From positions 1-36,646 of IMG/VR virus record IMGVR_UViG_3300042882_001561: a stretch of 36,646 nt of DNA. The stretch is one strand, 5' to 3'. Source of the DNA: a virus. Position 1 is the first letter of the stretch. Every line of letters begins with the position of its first letter. The notes under the pieces were generated by a model. That model worked only from the letters and a program-made list of their open reading frames with translations, ran no database searches and was not told the origin of the DNA. Positions 1-36,646 of the stretch are shown one piece after another. A program made the position numbers and the translations under genes.

Positions 1-289
1 TAGTAAATGCAATCTTGGCATCCCAGAGGGTTTGAAGCCACTGGTTTTGAGTTGGCATTAAGTGTTGGTTTTTTTTTCTCAATGGATAAGGGAACATCCT
101 CCGAGCTAGTTTAGATGCTGCGATCGCATCTTTTTTAGAATGAAAATACCCAGGGAAACGTCGCCCTGATGCCAAGTGAGTAACCCCCCAGTAATCGTCG
201 CCAATCCGATGTACAGCGATCCACTTTCTGACAGTTGCCTTTACTTTCCATCGCCCATAAATAGTGTGGGCTATAATCGTTTTTCTCAT
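1..289 (-). CDS. Hypothetical protein, C-terminus outside window
   Basis: Open reading frame from an ATG at 289 running leftwards off the window edge, with 96 codons visible. It begins MRKTIIAHTIYGRWKV and is basic (many K and R), with several aromatic residues. Its start overlaps the stop of the upstream 63-aa gene as ATGA, so the two are probably translationally coupled. A GCGATCGC octamer lies inside the gene. I recognise no domain. The overlap and the shared strand make it a real member of the leftward early operon; the product length and function are unknown. Confidence 0.65.
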   Translation of the reverse strand, partial: MRKTIIAHTIYGRWKVKATVRKWIAVHRIGDDYWGVTHLASGRRFPGYFHSKKDAIAASKLARRMFPYPLRKKNQHLMPTQNQWLQTLWDAKIAFT

Positions 290-477
290 GACTCAACCCT
301 TGTTCTTGTAATTACTGAAACCGGAACTCCGTCCCAATCTTCCTGAACGTAATATCTACCAATCCCAGATTTGTTCATTTCCTCGCACTTTTTCCGAGCT
401 TGATTAAATCTCGGATAAGACGCGATAATAGTGCCTTTTCCTCGTTCCCAAATCGCGTAGCCTTTCTGTTTGCTCAT
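286..477 (-). CDS. Hypothetical 63-aa protein
   Basis: Small basic protein starting MSKQKGYAIWERGKGTIIAS. It has a pattern of short strands and a central helix with KK and EE pairs, possibly a small nucleic-acid-binding fold, but no family is recognised. Its TGA overlaps the ATG of the next gene (ATGA), which supports expression as part of the leftward operon. The 92 bases upstream, up to the zinc-ribbon gene, hold no obvious gene. Confidence 0.6.
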   Translation of the reverse strand: MSKQKGYAIWERGKGTIIASYPRFNQARKKCEEMNKSGIGRYYVQEDWDGVPVSVITRTRVES

Positions 478-569
478 CTTTCTGTCTTAATGTTAATTTG
501 GCATATTCAATAGCAAAAAATATGCCCCCTTTATACTGTTTTTCCCTGTATGGATTGGGGGCTTAAACT

Positions 570-725
570 TTAAGCTCGTTTTAATCTCGAACCATATTGA
601 ACGTGATGGTATAGAGTCTCAACAGTTTTGAACCGATGCCCACAGTCTGGACATTTCCGCTCTCGGTACTCTTTCCTCGTGCCGACTACACAAGTCTTTT
701 CAGCGTTGCATTTAGGACATTTCAT
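570..725 (-). CDS. Free-standing NrdR-like zinc ribbon protein (51 aa)
   Basis: A 51-codon gene starting MKCPKCNAEKTCVVGTR. It contains two CxxC pairs (MKCPKC and RKCPDCGHRFKTVE) spaced as in the N-terminal zinc ribbon of the NrdR repressor, including the RF-T-E end of that motif. There is no ATP-cone domain after it: the protein stops about 15 residues later. The start overlaps the stop of the upstream gene as TAATG. A zinc ribbon alone suggests a nucleic-acid-binding or transcription accessory role; calling it a regulator of ribonucleotide reductase would go beyond the evidence. Confidence 0.75.
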   Translation of the reverse strand: MKCPKCNAEKTCVVGTRKEYRERKCPDCGHRFKTVETLYHHVQYGSRLKRA

Positions 726-940
726 TACAACACCTCCTCCTTCTTGTTGTAAAAGTCTTTTAGTTCGCTAATGGCTTTAATGAGAAGATCAATTTCTGTG
801 ACATCAACATACTGATCTCCGATCATGAATACGTCGCCGCCATTCTCAAGGGTGAGCTTTATAAAGAATGGGAGATAAGAACTAACAAACGTTCTCGATC
901 CCATTTGCGCCTGTAGTTCGTTTGTGATTTCGTTAATCAT
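725..940 (-). CDS. Hypothetical acidic 71-aa protein
   Basis: I chose the ATG at 940 (MINEITNELQAQMGS) because it is preceded by a good ribosome site (GGAGG about 8 bases upstream). A longer open frame extends to 1048 but lies entirely inside the ASCH-like gene in another frame. The protein is acidic and ends DFYNKKEEVL; the middle, ENGGDVFMIGDQYVDV, looks like a small beta hairpin. It overlaps the upstream gene by 8 bases and the downstream zinc ribbon by 1. No family is recognised. Confidence 0.65.
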   Translation of the reverse strand: MINEITNELQAQMGSRTFVSSYLPFFIKLTLENGGDVFMIGDQYVDVTEIDLLIKAISELKDFYNKKEEVL

Positions 941-1217
941 TACAACAACCTCCAAGTGATAAAACATAAACTTCTGTCCCTTGTTCAATTGTTCCTTCGC
1001 TCCATTCAGGCTTGGGGATTCCCTTAGAGATTCCCAACAATTCAACAACTACCGAGGGGACGCTGTTGCCATATCCGTTAGTAAACTTGATATGGGTTAT
1101 TGGCTTATCAAACCGTGTTTGATAGTATGGCTTAATTTCTCGATATTCTTCCTTTTTTTCGCCGGAAGCTATTAAATCAAACCATTTCTTTTTGATGGCT
1201 AAAGTTAATATTGTCAT
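933..1217 (-). CDS. ASCH-like domain protein (94 aa)
   Basis: Starts MTILTLAIKKKWFDLIASGE, followed by KKEEYREIKPYY. This order (LxIKKKWFDLIxxGEKKxEYR) is typical of small phage proteins of the ASCH/PUA-like fold, in which the GxKxxExR segment lies in the RNA or nucleoside binding cleft. The whole protein is one domain, as usual for the free-standing phage forms. Known ASCH proteins bind RNA or act on modified nucleosides; the exact substrate cannot be read from the sequence. It sits in the leftward operon, overlapping the next gene by 8 bases. Confidence 0.7.
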   Translation of the reverse strand: MTILTLAIKKKWFDLIASGEKKEEYREIKPYYQTRFDKPITHIKFTNGYGNSVPSVVVELLGISKGIPKPEWSEGTIEQGTEVYVLSLGGCCND

Positions 1218-1263
1218 AGCTGTAGAGTGGTTTGAATTGGGGGAATTTCACCCCGGAGTCAAT

Positions 1264-2145
1264 TTAGAAATCAATACCCGCAGCCGCCAATGCCTCTAAG
1301 TCACTAACAGGGGGTAGCGCCGCCATAATTTGTTCGGGTTGAATCAAGGGGCGTTTAGGCTGTAATCCTTGGATACAAAAATCTTTAACTTCAGAATCAA
1401 AGCCAACAAAGTAGTTTTTCCATGTTTCTAGTGTGGGCTTTTCGTAGCTCACAACTTTACACGCGGGACTTTTTATTTTATCCCCTGCTAACTCGCGTTT
1501 GGTAGTAAAAGCAAAAACACAAAGGGACTTGAACATCTGTGTTTTTTCACTAGCGGGAATGCCATTAACTATGGCGTGGCACGATGTTAAGTCACTGATA
1601 AATTTTCCCCATTCAATTGAAAAACTAGCTTGAGCCGCGCCTTTCAATTTGAGGCTTAAAGGTACTTGGTGCAACGGCTTGTTATTTTCGTCAAGTAAGA
1701 TGATGTCGAACGCCTGGAAGTTTTGAAAGTTATCATTTTCTTTGTGAATAGCTTTCTTGTAATAACCAGCAAAAACAATATGTTCTTGTTCTTTTGTCGC
1801 GGCTTTATCTAATGCCAGAACTGGAGTCCGAGGACAAACGAGTGCGCGCATTGACGTGAACAGCAACCCTTGTTCTTTTTTGTCTCCACTTGCAAAGGCA
1901 TAATCAATAAGGGTTTTTTCGTCAAAGTTTAACCATCCGGCTTTTGCGGCTTGATCAATGGGGATAAAATAACCGCATTGTGACGGGTCTTCCCCTCGCA
2001 TGGCTTGAATGCGGGGAAGTTTTGCATCTGGATTGATGTATTCCTCAGACGCAAATTCATCACGGATGACGGATTTACCCTCGTCCATTGGTTTAATTTC
2101 AGTTTGCATAACTTCGGTTTCAGTGGTTTTTGTTGTGGTTTTCAT
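1264..2145 (-). CDS. DUF5895-like phage/cyanobacterial protein, possible ssDNA-binding role
   Basis: About 293 aa from the ATG at 2145; a GTG at 2181 would add 12 residues and cannot be excluded. A Thr/Glu-rich N-terminus is followed by a conserved-looking block (INPDAKLPRIQAMRG, GYFIPIDQAAKAGW) that I recognise as the cyanobacterial DUF5895 type. The C-terminus ends LEALAAAGIDF, a short tail ending in Asp-Phe that resembles the terminal tips of single-stranded-DNA-binding proteins. A role in DNA replication or recombination is therefore inferred, not shown. It is the largest gene of the leftward operon. Confidence 0.65.
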   Translation of the reverse strand: MKTTTKTTETEVMQTEIKPMDEGKSVIRDEFASEEYINPDAKLPRIQAMRGEDPSQCGYFIPIDQAAKAGWLNFDEKTLIDYAFASGDKKEQGLLFTSMRALVCPRTPVLALDKAATKEQEHIVFAGYYKKAIHKENDNFQNFQAFDIILLDENNKPLHQVPLSLKLKGAAQASFSIEWGKFISDLTSCHAIVNGIPASEKTQMFKSLCVFAFTTKRELAGDKIKSPACKVVSYEKPTLETWKNYFVGFDSEVKDFCIQGLQPKRPLIQPEQIMAALPPVSDLEALAAAGIDF

Positions 2146-2228
2146 TGGATTTCTGTTAGATTTATTTAGGCTTAATCGCACCGCCCCAACGCCCGACTAT
2201 CGCACAATCAGGCGTAAGGGAAAAACGA

Positions 2229-2390
2229 TTAATGGCTTAACAAATACTCAGAAACAAGACTTATTTCTTTTTTGTCGCGGTAGCCGTCATTCCCATTTAT
2301 GCCAGAAAATAAACTTTTGGAATAGGTGTCTTTGACGTGGGAGTAGCCGAAAATAGCTTGATTCCCTTTGACTTCTTTCAGTATGAGCAT
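2229..2390 (-). CDS. Hypothetical 53-aa protein
   Basis: Short gene from the ATG at 2390 (MLILKEVKGNQAIFGYSHVK) to a TAA at 2229. The ATG is preceded by TTGGAG, and the upstream gene stops only 4 bases before the start, which supports a real coupled gene. The protein is mixed in charge with an aromatic core (IFGYSHVKDTYSK) and no recognisable domain. The next gene starts 84 bases further on. Confidence 0.55.
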   Translation of the reverse strand: MLILKEVKGNQAIFGYSHVKDTYSKSLFSGINGNDGYRDKKEISLVSEYLLSH

Positions 2391-2394
2391 GGTT

Positions 2395-2595
2395 TTATTC
2401 TCCAAGAATTGAATTAATTAAAGTGTTAAATTCTTTCATTGTTCCCCGTGGAACTCGTTTGATGATTGCCGGAATTAAAACCTCGTCAATCTCAACACAT
2501 CGGGCGTTAGTCTCTTGTTCGTGAAAGGGGATTGAATCTCTTTCCTGAATAAGATTGGCAAATTCTTTAGCTAACTCTTTGACATCATCCATCAC
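2395..2595 (-). CDS. Hypothetical helical 66-aa protein
   Basis: Starts at a GTG (2595) or the ATG directly after it (2592); either way it overlaps the stop of the upstream gene as GTGATG. The protein (MDDVKELAKEFANLIQERDS) is acidic and predicted helical throughout, ending in FNTLINSILGE. Small helical phage proteins of this type often act as adaptors or inhibitors, but there is no specific match. It is coupled to both neighbours. Confidence 0.6.
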   Translation of the reverse strand: MMDDVKELAKEFANLIQERDSIPFHEQETNARCVEIDEVLIPAIIKRVPRGTMKEFNTLINSILGE

Positions 2596-3089
2596 GCCAC
2601 CTCCTCCTCAGTCCATGACTGCTCAATTAAGCAGTCGGCGGCGAGTTGAAATGAGCTATGGCGGGACGTGCTGTATTGATACCCTTTTCCGTGAACTAAC
2701 ATCTCGGAAACTGCATAATAATCAGATTTGTACTGAACCACAAAACCCAGTTTCCAACAGCCTGCATAAACTGCCGTTCCCTGTTGTTTGGCTAGTGCCA
2801 CAATCGTTTCTTGAGAGGGTGAGGGTTCAGTAACAGGTTTTGATTGTTGAATCTGTTCCCAGTAATTCAAAATTTGATTGTCGGATAAGTGTGTGGCACG
2901 ACCATCTGTTAACTCAATTCTCACGATATCCTCCTTATATTTGACGGCTAAAATCTCATCAGGCTCGTAGCTACAAGTACCGCAGGAATCCCACGCCAGG
3001 ACTTGTACAAGAATTTCTTTATTGCTTGCCAGTGCCAAGGCTTCTTTTAATGCGGGAGACTGGACTTGAGTGGAAATTGTTGATATCAT
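2592..3089 (-). CDS. Hypothetical 165-aa protein, first gene of the leftward operon
   Basis: The ATG at 3089 (MISTISTQVQSPALKEALAL) is preferred; an upstream in-frame GTG at 3128 also exists. Features are a Cys-rich segment (DSCGTCSYEPDE) near residue 34, an acidic middle with SDNQILNYWEQIQQ, and a C-terminal region with SFQLAADCLIEQSW. No family is recognised. The Cys pair is too isolated to call a zinc site. It is the promoter-proximal gene of the minus-strand operon, with a TTGACA-16-TTAGAT promoter starting about 86 bases upstream. Confidence 0.6.
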   Translation of the reverse strand: MISTISTQVQSPALKEALALASNKEILVQVLAWDSCGTCSYEPDEILAVKYKEDIVRIELTDGRATHLSDNQILNYWEQIQQSKPVTEPSPSQETIVALAKQQGTAVYAGCWKLGFVVQYKSDYYAVSEMLVHGKGYQYSTSRHSSFQLAADCLIEQSWTEEEVA

Positions 3090-3174
3090 TGTTTTTGATT
3101 GGGTTTTATCCCGTAAGGCGGTTGGCACTGATGTTGTAGTCGGGTGCTGACCGCTTTTGGCTTTATGTAAATAA

Positions 3175-3202
3175 ATCTAACACGAATAAAAACTTATGTC
3201 AA
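3175..3202 (-). promoter_or_regulatory. Promoter of the leftward operon
   Basis: On the minus strand TTGACA (3202-3197), a 16-base spacer and TTAGAT (3180-3175) form a good sigma-70-type promoter. Its -35 box lies back to back with that of the rightward promoter; together they form the inverted repeat GTCAAGGGGTTGAC (3198-3211), so one bound protein could control both directions. Confidence 0.55.
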
Positions 3203-3206
3203 GGGG

Positions 3207-3235
3207 TTGACGAATATTTTTTTATGGGTTAAGGT
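3207..3235 (+). promoter_or_regulatory. Likely promoter of the rightward replication operon
   Basis: TTGACG (3207-3212), a 17-base AT-rich spacer and TAAGGT (3230-3235). The -10 box is weak, which could mean it is regulated. It faces the RHH gene at 3263 and is the only promoter-like sequence seen before the replication genes. Confidence 0.4.
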
Positions 3236-3262
3236 TTAGACATCTTTTAGTTGAAGGAAAAA

Positions 3263-3478
3263 ATGGAAACCAAAAAGAAAGATAGAGTAAGACCCGATGA
3301 ATGGGTACATGGGGAAAAGAAAAAGCAAAGGTCAATGATGTTGACTGACTCAGCAGCAAGGCTGTTAGGGCAAAAAGCCCTAGACCTTGGGATCACAAGA
3401 TCAGAGGTACTGGAGCGAGCTATAAGAAGCGGTGGCTTAGATTTAGCCGATAGTTTTCAATTTGCAAAAAACAATTAA
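3263..3478 (+). CDS. Ribbon-helix-helix DNA-binding regulator
   Basis: I chose the ATG at 3263 (METKKKDRVRPDEWVHG) because AAGGA sits just upstream; the longer form would use a TTG. The protein is 71 aa. After a basic N-terminus comes KKKQRSMMLTDSAARLLGQ, then ALDLGITRSEVLERAIRSGG: a short strand, a helix, a G/S turn and a second helix with the 'SEVLERAIR' pattern, which is the RHH fold. RHH proteins bind operators as dimers. As first gene of the rightward operon next to the divergent promoters, it probably controls them. It resembles the RHH protein at 17849 (shared GEKKK and LTD motifs). Confidence 0.8.
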   Translation: METKKKDRVRPDEWVHGEKKKQRSMMLTDSAARLLGQKALDLGITRSEVLERAIRSGGLDLADSFQFAKNN

Positions 3479-3629
3479 CCCAATCACCCTCGTATGTTTC
3501 AAATCTCAATAACGGTCACAGTTTTGGCTTTAACTATAATGCTGCCATTACTGGCTTTGGAGTCAGTCAACAGAGGAAGTGGAAGGGGAGAAAACAAGAC
3601 CCCACCGCCAAAAACTCAAGGGTTTGAGT

Positions 3630-4127
3630 ATGGAAAATTTGCAGCGACAACACCAACAGATGAATCCCCAGAACGTGGGGACGGGAGACGCGAATGAGAA
3701 GTTTTATTTCAATTACAAAATTAGCCTTGGTGCATCCCAGCAAGTGGGAAGTGGAGGCTGCATGATTGTCATTAGAAGCGGTGATAGAACAAGCCCAATC
3801 CTTACCGATTGTCGGCTAAGTCCCAAAGCAAACGCAATACTGGCTTTTATTCTTTCCCACCCTACCCCGTGGGTTTTAAAAGTTAACGATCTTTGGCATT
3901 CAGAAACAGATGATAACTCGGTATTAGGGAGTTTGTCCGAGCTTTACAAAACGGATTATTTACTATTTTTCCGGTGGCAACTTCTGAGTGGTAATTGGGT
4001 AGAGGAGTATTTGATTTTTGAATCCTTGAGATTGAAAAATGACTACCTTCGAGTCCTTCCAGATGATAGGAAGCAATACATTTGTGACCCTCGCCCACCA
4101 GCTTATAAACGATTGGGGGGAGCATGA
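3630..4127 (+). CDS. Winged-helix-like protein upstream of replication initiator
   Basis: The ATG at 3630 (MENLQRQHQQMNPQNVG) has AAGGG about 9 bases upstream; a GTG at 3579 would add 17 residues but its purine stretch is too close. The N-terminal third is polar; then ILTDCRLSPKANAILAFIL, HPTPWVLKVNDLW and a following helix pair look like a phage-type winged helix (as in replication O-like or HTH proteins). Its TGA overlaps the ATG of the initiator gene (ATGA). A role as DNA-binding partner in replication or control is inferred. About 165 aa. Confidence 0.6.
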   Translation: MENLQRQHQQMNPQNVGTGDANEKFYFNYKISLGASQQVGSGGCMIVIRSGDRTSPILTDCRLSPKANAILAFILSHPTPWVLKVNDLWHSETDDNSVLGSLSELYKTDYLLFFRWQLLSGNWVEEYLIFESLRLKNDYLRVLPDDRKQYICDPRPPAYKRLGGA

Positions 4128-5317
4128 TTGACAGCATCATTGACGAGCATTTTGGCGGCTATTCCGTTGTCCGTGTTGATTATCTCGAAATAACTGGGGA
4201 TGCTTGCGCGGCTCAAATATTGCATTCCCTAGAGTATTGGACAGCCCACCGATTCAGGGAGATTGAACGAATAGAGCAACAAAACGCCGAGGCAATCAAA
4301 AACGGGGGTCAAATTACTCCGGTTCCTAGCGAGTGGCTTTATGAAAAGATTCAAACCTTTGTCGATGCCATCTGTGGGACGTTTAAGCGCAACAAAGTGA
4401 TCGAGGCTTTGAAGCTATTGAAAAATAAGGGTTTCATCGAAAGCAAACCTAGTTCAATCCCTAGAGATCAAACCCTTCTCTACAGATTCAACATTGAACA
4501 AGTAGAGCAATCATTGAGGGAAGCCAAGGCTAGTAAGGGTTTTAATTCCAAAAGGAAAACCAAATCCCAGAGTTTATATCTAAACGATGAGAGTTTAAAT
4601 TCAAACCTCTCCCAGAGTTTAGATTTAAACCGCCAGAGTTTAGATTTAAACAGTGTACAGAGTTCAGATTTAAACTCTGATCTTTATATAATTCATGATC
4701 TAAATATTCAAGTCTTAAATTCAAAAGACCCCCTAACCCCCAAAGGGGGAACCGGACTTTTCTCTCAGGACGGGAATGGGGGGAACTTGACCGGAGGGGG
4801 AGAAGAACGCAGCCCCAATCCAACTGAACCTCCTCAAGCCATACAACAGGGCGCACCTGTCAAAACAAAATCTTGTTCCGAGGATCAGACATCCGCCGCG
4901 CCGACACCAATTTATAGTGTTCACAAAAAGGAACATCAAGCTCGGATTGTTGCGATATACCAAGCCAACAAACCTACAGCTTGGCAACCCGTTAGCAACC
5001 TACACAGGGCTATCCGAGTGATGGTAGACGGTCTTTTATCCTCTGAGGACTTTCAAGGCGATTTAGAGGCATTTTTGACGCGCTTAGAGAATGCCTTACT
5101 TGAACTCAACGATCCGACTTCTAAGTTTGGTTGGTTCCGCAGTCAAGGAAATTTAGGGATAACAACCTTACTATCCAACTATGGCAAGCATTTGATGGAA
5201 TTTAGCAACGCCTGGACTGAACGCCAAAACCCACAAATTCGATCCACCGCGCTCCCCGATTGGGCGTTAGAAGCTCAAAAAGAAATCGAAGCCCGACAAA
5301 CCAAAAAGGCAGGTTAA
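4124..5317 (+). CDS. Putative replication initiator (winged-helix, O-like)
   Basis: 397 aa. Residues 1-120 form a winged-helix-like domain (RVDYLEITGDACAAQILHSL, then NKVIEALKLLKNKGFIESK), similar in layout to phage replisome organisers of the lambda O or Rep type. Residues about 145-185 are a repetitive linker of SL-LN units encoded by the iteron-like DNA repeats at 4568-4675. A low-complexity Pro/Gly/Glu linker follows, then a C-terminal helical domain (about 275-397) that could contact the helicase or loader. Placing the origin inside the initiator gene is known from lambda and several lactococcal and Bacillus phages. The downstream loader and DnaB genes support the call; direct homology was not tested. 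Confidence 0.7.
   Translation: MIDSIIDEHFGGYSVVRVDYLEITGDACAAQILHSLEYWTAHRFREIERIEQQNAEAIKNGGQITPVPSEWLYEKIQTFVDAICGTFKRNKVIEALKLLKNKGFIESKPSSIPRDQTLLYRFNIEQVEQSLREAKASKGFNSKRKTKSQSLYLNDESLNSNLSQSLDLNRQSLDLNSVQSSDLNSDLYIIHDLNIQVLNSKDPLTPKGGTGLFSQDGNGGNLTGGGEERSPNPTEPPQAIQQGAPVKTKSCSEDQTSAAPTPIYSVHKKEHQARIVAIYQANKPTAWQPVSNLHRAIRVMVDGLLSSEDFQGDLEAFLTRLENALLELNDPTSKFGWFRSQGNLGITTLLSNYGKHLMEFSNAWTERQNPQIRSTALPDWALEAQKEIEARQTKKAG
4568..4675 (+). repeat. Five iteron-like direct repeats, probable replication origin
   Basis: Five 18-bp units start at 4568, 4589, 4613, 4634 and 4658 (spacing 21, 24, 21, 24). The consensus is CAGAGTTTAGATTTAAAC, and units 3 and 4 are identical. Each unit holds an imperfect inverted repeat GTTTA-N4-TAAAC, and successive units lie about two helical turns apart, so a protein would sit on one face. 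They lie inside the putative initiator gene, directly before an AT-rich stretch. This is the classical layout of a phage origin bound by its initiator. Confidence 0.7.
4679..4726 (+). other. AT-rich stretch beside iterons, possible DNA unwinding element
   Basis: Directly after the fifth iteron the sequence becomes strongly AT-rich (runs such as TTTATATAATTCATGATC and TAAATATTCAAG) for almost 50 bases, then returns to C-rich sequence at 4728. Its position beside the iterons suggests the site where strands first open. No DnaA box was searched for systematically. Confidence 0.45.
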
Positions 5318-5319
5318 AA

Positions 5320-5901
5320 ATGGATATTCAAACACTGACCCGAAACATTCAAGACCTTCAAGCGCACTTTACTCATCTTCAAAAACTATCTCCTCGGACT
5401 CTCAAGGCGTGGTGTGTCCACTTCTCGGAAAACTTATCGGAACAGGAGTTGGAGTTAGCTGTTGACCGGGCATTGATTAACTACGGCTGCAATCACGACC
5501 TCTCAGCTAAGGAATTAGTTGAACTAGCTAAGGGTTCCGATAAAGCAGCAATCCTAGACCGATGGGCAAAAACTTTAGAGGCGATCGCCAATAACTCCCT
5601 AGTCGATTTGGATGATGCAACTCAATACGCGATAACCCAGTTGGGCGGCATGAGTTACCTCGGATCACTCCCGAACGCCACACTGCAAGGTTTGAGCTTC
5701 CCTTTTCAGGCTCACGTTCAAAAATATTGGCAATCACCCCCCAAAGAATTTGAGCGCCCGGTTGTGATTATCCCCCGTGAACAAATCGAGTTCAAGCCCG
5801 ATGGAAAAAAACCGCAGCTTTCAGAGGAACAACGGGTAAAAAATCAGGAATTTCTAAATAACCTGATCGCCACAAAAATGAGTAAAAACGGAGCGAAATA
5901 A
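5320..5901 (+). CDS. Putative phage helicase loader
   Basis: 193 aa from the ATG at 5320, two bases after the initiator stop and preceded by AGGCAGG. The open frame extends further upstream but only inside the previous gene. The N-terminal 70 residues (LSPRTLKAWCVHFSENLSEQ, then ELELAVDRALINYG) form a small helical domain with the W-x-L-x-x-L-x-x-A pattern of SPP1 G39P-like helicase loaders. The C-terminus is polar and basic, ending NNLIATKMSKNGAK. The position between initiator and DnaB, with a TAATG overlap to dnaB, fits a loader. This is inferred from context and pattern; no ATP-binding motif is present, as in the G39P type. Confidence 0.55.
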   Translation: MDIQTLTRNIQDLQAHFTHLQKLSPRTLKAWCVHFSENLSEQELELAVDRALINYGCNHDLSAKELVELAKGSDKAAILDRWAKTLEAIANNSLVDLDDATQYAITQLGGMSYLGSLPNATLQGLSFPFQAHVQKYWQSPPKEFERPVVIIPREQIEFKPDGKKPQLSEEQRVKNQEFLNNLIATKMSKNGAK

Positions 5902-8504
5902 TGGAAGCAGTAATCATGCAAAACGTCGAGGCTGAGGAAGCTGTTTTAGGAGCCATTCTCTTAGACCCCGAAGCTATGGGGAGAATTGCAGAAACATTAG
6001 AACCTAAGTCTTTTAGCTTGCGATCGCATCAAACGATTTATAAGGCAGCTTTAGCTTTATATTCCGAGGGAGTAACACCGGATTTGATGACCGTCACAAC
6101 TTGGTTATCCGATCAGAAATTACTTGAAAAAGCCGGGGGGCAATTAGGGTTAACCCGACTATTAGAGCGCACCGTTTCTGCCACAAACATCGATCAATAC
6201 GGTCTATTAATCTCGGATAAACAAACCCGAAGAAACCTAATTGAATCTGCTTACGAAATTATCAAACTAGCAGAAGATACCAGTCAACCTTTAGAGACAA
6301 TTCTCCAAAAGTCAGAGGAACAAATTGCTAATATTTCCCAATCAAAATCACAACAGGATTTAGTTTCGATTGGTGAAACTTTAATTGATACCTTTCAAGA
6401 AATTGAAGACCGGAGCGAAAGCAAGATTCCCCCCGGTGTCCCCTCTGGATTTTATGACCTCGATGCTATGACTGGAGGATTCCAACACACCGACTTAATT
6501 ATTGTGGCAGGAAGACCTGCAATGGGCAAATCGAGTTTGGCTTTAAATTTTGGATATAACATTGCCAAAAAAGGGCTACCCGTCGCGGTCTTCAGTTTAG
6601 AAATGTCTAAAGGTCAATTAGTCCAAAGACTATTATCGAGCGAAACCAAAATTGAAAGTACCCGCATTCGTTCAGGAAACATTCAGCAAGAGGAATGGGA
6701 ACCTTTGACAACCGCAATTAGTTCCTTAGCAGAATTACCGATTTATATTGACGACACCTCGAATATTACCATCACCGAAATGCGTTCTGAAGCTCGAAGA
6801 TTGCAAGCCGATAACGATGGAAAGTTAGGCTTAATTCTAATAGATTATCTGCAATTAATGGACGGAGGAAGTGATAATCGGGTGCAAGAATTGTCAAGAA
6901 TTACACGGGGATTAAAGGGAATGGCAAAAGATTTAAACGTTCCTGTAGTTGTCCTGTCTCAGTTGAGTCGTAGCGTCGAACAGCGCACCAATAAACGCCC
7001 AATGCTTTCAGACTTGAGAGAATCGGGTTGCTTGACGGGTGACAGCTTAATCACATTAGCAGATACTGGATTACAAGTACCTATTAAGGAATTGGTAGGT
7101 AAATCAGGGTTTCTAGTTTGGGCATTAAACGAAGAAACAATGAAACTGGAAAGTGCGGTTGTTAGCAATGCTTTTTCTACTGGGGTCAAACCTGTATTTA
7201 CCCTAACAACTCGGCTAGGACGAAAAATTAAGGCAACTGCCAATCACAAATTCTTGACAATTCAGGGTTGGAAAAGACTGGATGAATTAAGTCCTAAACA
7301 GCATATATGTTTGCCAAGACATTTATCGACCGAGGGTAAACAAACTATGACTCATTCAGAGGTTGCATTGTTAGGACATTTAATAGGTGATGGTTGTACG
7401 TTGCCACGGCATACCATCCAATACACAACCAGGGAAATTGATTTGGCTGAAAACGTTGTGTTGATGACTAAACAATTATTTGGAGACACTATTGTCCCCA
7501 GAATTTCCCCTGAGCGCAACTGGTATCAGGTTTACTTACCAGCCAAACAACGATTAACTCACGGTGTCAGAAACCCTATAGCTAAATGGCTGGATTCTCT
7601 CGGAGTTTTTGGATTAAGGTCTTACGAAAAGTTTGTACCTCAAGATGTGTTTTTGCAGCCAAAAGAGTTGATAGCTTGCTTTTTAAGACATCTTTGGAGT
7701 ACAGACGGTTGTATTAAGTTGGTTGCAGGGAAAAAACCGAGACCCATTGCTTATTATGCAAGTAGTAGTCAAAAATTAGCGTCTAATGTCCAGACACTTT
7801 TATTAAGACTGGGTATTAATGCAAGACTCAAAAGAAACCCCCAACTCGGCAAGGGTAGAGATCAATACAATGTCATCATCACAGGCAAGATCGATTTAGA
7901 ATTATTTGCTCAAAATGTTGGGGCAGTAGGAAAATACAAATCAAGTTCACTACAAGAAATATCTGAACATTTTGAAGATTGCATTCATAATCCTAATAGA
8001 GATGTAATTCCCAAAGAAGTTTGGAGAAATCAAGTTGTACCCGCAATGCAAATTATTGGGATGACAACACGAGAAATACAATCTCACATGGGACAGTCCT
8101 ACTGTGGTTCTGGGCTTTATAAGGCAAATTTAAGTCGAGAGAGAGCTTTAAAAGTTGCCAATATTGTTCAATCAGATGAATTACTTGCTCTTAGCAATAG
8201 TGATGTTTATTGGGATGAAATAGTCTCAATCATCCCTACTGGCGAGGAGGAAGTTTTCGATTTAACGGTTCCTGGACTACATAACTTTGTTGCCAATAAC
8301 ATTGTTGTTCACAACTCAATAGAACAGGACGCGGACTTAGTAATGATGATCTATCGAGATGATTATTATAATCCCAACACTTCGGACGCGGGAATAGCTG
8401 AATTAATTTTAGCTAAACATCGCAACGGCCCCACCGGAACAGTAAAGCTATTGTTCGATTCTCAATTTACCCAATTTAAAAATTTAGTACGGGGGATGAA
8501 CTAA
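5901..8504 (+). CDS. dnaB: Replicative DNA helicase DnaB containing an intein
   Basis: 867-aa precursor. Residues 1-376 hold the DnaB N-terminal domain (EAEEAVLGAILLDPEAM) and most of the RecA-type motor, with Walker A GRPAMGKSS at about 204-212 and Walker B LILIDYLQLMD near 313. Residues 377-805 are an intein, and 806-867 complete the helicase (SIEQDADLVMMIYRDDYYN and AKHRNGPTG). After splicing the helicase would be 438 aa, a normal DnaB length. It unwinds the fork as a hexamer, loaded by the product of the upstream gene. The start overlaps the previous stop as TAATG, and the next gene starts directly after the stop. Confidence 0.97.
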   Translation: MEAVIMQNVEAEEAVLGAILLDPEAMGRIAETLEPKSFSLRSHQTIYKAALALYSEGVTPDLMTVTTWLSDQKLLEKAGGQLGLTRLLERTVSATNIDQYGLLISDKQTRRNLIESAYEIIKLAEDTSQPLETILQKSEEQIANISQSKSQQDLVSIGETLIDTFQEIEDRSESKIPPGVPSGFYDLDAMTGGFQHTDLIIVAGRPAMGKSSLALNFGYNIAKKGLPVAVFSLEMSKGQLVQRLLSSETKIESTRIRSGNIQQEEWEPLTTAISSLAELPIYIDDTSNITITEMRSEARRLQADNDGKLGLILIDYLQLMDGGSDNRVQELSRITRGLKGMAKDLNVPVVVLSQLSRSVEQRTNKRPMLSDLRESGCLTGDSLITLADTGLQVPIKELVGKSGFLVWALNEETMKLESAVVSNAFSTGVKPVFTLTTRLGRKIKATANHKFLTIQGWKRLDELSPKQHICLPRHLSTEGKQTMTHSEVALLGHLIGDGCTLPRHTIQYTTREIDLAENVVLMTKQLFGDTIVPRISPERNWYQVYLPAKQRLTHGVRNPIAKWLDSLGVFGLRSYEKFVPQDVFLQPKELIACFLRHLWSTDGCIKLVAGKKPRPIAYYASSSQKLASNVQTLLLRLGINARLKRNPQLGKGRDQYNVIITGKIDLELFAQNVGAVGKYKSSSLQEISEHFEDCIHNPNRDVIPKEVWRNQVVPAMQIIGMTTREIQSHMGQSYCGSGLYKANLSRERALKVANIVQSDELLALSNSDVYWDEIVSIIPTGEEEVFDLTVPGLHNFVANNIVVHNSIEQDADLVMMIYRDDYYNPNTSDAGIAELILAKHRNGPTGTVKLLFDSQFTQFKNLVRGMN
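7029..8315 (+). mobile_element. Full-length DnaB intein with LAGLIDADG endonuclease
   Basis: 429 residues inserted between RESG and SIEQD of DnaB, the insertion site of the Synechocystis DnaB intein. The N-terminal block is CLTGDSLITLADTG with catalytic Cys1; block B is KATANHKFLTIQGW; the C-terminal blocks are VFDLTVPGLHNFVANN and VVHN followed by Ser+1. Between them are the two endonuclease motifs LLGHLIGDG and LRHLWSTDG, so the homing endonuclease appears intact. All splicing residues are present, so it should splice and may still be mobile. Inteins like this move between hosts and phages by homing into intein-free dnaB genes. Confidence 0.93.
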
Positions 8505-8933
8505 ATGGACATACTTGGTTGGGAAGACTTAGGAAGTATTATCAATTGGTTTTACGAACAGCAGAGACAAGGCAAAACTTCCTTTAAAGTTCAAGAAATG
8601 CGCGATAAGTTTAATTTGAATATTCCAAATTCAAACACCCGAATAAAACGGTTTCTTAAGTTTGGAATCATTAAACCACTAACTTATGGCAGATACGAAA
8701 TCGAACCACTGTCAGAAGAAAGAATCCAGGAGATTAAAGACAAAATCATCCCCCCTAATCCCATTTTTAAAACCTATTATTTCAGGGGAAGACAACATAC
8801 CATCGAATGGATTTACCAAAACCAAAACCCCCCGATGACCCTCCAATATTTTGCTCAAAGACTTCAACGGGGGTGGTCATTAAAGAAAGCCCTAGAAACA
8901 CCGACCCGAAAATACAAAAAAGAGGTTAATTAA
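8505..8933 (+). CDS. Hypothetical 142-aa protein, possible winged helix
   Basis: Starts immediately after the dnaB stop (TAAATG), so probably coupled to it. The N-terminal half reads WEDLGSIINWFYEQQRQGKT, then FKVQEMRDKFNLNIPNSNTRIKR and FLKFGIIKPLTYGRYEI, which fits a small winged helix: helix, recognition helix, wing ending in an aromatic strand. The C-terminal half is basic and ends PTRKYKKEVN. A DNA-binding accessory role in replication is plausible but not shown. Confidence 0.6.
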   Translation: MDILGWEDLGSIINWFYEQQRQGKTSFKVQEMRDKFNLNIPNSNTRIKRFLKFGIIKPLTYGRYEIEPLSEERIQEIKDKIIPPNPIFKTYYFRGRQHTIEWIYQNQNPPMTLQYFAQRLQRGWSLKKALETPTRKYKKEVN

Positions 8934-8937
8934 CGCC

Positions 8938-9516
8938 ATGACCGCAGCAACCAAGAAGATATTTGAAAGACTTTTAAAAGTCGGTGACTGGGTAGAAATT
9001 GACCCTCACAAACACCGCCCAAACTATTTAATTAAGGGAACAGCTTGGCGGGTTGAGGGATTTAATTCAATAAAACAAACCTGTCAAATAACTAACGAAA
9101 AAACAGGGAATTTGCATAGATCGGAAACCCTAGATTTTGAGGAAGTTTCCGATTCAAGTCCATTCAAAAAAACTGATATTGTCCAACTTAAAAGCGACCA
9201 TCGATATATTGGGCGGATTGTTAATTGTCGAAGAAATAAAATAACAATTGAATGGGCATGGGGTGGAGTCCGAGAATCCCTGGACTCGGACAAAATAAAG
9301 CTATTTGTTCGGATGGTCAGGGGGGAACAAATATTGTTGGGTGATTACGTTTTTAAAGAAGGCGATCGCGTCAAAACTACTGACAGAAATTTAGACAGCA
9401 TGACATTAATAGTCCGGCGTTGTTTACCATCTGGAATGGTTGAATTAATGGCTTCAAACAATCCCAGTTTAATCCTCCCCGGCTGTGGCTTAACAATTGT
9501 TGAGGAGGATTTCTAA
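8938..9516 (+). CDS. Hypothetical 192-aa beta-rich protein
   Basis: Three similar segments read VGDWVEIDPHKHRPNYLIKG, FKKTDIVQLKSDHRYIGRIV and KEGDRVKTTDRNLDSMTLIV: short beta-barrel units starting with a (V/E)GDxV-type turn, as in KOW or SH3-like domains that bind nucleic acid or protein. The rest is unremarkable. A HIP1 octamer (GCGATCGC) lies within the gene. It starts 4 bases after the previous stop and overlaps the next start by one base, so it belongs to the operon. Function unknown. Confidence 0.6.
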   Translation: MTAATKKIFERLLKVGDWVEIDPHKHRPNYLIKGTAWRVEGFNSIKQTCQITNEKTGNLHRSETLDFEEVSDSSPFKKTDIVQLKSDHRYIGRIVNCRRNKITIEWAWGGVRESLDSDKIKLFVRMVRGEQILLGDYVFKEGDRVKTTDRNLDSMTLIVRRCLPSGMVELMASNNPSLILPGCGLTIVEEDF

Positions 9517-9980
9517 TGCAAATGTATCTTCCTTTTGATGATTTTGTTGTCGTCCGTGACGGCAACCCATTGGCTGCCGATATTGCTAATCGTCATTATT
9601 CTCGAATTTGGCGAGGCAATATTTGTCAAAAAAGATTTACCCCGCCTGGAAAAAGATTGATTTTGCTGGAACCTATGGGGCGTTGGTTGTTTGTTTGGAA
9701 TGTACAGAAATATCGAAAGGATAATCAAACGGGGGTTTGTTGCATTCTTTTTCGGAACGAATCAACAATTAAGTCCTCTGAAATCATTCTCAAAGCTGAA
9801 AAAGCATGGGATGAACGTTATGGATCAACCAGAAAATTTACCTATGTTCACCCCAAAAAAATTCAATCAACAAATCCTGGCTATTGTTTTCAGTGTGCTG
9901 GGTGGGAAAAATTAAACCAAATATCCTCAAGGGGATTGATCTTATTGGCAAAAGACATTCTTGTTGAGGAGGTAGCATGA
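9516..9980 (+). CDS. GNAT-fold-like phage protein (possible DNA-modification enzyme)
   Basis: 154 aa. N-terminal ADIANRHYSRIWRGN is followed by GRWLFVWNVQKYRKD, CCILFRNES and the C-terminal block IQSTNPGYCFQCAGWEKL. The H-Y-S motif, the 'FRNE' strand and the 'S-x-NPGYCF-AGW' turn form a family seen widely in phages and actinobacteria that I believe adopts an acyltransferase (GNAT) fold; Mu Mom, which modifies adenine in DNA, is a distant relative in this fold. It overlaps a 35-aa gene and then a C5-methyltransferase, so a role in modifying phage DNA is a reasonable guess. The substrate is unknown. Confidence 0.55.
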   Translation: MQMYLPFDDFVVVRDGNPLAADIANRHYSRIWRGNICQKRFTPPGKRLILLEPMGRWLFVWNVQKYRKDNQTGVCCILFRNESTIKSSEIILKAEKAWDERYGSTRKFTYVHPKKIQSTNPGYCFQCAGWEKLNQISSRGLILLAKDILVEEVA

Positions 9981-10084
9981 CAGACTTAAAAACACCGGAA
10001 CCCAAAGATTATAAGACCTTTGAATTATTCGAGGTTGATTACGATAAATGGGTTGATCAACTGTGGGAAGAGGAGGATTTCTAA
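9977..10084 (+). CDS. Hypothetical acidic 35-aa protein
   Basis: Short gene starting MTDLKTPEPKDYKTFELF and ending LWEEEDF. Its ATG overlaps the previous stop (ATGA), it has GAGGAGG upstream, and its TAA overlaps the methyltransferase ATG (TAATG). These tight couplings on both sides argue for translation. The strongly acidic, aromatic-rich peptide could mimic DNA or act as a partner of one of the two modification-like enzymes, but that is speculation. Confidence 0.6.
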   Translation: MTDLKTPEPKDYKTFELFEVDYDKWVDQLWEEEDF

Positions 10085-11115
10085 TGCTAACATTTGCAAC
10101 ATTATTTACAGGCGGTGGTGGCGCAGATTTAGGCCTAGAGTCAGCAGGATTTAAGTCTATTTGGGGAGTTGAGCGAGATCCTAAAATTGCTAAAGTTGCC
10201 CAAGCAAATCTCCCTAATACTAAAATATTTAATTCTTGCGTCGGTGAAATTCGCACTCATCTCATGGAACGGGTTGATCTGCTTTGGATGAGTCCCCCAT
10301 GTCAGCAATATTCAATGGCGCGGCGTGGTGATATTCCTGACCATAAAGATAAAGATGCGGGGCTTTATTGCTGTGATTATATTGCAACATTGTCTCCTCG
10401 ATGGGTGGTTCTTGAGAATGTACCAGGATATTCAAAATCACCGACTTTTGAGGCGATATTGCGATCGCTAATTGATTGTGGATATCGCTACCATTGGTTA
10501 ATTCTTGACGCGGCGGATTATGGGGTTCCGCAAAACCGGAAGCGGTTAATCATGTGGGCAGTCAAAAACGATCAACCCCTCCCATATTTTCCTGAATCAA
10601 AGCCTAAAAAGGGATGGTATCAAGCTATTGCTGATTTAATCCCTGAGATGAGTGATTGTGAGCTTGCAGACTGGCAGATTAAGCGACTGAATGAACTGGG
10701 TTATTTACCAGAAAAAGCCTTGATTGATATTGGGAAACAACTCATTAGACAGGCTACAGTTCGGGAGTCAAACGATCCAAGTTTTACTATTGTGAGTGGT
10801 CATGTTAACTCGCATTCTCCTATCCTGTTAATCCCCCGAGCAGGCGCTTGCATCAAGAATATTCTCCCGACTCCGCAGAACAAACCCTGCCCAACAATTC
10901 GAGCTATGAAGGATGTTTCGACCCACTGGGCGGACATCGTGCAGGGAAGCCAAATTAAACGAATTAGTCAAAAAGCGACGGCACGGCTTCAGACTTTCCC
11001 CGACTCCTATCAATTCCCAGAATCCAAATCTTTAAGCCAACAAATAATAGGAAACGCCGTGCCTCCGTTATTGGCTAAAGAATTAGGTTTAGCAATCTTA
11101 AAATCAATTAACTAA
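10084..11115 (+). CDS. C5-cytosine DNA methyltransferase
   Basis: 343 aa from the ATG at 10084, preceded by GAGGAGG. Motif I is ATLFTGGGGADLGLESAGF (SAM binding), motif IV is SPPCQQYS with catalytic Cys73, motif VI is LENVPGYS, motif VIII is QNRKRLIMW and motif X is IIGNAVPPLLAKELG. All core motifs are in the usual order, with a target-recognition region between VIII and X, and the length is typical. It transfers a methyl group to a cytosine in a sequence that cannot be predicted here. No restriction enzyme is adjacent, so it is an orphan enzyme likely to protect phage DNA or mark it for regulation. Confidence 0.95.
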   Translation: MLTFATLFTGGGGADLGLESAGFKSIWGVERDPKIAKVAQANLPNTKIFNSCVGEIRTHLMERVDLLWMSPPCQQYSMARRGDIPDHKDKDAGLYCCDYIATLSPRWVVLENVPGYSKSPTFEAILRSLIDCGYRYHWLILDAADYGVPQNRKRLIMWAVKNDQPLPYFPESKPKKGWYQAIADLIPEMSDCELADWQIKRLNELGYLPEKALIDIGKQLIRQATVRESNDPSFTIVSGHVNSHSPILLIPRAGACIKNILPTPQNKPCPTIRAMKDVSTHWADIVQGSQIKRISQKATARLQTFPDSYQFPESKSLSQQIIGNAVPPLLAKELGLAILKSIN

Positions 11116-11117
11116 CC

Positions 11118-11561
11118 ATGAAAACATTAACTAAAGCCAAAACCAAACCCGCTAAAAAAGGATTTCAACCCGCCCAAAAAATTCATGCCAACGACCTCCA
11201 CACATTCTCTTGTGAATGTCTCTGGTACGATGCTGCCACCGACGAGGAACTATTGACCGAATTGTGGACAGTCAAACTCGATAAACGGCGATTTAGAACG
11301 GATGTCCGGCAAGCCATTGTTACGGGGTTGATCTATTGTTTCCTGGAAACCCCAGAAGCAGTAGAGCGACATATTAACCGAGTATTTTTTTGGAATAATA
11401 AATCAAGGGCTTATGAGCCATTGGGGGCGGTGTCAGACTTGCCGATGGACGGATCTAGTCCGGTTGATTTTGAAGCCGATCCGGTGGTGGCTTATGAGCG
11501 ATTAAAAGCCCTTTGTGTCGAGATCGAAGTTATCAAGGTTGACGATTGCTTTTGCTCTTGA
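11118..11561 (+). CDS. Hypothetical 147-aa protein
   Basis: Begins MKTLTKAKTKPAKKGFQP, a basic lysine-rich tail, followed by a compact region with HTFSCECLWYDAATDEELLT and a terminal DDCFCS. Four of its cysteines lie in two close pairs (CEC near the N-terminus, CFC at the end), which could bind a metal. No family is recognised. It starts two bases after the methyltransferase stop and is the last gene of this operon before the minus-strand RHH gene. Confidence 0.6.
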   Translation: MKTLTKAKTKPAKKGFQPAQKIHANDLHTFSCECLWYDAATDEELLTELWTVKLDKRRFRTDVRQAIVTGLIYCFLETPEAVERHINRVFFWNNKSRAYEPLGAVSDLPMDGSSPVDFEADPVVAYERLKALCVEIEVIKVDDCFCS

Positions 11562-11587
11562 CTAATTTGATACTCAAGATGGGATGA

Positions 11588-11743
11588 TCACCCATTATTG
11601 TTGATCCAATATCTGACCAATTCCGAGAGGGATAGATTTCTTGAGGATGCGATCGCCTCTAGCCTTTCCCTCTCGATTTCCGAAAGCATTACCAGAATAG
11701 CCTTTTGGCGTTTCTCGGCTTTTTTCCATTTACCCCTTGACAT
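11588..11743 (-). CDS. Small ribbon-helix-helix regulator (51 aa)
   Basis: Minus-strand gene from the ATG at 11743 (MSRGKWKKAEKRQKAILVML) to a TGA at 11588. After a basic start come a strand (KAILVML), a helix (SEIERERLEAIASSRN) and a second helix (LSLSELVRYWINNNG), the compact RHH fold with the expected helix break. A HIP1 octamer lies inside the gene. It is antisense to the 5' part of a longer plus-strand open frame (11598-12428), which I consider false there. Its start codon overlaps the -35 box of the strong rightward promoter, so it may repress that promoter and be limited by it. No ribosome site is visible, so it may be nearly leaderless. Confidence 0.7.
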   Translation of the reverse strand: MSRGKWKKAEKRQKAILVMLSEIERERLEAIASSRNLSLSELVRYWINNNG

Positions 11744-11765
11744 ATTTTTAAATTTTATATATGAT
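11737..11765 (+). promoter_or_regulatory. Strong sigma-70 promoter
   Basis: TTGACA (11737-11742), a spacer of exactly 17 bases and TATGAT (11760-11765), close to consensus. It drives the gene at 11814 and those after it. The -35 box includes the start codon of the opposing RHH gene. Confidence 0.75.
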
Positions 11766-11813
11766 TTAAGAATAACAAATTTACAGGGACGCCGCCGTCA
11801 AATCGGGCGTAAA

Positions 11814-12428
11814 ATGAAAAACTCCACAATCTCAACCGCCAAACAAGTTTCCAAAAGAATTTCTCAATTAAACAATTTAATAGTCAAGTTTGCTCGCGTC
11901 CGAAGCCTAATTCGGAAGTGGGCTTTTGAATTGACTGTTTTAGAAGGGCGGTTAGAAGCCCTGAAAGCGGTGGCGGTTGTGGAGCCTAAACAGTTAACTA
12001 TTTGGGATATGAAACCTGTGGAAAAAATTGATTGGTTTTTTCCTCCCCTTGTGGGGTCGGAAAAGCAAATTCAGTGGGCGGATAAACTCCGCCGTGATTT
12101 TGCTGAATATTATTCTTCTCTGGGTGGCGAACCTGGAGAGGGTGAAGTCAAAATCAAGAAAGCGGTAGGGATCGCAGTTTCAGCTAAATTCTGGATTGAA
12201 AACCGCGATTTTTGCGAAAAAATCGCCTGGGAAAATATGACCCAGATTTTGAAGAAATTACACGCCTTGGTTGACGAATCCCAACCTTGGTACAGCGATT
12301 CCGATCAATCGGAATTCAAAGAAGTATTGAAAGCTAAAAAATCAATCCTCAGATTATTGAGGATTGACAAAGCAGGGATCGTCGCCTGCTGCAATCAACA
12401 AAGCCAAAACAGGCGCTTCAATGGATAA
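11814..12428 (+). CDS. Hypothetical phage protein with helical N-terminus (204 aa)
   Basis: The ATG at 11814 (MKNSTISTAKQVSKRISQ) follows the strong promoter by about 49 bases; the open frame upstream of it is antisense to the RHH gene and is not used. The N-terminal 60 residues are basic and helical (coiled-coil-like). A central motif GSEKQIQWADKLRRD is a phrase I have seen in many phage proteins of unknown function; it is followed by an acidic linker and a helical C-terminus rich in Lys. It ends with a basic tail. Function unknown. Confidence 0.6.
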   Translation: MKNSTISTAKQVSKRISQLNNLIVKFARVRSLIRKWAFELTVLEGRLEALKAVAVVEPKQLTIWDMKPVEKIDWFFPPLVGSEKQIQWADKLRRDFAEYYSSLGGEPGEGEVKIKKAVGIAVSAKFWIENRDFCEKIAWENMTQILKKLHALVDESQPWYSDSDQSEFKEVLKAKKSILRLLRIDKAGIVACCNQQSQNRRFNG

Positions 12429-12434
12429 TTTATG

Positions 12435-12466
12435 GGCTGGGTGCGATGCCTTAAATCCGCGCAAAA
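12435..12466 (+). repeat. 32-bp direct repeat, copy 1
   Basis: A 32-base sequence beginning GGCTGGGTGCGATGCC is repeated exactly at 12824-12855. It lies just after the stop of the previous gene and 45 bases before the next start. It can form a 5-bp GTGCG/CGCGC stem. In this copy it is also part of a 21-codon open frame (12421-12486) encoding a peptide with the core GCDALNPRK. Confidence 0.8.
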
Positions 12467-12511
12467 TCAACAATATAAAGGTCTAAACAACTAACAATTT
12501 GGGATGTAGTT

Positions 12512-12817
12512 ATGGAAACAGAAGGGACAAAGCAAAACCCAATAAATATCTTTTTCAAAGAGGATGATGAACTTTTGAGTCTCTATCCACGCGAGGGGTC
12601 GAAATTATGTAGCGCATGGCATTTAGCTTGCGGGGACTGGATAGACGAATCGGGTATCGAGCATGACGGTCGGGATAAACCCATTTACGAAGGTATGGAG
12701 CTTAAATGGCTCCAACTTCGAGACGGGCGTTATCAACTAGATCCGGATCTAATTCTTTTGGAAAAAGGGTGGGAATGGGATTCCCAGCAAGGAGAACCAG
12801 TCAAAATCAAACGTTAG
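12512..12817 (+). CDS. Hypothetical acidic 101-aa protein
   Basis: Starts METEGTKQNPINIFFKEDDE. Tryptophan-rich and acidic (SAWHLACGDWIDESG, LILLEKGWEWDS), probably one small beta-rich domain. No family is recognised. It follows copy 1 of the 32-bp repeat, and the same repeat follows it ahead of the next gene, so the two genes may be controlled alike. Confidence 0.55.
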   Translation: METEGTKQNPINIFFKEDDELLSLYPREGSKLCSAWHLACGDWIDESGIEHDGRDKPIYEGMELKWLQLRDGRYQLDPDLILLEKGWEWDSQQGEPVKIKR

Positions 12818-12823
12818 TTTTTT

Positions 12824-12855
12824 GGCTGGGTGCGATGCCTTAAATCCGCGCAAAA
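12824..12855 (+). repeat. 32-bp direct repeat, copy 2
   Basis: Identical over 32 bases to 12435-12466, and again placed between a stop codon and the next start (22 bases before the gene at 12878). The peptide frame of copy 1 is retained as LAGCDALNPRKS but without an ATG. Flanking bases differ, so identity is limited to this block. Confidence 0.8.
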
Positions 12856-12877
12856 GTTAACGATATAAGGATAAACC

Positions 12878-13387
12878 ATGACAGAAGTTAAGGTCAATTG
12901 GAGAAATACAAACCGCCGTCTATTTCGTAGCTATGGCAGAATCAATCAAAACGGGGATTTTGTCTACAATGGCAACTGGCAAGCCATAGACGACCATGAC
13001 CCTATCCGTTATGCAGAGTATGATTTTGAAGGGGAAGATGGGCGAGAGGAAATTATCCCCAAAGGAAAGTTTAAATTTGAAGGTGAAAATGAAGACAAGC
13101 GAATAGAGCTACTACACGCCCGTTACCGTCACTACGACGGCGATCTACCAAAAGGTCTAAGCACACTTGCTTACGACCCAAATAATCTAGGGATTGAAGC
13201 AATGATAGTCCTGGATGAAATGATTGAAAGAGGTGAAAATAATTGCTTGGGAACTTCGTTAGAAGGGGTGATAGTTCGCCACCACAAAAGGGCAAAAGGC
13301 AATGATTATCATAATGTATTCGTAGCTGCTACAGCCCAACAGTGGGAAGCTGCGAAACAATATTGGGAATCAGGGGCTTTTGATTAA
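12878..13387 (+). CDS. Hypothetical 169-aa protein
   Basis: Start MTEVKVNWRNTNRRLFRSYG with AAGGA upstream. The N-terminal 65 residues are rich in aromatic and charged residues (NGDFVYNGNWQAIDDHD); the C-terminal half is helical (AMIVLDEMIERGE, AATAQQWEAAKQYWESG). No domain is recognised. Part of a series of small plus-strand genes downstream of the promoter at 11737. Confidence 0.55.
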   Translation: MTEVKVNWRNTNRRLFRSYGRINQNGDFVYNGNWQAIDDHDPIRYAEYDFEGEDGREEIIPKGKFKFEGENEDKRIELLHARYRHYDGDLPKGLSTLAYDPNNLGIEAMIVLDEMIERGENNCLGTSLEGVIVRHHKRAKGNDYHNVFVAATAQQWEAAKQYWESGAFD

Positions 13388-13414
13388 GAAGTTAAAACCA
13401 TTGGGACAAAAAAC

Positions 13415-13729
13415 ATGAACGCACTAACATTGAAAGACTTGGTATCTCAAACCGATAATTTTGAACCCGAAGCTATTGAATTGGTATTAAATCGCGTTGA
13501 TGAATTTGACGCTTTGGGTTTTGGTATTGACGTTGTTGATTGGGAAGTCATAGGTACTGGCAACAGTAAACAGGTCGGAGTCTTATTTGATATGAAAAAT
13601 GACCGCTATGGCTACTACACCGATAATGGTCAAACCGTCTTGGTTAAGCTAGATAAAACCTATACAGAATTATCTGATTGGGGTAATTGTTGGGATGATT
13701 GCCCTGAAGTCTTGAAAAATTGGGATTAA
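13415..13729 (+). CDS. Hypothetical acidic 104-aa protein
   Basis: MNALTLKDLVSQTDNFEPEA with a GGGAC ribosome site. A helical N-terminus is followed by beta-rich segments (VGVLFDMKNDRYGYYTDNG) and an acidic, Trp/Cys-containing tail (SDWGNCWDDCPEVLKNWD). No family is recognised. Its stop is next to the first palindrome of the integration region, so it marks the left edge of that module. Confidence 0.55.
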   Translation: MNALTLKDLVSQTDNFEPEAIELVLNRVDEFDALGFGIDVVDWEVIGTGNSKQVGVLFDMKNDRYGYYTDNGQTVLVKLDKTYTELSDWGNCWDDCPEVLKNWD

Positions 13730-13742
13730 TTGATCAACAATT
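13728..13742. promoter_or_regulatory. Palindromic operator-like site, copy 1
   Basis: AATTGATCAACAATT, an inverted repeat with one mismatched pair. It differs by a single base from the perfect palindrome at 13957-13971. The two sites flank the attachment region, 229 bp apart, as expected for an integrase accessory protein or a regulator of int. Confidence 0.5.
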
Positions 13743-13768
13743 GGGATCTCAAGTACCCAAACACCCAA

Positions 13769-13790
13769 AAACCCCGCGATAAAAGGGTTT
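13769..13790 (+). terminator. Weak terminator-like hairpin
   Basis: AAACCC/GGGTTT stem with a 10-base loop after the gene at 13415. The tail is not T-rich, so termination may be weak. It lies between the first palindrome and the tRNA fragment. Confidence 0.3.
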
Positions 13791-13807
13791 GACTACATTG
13801 AATATAC

Positions 13808-13850
13808 CTTGGGGTGGTAGGGGTCGCAGGTTCAAATCCTGTCGCTCCGA
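13808..13850 (+). other. tRNA-Pro(TGG) 3'-end fragment, candidate attP core
   Basis: About 43 bases match the 3' half of a cyanobacterial tRNA-Pro(TGG): anticodon loop C-TTGGGG, the segment TAGGGGTC, a T-arm (GCAGG-TTCAAAT-CCTGT) and the acceptor strand CGCTCCG plus discriminator A. The 5' half is absent: the upstream bases cannot form the acceptor or D arm. Tyrosine integrases of phages commonly use a tRNA 3' end as core, so that insertion restores the tRNA. The integrase gene starts about 120 bases downstream. Phage-like genes continue on both sides, which favours attP over attL or attR. Confidence 0.75.
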
Positions 13851-13857
13851 TAGACGC

Positions 13858-13890
13858 AAAAGCCAGATTCTATAAAGGGTCTGGCTTTTT
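13858..13890 (+). terminator. Rho-independent terminator after the tRNA fragment
   Basis: Perfect 10-bp stem AAAAGCCAGA/TCTGGCTTTT with a 12-base loop and a T tail. It may be the host tRNA terminator carried along with the attachment core, or a device that insulates int. Confidence 0.8.
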
Positions 13891-13915
13891 CCCGTCTGAT
13901 GGTTGATAATCTTCT

Positions 13916-13955
13916 ATTAGACAAGATTAGACAAAATTAGACAAGGTTAGACCGA
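13916..13955 (+). repeat. Four 10-bp tandem repeats upstream of int (arm-type sites?)
   Basis: ATTAGACAAG, ATTAGACAAA, ATTAGACAAG and GTTAGACCGA follow each other without gaps, so the period is 10 bp, about one helical turn. Their place between the attachment core and the int gene suggests integrase arm-type or excisionase sites. Confidence 0.6.
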
Positions 13956-13956
13956 T

Positions 13957-13971
13957 AATTGATCATCAATT
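13957..13971. promoter_or_regulatory. Palindromic operator-like site, copy 2
   Basis: AATTGATCATCAATT, a perfect palindrome with 7-bp arms around one central base. It directly abuts the GTG start of int, so a bound protein would block translation initiation or transcription there. See copy 1 at 13728. Confidence 0.55.
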
Positions 13972-15108
13972 GTGACTCAGAAGAAAGCACCCAAGGGAAG
14001 CGTACAGGTCAAAACTACCATCAGTTCTGCGGGGGTGGGGTGGCTCCGGCTGGTTTGGAGTCACCAGGGCAAAAGATATTTTTTGAGCTTGGGATTGGAG
14101 GATAACCCCCTAAATCAGATGGTGGCACAACGGTTGGCTTTGCAGATTCAAGGGGACTGCGCCACGGGAAACTTTGATAGTTCCCTAACCAAGTACAAGC
14201 CACAATCAGAAATGGAAGTTAAACAGGCGACGGTTTCAGTTGTCGGATTAGTTGAACGGTATTTGAATTACAAGCAACAACAGATTGAATCAGAAACGCT
14301 ATACAAATACAATCATTTCTTGCCTAGAATCCGAGAATATTTTAGTAACAATAGTTTAACTGAAAAATCCGCTTTTGGCTTTCGTGATTGGTTGCTACAA
14401 CACAACGAACCCGCCACAGTTAGGGAAAGAATTGTATTCTTAAATGCTGTTTATGAGTGGGGGATTAAGCGTCAATTAGTTGAGAATAATCCCTGGACTG
14501 AAGTATCGGTCAAGGTTCCTCCAAAACGACGGTTAAAGCCATTTTCAATTGAGGAAATCAAACGGATTTTAGAAGGGTTTGCAACAGATCAATATTATTC
14601 CCATTTTCTCCCCTACGTTGAGTTTTTGTTGGGTACAGGTTGTCGACCGGGGGAAGCAAACGGGCTACAGTGGAAACATATATCAGAAGACTGTAACGAG
14701 GTTTTAATTAGCTGCAAATTAACGGTATCCGGTCAAAGGAAATCGACTAAAACTAATCGCGATCGCTTAATTCCACTTCCCCCTCGCCTTCAAAATATTC
14801 TCAAAGCAATCCGTCCGATTGACCCCGACCCGGAGGCTCCGGTTTTCGTCTCCTTGACTGGATTGCCAATTGATTCCCACAACTTCAGGAATCGGGCATG
14901 GAAACAGGTTTTAGCTAAGGTTGGCGTGGAATATAGAAAGCCCGGAAACTGCCGTCATACTCTGATTTCCCACGGGTTATCACAAGGGAAAAGCCCTGCT
15001 GAAATGGCAGAACTCGCAGGGAATAGAATTGAGACTATTTACAATAATTATGCTGGGAGCGTGATCCACCGACCATCTTTACCAGTATTGCTCCCAGATG
15101 ACGAATAA
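13972..15108 (+). CDS. int: Tyrosine-type site-specific integrase
   Basis: 378 aa from a GTG with no clear ribosome site. The N-terminal 60 residues resemble an arm-binding domain, 90-170 form a SAM-like core-binding domain (VVGLVERYLNYKQQQIES), and 180-360 the catalytic domain. Visible catalytic residues are Arg225 in TGCRPGEA, Arg328-His329 in GNCRHT, and nucleophile Tyr360 in YNNYAG. The first His of HxxR is replaced and the late GH reads GN, both common in cyanobacterial integrases. It would recombine the tRNA-Pro fragment at 13808 with the host tRNA gene. Confidence 0.95.
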   Translation: MTQKKAPKGSVQVKTTISSAGVGWLRLVWSHQGKRYFLSLGLEDNPLNQMVAQRLALQIQGDCATGNFDSSLTKYKPQSEMEVKQATVSVVGLVERYLNYKQQQIESETLYKYNHFLPRIREYFSNNSLTEKSAFGFRDWLLQHNEPATVRERIVFLNAVYEWGIKRQLVENNPWTEVSVKVPPKRRLKPFSIEEIKRILEGFATDQYYSHFLPYVEFLLGTGCRPGEANGLQWKHISEDCNEVLISCKLTVSGQRKSTKTNRDRLIPLPPRLQNILKAIRPIDPDPEAPVFVSLTGLPIDSHNFRNRAWKQVLAKVGVEYRKPGNCRHTLISHGLSQGKSPAEMAELAGNRIETIYNNYAGSVIHRPSLPVLLPDDE

Positions 15109-15157
15109 ATTCCATAATCTGTTATAAACTGGGGAATAGTTATATAGGATATTTTTT

Positions 15158-15355
15158 ATGAGACCCCACGAACACAGGCAAGAAATCAAAGCTAGACTCA
15201 AGCCAGAAGATAGGGAGAAGTTGAAAGCCCTAGTTGTTGGCATGGGTTATCGGTATTGGAGGCAGGAGTCGGCGGAACCCGCATGGACAGAATTTCTGGA
15301 GGCGATCACCCGTGGCGATATAATTCTTTACAAAAAAGTCGGGGGAGGGGGTTGA
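15158..15355 (+). CDS. Hypothetical 65-aa protein, possibly DNA-binding
   Basis: MRPHEHRQEIKARLKPEDRE, then KLKALVVGMGYRYWRQ, PAWTEFLEAITRGDI and a Gly-rich end. It is basic and two-helical in appearance and could be an RHH variant, but the pattern is not clear. It follows int and is preceded by AGGATA. Its stop overlaps the -35 box of the next promoter. Confidence 0.5.
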   Translation: MRPHEHRQEIKARLKPEDREKLKALVVGMGYRYWRQESAEPAWTEFLEAITRGDIILYKKVGGGG

Positions 15356-15380
15356 CCTTTTGGGATAAGTGGGGTACAGT
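15352..15380 (+). promoter_or_regulatory. Promoter for the gene at 15419
   Basis: TTGACC (15352-15357), a 17-base spacer ending in TGGGG, and TACAGT (15375-15380). A similar TGGGG spacer end occurs in the promoter at 19868, and TGGGG followed by a TA-rich -10 also occurs at 15130-15145, so it may be a phage-specific promoter class. Confidence 0.5.
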
Positions 15381-15418
15381 TATAAAAGTAGAAGGTTAAA
15401 AATTAAGCGAGTAAGACG

Positions 15419-15664
15419 ATGAAAATGACACTTCCGACCGCCGACGCAATCAAAGCAATCCGCCGCAATTTAAAGAATGCTTATCCTGGTATTCAGTTTC
15501 AAGTCAAAAAAGCCCCTAATTTCTCGTTGTCTTCGCGGCGGGAAGACCCTATTCACATTACCTGGTTTGGCAATCCTAAACCCGAAGATGTAGATGCGAT
15601 CGCCTCAAAATACTATGACAGCGAAAACGTAAGCCTGTATCACCACACATCATGTAACTACTAA
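15419..15664 (+). CDS. LPD29-like 81-aa protein
   Basis: MKMTLPTADAIKAIRRNLKN, then AYPGIQFQVKK, DPIHITWFGNPKPEDVDA and ASKYYD. The order helix, PGxxFxV strand, 'I-I-W' strand and helix matches the small domain known as LPD29, found alone in phages or attached to large polyvalent proteins. Its function is unknown. A HIP1 octamer lies inside the gene. Confidence 0.5.
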   Translation: MKMTLPTADAIKAIRRNLKNAYPGIQFQVKKAPNFSLSSRREDPIHITWFGNPKPEDVDAIASKYYDSENVSLYHHTSCNY

Positions 15665-15692
15665 ATCACCACAACAAACAGGAGACAAACCA

Positions 15693-16064
15693 ATGACCAC
15701 TCAAACCGAACCGACCAAGCTCAAATGGCACAAACCAGAACCCAAGCATCCGGGTATCTGGGAGGCTCAATACAAAAAAGCCTACGCCGACAACTCCTAC
15801 GATAACGTTACTGCCACGATCACAATTGAAAAGGATGATGACGGATGGTTTTTTAGCTCCTCTGAGGAGTGGAATAGCTGGGAGCTTAATGGCATCCTGG
15901 GTTACAAAACATTAAAAGAGTGCAAACAAAAAGCATTAGAAGCCGTTGATGTAGATATCTGGACTTCGGAAGCTGCGGAAGCGGAATCTGATCCCGACTA
16001 CATCCAACTCAAGAATGAAGCGATCGCTATGAAGAAGGAAGTAAGTGATAGTTGGGCGGCGTAA
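15693..16064 (+). CDS. Hypothetical 123-aa protein
   Basis: MTTQTEPTKLKWHKPEPKHP with AGGAG upstream. Trp- and Asp-rich beta segment (WFFSSSEEWNSWELNG) and a helical C-terminus (KNEAIAMKKEVSDSW). Resembles other small acidic phage proteins of unknown role; no family is recognised. Confidence 0.5.
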   Translation: MTTQTEPTKLKWHKPEPKHPGIWEAQYKKAYADNSYDNVTATITIEKDDDGWFFSSSEEWNSWELNGILGYKTLKECKQKALEAVDVDIWTSEAAEAESDPDYIQLKNEAIAMKKEVSDSWAA

Positions 16065-16071
16065 AAGTTAA

Positions 16072-16097
16072 GCAAGTAAGGCAGCCACCCTACTTGC
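16072..16097 (+). other. 5'-UTR hairpin
   Basis: GCAAGTA/TACTTGC stem (7 bp) around a 12-base loop, just before the AGAGGAG ribosome site of the gene at 16129. It could be a terminator relic or an mRNA control structure; there is no T tail. Confidence 0.3.
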
Positions 16098-16128
16098 TCT
16101 CAAGTCAATCATTTAAGAGGAGTATACC

Positions 16129-16638
16129 ATGTCAAGCAAAAAACAGGTCAAGCAATCTTTAGAACTGACACTAAGTTTAGCTGAATCACTAGGGCCATTA
16201 ACACGGTCAGAAGCTAAAGAGTTTTTTGGATTATTGGGAGAACTCAATAAAGTTTTCAGTAAAGTAGTTGACCCCGATGCTCACGACCTAAAACCCGAAC
16301 CCAGTCCCGAAGTAGTTAAACATCCCATTGATTCTCTGCTAAAAAAAGGTAAAGTTGAGTTACCGCAGGGACGTTATAAGCAACTGATTCAGATTCATGA
16401 TCAGCTTGCCATCTTCAAGATTAAATTCTTGAGTGCGAAGCAAAATCAGAATGTCACCTGGTTCCCCCTTGAGTGGAACGGGGATAAGTCAGCCGCGTTG
16501 TACTTGTCATCCTCTGAGTGGTCTATCGCTCCCATAAAGTACCGAGATGACAACGATTTGACGGGCGAGTGGGAAGGATTTGATCTTACTGAGTTCATGA
16601 GTATGAACTGCCCAGAGTTTGATCAAGACGAATATTGA
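16129..16638 (+). CDS. Hypothetical 169-aa protein
   Basis: Strong ribosome site (AAGAGGAG). MSSKKQVKQSLELTLSLAES forms a helical N-terminal half (about 1-60); a Pro-rich linker (KPEPSPEVVKHP) leads to a C-terminal beta-rich half (NQNVTWFPLEWNGDKSAALY) and an acidic tail. No domain is recognised. The previous gene stops 65 bases upstream with a hairpin between them. Confidence 0.5.
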   Translation: MSSKKQVKQSLELTLSLAESLGPLTRSEAKEFFGLLGELNKVFSKVVDPDAHDLKPEPSPEVVKHPIDSLLKKGKVELPQGRYKQLIQIHDQLAIFKIKFLSAKQNQNVTWFPLEWNGDKSAALYLSSSEWSIAPIKYRDDNDLTGEWEGFDLTEFMSMNCPEFDQDEY

Positions 16639-16690
16639 TTTCATGGGAGGTCTTACCCTCCCTCCAAGAAGTAAAGCAGGAGAACAAATT

Positions 16691-16849
16691 ATGCTATATC
16701 GCATCACCCGAATCAAAACCGCACCCGACAGAAAAGACCGTCAAGGGTATTATTTAGAAGCCTTGAATGAGTTAGAGGCTTTGACAAGATTTCATAACCA
16801 ATTCCCTGAATTTGTAGGGGAAGAATTAGAGTTAGAGGAATGGAATTAA
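16691..16849 (+). CDS. Hypothetical 52-aa protein
   Basis: The ATG at 16691 (MLYRITRIKTAPDRKDRQGY) is preferred, with AGGAG 9 bases upstream; the longer frame starts inside the previous gene. Reads as strand, turn, helix (EALTRFHNQFPE) and an acidic end. It is the last gene before the terminator at 16875. Function unknown. Confidence 0.55.
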   Translation: MLYRITRIKTAPDRKDRQGYYLEALNELEALTRFHNQFPEFVGEELELEEWN

Positions 16850-16874
16850 AAGACCTCTAATTCAACTTAAAACT

Positions 16875-16904
16875 AACCAGGGGTTTATATTCCCTGGTTT
16901 TTTG
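16875..16904 (+). terminator. Rho-independent terminator
   Basis: Perfect 8-bp stem AACCAGGG/CCCTGGTT, 9-base loop, then TTTT. It ends the plus-strand genes and lies between them and the converging tmk gene. Confidence 0.85.
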
Positions 16905-16908
16905 CTGT

Positions 16909-17505
16909 TTATCTAATCACAGGGACAGGAATAATCCCCATCAGAATGCCAGATATTTCCTGAAACATTCGCGTAGTTGTTTGCGTTGCGTTAATCACAA
17001 TCCAGTTATTCTCCCTCGCCAATTCAAGATATCCAAACCGAACCCGATCTAAAAAAAGCAAGTCTCGTTCAACCTTGTCCAGAGGTTTGTCGAGATCGCG
17101 GCGCACCGCCACCTCAACAGGACAATCGAACAAAATCACCATATCGGGATCAATTCCCCCCGTCGCCTCGTGATTTAGCTTCCTTAAATTATCTAAATTA
17201 AGCCCGTGCCCATACCCCTGATAAGCAAGAGTTGAATCCGTGTATCGATCGCACAATACCAAATCAGAATCTTCTAACAAATATCTAATCGTGGGATTGT
17301 GTTTAATCCTATCCTTCAGGATTAATTTAAGCTGCTGCTCCGGTGTCAAAAGCCCATTCTTTAATTCAAAACGAACGTCATAATCACAGGGTTCTCTTGT
17401 GATGTAGAACTTTAACTTTAACGCCGTGAAATGGTCACAAAGTTTTCTGATTTGGGTTGTTTTGCCACTGCGGTCAATGCCTTCAAAAGCAATCAATTTA
17501 CTCAT
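16909..17505 (-). CDS. tmk: Thymidylate kinase
   Basis: 198 aa from the ATG at 17505, chosen because it overlaps the nblA stop (ATGA) and has GAGG upstream. The P-loop is FEGIDRSGKTTQ (residues 7-18); the DRY motif is CDRYTDSTLAYQGYG; the REP-type segment TREP lies near residue 37. The order and length fit family members (about 200-215 aa). It phosphorylates dTMP to dTDP in the cytoplasm, helping supply dTTP for phage DNA synthesis. The lid region is short and basic. Its pairing with nblA suggests an operon for host takeover during infection. Confidence 0.93.
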   Translation of the reverse strand: MSKLIAFEGIDRSGKTTQIRKLCDHFTALKLKFYITREPCDYDVRFELKNGLLTPEQQLKLILKDRIKHNPTIRYLLEDSDLVLCDRYTDSTLAYQGYGHGLNLDNLRKLNHEATGGIDPDMVILFDCPVEVAVRRDLDKPLDKVERDLLFLDRVRFGYLELARENNWIVINATQTTTRMFQEISGILMGIIPVPVIR

Positions 17506-17666
17506 TTCATCCTCATCCAATTTTTAATCAAATCATCTTTAATCATACCTTGCCTTATTAATTCAATTATATATTCTCTAGCTTCCTCCAATGTCAATAT
17601 ATCCACATTACGTTTAATTGTCGCAAGTTTAAATTCTTGCTCCATTGTTAGCTGTGTTGGTTCCAT
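17502..17666 (-). CDS. nblA: NblA-family phycobilisome degradation protein
   Basis: 54 aa, MEPTQLTMEQEFKLATIKRN, then LTLEEAREYIIELIRQGM and KDDLIKNW. The L-T-EQ-F start, the central L--EEAREYI-EL-RQ-M helix and the K-NW end match the NblA family (usually 55-65 aa). In cyanobacteria NblA binds phycobiliproteins and directs the Clp protease to dismantle phycobilisomes; freshwater phages such as Ma-LMM01 and PaV-LD carry nblA. Here the stop overlaps the tmk start. Transcription likely starts from an extended -10 (TGATATAAT) whose spacer is a palindrome (17702-17719). Confidence 0.88.
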   Translation of the reverse strand: MEPTQLTMEQEFKLATIKRNVDILTLEEAREYIIELIRQGMIKDDLIKNWMRMK

Positions 17667-17696
17667 TTCCGTTGTTATAAGAATATCAACACATAG

Positions 17697-17705
17697 ATTA
17701 TATCA
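17697..17705 (-). promoter_or_regulatory. Extended -10 promoter of nblA-tmk
   Basis: TGATATAAT on the minus strand, a perfect extended -10, about 30 bases upstream of the nblA start. No -35 box is visible 17 bases upstream; instead that interval is filled by the palindrome at 17702-17719. The same TGATATAAT occurs upstream of the Bro-N gene (22693-22701). Confidence 0.6.
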
Positions 17706-17719
17706 AAAAATATTTTGAT
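17702..17719. promoter_or_regulatory. Operator palindrome 1 at the nblA promoter
   Basis: ATCAAAAAATATTTTGAT has perfect 7-bp arms ATCAAAA/TTTTGAT. It overlaps the first base of the -10 box and fills the spacer, so a bound protein would exclude RNA polymerase. Confidence 0.6.
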
Positions 17720-17741
17720 TTTTATATCTCTTTAATACAGA

Positions 17742-17760
17742 ATCAAAATATTTTTTTGAT
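17742..17760. promoter_or_regulatory. Operator palindrome 2 at the nblA promoter
   Basis: Same 7-bp arms ATCAAAA/TTTTGAT with a 5-base spacer, 40 bp from palindrome 1 (about four helical turns), so proteins on both sites would lie on the same face of the helix. Confidence 0.55.
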
Positions 17761-17803
17761 TTACCTGTTGCCAATTGCTCCTGATAATGGATTTAATTTG
17801 CCA

Positions 17804-17820
17804 ATGCGTATAGTATAGAA
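17804..17820 (+). promoter_or_regulatory. Promoter-region box shared with 18072
   Basis: ATGCGTATAGTATAGAA lies 28 bases before the RHH gene at 17849 and matches 16 of 17 bases with 18072-18088, upstream of the next gene. It includes a probable -10 (TAGTAT). A shared operator for the RHH protein between them is likely. Confidence 0.5.
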
Positions 17821-17848
17821 ATATATAAATACAGCAGGAGATGGCACA

Positions 17849-18058
17849 ATGCGCGACTATATAAACAGAGTCCCCGATTATGGGGAAAAGAAAAAGCCTC
17901 ACAATCTGAGTTTGACCGACACGGCGTGGCAACGGCTTGATAAATTAGCTGCGCTCTTGGGAGTGTCCAGGAGTGAGTTCGTCGAACGCCTATCCCGTGG
18001 GGCGATTGCCCCACAAGACTTACAAGCCTTTTATAAAATTTTTTTAAAAAAAGGTTGA
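17849..18058 (+). CDS. Ribbon-helix-helix regulator
   Basis: 69 aa with AGGAG 8 bases upstream. MRDYINRVPDYGEKKKPHNL is followed by the strand NLSLTD, helix AWQRLDKLAALLG, turn VSR and helix SEFVERLSRGA: the RHH fold. GEKKK and the LTD strand are shared with the RHH protein at 3263. The gene lies between two copies of the 17-bp box at 17804 and 18072, suggesting it regulates itself and the next gene. Divergent to nblA-tmk, so it may also act on the palindromes there. Confidence 0.8.
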   Translation: MRDYINRVPDYGEKKKPHNLSLTDTAWQRLDKLAALLGVSRSEFVERLSRGAIAPQDLQAFYKIFLKKG

Positions 18059-18084
18059 CAATTTCTAAAGTATGCGTATATTAT
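18055..18084 (+). promoter_or_regulatory. Promoter for the gene at 18117
   Basis: TTGACA (18055-18060), 18-base spacer, TATTAT (18079-18084). The -35 box overlaps the stop of the RHH gene, and the -10 lies within the repeated box ATGCGTATATTATAGAA (18072-18088). Confidence 0.6.
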
Positions 18085-18116
18085 AGAATTTGTAAACGCA
18101 CAGAGGACATAACGCC

Positions 18117-18917
18117 ATGACAGTCGCAACCAAAACCGCCAAAACCGCCAAAGCTCCAAAAACCCCTGAGTGGAAATGGAATGCGGTTTTGGGGTGTGAT
18201 GCCCTAAAACTCCCTACAAAGGGATGTCACGTTGACAACAGAGGAAACGTCTGGAAAGACGGCGACTCCATTGGTAGCGTCACCCCGTTACCAAATTCAG
18301 TTAAGGTGACACCCCTAGAATGGGTTGTCACCCACGAACAAAAGCAGGAATCCGTTTCCTGCGAAAAACTACACGGTGGTTACCAAAAAACCGCCCGCCC
18401 CACCCGTCGCAAAGAATCCCCTGATGGGATGCGGGGAGGCAATTCTCAATGGGGTGAAACCCCTAGCCCCAAAGCCGTATTCGTCGCGGACGAATACGAG
18501 GTCTTAGTCACCTACTCGGTAACTAAAGCCGTAAATCAATTTGGGGAAATGATAGAGGGAAAACCCAAATTTCCCAGTGCCACTACCATCGCCTATGAAA
18601 CGGGCTATGGGGAAGTCACGGAATATTCCGTGACGGATTTGGCAGTCTTAGACTTGCCATCGGAAAAAACCGAGAAGGTTTACACAAACCAACGGGAACA
18701 CTTCTATGCGGAGGCTATCAAAGTTGTCAAAGAATACCTTGACAATTTAGATAAACCCGTCGAAGGGTTGTTAAAAGTCGGAGACACTATTAATCACCCT
18801 GTCTATGGACAGGGAACTGTCACAAAAGCCTTTGGGACTAAAAACCCGCTGTATCAATCCGTTTGTGCGGATTTTGCCTGCGGAAACAAGATGACAGCAA
18901 AGTGCGATCTTGTTTGA
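18117..18917 (+). CDS. Hypothetical 266-aa protein with C-terminal Tudor-like motif
   Basis: Lysine/alanine/threonine-rich N-terminus (residues 1-18), then WNAVLGCDALKLPTKGC, a middle low-complexity region, and a C-terminal motif VGDTINHPVYGQGTVTKAF. The GDxVxHPxYGxGxV pattern is the Tudor-like motif found at the C-terminus of UvrD/PcrA helicases and in small proteins that bind RNA polymerase or nucleic acid. The GCDAL segment resembles the peptide encoded in the 32-bp repeats at 12435 and 12824. Overall function unknown. Confidence 0.55.
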   Translation: MTVATKTAKTAKAPKTPEWKWNAVLGCDALKLPTKGCHVDNRGNVWKDGDSIGSVTPLPNSVKVTPLEWVVTHEQKQESVSCEKLHGGYQKTARPTRRKESPDGMRGGNSQWGETPSPKAVFVADEYEVLVTYSVTKAVNQFGEMIEGKPKFPSATTIAYETGYGEVTEYSVTDLAVLDLPSEKTEKVYTNQREHFYAEAIKVVKEYLDNLDKPVEGLLKVGDTINHPVYGQGTVTKAFGTKNPLYQSVCADFACGNKMTAKCDLV

Positions 18918-18925
18918 CTAAGACA

Positions 18926-18972
18926 GTGACCGCAGGTTAGCCCCTAACTGGGTTCGATTCCCAGTGGTCGCA
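18926..18972 (+). ncRNA. tRNA-like minihelix (no D or anticodon arm)
   Basis: 47 bases form a 7-bp acceptor-like stem (GTGACCG with TGGTCGC, including two G-U pairs), a 15-base connector able to fold as GTTAG-CCC-CTAAC, a perfect 5-bp T-arm CTGGG-TTCGATT-CCCAG, and a terminal A. The TTCGATT loop is canonical for tRNA. There is no room for D or anticodon arms. It lies in the gap after the gene at 18117 and is followed by a GNRA hairpin (TCCC-GAAA-GGGA, 18974-18985). It may be a processed tRNA mimic, a relic of a tRNA, or an attachment-site relic. Confidence 0.35.
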
Positions 18973-18973
18973 T

Positions 18974-18985
18974 TCCCGAAAGGGA
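18974..18985 (+). other. GAAA-tetraloop hairpin
   Basis: TCCC-GAAA-GGGA followed by TTTAA. A stable GNRA tetraloop right after the tRNA-like element; it may end a small RNA or the upstream transcript. Confidence 0.4.
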
Positions 18986-19009
18986 TTTAACCAACACAAA
19001 GGTAGAGAC

Positions 19010-19213
19010 ATGACACTAGCAAAAGGACTGAAAATCTCCTCAGACTACAAAAAGGCGGTGGGGGCGTACAGAACCCAGATGGAGGAGGCTGGGTACGTCC
19101 TGAGTACCTTTAATGGTACTGACGTATTTATACACAAGGATTTTCTAGCTTTCGCTAAGGAGGCTGAGATGTATTCGGATTTCCCCGATGGGGCGATCCT
19201 AGAATATGTTTAA
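19010..19213 (+). CDS. Hypothetical 67-aa protein
   Basis: MTLAKGLKISSDYKKAVGAY, followed by RTQMEEAGYVLSTFNGTDVF and an acidic end. Reads as a helix, strand and helix; no family recognised. It is preceded by a moderate GGTAGAG site and ended by the terminator at 19261. Confidence 0.5.
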   Translation: MTLAKGLKISSDYKKAVGAYRTQMEEAGYVLSTFNGTDVFIHKDFLAFAKEAEMYSDFPDGAILEYV

Positions 19214-19260
19214 GTTAACAATTGCTTTCGCAAGTTTTAATTTGTATTTACTTAGGTTTA

Positions 19261-19290
19261 ACCCCTCTAAATATTTAGAGGGTTATTTTT
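19261..19290 (+). terminator. Terminator T1 (repeat family)
   Basis: Stem built on CCTCTAAATATTTAGAGG, followed by TTATTTTT. It ends the 19010 gene and is nearly identical to hairpins at 19767 and 22547. It also lies at the 3' end of the minus-strand gene 19289-19738. Confidence 0.8.
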
Positions 19291-19738
19291 ATTTAGTTGG
19301 CTTGGGATTGGTAAGAATACCTCCTTTTGGTGAACCCTTAAAATACTCACTTTCCAATATGTCAAAAATACTTGCCTGTCCATTCTTGTCTCTTGGCAAT
19401 TCTTTTGGCGGTGGTTTTATAATGTCGTCGTCACAAATAAAAACAAGGTTAATTTTCTCGCCACCATAATAAGACTTAAACGCTTCAGTCAATGCGTTTG
19501 AATGGCGATGAGTAGAGGCTAGTTCTTTTATAGTAGAGTTATTGATCTTTATAATGGCAACCCCTTCTACAACAGCCATTAAACGAGTTTGCTGTCTAAA
19601 AAGGGCTTTTGTACCCCGTGGCTGCACGTTATCTAATATTGCCTGATAATCAGGAAAGTGATAGGCTATTTGACCCCCAAGGAGTGAGGAGAGTTCTTTT
19701 AGTGCGGATGCGTATCCATCCTTTGTTGGTGAATTCAT
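19289..19738 (-). CDS. Hypothetical 149-aa protein, terminator-flanked cassette (moron-like)
   Basis: The only minus-strand gene among plus-strand neighbours here, bracketed by terminator copies T1 and T2. MNSPTKDGYASALKELSSLL is followed by a beta-rich core (TRLMAVVEGVAIIKINNST and INLVFICDDDIIKP) and a polar tail. No domain is recognised. The orientation and flanking repeats resemble a moron, an independently acquired phage gene that often benefits the host. No clear promoter was found in the 28 bases between T2 and the start. Confidence 0.55.
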   Translation of the reverse strand: MNSPTKDGYASALKELSSLLGGQIAYHFPDYQAILDNVQPRGTKALFRQQTRLMAVVEGVAIIKINNSTIKELASTHRHSNALTEAFKSYYGGEKINLVFICDDDIIKPPPKELPRDKNGQASIFDILESEYFKGSPKGGILTNPKPTK

Positions 19739-19766
19739 TTTTTATTAATGTTTACTCATGGGATTA

Positions 19767-19797
19767 AACCCTCTAAATATTTTAGAGGGTTATTTTT
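19767..19797 (+). terminator. Terminator T2 (repeat family)
   Basis: AACCCTCTAAATATT/TTAGAGGGTT hairpin followed by ATTTTTTG. It faces the plus strand although no plus-strand gene ends here, which suggests a duplicated copy left when the cassette was inserted. Confidence 0.7.
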
Positions 19798-19817
19798 TGA
19801 TTATAGGGATAGGGATG

Positions 19818-19848
19818 TTGATTTTGTATCAGGGGGATACAAAATCAA
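19818..19848. promoter_or_regulatory. Perfect 13-bp inverted repeat upstream of the PcfJ-like gene
   Basis: TTGATTTTGTATC, a 5-base AGGGG centre, then GATACAAAATCAA. It lies 20 bases before the -35 box of the promoter at 19868. It could be a large operator or a stable hairpin; no T run follows, so a terminator is less likely. Confidence 0.65.
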
Positions 19849-19867
19849 AAATAATTAAAGTTATGGC

Positions 19868-19896
19868 TTGACATTCTAAGAAGTGGGGGTTAATGT
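19868..19896 (+). promoter_or_regulatory. Promoter of the PcfJ-like gene
   Basis: TTGACA (19868-19873), exactly 17 bases, TAATGT (19891-19896). The transcript would have a leader of about 75 bases before the ATG at 19978, with AGAGGA as ribosome site. Confidence 0.65.
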
Positions 19897-19977
19897 AGAG
19901 AAAAGGCAAGGGCAGAGTCCTGATTTCGCGGTCTAACTCCACCCTTGCAGTGAACAAGTCACTAAGAGGATCTTATC

Positions 19978-21948
19978 ATGTCACTCAACTCAAAAAAATC
20001 CCCGTTGGCAGTCCGAGTCCGTAATGCTTCTACTCTACAAGAGGCAATGTTTGAGGAAGGTGTTGACCTCGTAGCGGGTCAGTTAGAAATTATCTTCAAT
20101 ACCAATACCCGCGAACTAACGTGGGAAGAAGTCGAATACATACAATCACTTTTTACAGCACCTAATTTTCGATGGGAGTCAAAATCTTTTGATGTTGAAA
20201 TCTTTGAACAATTAATTAAAGATAAGTCGAGAGGGGCGCGGTTTATCGCCTATCAGGTAGTAGAAGCCGAGAAGCAAGACAAGCAATTTGACATGACACA
20301 AGCCCGAAAAGATTGGGCTGCAACCAAAGAGCTTCGGCGTTGGGCAAAGTCCCGAACTGAAGATTTAGCCCTTTGTGGGTTGGGCTATAAAAAAGTTTTA
20401 ACAACTAATGGGTGGGAACCACTATCTCGTCACGTCAACAGTTACACAGGCGAAAAAGAGGAAGACTGCGAACAAATCCGTTTTGCTGTGGATACCGGAA
20501 CGTTGTTAGGTTTGGGCATCCGCTTTGACTGGCAAGCCGAGCGATTTCTGAACCTCTACAAAGAGGTAATGAACTCCAAGAGGTCATGGGGTAGTTGCTA
20601 TCAGGTTGACCATGCGAAAGTATTGGCGATCGCAACAACGCCAAATTACAATAAACTCCCCTTGTGGGTTAAAAAGGCAATGGTCAACGCCGATGCCTTT
20701 GAAGTTAACTCCGACCGCATTGGCAATATTTGGCGACTTCCTGATTGTGCCCGCGCCTGGAAATGGTGTGGAAATTTGCCTAAGTCCATAGCCGAACGAG
20801 TGGGACGGATGCCTGTCAAGTCTCGGTTGTTGGCTAAATTTGCATGGGAAGAAATCATTGAAAAACGTAGTGTAGCGTGGCAATCTTTCAATAAAGTCAA
20901 TTGGACGGAGTGGGATGGAACCCCGATCAGTCGTCATGAATTGACAATGGAGTTCTGGGCTACATTTCGAGCTTATTCACAGGCGAACTTTGGCGAATTA
21001 TTACCCTATATTATGGGCGATGAAAAAGGAGAGTGGAGTCGCAGCAATTATTCCCGTGAGTATTACATCAAAAAACATTACCAAACTTTATTAGAAGTTG
21101 CCCTAAATCTTCCCCATGAGTCACTTCCATGGACTAAATTAAATCAGTCTAAAAACTCAGATCAATTATTACTGGGCTTAGTTGATTTCCTTTCTCCTCA
21201 GAAAGCCTGTGAACACCTGTTTGGTACAACAGGAAAAGCGACGGTCAAAGCCTTCCAAAATAGCTCCCCCACACCCCGTAAATGGGCGATGGTGTTGGTT
21301 AATGGGAACGCCGATCTACTTCAAAAGTATCTCAACTTACCTGAAGATTCCGTTATCGGGTTTCAGGAAGATACAATCCCCTTCCTGAAATCGTTGTCTT
21401 CTGAAGTGGCGTTACGGATGATTCAGACCACGACTTTTAAAGTACGGGGTGAAGTAAATAATGTCGATAGCAACTTAGTCCGTGATGCGGGCTATTTGTG
21501 GAATCAACTTAATAAAGATGGTGTAGGCGCACCGGAATTAGGGCGGGTGCGGTGTTGGCTAACTGTTCATGAAACACTGGCTAAAGAGTACGTCCGCCGA
21601 CAACCGGACTATGAGTTAAAGGTTAACCCCGACTTTAAACGGGTGCAGGGACTCTGTGCTATTGACGGCAGTTGGGAACTGGAAATCCCAACCTGTAACG
21701 CACAACTCAAGCTATGGGGTGAGCAACTATCTCACTGCGTTGGGGGGTATGGTCAAGCGGTCAATAACGGACGCTCGATTATCCTTGCAGTTCGGGAGCG
21801 AGGACGGGTGACTCACACGGTTGAGATGGTAAAACGCGAGTATGGCTACCACTGCCAACAGTTTTACGGGTATCGGAACAACCCCGCGCCCGATGAATTA
21901 AAAGGTGATGTCCTCTCGGCATTACAGCAAGCCAACCTCTGTAAATAA
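19978..21948 (+). CDS. PcfJ-like protein
   Basis: 656 aa. The C-terminal 100 residues contain the PcfJ signature: LWGEQLSHCVGGYGQAV (His586-Cys587), SIILAVRERGRVTHTVEM and QFYGYRNNPAPDEL. The PcfJ family was named from the Enterococcus pCF10 conjugation cluster and is common in phages and plasmids; its biochemical role is unknown. The N-terminal 500 residues are helical and Trp-rich with no recognisable domain, which is usual for this family. It has its own promoter and is followed by small coupled genes. Confidence 0.75.
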   Translation: MSLNSKKSPLAVRVRNASTLQEAMFEEGVDLVAGQLEIIFNTNTRELTWEEVEYIQSLFTAPNFRWESKSFDVEIFEQLIKDKSRGARFIAYQVVEAEKQDKQFDMTQARKDWAATKELRRWAKSRTEDLALCGLGYKKVLTTNGWEPLSRHVNSYTGEKEEDCEQIRFAVDTGTLLGLGIRFDWQAERFLNLYKEVMNSKRSWGSCYQVDHAKVLAIATTPNYNKLPLWVKKAMVNADAFEVNSDRIGNIWRLPDCARAWKWCGNLPKSIAERVGRMPVKSRLLAKFAWEEIIEKRSVAWQSFNKVNWTEWDGTPISRHELTMEFWATFRAYSQANFGELLPYIMGDEKGEWSRSNYSREYYIKKHYQTLLEVALNLPHESLPWTKLNQSKNSDQLLLGLVDFLSPQKACEHLFGTTGKATVKAFQNSSPTPRKWAMVLVNGNADLLQKYLNLPEDSVIGFQEDTIPFLKSLSSEVALRMIQTTTFKVRGEVNNVDSNLVRDAGYLWNQLNKDGVGAPELGRVRCWLTVHETLAKEYVRRQPDYELKVNPDFKRVQGLCAIDGSWELEIPTCNAQLKLWGEQLSHCVGGYGQAVNNGRSIILAVRERGRVTHTVEMVKREYGYHCQQFYGYRNNPAPDELKGDVLSALQQANLCK

Positions 21949-21959
21949 GGAAAACTCCA

Positions 21960-22052
21960 ATGACAAATCAAATCGTCTTAATCATTCTCGAATCTCTGTT
22001 AGGTGCTGGCTGTGGCATCCTCGCAGCTTACCTACTCCGCAAATTTAACTAA
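21960..22052 (+). CDS. Small single-pass membrane protein (30 aa)
   Basis: MTNQIVLIILESLLGAGCGI continues into LAAYLLRKFN: one hydrophobic helix with a basic C-terminal end. AAGGAAAA precedes the ATG. It starts 12 bases after the PcfJ-like gene. Small one-helix proteins are common in phages; the role is unknown. Confidence 0.6.
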   Translation: MTNQIVLIILESLLGAGCGILAAYLLRKFN

Positions 22053-22063
22053 AGGAAACCGCC

Positions 22064-22420
22064 ATGAATATTAACAACTACTCAGAAGTTCTCAAAAAAG
22101 CCTACGAATTAGGCAAGGCAACTCACCCCGATGCACCGAATCAGCATCATTGTGCATTTGCTAATAGCGTCGCCTGTTTCGTTACAGGAGCAAGTGGGGG
22201 ATATGGGGGGCCGTCAGTCCGAGAGCACGCTGCCGAGCGGATGGGGAGCCGTGAGAAACGAATGGGAGATTGGGGTTTTGTGGAATCGGTTAAATTCTGT
22301 GAGTCTCCCTGTTATGGGGAGTTGACGGAATTACACCACGTCCTATTCCGTGATGAATCCTGTTTTGATGATTCAGAGGGGGATTTGGAGGTTTTGCGGA
22401 GTCGATTTCAAAAAGCATAA
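22064..22420 (+). CDS. HNH-like protein, probably truncated by a frameshift
   Basis: 118 aa with AAGGAAA upstream. The C-terminal part reads CESPCYGELTELHHVLFR, then EGDLEVLRSRFQKA and stops. The ELHHVxxR...DLEVL arrangement is typical of HNH-type domains, in which a Cys-containing segment should follow DLEVL. That segment (FCGVDFKKHKNCLICG) is present in the +1 frame directly after, in the reading frame that ends at 22541. A single-base deletion or a programmed shift would explain this. As it stands, the product lacks the second metal ligands. Confidence 0.5.
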   Translation: MNINNYSEVLKKAYELGKATHPDAPNQHHCAFANSVACFVTGASGGYGGPSVREHAAERMGSREKRMGDWGFVESVKFCESPCYGELTELHHVLFRDESCFDDSEGDLEVLRSRFQKA

Positions 22421-22541
22421 GAACTGTCTGATTTGTGGAGTTAAACTTTTTCCACAAAACCGTTCAGGGTATTGCAAACAACATCGAGAGCAAAACCCTG
22501 AACGCAGGAAAAGAAAAACCCACAAATATAGACACAGATAA
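22350..22541 (+). CDS. Zinc-ribbon-like C-terminal part (probably split from the 22064 gene)
   Basis: In the +1 frame relative to 22064. The meaningful part begins near 22395 (FCGVDFKKHKNCLICGV, then SGYCKQHRE), giving CxxC and CxxH pairs spaced 12 apart, and ends with a basic tail RRKRKTHKYRHR. Starts near 22350 have no good ribosome site, which supports the idea that it is the detached end of the upstream gene. Confidence 0.4.
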   Translation: MMNPVLMIQRGIWRFCGVDFKKHKNCLICGVKLFPQNRSGYCKQHREQNPERRKRKTHKYRHR

Positions 22542-22546
22542 TCTTA

Positions 22547-22577
22547 AACCCTCTAAATATTTAGAGGGTTCTTTTTT
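22547..22577 (+). terminator. Terminator T3 (repeat family)
   Basis: Perfect palindrome from AACCCTCTAAAT to ATTTAGAGGGTT, then CTTTTTTT. Same family as T1 and T2 (see 19261 and 19767). Confidence 0.85.
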
Positions 22578-22620
22578 TGATTAATTTAGACTCAGTAAAA
22601 ATAATTCCTGATCCTCGATG

Positions 22621-22669
22621 ACTCGCCATTCCTGTCTATTTTTTAATTTATGGCGGGTTCGTTTTTAAG
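22621..22669 (+). terminator. Second terminator-like hairpin
   Basis: ACTCGCCAT pairs with ATGGCGGGT (9 bp, one G-T pair) around a 20-base T-rich loop, followed by TCGTTTTT. It lies between T3 and the Bro-N leader and further insulates that leader. Confidence 0.4.
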
Positions 22670-22692
22670 TAGGGGTCGATCCTGTCAAAAAT

Positions 22693-22701
22693 TGATATAA
22701 T
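22693..22701 (+). promoter_or_regulatory. Extended -10 promoter of the Bro-N gene
   Basis: TTGATATAAT (TGnTATAAT) exactly 8 bases before the leader hairpin at 22710, so the hairpin begins within a few bases of the transcript start. The same distance occurs at 25702-25716. Confidence 0.6.
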
Positions 22702-22709
22702 AAGGAATA

Positions 22710-22766
22710 CCCCCGCGACACTAGAAATGTCCGGGGGATGAGTCAACCTATAACGCAGGTCAACTA
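22710..22766 (+). ncRNA. Conserved structured 5' leader, copy A (Bro-N gene)
   Basis: Hairpin 22710-22737: outer stem CCCCCG/CGGGGG, a single bulged C, inner stem GACA/TGTC, and 7-base loop CTAGAAA. Then GAGTCAACCTA and AACGCAGGTCAACTA lead to the ATG. Copy B at 25716 has the same plan with different but still paired stem bases, so the structure is conserved by compensation. The AGGT of the ribosome site can pair with upstream ACCT, which could control translation. Could be a riboswitch, an attenuator or a protein-binding leader. Confidence 0.7.
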
Positions 22767-23549
22767 ATGCAAAGTATATCAGTTTTTGTTTTTGAGCAAA
22801 ACTCCCTTGATGTCGTAGTCATTGACGGACAGCCTTGGTTTAACGCTTCACAAGTTGCTAAGGCGTTGGGGTATGCAAATCCATCAAAAGCCCTACAGGA
22901 TAACGTTTCAGGTAAATATAACCAGCAGTTAGATTTAGGTAAACCAGGTAAAAGCCCGAACTTTATCAGTGAACCTGGACTTTATCAATTAATCATGCGG
23001 TCAAACCTCCCAACCGCCGAAAAGTTTCAGGAATGGGTTTTTGAGGAAGTCTTACCTTCTATCCGAGAAACAGGTAGTTATACCCACAAAAGAGCTATCA
23101 CCCCCCCGTCATCGTTTGACGCTTTGGAATACGCTAAAAAAGCCCTCTCATTATGCGGGTTAGAATCTCCCGTTGTGGAGTCATGGGGACTGGTTACACT
23201 CGCCTCTAAAATTGACACCGCAAACCGTGAGATTTATCTTGACGCTCAGAAATTAATCGCGTCCAGTATCGAGTTACCCGAAACCCTTTCAACCGTTACA
23301 GAGGTTTGCTCAGTATATGAGAGTGACGGCGTTAAAATGACAGCGCGAGATATGAATAAAATGCTTTGTAAACTGGGTTTACAGGTGTCAACTCGTGACG
23401 CTAAGGGGCAGATTCAATATCAACTCACGGAGTCAGGGGATGGGTTAGGGAAGTTAACTTTAACCTCTACCAGTGAGGGTAAAAACGTGGCTCAGTTAAA
23501 ATGGTATGCGAATAAGTTGATTCGAGCTATTGGTGATCGCGTCAAATAA
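22767..23549 (+). CDS. Bro-N domain antirepressor-like protein
   Basis: 260 aa. The N-terminal 100 residues form a Bro-N domain: DVVVIDGQPWFNASQVAKAL, then EPGLYQLIMRSNLPTAEKFQ and WVFEEVLPSIRETGSY, the classic end of this domain. The C-terminal part (about 185-260) contains a phage antirepressor-like region (KMTARDMNKMLCKLGLQVST, then KWYANKLIRAI). Such proteins bind DNA or repressors and help switch lysogeny to lytic growth. Expression is preceded by the structured leader A and followed by the terminator at 23563. Confidence 0.85.
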   Translation: MQSISVFVFEQNSLDVVVIDGQPWFNASQVAKALGYANPSKALQDNVSGKYNQQLDLGKPGKSPNFISEPGLYQLIMRSNLPTAEKFQEWVFEEVLPSIRETGSYTHKRAITPPSSFDALEYAKKALSLCGLESPVVESWGLVTLASKIDTANREIYLDAQKLIASSIELPETLSTVTEVCSVYESDGVKMTARDMNKMLCKLGLQVSTRDAKGQIQYQLTESGDGLGKLTLTSTSEGKNVAQLKWYANKLIRAIGDRVK

Positions 23550-23562
23550 TATCTATGTTGCA

Positions 23563-23586
23563 GCCCTCTTAATTGAGGGTTTTTGA
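23563..23586 (+). terminator. Terminator after the Bro-N gene
   Basis: CCCTC/GAGGG stem with a 6-base loop and TTTTTG tail. It covers the TTG at 23583, so the next gene must start at the ATG at 23616. Confidence 0.7.
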
Positions 23587-23615
23587 GTATTAAACAATTA
23601 AAACGGAGATTTACA

Positions 23616-24119
23616 ATGTATAACTATTCTGCTATGGAAGTCAGAATCAAAGCCCTAGAATCTGAGGTTGAGCATTTAAAATGTATTGCTCAAATCAATG
23701 AAGAACATTTTAAGATACAAACAACTCTATTTAACGAAACGATTAAAACCTTGAATAACAGTGATTCTGTAATAACTGACAGTAACAACATCAACGAAGT
23801 TGCGAACAATATTCATGCAAGTATGTCAGACGGAGATCACTATGATCCTCCGTTTACCTACAATGAAGCCTATCTCAAGTGCGAAGAAAAACATGGGGAC
23901 ATTTATCTTAGCGAAATAGATGATTTGCTTCATGCTGTTATTTTATATACTCTTGAGAAATTAAAAACCTATGCTATTGAGAGTCCAAACAACACCAATC
24001 TAGTTCGGATAAATATTGACATAGAACCCGATCTCTTAGCTCAACTGAAAATCACAGCAAAAGAATATAAGATATCCCTAGATAAAACTATCAGTCATAT
24101 TCTCAGAAAAGAGTTTTAA
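23616..24119 (+). CDS. Coiled-coil plus RHH-type DNA-binding protein
   Basis: 167 aa from the ATG at 23616 (MYNYSAMEVRIKALESEVEH), with GGAG upstream. Residues 1-40 look like a coiled coil for oligomerisation; a polar linker follows; the last 40 residues (VRINIDIEPDLLAQLKITAK, then EYKISLDKTISHILRKEF) are a strand, helix, turn and helix, the RHH fold. The arrangement suggests a DNA-binding protein that forms higher oligomers. Regulator of the neighbouring Bro-N or exonuclease genes is a guess. Confidence 0.65.
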   Translation: MYNYSAMEVRIKALESEVEHLKCIAQINEEHFKIQTTLFNETIKTLNNSDSVITDSNNINEVANNIHASMSDGDHYDPPFTYNEAYLKCEEKHGDIYLSEIDDLLHAVILYTLEKLKTYAIESPNNTNLVRINIDIEPDLLAQLKITAKEYKISLDKTISHILRKEF

Positions 24120-24185
24120 CAATTCCGTTTCGACACCCTCACAAAACTTGACAGTTGCACGCTCGGCTCTGATAATATTATTCAT
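24078..24185 (-). pseudogene. Possible N-terminal remnant of a phage antirepressor-like gene
   Basis: Minus-strand open frame of 35 codons, MNNIIRAERATVKFCEGVET, then ELLKLFSENMTDSFI. The NxIRAERATVKF start is like the first residues of some cyanobacterial antirepressor-like proteins, but the frame ends early inside the opposing RHH gene. A hairpin like those of leaders A and B lies just upstream (24213-24242), so this may be the start of a third such gene cut off by rearrangement. Confidence 0.3.
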
Positions 24186-24212
24186 GTGGCTATTTCCTAA
24201 TTAATAGTTACC

Positions 24213-24242
24213 TCCCCTGGGTATTTCCGTACCGCGAGGGGA
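24213..24242 (-). ncRNA. Degenerate third leader hairpin (minus strand)
   Basis: Read on the minus strand: TCCCCT/AGGGGA outer stem, an internal loop with extra C, inner stem GGTA/TACC and loop CGGAAA. The plan and the GGAAA loop match leaders A and B, but the downstream conserved bases and the TATAAT at a fixed distance are missing. Confidence 0.35.
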
Positions 24243-24334
24243 TTTATTAATTGCATCTTATTTATTGGGGATGTCCAAATGCTAACGTTCAAATATTGTG
24301 ATAAAATAGAAAGACAACACAAGGCACAATACTA

Positions 24335-24979
24335 ATGAAATACTATTTTGATACCGAATTTATTGAAGACGGAAAGACCATCGATCTAATCTCCATCGGA
24401 ATCGTTGCAGCCGATGGTAGAGAATATTATGCTATTAATGAAGATTGTGATTTTTCCAAAGCTAGTGACTGGGTTAAAGAAAATGTAATTAAGAAATTAC
24501 AGGAGAAATATCCCCAACCGCCGTGGGAAAATGGCTCTTTAGATAAGTGGGAAAAATCAAAGTCATGGAAACCTAAAAGTCAAATTAAAGAAGATGTCGC
24601 TTTATTCCTTGGTTGTCGCCATTCTTTTTATATTCCTAACTCTAAAAACTGGATTGAAAAACAATATTGGAAACTTCCTTTTGTAAACATAGAAACTAAA
24701 GTTGAATACATATTAGAAAAAGACACACCCAAACCAGAAATTTGGGCTTATTATGCCGATTATGATTGGGTTGCCTTTTGTCAATTGTTTGGCACTATGA
24801 TGGATTTACCAAAAGGTTTCCCCATGTACTGCCGAGACATAAAACAACTCTGTGATGAACTTGGCAACCCCAAGTTACCAGAACAAGGGAAAGGAGAGCA
24901 TAACGCTTTAGAAGATGCTAGATGGAACAGAAACGCCTATTTGTGGTTAAGAAATTATCAAATTAATGGAGTCCAATGA
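24335..24979 (+). CDS. DnaQ-like 3'-5' exonuclease (Rv2179c type)
   Basis: 214 aa. MKYYFDTEFIEDGKTIDLIS gives the ExoI motif (DTEF, metal ligands Asp6 and Glu8); YYADYDWVAFCQLFG is ExoII; GEHNALEDARWN is ExoIII, with the His and Asp of the DEDDh type. The length and the D-x-E-F-x-E-D-G start are typical of the phage/Mycobacterium Rv2179c-like exoribonucleases, which trim single-stranded 3' ends. It may process RNA or DNA. Its stop overlaps the next gene (ATGA). Confidence 0.85.
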   Translation: MKYYFDTEFIEDGKTIDLISIGIVAADGREYYAINEDCDFSKASDWVKENVIKKLQEKYPQPPWENGSLDKWEKSKSWKPKSQIKEDVALFLGCRHSFYIPNSKNWIEKQYWKLPFVNIETKVEYILEKDTPKPEIWAYYADYDWVAFCQLFGTMMDLPKGFPMYCRDIKQLCDELGNPKLPEQGKGEHNALEDARWNRNAYLWLRNYQINGVQ

Positions 24980-25479
24980 TAAAACAAATAACCGGATTTA
25001 CAAGACAAGAGGCAATTCAGTTAACTAACTGCACATCAAGCCGAATTGCTTACCTAGAAAAGATAGGGTTAGTAATTCCAACACGTCACGGAACAATTGG
25101 TGGCAAACCCACGGTTATATTTAGCTATGGGCAACTATTGGGGATTCAAGCTGTTCGGGAATTAAGGCTAGAGGAAGTACCATTGTTAACGGTAAAAAGA
25201 CTTGTCACCTTTTTAGAAAATGCCAATCATGCTGATATTTCAAAAGATAAATTATTGATCGCAATGAACGAAGATATTTTCTGGGTTCAAAATGATTGGT
25301 CTGATTTTGCCACAAATATGCCAAAAAGTCTCAAGAAAGCCAGTAAGGAAAACAAGAATATTTCTTGGTACACATTGATAGTAATTCCAATTGGAGATAT
25401 TATTAATGCGATTTTTAATATGGCTAAAAATTCAGAAGCAATTAATCTTCAGGATTTTCAACAAAGGATTAATAATTAA
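24976..25479 (+). CDS. MerR-like regulator
   Basis: 167 aa. ITGFTRQEAIQLTNCTSSRI, then AYLEKIGLVIPTRH and FSYGQLLGIQAVRELRLEEV follow the order of a MerR-type winged helix (helix-turn-helix with the Y-x-x-G-L-V wing). The C-terminal half has no known ligand domain and may contact other proteins. ATGA overlap with the exonuclease shows coupling. Regulates unknown targets; the leader B promoter is downstream. Confidence 0.65.
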   Translation: MIKQITGFTRQEAIQLTNCTSSRIAYLEKIGLVIPTRHGTIGGKPTVIFSYGQLLGIQAVRELRLEEVPLLTVKRLVTFLENANHADISKDKLLIAMNEDIFWVQNDWSDFATNMPKSLKKASKENKNISWYTLIVIPIGDIINAIFNMAKNSEAINLQDFQQRINN

Positions 25480-25701
25480 GCAATATCAATCCTAGCTAAT
25501 TAATTAACTCCCTGCTCTCAACTTTCCTAATTCTTGTGGGTGATACAACATTAACTCTTTAAATTGTTAGTAAATATCTTTCTGTGTTTTTAAATCTTTA
25601 AATTTATCCTCTAAACATGGAACTGTGTTTTTTATGATATTAACCAACTGTGGAGACAGATTGAATCGCTTGGTATTTATTTCAATATAGATATAATTTG
25701 T
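25480..25701. other. AT-rich intergenic region
   Basis: No convincing gene on either strand. On the minus strand a stretch reads as a fragment (FNLSPQLVNIIKNTVPCLED) without a good start and with a stop after about 20 further codons; I regard it as noise or a decayed gene. The right end holds the promoter of the PP-loop gene. Confidence 0.3.
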
Positions 25702-25707
25702 TATAAT
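25699..25707 (+). promoter_or_regulatory. Extended -10 promoter of the PP-loop gene
   Basis: TGTTATAAT, a TGnTATAAT extended -10 exactly 8 bases before the leader hairpin (25716), as at 22693. Confidence 0.6.
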
Positions 25708-25715
25708 AAAAAAGT

Positions 25716-25778
25716 ATCCCCACAGCACCGGAAATGCTTGGGGATTGAGTCAACCTAACACTAAAACGCAGGTCAACT
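25716..25778 (+). ncRNA. Conserved structured 5' leader, copy B (PP-loop gene)
   Basis: Hairpin 25716-25745: outer stem ATCCCCA/TGGGGAT, single bulged C, inner stem AGCA/TGCT and 7-base loop CCGGAAA. The downstream TGAGTCAACCTA and AACGCAGGTCAACTA match copy A; an 8-base insertion separates them. Base pairs differ from copy A at most stem positions but remain paired, strong evidence of a functional RNA. The ATG follows the AGGTCAACT directly. Confidence 0.7.
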
Positions 25779-26687
25779 ATGGCTATTATACCACTACTGT
25801 TAAACGGGATGTCTCATGTTATCCCTATATCGGGAAAAGATTCATTGGCGACGGCAATTGTTCAGTCGGTCAACGCACCAGACCTTGACTACCGCTATGT
25901 ATTTAATGACGTAGGGGCGGAACTTCCAGAAACCTACGAATGGATCAACAAAGTTGAGTTAAAGATGGGATGGGAGATTGAACGAGTTGGGGAAAGTATT
26001 GAGGATATAATTAAAAAATACAATGTCCTTCCATCGCGTCGGATGCGGTTTTGTACTTCCAGTGGGAAGATAAAGCCATTTGAAAAACTATTTAAAAAAC
26101 AGGAGTCCGTAATAGTCTATTACGGACTCCGTGCTGATGAACCGACTAGAGTGGGCTATATTCCCCATAGTAATATTGTCCCCAAATACCCGTTAAGAGA
26201 ATTAGGTATAACACTCCCTATGGTTTTGTCTATTTGTAATTCTCAAGGGTTAAAACCTCCCACTTTCTTCTGGCAGGCATTGTATAACCGAGTCTGTGAG
26301 GAGATGGCTAAACGATGCCCTTTATTTGACTGGAAAAACTGTATTTCCGAGATTGAATTTGATTTCTTGTTTGCAGGGAGAAGTCGATCAAATTGCTATT
26401 TCTGTTTCTTCCAACGGCAGTATGAATTTATTTGGTTAGAGGATGTTCACCCAGACTTGTTTGAGAATGCCACTAAATTAGAACAGTCTCACGGGAAAGA
26501 GGGTTATACATGGCTAAAGGAGTACAATTTACCTGATTTATTAAAACGCAAGGACGAAATCATTGATAAGCGGGTAAAACAAGTTTGTAAGCACATCGAA
26601 AACCGGATGAACAGTCAATTATTCGGTGGTATAGAAATCGACAACGAACTTGCTTTTACTGGGTGCGGTTTGTTGTGCGGGAAATAA
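25779..26687 (+). CDS. PP-loop (PAPS reductase-like) protein
   Basis: 302 aa. MAIIPLLLNGMSHVIPISGK continues DSLAT: the SGKDS motif (residues 18-22) is the PP-loop that adenylates or binds PAPS/ATP. FNDVGAELPETYEWI and RFCTSSGKIKP follow the usual strand and Cys pattern, and GRSRSNCYFCFFQRQYEF plus the terminal TGCGLLCGK provide cysteine pairs that may hold a metal or Fe-S cluster. Phage members are often called PAPS reductase-like and are thought to act in nucleotide or DNA modification, but the substrate here is unknown. It shares leader RNA with the Bro-N gene. Confidence 0.75.
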   Translation: MAIIPLLLNGMSHVIPISGKDSLATAIVQSVNAPDLDYRYVFNDVGAELPETYEWINKVELKMGWEIERVGESIEDIIKKYNVLPSRRMRFCTSSGKIKPFEKLFKKQESVIVYYGLRADEPTRVGYIPHSNIVPKYPLRELGITLPMVLSICNSQGLKPPTFFWQALYNRVCEEMAKRCPLFDWKNCISEIEFDFLFAGRSRSNCYFCFFQRQYEFIWLEDVHPDLFENATKLEQSHGKEGYTWLKEYNLPDLLKRKDEIIDKRVKQVCKHIENRMNSQLFGGIEIDNELAFTGCGLLCGK

Positions 26688-26706
26688 GAGAGGCTTAAAA
26701 TTGTAG

Positions 26707-26726
26707 CAGGTGGTTTTTACCACTTG
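26707..26726 (+). terminator. Hairpin after the PP-loop gene
   Basis: CAGGTGGT/ACCACTTG stem (8 bp, one G-T pair) with loop TTTT. No T tail follows, so the effect on transcription is uncertain. The next 180 bases hold no gene. Confidence 0.4.
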
Positions 26727-26836
26727 TTACAAAGTCTCAAAACAATCGCCATGAATAATTTGATTTGCATACATAATAATATTAGTTACCATTGCATTTT
26801 AATATTATAATACAAACCCAATATCTTCACCAATAA

Positions 26837-26870
26837 AAAACCCAACAATCAAAAAGATTCCTGGGTTAGT
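26837..26870 (-). terminator. Terminator of the leftward late operon
   Basis: On the minus strand AACCCAG...TGGGTT hairpin with a 17-base loop and a TTTT tail, just past the stop of the gene 26909-27310. It ends transcription of the structural genes. Confidence 0.6.
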
Positions 26871-26908
26871 ATCGTCCAATTTCATCAGTGTGCATCATTA
26901 TTATAACA

Positions 26909-27310
26909 TCATATTTCATCATCAATCATTGCCGAAACCAAAGGTTTTCTTTCTGGAAACAGGTCTTTAATTGACTCTACAGCATCAACATAACACTGAC
27001 CGAGATATGTTCCATTATCCGTAAAACTATCGCGGGTCTCGGCAACAGCCCACCATCCAGACCGACTTCTGAACTCAATATACCAATAACCATAGTCGGT
27101 ATTTTCTCCCGTTGTTTGGGATATTAAATTATTTAATTGTTCTGTTTTTGTTTGCATTCGCAACATCATTTCCTCTCTAATTTTCCCTTGAAGTTCCCAG
27201 ATATCTTTTTTTATAATGTCGTTCATCTGATTAGCTAATCTCATTTTATGCCGTGAATCCGTAACATCCTCGTATTCGCTTATTAACATTTGCAACGACC
27301 TAATATCCAT
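26909..27310 (-). CDS. Hypothetical 133-aa protein, last gene of the late operon
   Basis: The ATG at 27310 (MDIRSLQMLISEYEDVTDSR) follows GAGG and the upstream stop by one base; the 141-aa form would start inside the previous gene. Helical N-terminal half, then a beta-rich YGYWYIEFRSRSGWWAVAET and an acidic tail. No family is recognised. Convergent with the PP-loop gene, separated by two hairpins. Confidence 0.55.
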   Translation of the reverse strand: MDIRSLQMLISEYEDVTDSRHKMRLANQMNDIIKKDIWELQGKIREEMMLRMQTKTEQLNNLISQTTGENTDYGYWYIEFRSRSGWWAVAETRDSFTDNGTYLGQCYVDAVESIKDLFPERKPLVSAMIDDEI

Positions 27311-27311
27311 G

Positions 27312-27527
27312 TCATCCCACCTCAAAAGTAACAACGTTCCACTTTAATTCTACCTGTTCCCTAATCCATTTGTCCATACACGAATTAACAAAAACTTGAT
27401 AATCCCCCCTAGAATTTAGCCAAAGTTTAGGGTATTTATCCTTCAATTCCTTAATCGTGAAAATCTCCTCAGATGCCGTTACCTCCCTGTTGAGTGCTAT
27501 TAACTTAATTATAGTAGAATTTTTCAT
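27312..27527 (-). CDS. Hypothetical 71-aa protein
   Basis: MKNSTIIKLIALNREVTASE, then FTIKELKDKYPKLWLNSRGD. Basic, with a helical start and a strand-helix end. No domain recognised. It ends one base before the next start, so it is translationally close to it. Confidence 0.5.
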   Translation of the reverse strand: MKNSTIIKLIALNREVTASEEIFTIKELKDKYPKLWLNSRGDYQVFVNSCMDKWIREQVELKWNVVTFEVG

Positions 27528-27542
27528 AATAAAAAGGATTCT

Positions 27543-27947
27543 TTATTGGTCAGGATGGTGTTTAACACTTTTTTTAAACTTATTAATAACTGCAATAGCT
27601 TTTTTATATTCTAAATTCAACTTCTGATTTTTTTCTTGTAATTCAGCTATTTGATTACTAATACTTGAATTGCTCTGCTCTTGTAATATGGTTAACTTTT
27701 CCTTTAAGTTAATATTCTCAGTTTCGATTTTGCGAAGATTGGTTTCTCTGTATTCAATCTCCCTTTCAAGAGTCTTAATCTTCCCTTGAAGTTCCACAAT
27801 TATTTTAGCATTTTTAATATCAAAAATTCGATTAATAGCAATCCCGATTACGCTACTACCACTCAATAAAATACCAGTGACCCCCAGGACAGTTTGGACG
27901 GTTTGGTCTGGTGGTGTGGTTGTAGTAATCTGAAGAAAGGTCAACAT
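27543..27947 (-). CDS. Membrane-anchored coiled-coil protein (possible spanin or holin-associated)
   Basis: 134 aa. N-terminal segment VLGVTGILLSGSSVIGIAIN (residues 20-40) is a transmembrane helix; residues 45-125 form a long coiled coil with many E, K and N (KTLEREIEYRETNLRKIETE). This matches the layout of inner-membrane spanins or other lysis accessory proteins of phages. It sits among other membrane proteins in the late operon, consistent with a lysis module, but no lysin is visible in the window. Confidence 0.5.
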   Translation of the reverse strand: MLTFLQITTTTPPDQTVQTVLGVTGILLSGSSVIGIAINRIFDIKNAKIIVELQGKIKTLEREIEYRETNLRKIETENINLKEKLTILQEQSNSSISNQIAELQEKNQKLNLEYKKAIAVINKFKKSVKHHPDQ

Positions 27948-27948
27948 A

Positions 27949-28449
27949 TTAGGACTTATAGGTATACTTTATAGATAACACAATTCCCACAAGAGTTGAG
28001 AAAAAATTCCCGCAAATTAAAGCAGAAATATTCCCGTTTTGTTCAATTCCTATGGCTCCAAAAAAACCGAGAACAAACAACACTGAAAGGATGTGGCAGA
28101 TATTCAATAGCAAATAGCAAGCCACCCAAACCGGAGAGCTAACATAATGATTTTTTTTCAACTTATAAACAAATACCCAACAAATCACACCGCTAATCCC
28201 CACCCCCAACATCAAGGCGTTCAGGAAGTCTATGCTTTCGTTTACGAAATAAATGGAAGTTTTTGGCGGGGTAAATATCACCCCAAAAAACCCTAATAAA
28301 ATCATCACCAAGAAATGATGATTAAAAAACAATGCTTGACCCAAATACTTAATCTTAAAAACTGGTTTCTTGTATCTCTCATATTCAATCAACGTCGGGA
28401 AAGTCCTGTTTTTTTCTCTTTCTTTCCTTAAGTTTTTTGTTCCGTTCAT
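27949..28449 (-). CDS. Multi-pass membrane protein (166 aa)
   Basis: Basic N-terminus (MNGTKNLRKEREKNRTFPTL), then about four hydrophobic segments, including HFLVMILLGFFGVIFTPP and SPVWVACYLLLNICHILSVL. It has GGGAG 8 bases upstream and overlaps the upstream gene by 65 bases, in another frame. It could be a holin-like or superinfection-exclusion protein. No family recognised. Confidence 0.55.
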   Translation of the reverse strand: MNGTKNLRKEREKNRTFPTLIEYERYKKPVFKIKYLGQALFFNHHFLVMILLGFFGVIFTPPKTSIYFVNESIDFLNALMLGVGISGVICWVFVYKLKKNHYVSSPVWVACYLLLNICHILSVLFVLGFFGAIGIEQNGNISALICGNFFSTLVGIVLSIKYTYKS

Positions 28450-28720
28450 AGTAATGCTCCCACACCAAAAACAACGATAGAAAACTGATAAAAACCTGAA
28501 TAACTAAAGTCGAAACCTTGATATATCCAAATTTTTGATAGCCAAATTTATTTAAACTATCAAATATCAGCATTATACCACTGTTAATCAATAGCGTTGA
28601 ACTCAAGTATTTATTTAATTTTCTATCATCAAAAAATAAGAAGATGCCATTAACAATAGAAATTAGTCCGGCAAAAAATAGCAGGAGAATATAGCCAGAA
28701 TTGTCGATTGTCAATGGCAT
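28385..28720 (-). CDS. Multi-pass membrane protein (111 aa)
   Basis: Three hydrophobic segments (YILLLFFAGLISIVNGIFLF, LSSTLLINSGIMLIF, VSTLVIQVFISFLSLFLV) and a highly basic tail (ERNKKLKERKRKKQ). Overlaps the following gene by 65 bases. Small multi-pass protein with a charged C-terminus, as in many holins, but the family is not recognised. Confidence 0.55.
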   Translation of the reverse strand: MPLTIDNSGYILLLFFAGLISIVNGIFLFFDDRKLNKYLSSTLLINSGIMLIFDSLNKFGYQKFGYIKVSTLVIQVFISFLSLFLVWEHYYERNKKLKERKRKKQDFPDVD

Positions 28721-28724
28721 ATTA

Positions 28725-29039
28725 TTATTGTACTAACGGGTCGTTGTCCATAGATTCAAGTGCGACTAATTCCGCAGCTAATTTTTCTTTATACTCCTGC
28801 TCAAATGCGTCAATAAAAACAGGAACAAAAGCCTCAATAGCATCGTGTAGCCCTGGATATTTAGCTAGTGGAATCTTGATAATTCCGCTTTTATTTGTTG
28901 GGATTGTATGACCCGTTTCGTGGTCAACCATGACGATTACATAACAAGCCTCGATAAACTCTCGATTGACCTTTCCAGTTTGAGGATTTGCAGTTTCAAA
29001 CTGTTGACGATAGACAATTCTATGCTCTTGGTAACTCAT
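28725..29039 (-). CDS. Hypothetical 104-aa protein downstream of the tail fibre
   Basis: MSYQEHRIVYRQQFETANPQ, a beta-rich core (ACYVIVMVDHETGHTIPTNK) and a helical acidic end (AFEQEYKEKLAAELVALESM). It starts two bases after the tail-fibre stop and ends four bases before the membrane protein. Possibly a chaperone or small tail protein; no match recognised. Confidence 0.5.
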   Translation of the reverse strand: MSYQEHRIVYRQQFETANPQTGKVNREFIEACYVIVMVDHETGHTIPTNKSGIIKIPLAKYPGLHDAIEAFVPVFIDAFEQEYKEKLAAELVALESMDNDPLVQ

Positions 29040-29041
29040 TT

Positions 29042-31015
29042 TTATGCTCCTATTAATCCGTGAGTTGTCAAATCATCAATCAACGCTTTTACTCTTTCAG
29101 CTAATTGTGGAAGAGTGACGGTTGACGTGGCAAAAGTTGTGCGGGTTGCAGTTCCCGTTGGCGCTACCCATCCGGTTCTTCTAGTAGAAATAACCTGGGT
29201 TGCGTTTAAAGACAAAGCACCTCTGAAAAAGTTATTGGTAATATTTGAATCACCAAAAGACATCGTATTTGAGCCGTTTCCGGTAGCGTTACAACCAAAA
29301 ACGTTCTCATTGGTTGCGTTTTGGGTTCCTTTTGTCGATGCACCTATAAAACAAGAGTTGTTGGTAACAGAAATTTCTGTTACACCGTCAGACTGAAATC
29401 TTCCTGCATTATCACCAAAGGCGGAGCAGCTACTACCTGTGGTATTAGCCCTGAGTGAATAAGCACCAAAGGCGGAGCAGTTAGTGCCTGTGGTATTAGC
29501 CTGGAGCGAACCAGCACCAAATGCGGAGCAGTTAACCCCTGTGGTATTAGCCCTGAGTGAACTAACACCAAATGCGGAGCAGCTACTACCTGTGGTATTA
29601 GCCCTGAGTGAATAAGCACCAAAGGCGGAGCAGTTAGTGCCTGTGGTATTAGCCTGGAGCGATTCAACACCAAAGGCGGAGCAGTTACTACCTGTGGTAT
29701 TAGCCAGGAGCGAACTAACACCAACGGTCGTATTTGAACTTACCTCCCCTGCTCCCCTCCCGACAGGAATTAGATTATAGGAATTAGCACTTATGGTATC
29801 CGCAAAAATAGCCCCCGTAATTCCCAAGCTAGCCGCACGAATCGCACCCGTTGTGGGACTGGTAGAAGTTGTTGCACTGGTTGAAACTAAGTCACCTGTT
29901 ACAGTTCCACCGGACAAGGGTAGGTAAGCTGCGGGTAGTCGGGCAGCATTCAAGGTTCCGGTTGAAATATTAGAAGCATTTAAACTGGTTAATGCTTCTC
30001 CAGAGCCAACATAGCCAGTAGCAGTAACTGTTCCTACCACATCAAGTTTAGTAGTAGGTGTAGTTGTACCAATTCCAAGACTTCCCCCATTCAAATAAGA
30101 ATTTCCAGAAGCGGTGAGTGAAACAGTTGGTACGTTTACTGAACGAAGGGTCAAAGTTCCGATGTCATTTGTCGCGCTTGACCCCTGTAACTGAGCAACC
30201 GTAAACGCACCATTGGACACAGCAAAACCATTAAATTGATTGCTGCTGACGACAATAGCAACCCCCCCAACATTAATAGTATTTGCAAAAATAGCACCCG
30301 TAATTCCCAGGGACGCACCACGAATCGCGCCCGTAGTGGTAGAAGTTGATGCAGTGACACTGGTTGAAATCAAGTCCCCCGTTACTGTCCCACCCGTTAG
30401 GGGAAGGTAAGAATTAATATCAATTGAATAAGTCCCGTTCCCTGTTTTCTTGAGAAATCCTGGGGTGTCAGATAATGCCTGAATTGCAATTAATTCATTC
30501 CCTATACTATTAGTCGAAACCGCAGTTACTTGACCTTTGGCGTTAACAGTGACAACAGGAATAGCACTGACACTACCAAAACTGCCAACATTGCTATTGA
30601 CTGTCTGCAACGTCATCACACCCGAAACGTCAGCACTCCCATCGAAACCACTAATCGAACCAGTTATATCCCCCGTCGTTGAAATTGTCCGGGCATTTGT
30701 TAGTTTTAACGCCTCCCCCGCCGTTGCCGAGCTTGATATTTCAACATAAACAGAACCCGACCATCGGTAGGTTTTGTTGTTATCTTCGGTGACATAAATT
30801 TTGCCAGTCTCACCCGCAACCGGAAACGTTGCAAGGTTAGCAAAATTCAAGACATCATCAACATAGGATGGCAAAACCGATGCTGAAATTGTGCCAGTCG
30901 CGGCGTTAACAGCCGTTAAGATTGTATTATTGGAAGTTAATGATTTTGTGAAACTGGCAACCGTTGGATCGGTTTCAGCTGTAATCACATTCCTAATTAA
31001 TTGTCCAACGCCCAT
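29042..31015 (-). CDS. Tail fibre-like protein with repeats
   Basis: 657 aa. The N-terminus (MGVGQLIRNVITAETDPTVA) likely joins the baseplate. The middle holds two copies of a LPL(T/S)GGTVTGDL...LGITGAIFA(N/D)T unit, typical of phage fibres. Residues about 430-535 are 17-residue repeats ANTTG-NCSAFG, like the stalk repeats of trimeric fibres and adhesins. The end (TLPQLAERVKALIDDLTTHG) is helical. It probably trimerises and determines host binding. It lies in the leftward late operon, adjacent to other structural genes. Confidence 0.75.
   Translation of the reverse strand: MGVGQLIRNVITAETDPTVASFTKSLTSNNTILTAVNAATGTISASVLPSYVDDVLNFANLATFPVAGETGKIYVTEDNNKTYRWSGSVYVEISSSATAGEALKLTNARTISTTGDITGSISGFDGSADVSGVMTLQTVNSNVGSFGSVSAIPVVTVNAKGQVTAVSTNSIGNELIAIQALSDTPGFLKKTGNGTYSIDINSYLPLTGGTVTGDLISTSVTASTSTTTGAIRGASLGITGAIFANTINVGGVAIVVSSNQFNGFAVSNGAFTVAQLQGSSATNDIGTLTLRSVNVPTVSLTASGNSYLNGGSLGIGTTTPTTKLDVVGTVTATGYVGSGEALTSLNASNISTGTLNAARLPAAYLPLSGGTVTGDLVSTSATTSTSPTTGAIRAASLGITGAIFADTISANSYNLIPVGRGAGEVSSNTTVGVSSLLANTTGSNCSAFGVESLQANTTGTNCSAFGAYSLRANTTGSSCSAFGVSSLRANTTGVNCSAFGAGSLQANTTGTNCSAFGAYSLRANTTGSSCSAFGDNAGRFQSDGVTEISVTNNSCFIGASTKGTQNATNENVFGCNATGNGSNTMSFGDSNITNNFFRGALSLNATQVISTRRTGWVAPTGTATRTTFATSTVTLPQLAERVKALIDDLTTHGLIGA
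29410..29726 (-). repeat. 51-bp tandem repeats in the tail-fibre gene, arranged as a 153-bp duplication
   Basis: The anchor GCGGAGCAG recurs exactly every 51 bases at 29421, 29472, 29523, 29574, 29625 and 29676. Units at 29421 and 29574 are identical over 51 bases, and the other pairs separated by 153 are very similar, so a three-unit block was duplicated recently. There are no insertions or deletions, so the frame is kept (17 residues per unit). Confidence 0.9.
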
Positions 31016-31498
31016 CTAAAACCCCCTTATTAGTTCAACGGATGCCCCTTCTGGAATAACGATTGTGATGGCGGGATGTCGCGCGGGTAAGCATGACTCC
31101 AAGTTAACAATATCGTTTATTCCATTTGTTGCTGTTTTTGTCAGCCCATTAATTGCTACAGTTCCGGTTAAAACAGTCATATAAACATAACAACTACCTG
31201 CGGGAATAGTTGTTGTGCCTGCTGTTAAAATCCTCCAATCTGCTGTTAAGTTGGTCGTGGGCAACTCAACCGGAATCCTGTTATTAGAAAGATTCGGTAA
31301 TTTAGCGTTTACTGCTTCAAGGGTTGTTTCTTTAGCCAAGCCAGAGACATCTGTAGACCCCCCTCCCCCTACGCCTTCACTCGATATAGCACGATAAACC
31401 TCCCAGTAGGGAAGTGTCTGTGCAGGGTGCTCCAGTGCTTCTATTTGCTCTCTAATTAAAGCAGCCGCATCCGCTTGTTGTGTACTAATATCAGGCAT
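31016..31498 (-). CDS. Hypothetical structural protein (160 aa)
   Basis: MPDISTQQADAAALIREQIE, a Gly-rich hinge (SEGVGGGGSTDVSGLAKETT) and a beta-rich C-terminal part with TAGTTTIPAGSCYVYMTVLT. The N-terminal helix plus glycine hinge plus beta domain looks like a baseplate or fibre-attachment protein. It directly precedes the tail fibre with no gap. The start lies about 100 bases from the left end of the IS element. Confidence 0.55.
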   Translation of the reverse strand: MPDISTQQADAAALIREQIEALEHPAQTLPYWEVYRAISSEGVGGGGSTDVSGLAKETTLEAVNAKLPNLSNNRIPVELPTTNLTADWRILTAGTTTIPAGSCYVYMTVLTGTVAINGLTKTATNGINDIVNLESCLPARHPAITIVIPEGASVELIRGF

Positions 31499-31623
31499 TT
31501 TTCATAAAAACAAGTATTTATAAATAATTTTAACCCCTCTTTTATTGATTGCATTTTCAATTTAAGAAATTCCCACAAGAAGCGGGTCAGAGTAGTTCAC
31601 GAAATTATCAGAAAAATGGGTTT

Positions 31624-31652
31624 AAAACCCCGTCGTTCTACGACGGGGTTTT
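31624..31652 (+). repeat. IS left-end hairpin
   Basis: AAAACCCCGTCG, loop TTCTA, CGACGGGGTTTT: 12 perfect pairs. Such subterminal hairpins are recognised by the single-strand transposase of IS200/IS605 elements. With its T tail it may also stop transcription entering tnpB. Confidence 0.8.
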
Positions 31653-31700
31653 ATTCTATTTTAGAGTATACTAAAGAAGTGCTCGTAAGCAACAAAAACA

Positions 31701-32927
31701 ATGAAAGCCAGGTATCGGTACAGAATCTACCCAACAGACCAACAAAAGAGGCTGATGTCTCAATTGTTTGGTTGTTGTCGTGTAGTTTTTAACGATGCTT
31801 TAGCTTACTGTCAAGATCAACACCGTGCGGGTAATAAAAAACCTTCTAGCAGTGAACTCTCTAAAAGACTGACAGAACTCAAGAAAACCGAGGAAAAAGA
31901 ATGGTTAACAGAAGTTTCCTCTGTTCCCTTGCAACAGTCTTTGAGAGATTTAGAGCAGGCTTATTCTAACTTTTTTAAATCCTGTAAAGTACAGAGAAAA
32001 GGCAAAAAAGTTAAACCTCCCAAATTCAAAAAACGTAAATCTAAGCAATCAGCTAGATTTACCGATAACAGTTTTAAACTCTATCCTAATTCTGATTACA
32101 TTTGCCTAGCTAAAATAGGTGATGTAAAAGTAATTTGGAGCAGAAAATTACCCGCAGTTCCTTCTAGTGTTACCCTAATCAAAGATAGTGCTGATAGATA
32201 TTTTGTTAGCTTTGTAGTTGAGTTTAATCCTCAACAATTACCCCAGAATGGACAAAGTGTTGGAATTGACTTGGGAATCACTGATTTTGCTACGTTAAGT
32301 AATGGTGAAAAAGTTAAATCACCTAAACCTTTAAAGAAACAATTAAAGCGTTTAAGAAAATTACAACGTAATTTATCAAGAAAACAGAAAGGTAGCAAGA
32401 GAAGGGAAGTTACCAGAAAGAAACTGGCTAAACTTCACGCCAAAATTTCTGATACCAGAAATGATTTTTTACATAAACTTTCAACCCAGATTATTCGTGA
32501 GAATCAAACAATAGTCTTGGAGGATTTGAATGTTTCAGGAATGGTTAAAAATAGGAAATTAGCCCGTGCTATTTCTGATTTAGGTTGGCGTAGTTTTAGA
32601 ACTATGTTAGAAGCTAAGTCGGTCATGTACGGGCGGGATTTTCGAGTAATTGATAGATGGACTCCCACTTCTCAAATTTGCTCTTGCTGTGGTTTTCGCG
32701 GTGGCAAAAAAGAGTTAAATGTTAGAGAGTGGATTTGTCTTAATTGTGGAACTTCTCATGATCGAGATGTTAATGCTGCAATTAATATTAAAGTCGCCGG
32801 AGGACTTTCGGAGACTTTAAACGGACGTGGAGAGAAGGTCAGTCTTTCTGTAAAGAAAGCACATCTCGGCGAAGCGTCAACCCGTCCAGAATTTCAGCAG
32901 TTGTCAATCTTTGATTTGTTGAAATAG
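31701..32927 (+). CDS. tnpB: TnpB RNA-guided endonuclease
   Basis: 408 aa. Helical N-terminus MKARYRYRIYPTDQQKRLMS, then a RuvC domain with Asp190 (VGIDLGITDFA), Glu274 (VLEDLNVSGM) and the terminal Asp pair 354/356 (SHDRDVNAAINI), all three catalytic positions present. The zinc finger cysteines are C327-C330 (ICSCCG) and C346-C349 (CLNCG). TnpB proteins cut DNA guided by an RNA made from the right end of their own element, next to a short target motif, and so help the element persist. Both catalytic and zinc residues are intact, so this copy is probably active. Confidence 0.95.
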   Translation: MKARYRYRIYPTDQQKRLMSQLFGCCRVVFNDALAYCQDQHRAGNKKPSSSELSKRLTELKKTEEKEWLTEVSSVPLQQSLRDLEQAYSNFFKSCKVQRKGKKVKPPKFKKRKSKQSARFTDNSFKLYPNSDYICLAKIGDVKVIWSRKLPAVPSSVTLIKDSADRYFVSFVVEFNPQQLPQNGQSVGIDLGITDFATLSNGEKVKSPKPLKKQLKRLRKLQRNLSRKQKGSKRREVTRKKLAKLHAKISDTRNDFLHKLSTQIIRENQTIVLEDLNVSGMVKNRKLARAISDLGWRSFRTMLEAKSVMYGRDFRVIDRWTPTSQICSCCGFRGGKKELNVREWICLNCGTSHDRDVNAAINIKVAGGLSETLNGRGEKVSLSVKKAHLGEASTRPEFQQLSIFDLLK

Positions 32928-32966
32928 ATGGAATCCCTGCCCGTTTTACGGCGGGGCGGATGTCAA
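32810..32966 (+). ncRNA. Predicted guide RNA (omega RNA) scaffold at the IS right end
   Basis: In TnpB elements the guide RNA overlaps the 3' end of tnpB and the right-end hairpin, and the guide is the sequence just beyond the right end. Here that would place the scaffold up to about 32966 and the guide in the bases from 32967 (CCAAATACTAAAGCGTATTT). Boundaries are inferred from the family. Confidence 0.4.
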
Positions 32967-34690
32967 CCAAATACTAAAGCGTATTTTTTAGCTGAGTTTT
33001 CAATAAAACTCAAAATGTCAGAATCCATCTCTAAAATCCCTTGGTGAGAGATGGATGTCACAGTGTTTGTATAATAATATGCGACTGTGATCAAATAACT
33101 CCCATTCGCAAAACCTGAAGTCCCACTGATGGCAGTTACAGAGTCAATTACAGGGCTATACAATCCCAATTCTGAAACAGGAACAGTAGTTGCCACTCCG
33201 CCAGATCCAGTTAAAGTAATAGTTTGAGTCGCTTCGCCTAACTGCACTGGAGTGGTAAACTTATTCCCCCCTACCCAAATCCATATATCTGTAGCATTGA
33301 AGTTCCCTTTTGAATTTCCTGCTATGACATCAAGATAGTCGGATCTGATATTTGTGGGATGCGTTAATTTAATCTGCAATTGTATTGAAGGGCTTAACGT
33401 TACATTCCCTGCCACAATTGCTTTTCCGCAACCGTTCAATGTCCCGACCTTAGCTCTTAATGTTTGACCCGACCCTAGCTCCGAAACTGCAAAACAAGTC
33501 CCATTCCCGTTAATAGCAACGATTTGATTGGCAGTGTTGGCAACCAGCCCAAAGACACCACGCTCTCCCACACCAATAAATGATCTGCCATTTACTATTC
33601 CCGATCCTGATAAGGCGATCGCACTCAAACCCGTATCAGGGACAATCCGACGTAGATCCAATCCCGCACTAATCAAATTACCAATGATTGCAGCCACACC
33701 CGAATAATAGCCAACACGCTCCCCGATTGATAGACTAACTTCTATCTGAGCATTCTCGGCTACTCTCCCCCCTAAACTTGCCACGTCAACCTGAATCTCC
33801 ACAGCAACTAGATAGGCATATCCCGATGGCAAATCTTTCTCTAAAATTAATCCCGAATTGTTGTTGGTATAAGTAATTCTTTGGTTAATTCCCGTCATCT
33901 CCCCACCCCCAGGGGCGGAGGTATCCAGAGATCCATCGGTCAATTTGACGTACCCCAAAAATGTCAAATTGACCGCACCCGCACCAAAAAACAGATCAGT
34001 TAAGTCCGTATCCCCCCACGATATCCCTACTGATATGGATCTCCCCGCAAAATAGGGAGATGTCGTTTCGTTTCTTAGCCAAAATTTGACGGGCTCGGAA
34101 TAACTTCTGTCAACCGCATAATCGGGACGGATAATAATTTCTTTTTGCTCATCTGTGAACTCAGAAAGCAACCTATCACAGCCGTTTACCGAACGAGTTG
34201 ATGTAACTAAGGTTTGGAATTCTTGGGGATAAACCCTCAGCCACTGACTGTCTTGCCATTCTCTGATTTCTCCCCATTCGTCAACGTAAACCCGCATCCC
34301 GTCGATTTTATTAACAGGGATTTGAGAGGTATTCGCTACGCTTTTTTGGGTAACGAAGTATTCATTTTTGTTAAGTGTTAGCGTCCCAGGTAAAGTATCT
34401 GAAGCTGAGTAAGTGGCTATAACATAAGCAGCTAAATAGGTATTTGTCGGGGAGAATGACAGCACATAGGAGACTGGATCATACCCCTCACAGTTACAGT
34501 TAGGCACAATTACAGTCACACCTTGACCCGTTGTTAAATTGATGGCGGTTGGAGGGGAATACAGGTTAAATCCTTGGCGGTTCCGCATCTGCCAATACAA
34601 CGAACCCGAAACCGGAGTTGTTAAACTTCCCGAAATTACTGAGACAACCGGAGCAGGAATTTGAGAGGGAATACCAGCGTAAGTCAGCAT
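32963..34690 (-). CDS. Structural (tail/baseplate) protein, 3' end altered by IS insertion
   Basis: 575 aa, beta-rich: an N-terminal region with SGSLYWQMRNRQGFNLYSPP, a middle with repeated IxVSISIG-like strands, and a C-terminal SGTSGFANGSYLITVAYYYT. It lies with tail genes and has the composition of a tail or baseplate protein, but no family is recognised. The last codons and the TGA are formed by the right end of the IS element (TGTCAA read backwards), so the original end is lost; the flanking sequence suggests only a few residues differ. Confidence 0.6.
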   Translation of the reverse strand: MLTYAGIPSQIPAPVVSVISGSLTTPVSGSLYWQMRNRQGFNLYSPPTAINLTTGQGVTVIVPNCNCEGYDPVSYVLSFSPTNTYLAAYVIATYSASDTLPGTLTLNKNEYFVTQKSVANTSQIPVNKIDGMRVYVDEWGEIREWQDSQWLRVYPQEFQTLVTSTRSVNGCDRLLSEFTDEQKEIIIRPDYAVDRSYSEPVKFWLRNETTSPYFAGRSISVGISWGDTDLTDLFFGAGAVNLTFLGYVKLTDGSLDTSAPGGGEMTGINQRITYTNNNSGLILEKDLPSGYAYLVAVEIQVDVASLGGRVAENAQIEVSLSIGERVGYYSGVAAIIGNLISAGLDLRRIVPDTGLSAIALSGSGIVNGRSFIGVGERGVFGLVANTANQIVAINGNGTCFAVSELGSGQTLRAKVGTLNGCGKAIVAGNVTLSPSIQLQIKLTHPTNIRSDYLDVIAGNSKGNFNATDIWIWVGGNKFTTPVQLGEATQTITLTGSGGVATTVPVSELGLYSPVIDSVTAISGTSGFANGSYLITVAYYYTNTVTSISHQGILEMDSDILSFIENSAKKYALVFG

Positions 34691-34716
34691 ATTTTATTGT
34701 TTACCCTTGTACTCAT

Positions 34717-34923
34717 TTATCCTTGAATTACTTGCCATTTACCATTGTGTTTAAAGGCGATCGCATTCCCTGTAACCACACCTTTAGCTACAAAACTTTT
34801 ACCCATCCCAGAGAATACAGATCCACTATTCCCCAGAGGGTAAGCCTTGCCAATTAACACTGATTTGTTAAGAGCGTTTAATCGACTTAAAGCCTGAGAT
34901 GCGATTTGATTTACCGTCGCCAT
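34717..34923 (-). CDS. Hypothetical 68-aa protein
   Basis: MATVNQIASQALSRLNALNK, then SVLIGKAYPLGNSGSVFSGM and FKHNGKWQVIQG. A helical start and a Gly-rich beta second half ending in a 'GKWQVIQG' strand as in small phage head-tail proteins. It overlaps the upstream 57-aa gene by 13 bases and ends 26 bases before the next gene. A HIP1 octamer lies inside the gene. Confidence 0.55.
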   Translation of the reverse strand: MATVNQIASQALSRLNALNKSVLIGKAYPLGNSGSVFSGMGKSFVAKGVVTGNAIAFKHNGKWQVIQG

Positions 34924-35084
34924 GCTACTGATTCCCTTAACGTTCTGGTTCGGTTTGTTGCTCTTACAGTTTTCCCTCCATATCTGCCCGTGATGGAACT
35001 TCCTGAAATATTCCAGGTTGGCTGTCCACTGCTTAATATTCTTAAAAGTTTGGCTGCTAATTCTCTTTCTTTTGGGGACGACAT
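34911..35084 (-). CDS. Hypothetical 57-aa basic protein
   Basis: From the ATG at 35084 (MSSPKERELAAKLLRILSSG) to a TAA at 34911. A perfect GGAGG lies just upstream and the ATG directly follows the previous stop (TAAATG), so translation is likely. The C-terminal half (GRYGGKTVRATNRTRTLRES) is highly basic. It may bind nucleic acid or another structural protein. No family recognised. Confidence 0.7.
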   Translation of the reverse strand: MSSPKERELAAKLLRILSSGQPTWNISGSSITGRYGGKTVRATNRTRTLRESVAWRR

Positions 35085-36646
35085 TTAATTCCTCCGACCG
35101 GGGACAGTTGAGGGTAAAACCCCTCCTAAAGTAATTATAGTGGCATTATTGTCTACCTTTGGATCTTCCCCTTGGTTATTGTCCGAACCTTCGTTAGATG
35201 GAACGATATCTTCTATTGTTTCAATACGAATAGATCGACTGTCCGACAATCCTAGTGTTAGCTTTGTGCCGTCCGTTTTACAGATTGGATCTAATCCGTA
35301 GGCATTCTGACTTCCATCATATTCAAGGGTATAAGAAGCCGACAAGACTCTAAATCTTCCCTGAAACCTGTTTCCACTAAAAGTGCAAAAATCCCCGCCT
35401 TCAATATTTGGGAAGTGCCAGCTAACCGTTCGGGTTTCTTGGGTGCTTTGAAGGGTGTTAATTGTAAGTTGAGTTTCGGCTGCTTTTTTTGCTTGCTCAA
35501 GGGTAGAAGCAGCCCCAAAACTTAGACTCTCTCCCCCCTCTGTTGCCCATTCAGGGATTGAATCAGAGTAGACAAAGTAGCGTTTTCCGACACCTTCTTT
35601 TGTCGTTACAACACTTTTTGTATAGGTTTTTTTGGGTTGCTGTTGCTCCCATGTTGTTTTCCTGTATTGAGCTTCTGGGGGTCTACCCTGAATCTCCCGA
35701 TATCGAACATTCTCAACCCCATCAACAAACCCTGCTCCCGATGCGGTTAACTCCACTATTTTCTCGGTTGAATATTCGTCGTTCTTTTTAGTCCAAATTG
35801 ATTGATAGTAACTTTCCTCTCCTGTAACAAGTGCTGGCAGAGGATCTTCGCTGGTTGAGTCGGGGTGAGCCATTACTGCAATCGAAGACGCTTGGCGAGA
35901 TTCCGTCCAGACCAGCATTGGCTCTACAAAATCCATGTCGGCAGTAATTAAGCCCACTTTCAACTTTCGATTAGAGCCCTCTTCTGGGGGTGTAACCTTT
36001 GAGAACATTTTTCGCTGCATTTGCTCGTCCATTTCATCCCAAAAAACCCACTCAATGCTGTAAGGGACTGTATCCTGCCCATAGTCTGCCCGCATTGATT
36101 TGATGTAAAAGCTGGTTTCGTCCCGCCTGTTTATCTTTTTAAAGGTAACCACTGGAGCCCAAGGCCCTATGAGATTCCCGTTGTTATCTACCTCCATCTG
36201 ACTTGTATCGGTATCCCCTCCCTGCTCCTCTTGTTGAAATCGGCTCAACTTCCATCCAGATGTGACAATACTTGTTAAATATTTAGCGTTTGAAACCTTA
36301 GATTGAAGTCCCTTCACTGAATCACCTCTTCCTAAATATTCTTCATAATCTGGATGCACAGTTAACTGATATTCTATTTCTTTTGTGTTCTGAGGTGTAG
36401 TAAGTGTGTAAGTCGGTGGTGAAATCGCCTGATAATAATAGCGAGTTTCCTGGTATTCGATTAGTTTCCAGTAATTTCCTGGGTTAGTAATCATTAATCC
36501 ATCGGGCGTTTCAATAAAATCTTTTAAATAATAAGCAAATCCCCAGGTTTCAATAACCTCTCTGTCTGTTTGCCCGTCAATTGAGTAGGTTGTTCTCCTG
36601 ACTTTCTTTGGGCCGGATTGGTCTAAGTTGCTATCTAAACTCCTTA
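35085..36646 (-). CDS. Phage structural protein, N-terminus outside window
   Basis: The reading frame is open from the right edge of the window (about 519 codons visible), through an internal ATG at 36494, to a TAA at 35085. The visible protein is beta-rich with aromatic residues (TRYYYQAISPPTYTLTTPQN, VPYSIEWVFWDEMDEQMQRK, YFVYSDSIPEWATEGGESLS) and ends in an acidic, low-complexity tail. Size, composition and position in the late operon suggest a tail or baseplate protein; no family recognised. The following small gene starts right after its stop. Confidence 0.6.
   Translation of the reverse strand, partial: RSLDSNLDQSGPKKVRRTTYSIDGQTDREVIETWGFAYYLKDFIETPDGLMITNPGNYWKLIEYQETRYYYQAISPPTYTLTTPQNTKEIEYQLTVHPDYEEYLGRGDSVKGLQSKVSNAKYLTSIVTSGWKLSRFQQEEQGGDTDTSQMEVDNNGNLIGPWAPVVTFKKINRRDETSFYIKSMRADYGQDTVPYSIEWVFWDEMDEQMQRKMFSKVTPPEEGSNRKLKVGLITADMDFVEPMLVWTESRQASSIAVMAHPDSTSEDPLPALVTGEESYYQSIWTKKNDEYSTEKIVELTASGAGFVDGVENVRYREIQGRPPEAQYRKTTWEQQQPKKTYTKSVVTTKEGVGKRYFVYSDSIPEWATEGGESLSFGAASTLEQAKKAAETQLTINTLQSTQETRTVSWHFPNIEGGDFCTFSGNRFQGRFRVLSASYTLEYDGSQNAYGLDPICKTDGTKLTLGLSDSRSIRIETIEDIVPSNEGSDNNQGEDPKVDNNATIITLGGVLPSTVPGRRN

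Follow-up and report, generated by a model that had tools for sequence, protein, structure and literature searches.

A conserved two-hairpin 5' leader, mostly on antirepressor-type phage genes, is a candidate translational operator

Why should two dissimilar phage genes begin with much the same folded RNA? The question is raised by a 36,646-nucleotide stretch of viral DNA (IMG/VR record IMGVR_UViG_3300042882_001561; hereafter the window), in which a Bro-N gene and a PP-loop gene each follow a promoter and a hairpin of similar design. The original prediction had proposed that both genes carry a structured leader RNA that serves as a shared control element. The two main copies, their surroundings, and a third copy are located as listed here, where R1 denotes a covariance model built from five copies and R2 a later round.

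22547 to 22570, plus strand: intrinsic terminator stem 5' of copy 1, AACCCTCTAAATATTTAGAGGGTT then CTTTTTTTGA
22693 to 22701, plus strand: extended -10 promoter of copy 1, TGATATAAT, with TATAAT at 22696 to 22701 (sequence, family statistics)
22709 to 22769, plus strand: leader of copy 1 (sequence; models R1/R2)
22709 to 22738, plus strand: hairpin 1 of copy 1, first pair at 22710; CCCCCG, bulged C (22716), GACA, loop CTAGAAA, TGTC, CGGGGG
22741 to 22765, plus strand: hairpin 2 of copy 1; AGU-CA-ACCU, loop AUAACGC, AGGU-CA-ACU, with the Shine-Dalgarno sequence AGGU at 22757 to 22760
22767 to 23549, plus strand: Bro-N antirepressor-type gene after copy 1 (PF02498, E 9.5e-26; PHROG anti-repressor Ant)
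24183 to 24242, minus strand: third, diverged leader; hairpin 1 with bulged C, hairpin 2 CUAU/AUAG (R2 23.8 bits, E 6e-4, window searched with filters off)
25699 to 25707, plus strand: extended -10 promoter of copy 2, TGTTATAAT, with TATAAT at 25702 to 25707 (sequence, family statistics)
25716 to 25781, plus strand: leader of copy 2 (sequence; models R1/R2)
25716 to 25745, plus strand: hairpin 1 of copy 2; ATCCCCA, bulged C (25723), AGCA, loop CCGGAAA, TGCT, TGGGGAT
25748 to 25778, plus strand: hairpin 2 of copy 2; AGU-CA-ACCU, 13-nt loop, AGGU-CA-ACU, with the start codon directly after it at 25779
25779 to 26687, plus strand: PP-loop (PAPS-reductase-type) gene after copy 2 (PF01507, E 8.7e-9; phrog_424)

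The equal promoter spacing that had been predicted is present, with 8 bases from TATAAT to the first pair of hairpin 1 in copies 1 and 2 alike. Both copies also have the bulged C, the 4-bp inner stem, and the 7-base loop described originally, as seen in the sequence and with models R1 and R2, followed by TGAGTCAACCT...AGGTCAACT shortly 5' of the start codon. The two boxes said to be shared up to the ATG, TGAGTCAACCTA and AACGCAGGTCAACTA, match exactly in each copy. Allowing up to 2 mismatches, TGAGTCAACCTA alone is not rarer than expected by chance, and AACGCAGGTCAACTA with up to 3 mismatches is rarer than expected. The statement that most stem pairs differ between the copies was too strong: of the 10 comparable pairs, 4 have changed while remaining paired (G-C/A-U, C-G/U-A, G-C/A-U, and A-U/G-C). 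Single-sequence folding gave leader z values of -3.5 (copy 1) and -2.2 (copy 2), and such folding by itself is no more than suggestive of a leader structure in the window copies. The third leader precedes a truncated phrog_32599-type gene, and intact versions of this leader and gene are present in G002 (L113/L200) and G026 (L159/L202).

Additional representatives came from several kinds of search. Exact patterns recovered orthologous copies from virus contigs along with several new ones, including two in contig L007 and one in L033 that lies on a Bro-N gene and has a different first hairpin, and Planktothrix phage PaV-LD contributed a copy through a DNA search. The covariance-model search that had been suggested as a check, extended in rounds, recovered further leaders and gave 43 distinct members in all from PaV-LD, related virus contigs, and one Oscillatoria plasmid; these are distinct sequences rather than independent origins, as the members are related and derive partly from overlapping metagenomes. 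Model R1 recovered copies outside its training set (L007 1058-1124 at 70 bits and L009 at 54 bits) and next gathered diverged copies at 22 to 50 bits. Contigs holding relatives of the downstream genes yielded more copies with R1 and then R2. Because the KilA-N, family-A6, and phrog_32599 searches were queried with the protein and not the leader, leaders found before those relatives provide an independent check. Among 26 phrog_32599 relatives in virus contigs, a leader of this kind was read upstream of all 25 that have an intact 5' end. Some of these (e.g., L207) are too diverged for R2 and fold the same way. PaV-LD carries five leaders, three found by model and two by reading, and several copies can therefore reside within one phage.

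The boundaries of the family were also evident. The best background score for R2 was 18.5 bits in 327 kb of unrelated loci, and therefore the assignment of members near 21 to 24 bits (L206, L122 1212-1270, and window 24183-24242) rests also on their position and downstream gene. The two-hairpin leader is missing from the KilA-N genes of L125, L127, L128, and L131 to L134, and the KilA-N leader of L120 has a hairpin that lacks both the bulge and an accompanying hairpin 2. The KilA-N leaders of L125, L127, and L128 (5' of position 1501) carry another perfect hairpin of the GATAGTCTCAA...TTGAGACTATC type and no second hairpin. Among the plasmids tested, the one positive was Oscillatoria acuminata pOSCIL6304.01 (43379-43440, 36.4 bits); apart from this case, distant KilA-N, AntA, and Bro-N genes on several cyanobacterial plasmids have no such leader. 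Exact box patterns gave no cyanobacterial match among approximately 85,000 bacterial and archaeal genomes. A looser box pattern gave twelve matches, which lie in unrelated taxa and were attributed to chance on taxonomy alone, matches of looser viral patterns were mostly coding-sequence coincidences, and weak matches at CL131 77180-77245 and Calothrix plasmid 73152-73214 were read as chance. Upstream of Bro-N in Aphanizomenon phage CL131 (L049, approximately 1400-1500), we read a 5' hairpin that follows TAAAAT and, close to the start codon, a CCTG/CAGG hairpin, both of unrelated sequence, which are possibly an analogous leader.

Across the family, hairpin 1 lies at or near the 5' end and comprises 6 to 7 bp, one bulged C, 4 bp, and a loop of about 6 to 8 nt. 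Hairpin 2 is formed by a GU/AC clamp, an unpaired 2x2 loop, and a 4-bp stem, usually ACCU/AGGU, that holds the Shine-Dalgarno sequence, and it ends 0 to 3 nt 5' of the start codon. In alignment A11 (43 distinct rows), which was fitted to the model and hence leans towards the modeled structure, 94.2% of cells are paired and two-sided changes occur in 15 of 18 pairs. These include every pair of hairpin 1 (11 of 11) and of the inner stem in hairpin 2 (4 of 4). This inner stem is the pairing of ACCU with the AGGU at the start codon that had been pointed out originally, and the analysis of other members reveals what the original prediction missed, namely that the Shine-Dalgarno helix is a real second hairpin with two-sided changes of its own.

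Covariation statistics, another check that had been suggested, exceed both null models. The alignment has 127 two-sided cells compared with a shuffled mean of 38, and the shuffle null reached the observed level in 0 of 500 cases. In a tree-based null, which distributes the substitutions of each column over the tree at random, no replicate exceeded 12 pairs or 75 cells, compared with the observed 15 and 127 (0/500), and the proposed selection on RNA structure is thus upheld with the 43 members. Sliding the 3' partner by 1 to 3 columns lowers pairing in A11 to 29 to 53%. Furthermore, RNAalifold predicted 13 pairs from A11 when the structure was not supplied, all of them with two-sided changes. 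On this comparative sequence evidence, the structure and its conservation are established, and comparison likewise establishes its position, the presence of several copies in one phage, and the classes of gene that follow it.

Sequence conservation is concentrated in the bulged C, found in 42 of 43 members (T in L229), and in the start-site stem; the loop sequence of hairpin 1 varies freely. The GU/AC clamp of hairpin 2 is nearly invariant and offers little covariation signal, the exception being the AntA clade, in which UGU/ACA replaces AGU/ACU. Among members compared by hand, the 2x2 loop (CA/CA, AA/UC, UC/UC, AA/CC, and others) is never fully closed by standard pairs. The PaV-LD copy at 72110-72168 has GGAG as its Shine-Dalgarno sequence, and its opposite arm is correspondingly AUUCC. 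The G+C fraction of matched leaders is 0.43 to 0.57. A hammerhead-like reading of GATGAGTC was rejected, as the other copies do not conserve it.

Inverted repeats that follow a promoter might instead be bound as double-stranded DNA by a phage repressor. Such an operator would be appropriately placed near the transcription start, and direct GTCAAC repeats are found in part of the family. However, an asymmetric bulged C is unsuited to a dimeric DNA-binding site, as is a hairpin 2 loop whose length varies from 7 to 13-14, and the compensatory changes alter the would-be operator among copies in one phage. We regard a DNA operator as highly improbable.

The position of hairpin 1 relative to the promoter bears on its possible roles. 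In 35 of the 43 leaders, a -10 element that matches at 5 or more of 6 positions is located 4 to 14 nt 5' of hairpin 1, 30 of these 35 have the TGn extension, and the promoter is mostly TGnTATAAT. The distances form two clusters, at about 4 to 10 nt (mode 7) and at 13 to 14 nt, which places hairpin 1 at, or approximately 6 nt from, the predicted 5' end. The suggestion of a shared control element is supported, with two of its proposed forms being unlikely: a riboswitch, given that there is no conserved pocket sequence, and an attenuator. The sequence after hairpin 1 is TGAGTCAACC and has no T-run, and hairpin 1 is not among the terminator-like sites; a role as attenuator or intrinsic terminator is therefore unlikely.

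A 5'-terminal hairpin could also simply protect the message from 5'-end-dependent decay, with hairpin 2 only tuning translation and with neither a factor nor a signal involved. This passive role agrees with the location of hairpin 1 approximately at the expected transcription start in the clade that includes both main window copies and with its variable loop sequence, and a protein comparison described below made no candidate factor stand out. A stability hairpin, however, needs neither a fixed bulged C nor the persistent unpaired 2x2 loop and matched changes in the Shine-Dalgarno stem, and in one clade hairpin 1 begins about 13 to 14 nt after the -10 element. We therefore judge a purely passive leader to be unlikely, even if it deserves serious attention.

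Terminator-like hairpins are present 5' of copy 1, of both L007 copies, and of many KilA-N copies, and thus the unit can be a cassette of terminator, promoter, and leader. That the leader often lies within such a cassette on accessory genes had escaped the original prediction. Most window proteins outside of positions ~19,740-26,900 are 80 to 98% identical to those of PaV-LD, and this similarity suggests a Planktothrix-like host, whereas the leader-bearing segment itself mostly has no PaV-LD counterpart at that place. Other differences from PaV-LD were noticed in the window. A DnaB helicase gene at 5901-8504 has a LAGLIDADG intein, and PaV-LD ORF007 (3659-5398, 579 aa) is shorter and apparently without it. 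An OrfB/TnpB-type (Cas12f1-like TNB) gene at 31701-32927, possibly a recent insertion, lies between homologues of ORF045 and ORF046, which are neighbors in PaV-LD. At 29042-31015, a structural protein with tandem NCSAFGxxSLxANTTG-type repeats is much longer than its PaV-LD homologue, ORF044. Separately, some leader copies have no intact start codon or gene (L007 2101-2168, L248 1501-1558, L236 1405-1464, and L227 976-1045), and these are perhaps remnants of recombination.

The block of terminator, promoter, and leader might be kept mainly for exchange of accessory genes by recombination, with any RNA function being secondary. Consistent with this possibility, copies lie on accessory genes, including those of the window island that mostly lacks PaV-LD counterparts, the AntA-like PaV-LD ORF091 bears a Bro-N-type leader, and gene-less or broken copies exist (e.g., L007 2101-2168, L248, and window 24183-24242). 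Recombination homology favors sequence identity, but in these leaders the sequence changes and the pairing stays. Exchange of cassettes may hold as well, but it leaves the structure unexplained, and we find it quite improbable as the main explanation.

The genes that follow the leaders provide additional clues. Although the window pair had been described as two unrelated genes, the PP-loop gene is an exception within a family that is found mostly on antirepressor-type genes (Bro-N, KilA-N, and AntA-like). Bro-N genes carry the leader in window copy 1, L003, L033, and the Oscillatoria plasmid, and KilA-N genes do so in PaV-LD (ORF105) and many contigs. AntA-like genes with the leader include PaV-LD ORF091 and ORF099/100 and those of L179, L185, and L186, an assignment for which Pfam support is weak (E 1.7e-4, under the curated cut-off) and which comes partly from sequence likeness. 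The leader also precedes phrog_32599 genes, among them PaV-LD ORF068 and ORF028 (by reading), genes of an unnamed family in L007 and L110, the gene for a zinc-ribbon protein in L157 and L158, and an unassigned ORF in L009.

Our best reading, which we hold with somewhat more confidence than doubt, is that the two-hairpin 5' leader acts on phage regulatory genes as a translational operator. Transcription of each copy would start from its own promoter, and the message would begin at hairpin 1 or, in one clade, about 6 nt earlier. Hairpin 2 would then lie over the translation start, with the Shine-Dalgarno sequence usually paired to the upstream ACCU, so that ribosome entry would be restricted by default. 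We infer that control is exerted on translation and that its direction is repression. Hairpin 1, with a near-invariant bulged C fixed 4 bp below a loop of varying sequence, would be the docking site for an RNA-binding factor of the phage or the host, and binding would stabilize or open hairpin 2. As a result, several antirepressor-type genes of one phage could be silent together and released together.

Folding predictions at 20 C give the Shine-Dalgarno sequence an unpaired probability of 0.22 in the leaders versus 0.48 in 42 other PaV-LD genes, a comparison whose p-value is only a guide because the leaders are related. Over the whole region from -18 to +3, pairing in the leaders does not exceed that in other genes (unpaired 0.53 versus 0.46). 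The Shine-Dalgarno sequence is often located in the loop of hairpin 2 rather than in its stem in the phrog_32599 clade, and thus the constant feature is a hairpin on the initiation site and not one given pairing. Folding does not predict a full hairpin 2 in L206, and a few members (L122 1212-1270, L199) have a weak or no recognizable Shine-Dalgarno sequence.

A short mismatched hairpin on the Shine-Dalgarno sequence also resembles simple RNA thermometers, and such a leader might respond to temperature or, as a riboswitch, to a small molecule. However, the predicted opening of the Shine-Dalgarno sequence is nearly constant between 20 and 37 C for most members (0.02 to 0.03 for copy 1), and the leaders have variable loops, no strictly conserved single-stranded pocket, and no match to an Rfam riboswitch. 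Either sensor is scarcely probable.

In the translational operator that we favor, a putative trans-acting factor would take part, and the fixed bulged C makes hairpin 1 its likely binding site. When proteins of the Oscillatoria plasmid were compared with those of PaV-LD and the partial contigs to find a common factor, only the antirepressor-type gene recurred in most. With no other phage gene recurring in most of these incomplete records, no candidate stands out. A more far-reaching proposal, which we offer tentatively and consider rather doubtful, is that several antirepressor-type messages of one phage are recognized through their bulged-C hairpins by a single RNA-binding factor, which releases their translation together. 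This would constitute a post-transcriptional lysis-lysogeny regulon, a cis-encoded counterpart of sar/c4 that has spread among the phages of filamentous cyanobacteria and the phage-like plasmids of these hosts. The PP-loop and zinc-ribbon genes are out of place in a regulon made up of antirepressors alone.

The leaders might alternatively be bound by an antisense RNA acting in trans, as happens in the sar/ant system of P22 and the c4/ant system of P1; the target genes are of the same class, and a precedent is available (PMC12197685). Yet the loops differ among copies within one phage, neither box has a further match on either strand of the window at 2 to 3 mismatches except for one chance-level site, and the Rfam search gave no c4 match. 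We view an antisense target as very unlikely.

These findings add a strongly covarying RNA family to a group of ecologically important phages, those of Planktothrix and related bloom formers, in which gene control has received little study. Through their association with antirepressor-type genes, the structured leaders suggest that translation is one layer at which the cyanobacterial prophage switch is controlled, and the leader may set the timing of virus awakening in bloom-forming cyanobacteria. It also provides an annotation marker for little-known PaV-LD genes (ORF028, 068, 091, 099/100, and 105).

The original prediction did not recognize a known class, and the family is indeed absent from Rfam: the window and five family loci gave no gathering-level match, and a permissive scan of copy 1 returned only CyaR and psbNH, whose 17.9 and 10.9 bits, respectively, fall far short of the cut-offs for these families. 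We found no description of the element in the open-licence papers that were searched. P22 sar and P1/P7 c4 silence antirepressor translation by RNA in trans (PMC12197685). If they act as proposed, the leaders resemble c4 (Rfam RF01695) and sar in controlling antirepressor genes after transcription, at the ribosome-binding site; however, those RNAs are trans-acting antisense RNAs, whereas the leaders pair in cis within the message, occur in several copies per phage, and have another structure. T4 RegA operators control several messages of one phage at the initiation site and are A+U-rich and unstructured (PMC3014915). The leaders would share with them the control of several messages of one phage at the start site, but they have two hairpins with compensatory changes, and a RegA-type operator was rejected because the leaders are structured and lie within the G+C range given above. 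Structured 5' leaders have also been reported from cyanophages as the cis-regulatory motifs manA, wcaG, and PhotoRC-II, which are linked to metabolic or photosynthesis genes, with manA and wcaG in T4-like cyanophages (PMC2864571). These are different RNAs, and the Rfam scan did not match them in the leaders. Coat-protein operator hairpins of the MS2/PP7 type, from RNA phages, have one bulged A a few base pairs below the loop and are located at the start site. The leaders are similar in their single bulge a few base pairs below the loop and differ in that their hairpin with the bulged C stands at the 5' end, the start being covered by another hairpin. The T4 PeSL is a mobile block of promoter and stem-loop that is shuffled among accessory genes, and its stem-loop is a terminator beside an early promoter. 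The hairpins described here differ in lying within the 5' leader and reaching the start codon. Among these systems, the nearest in function is sar/c4, and the nearest in logic is T4 RegA.
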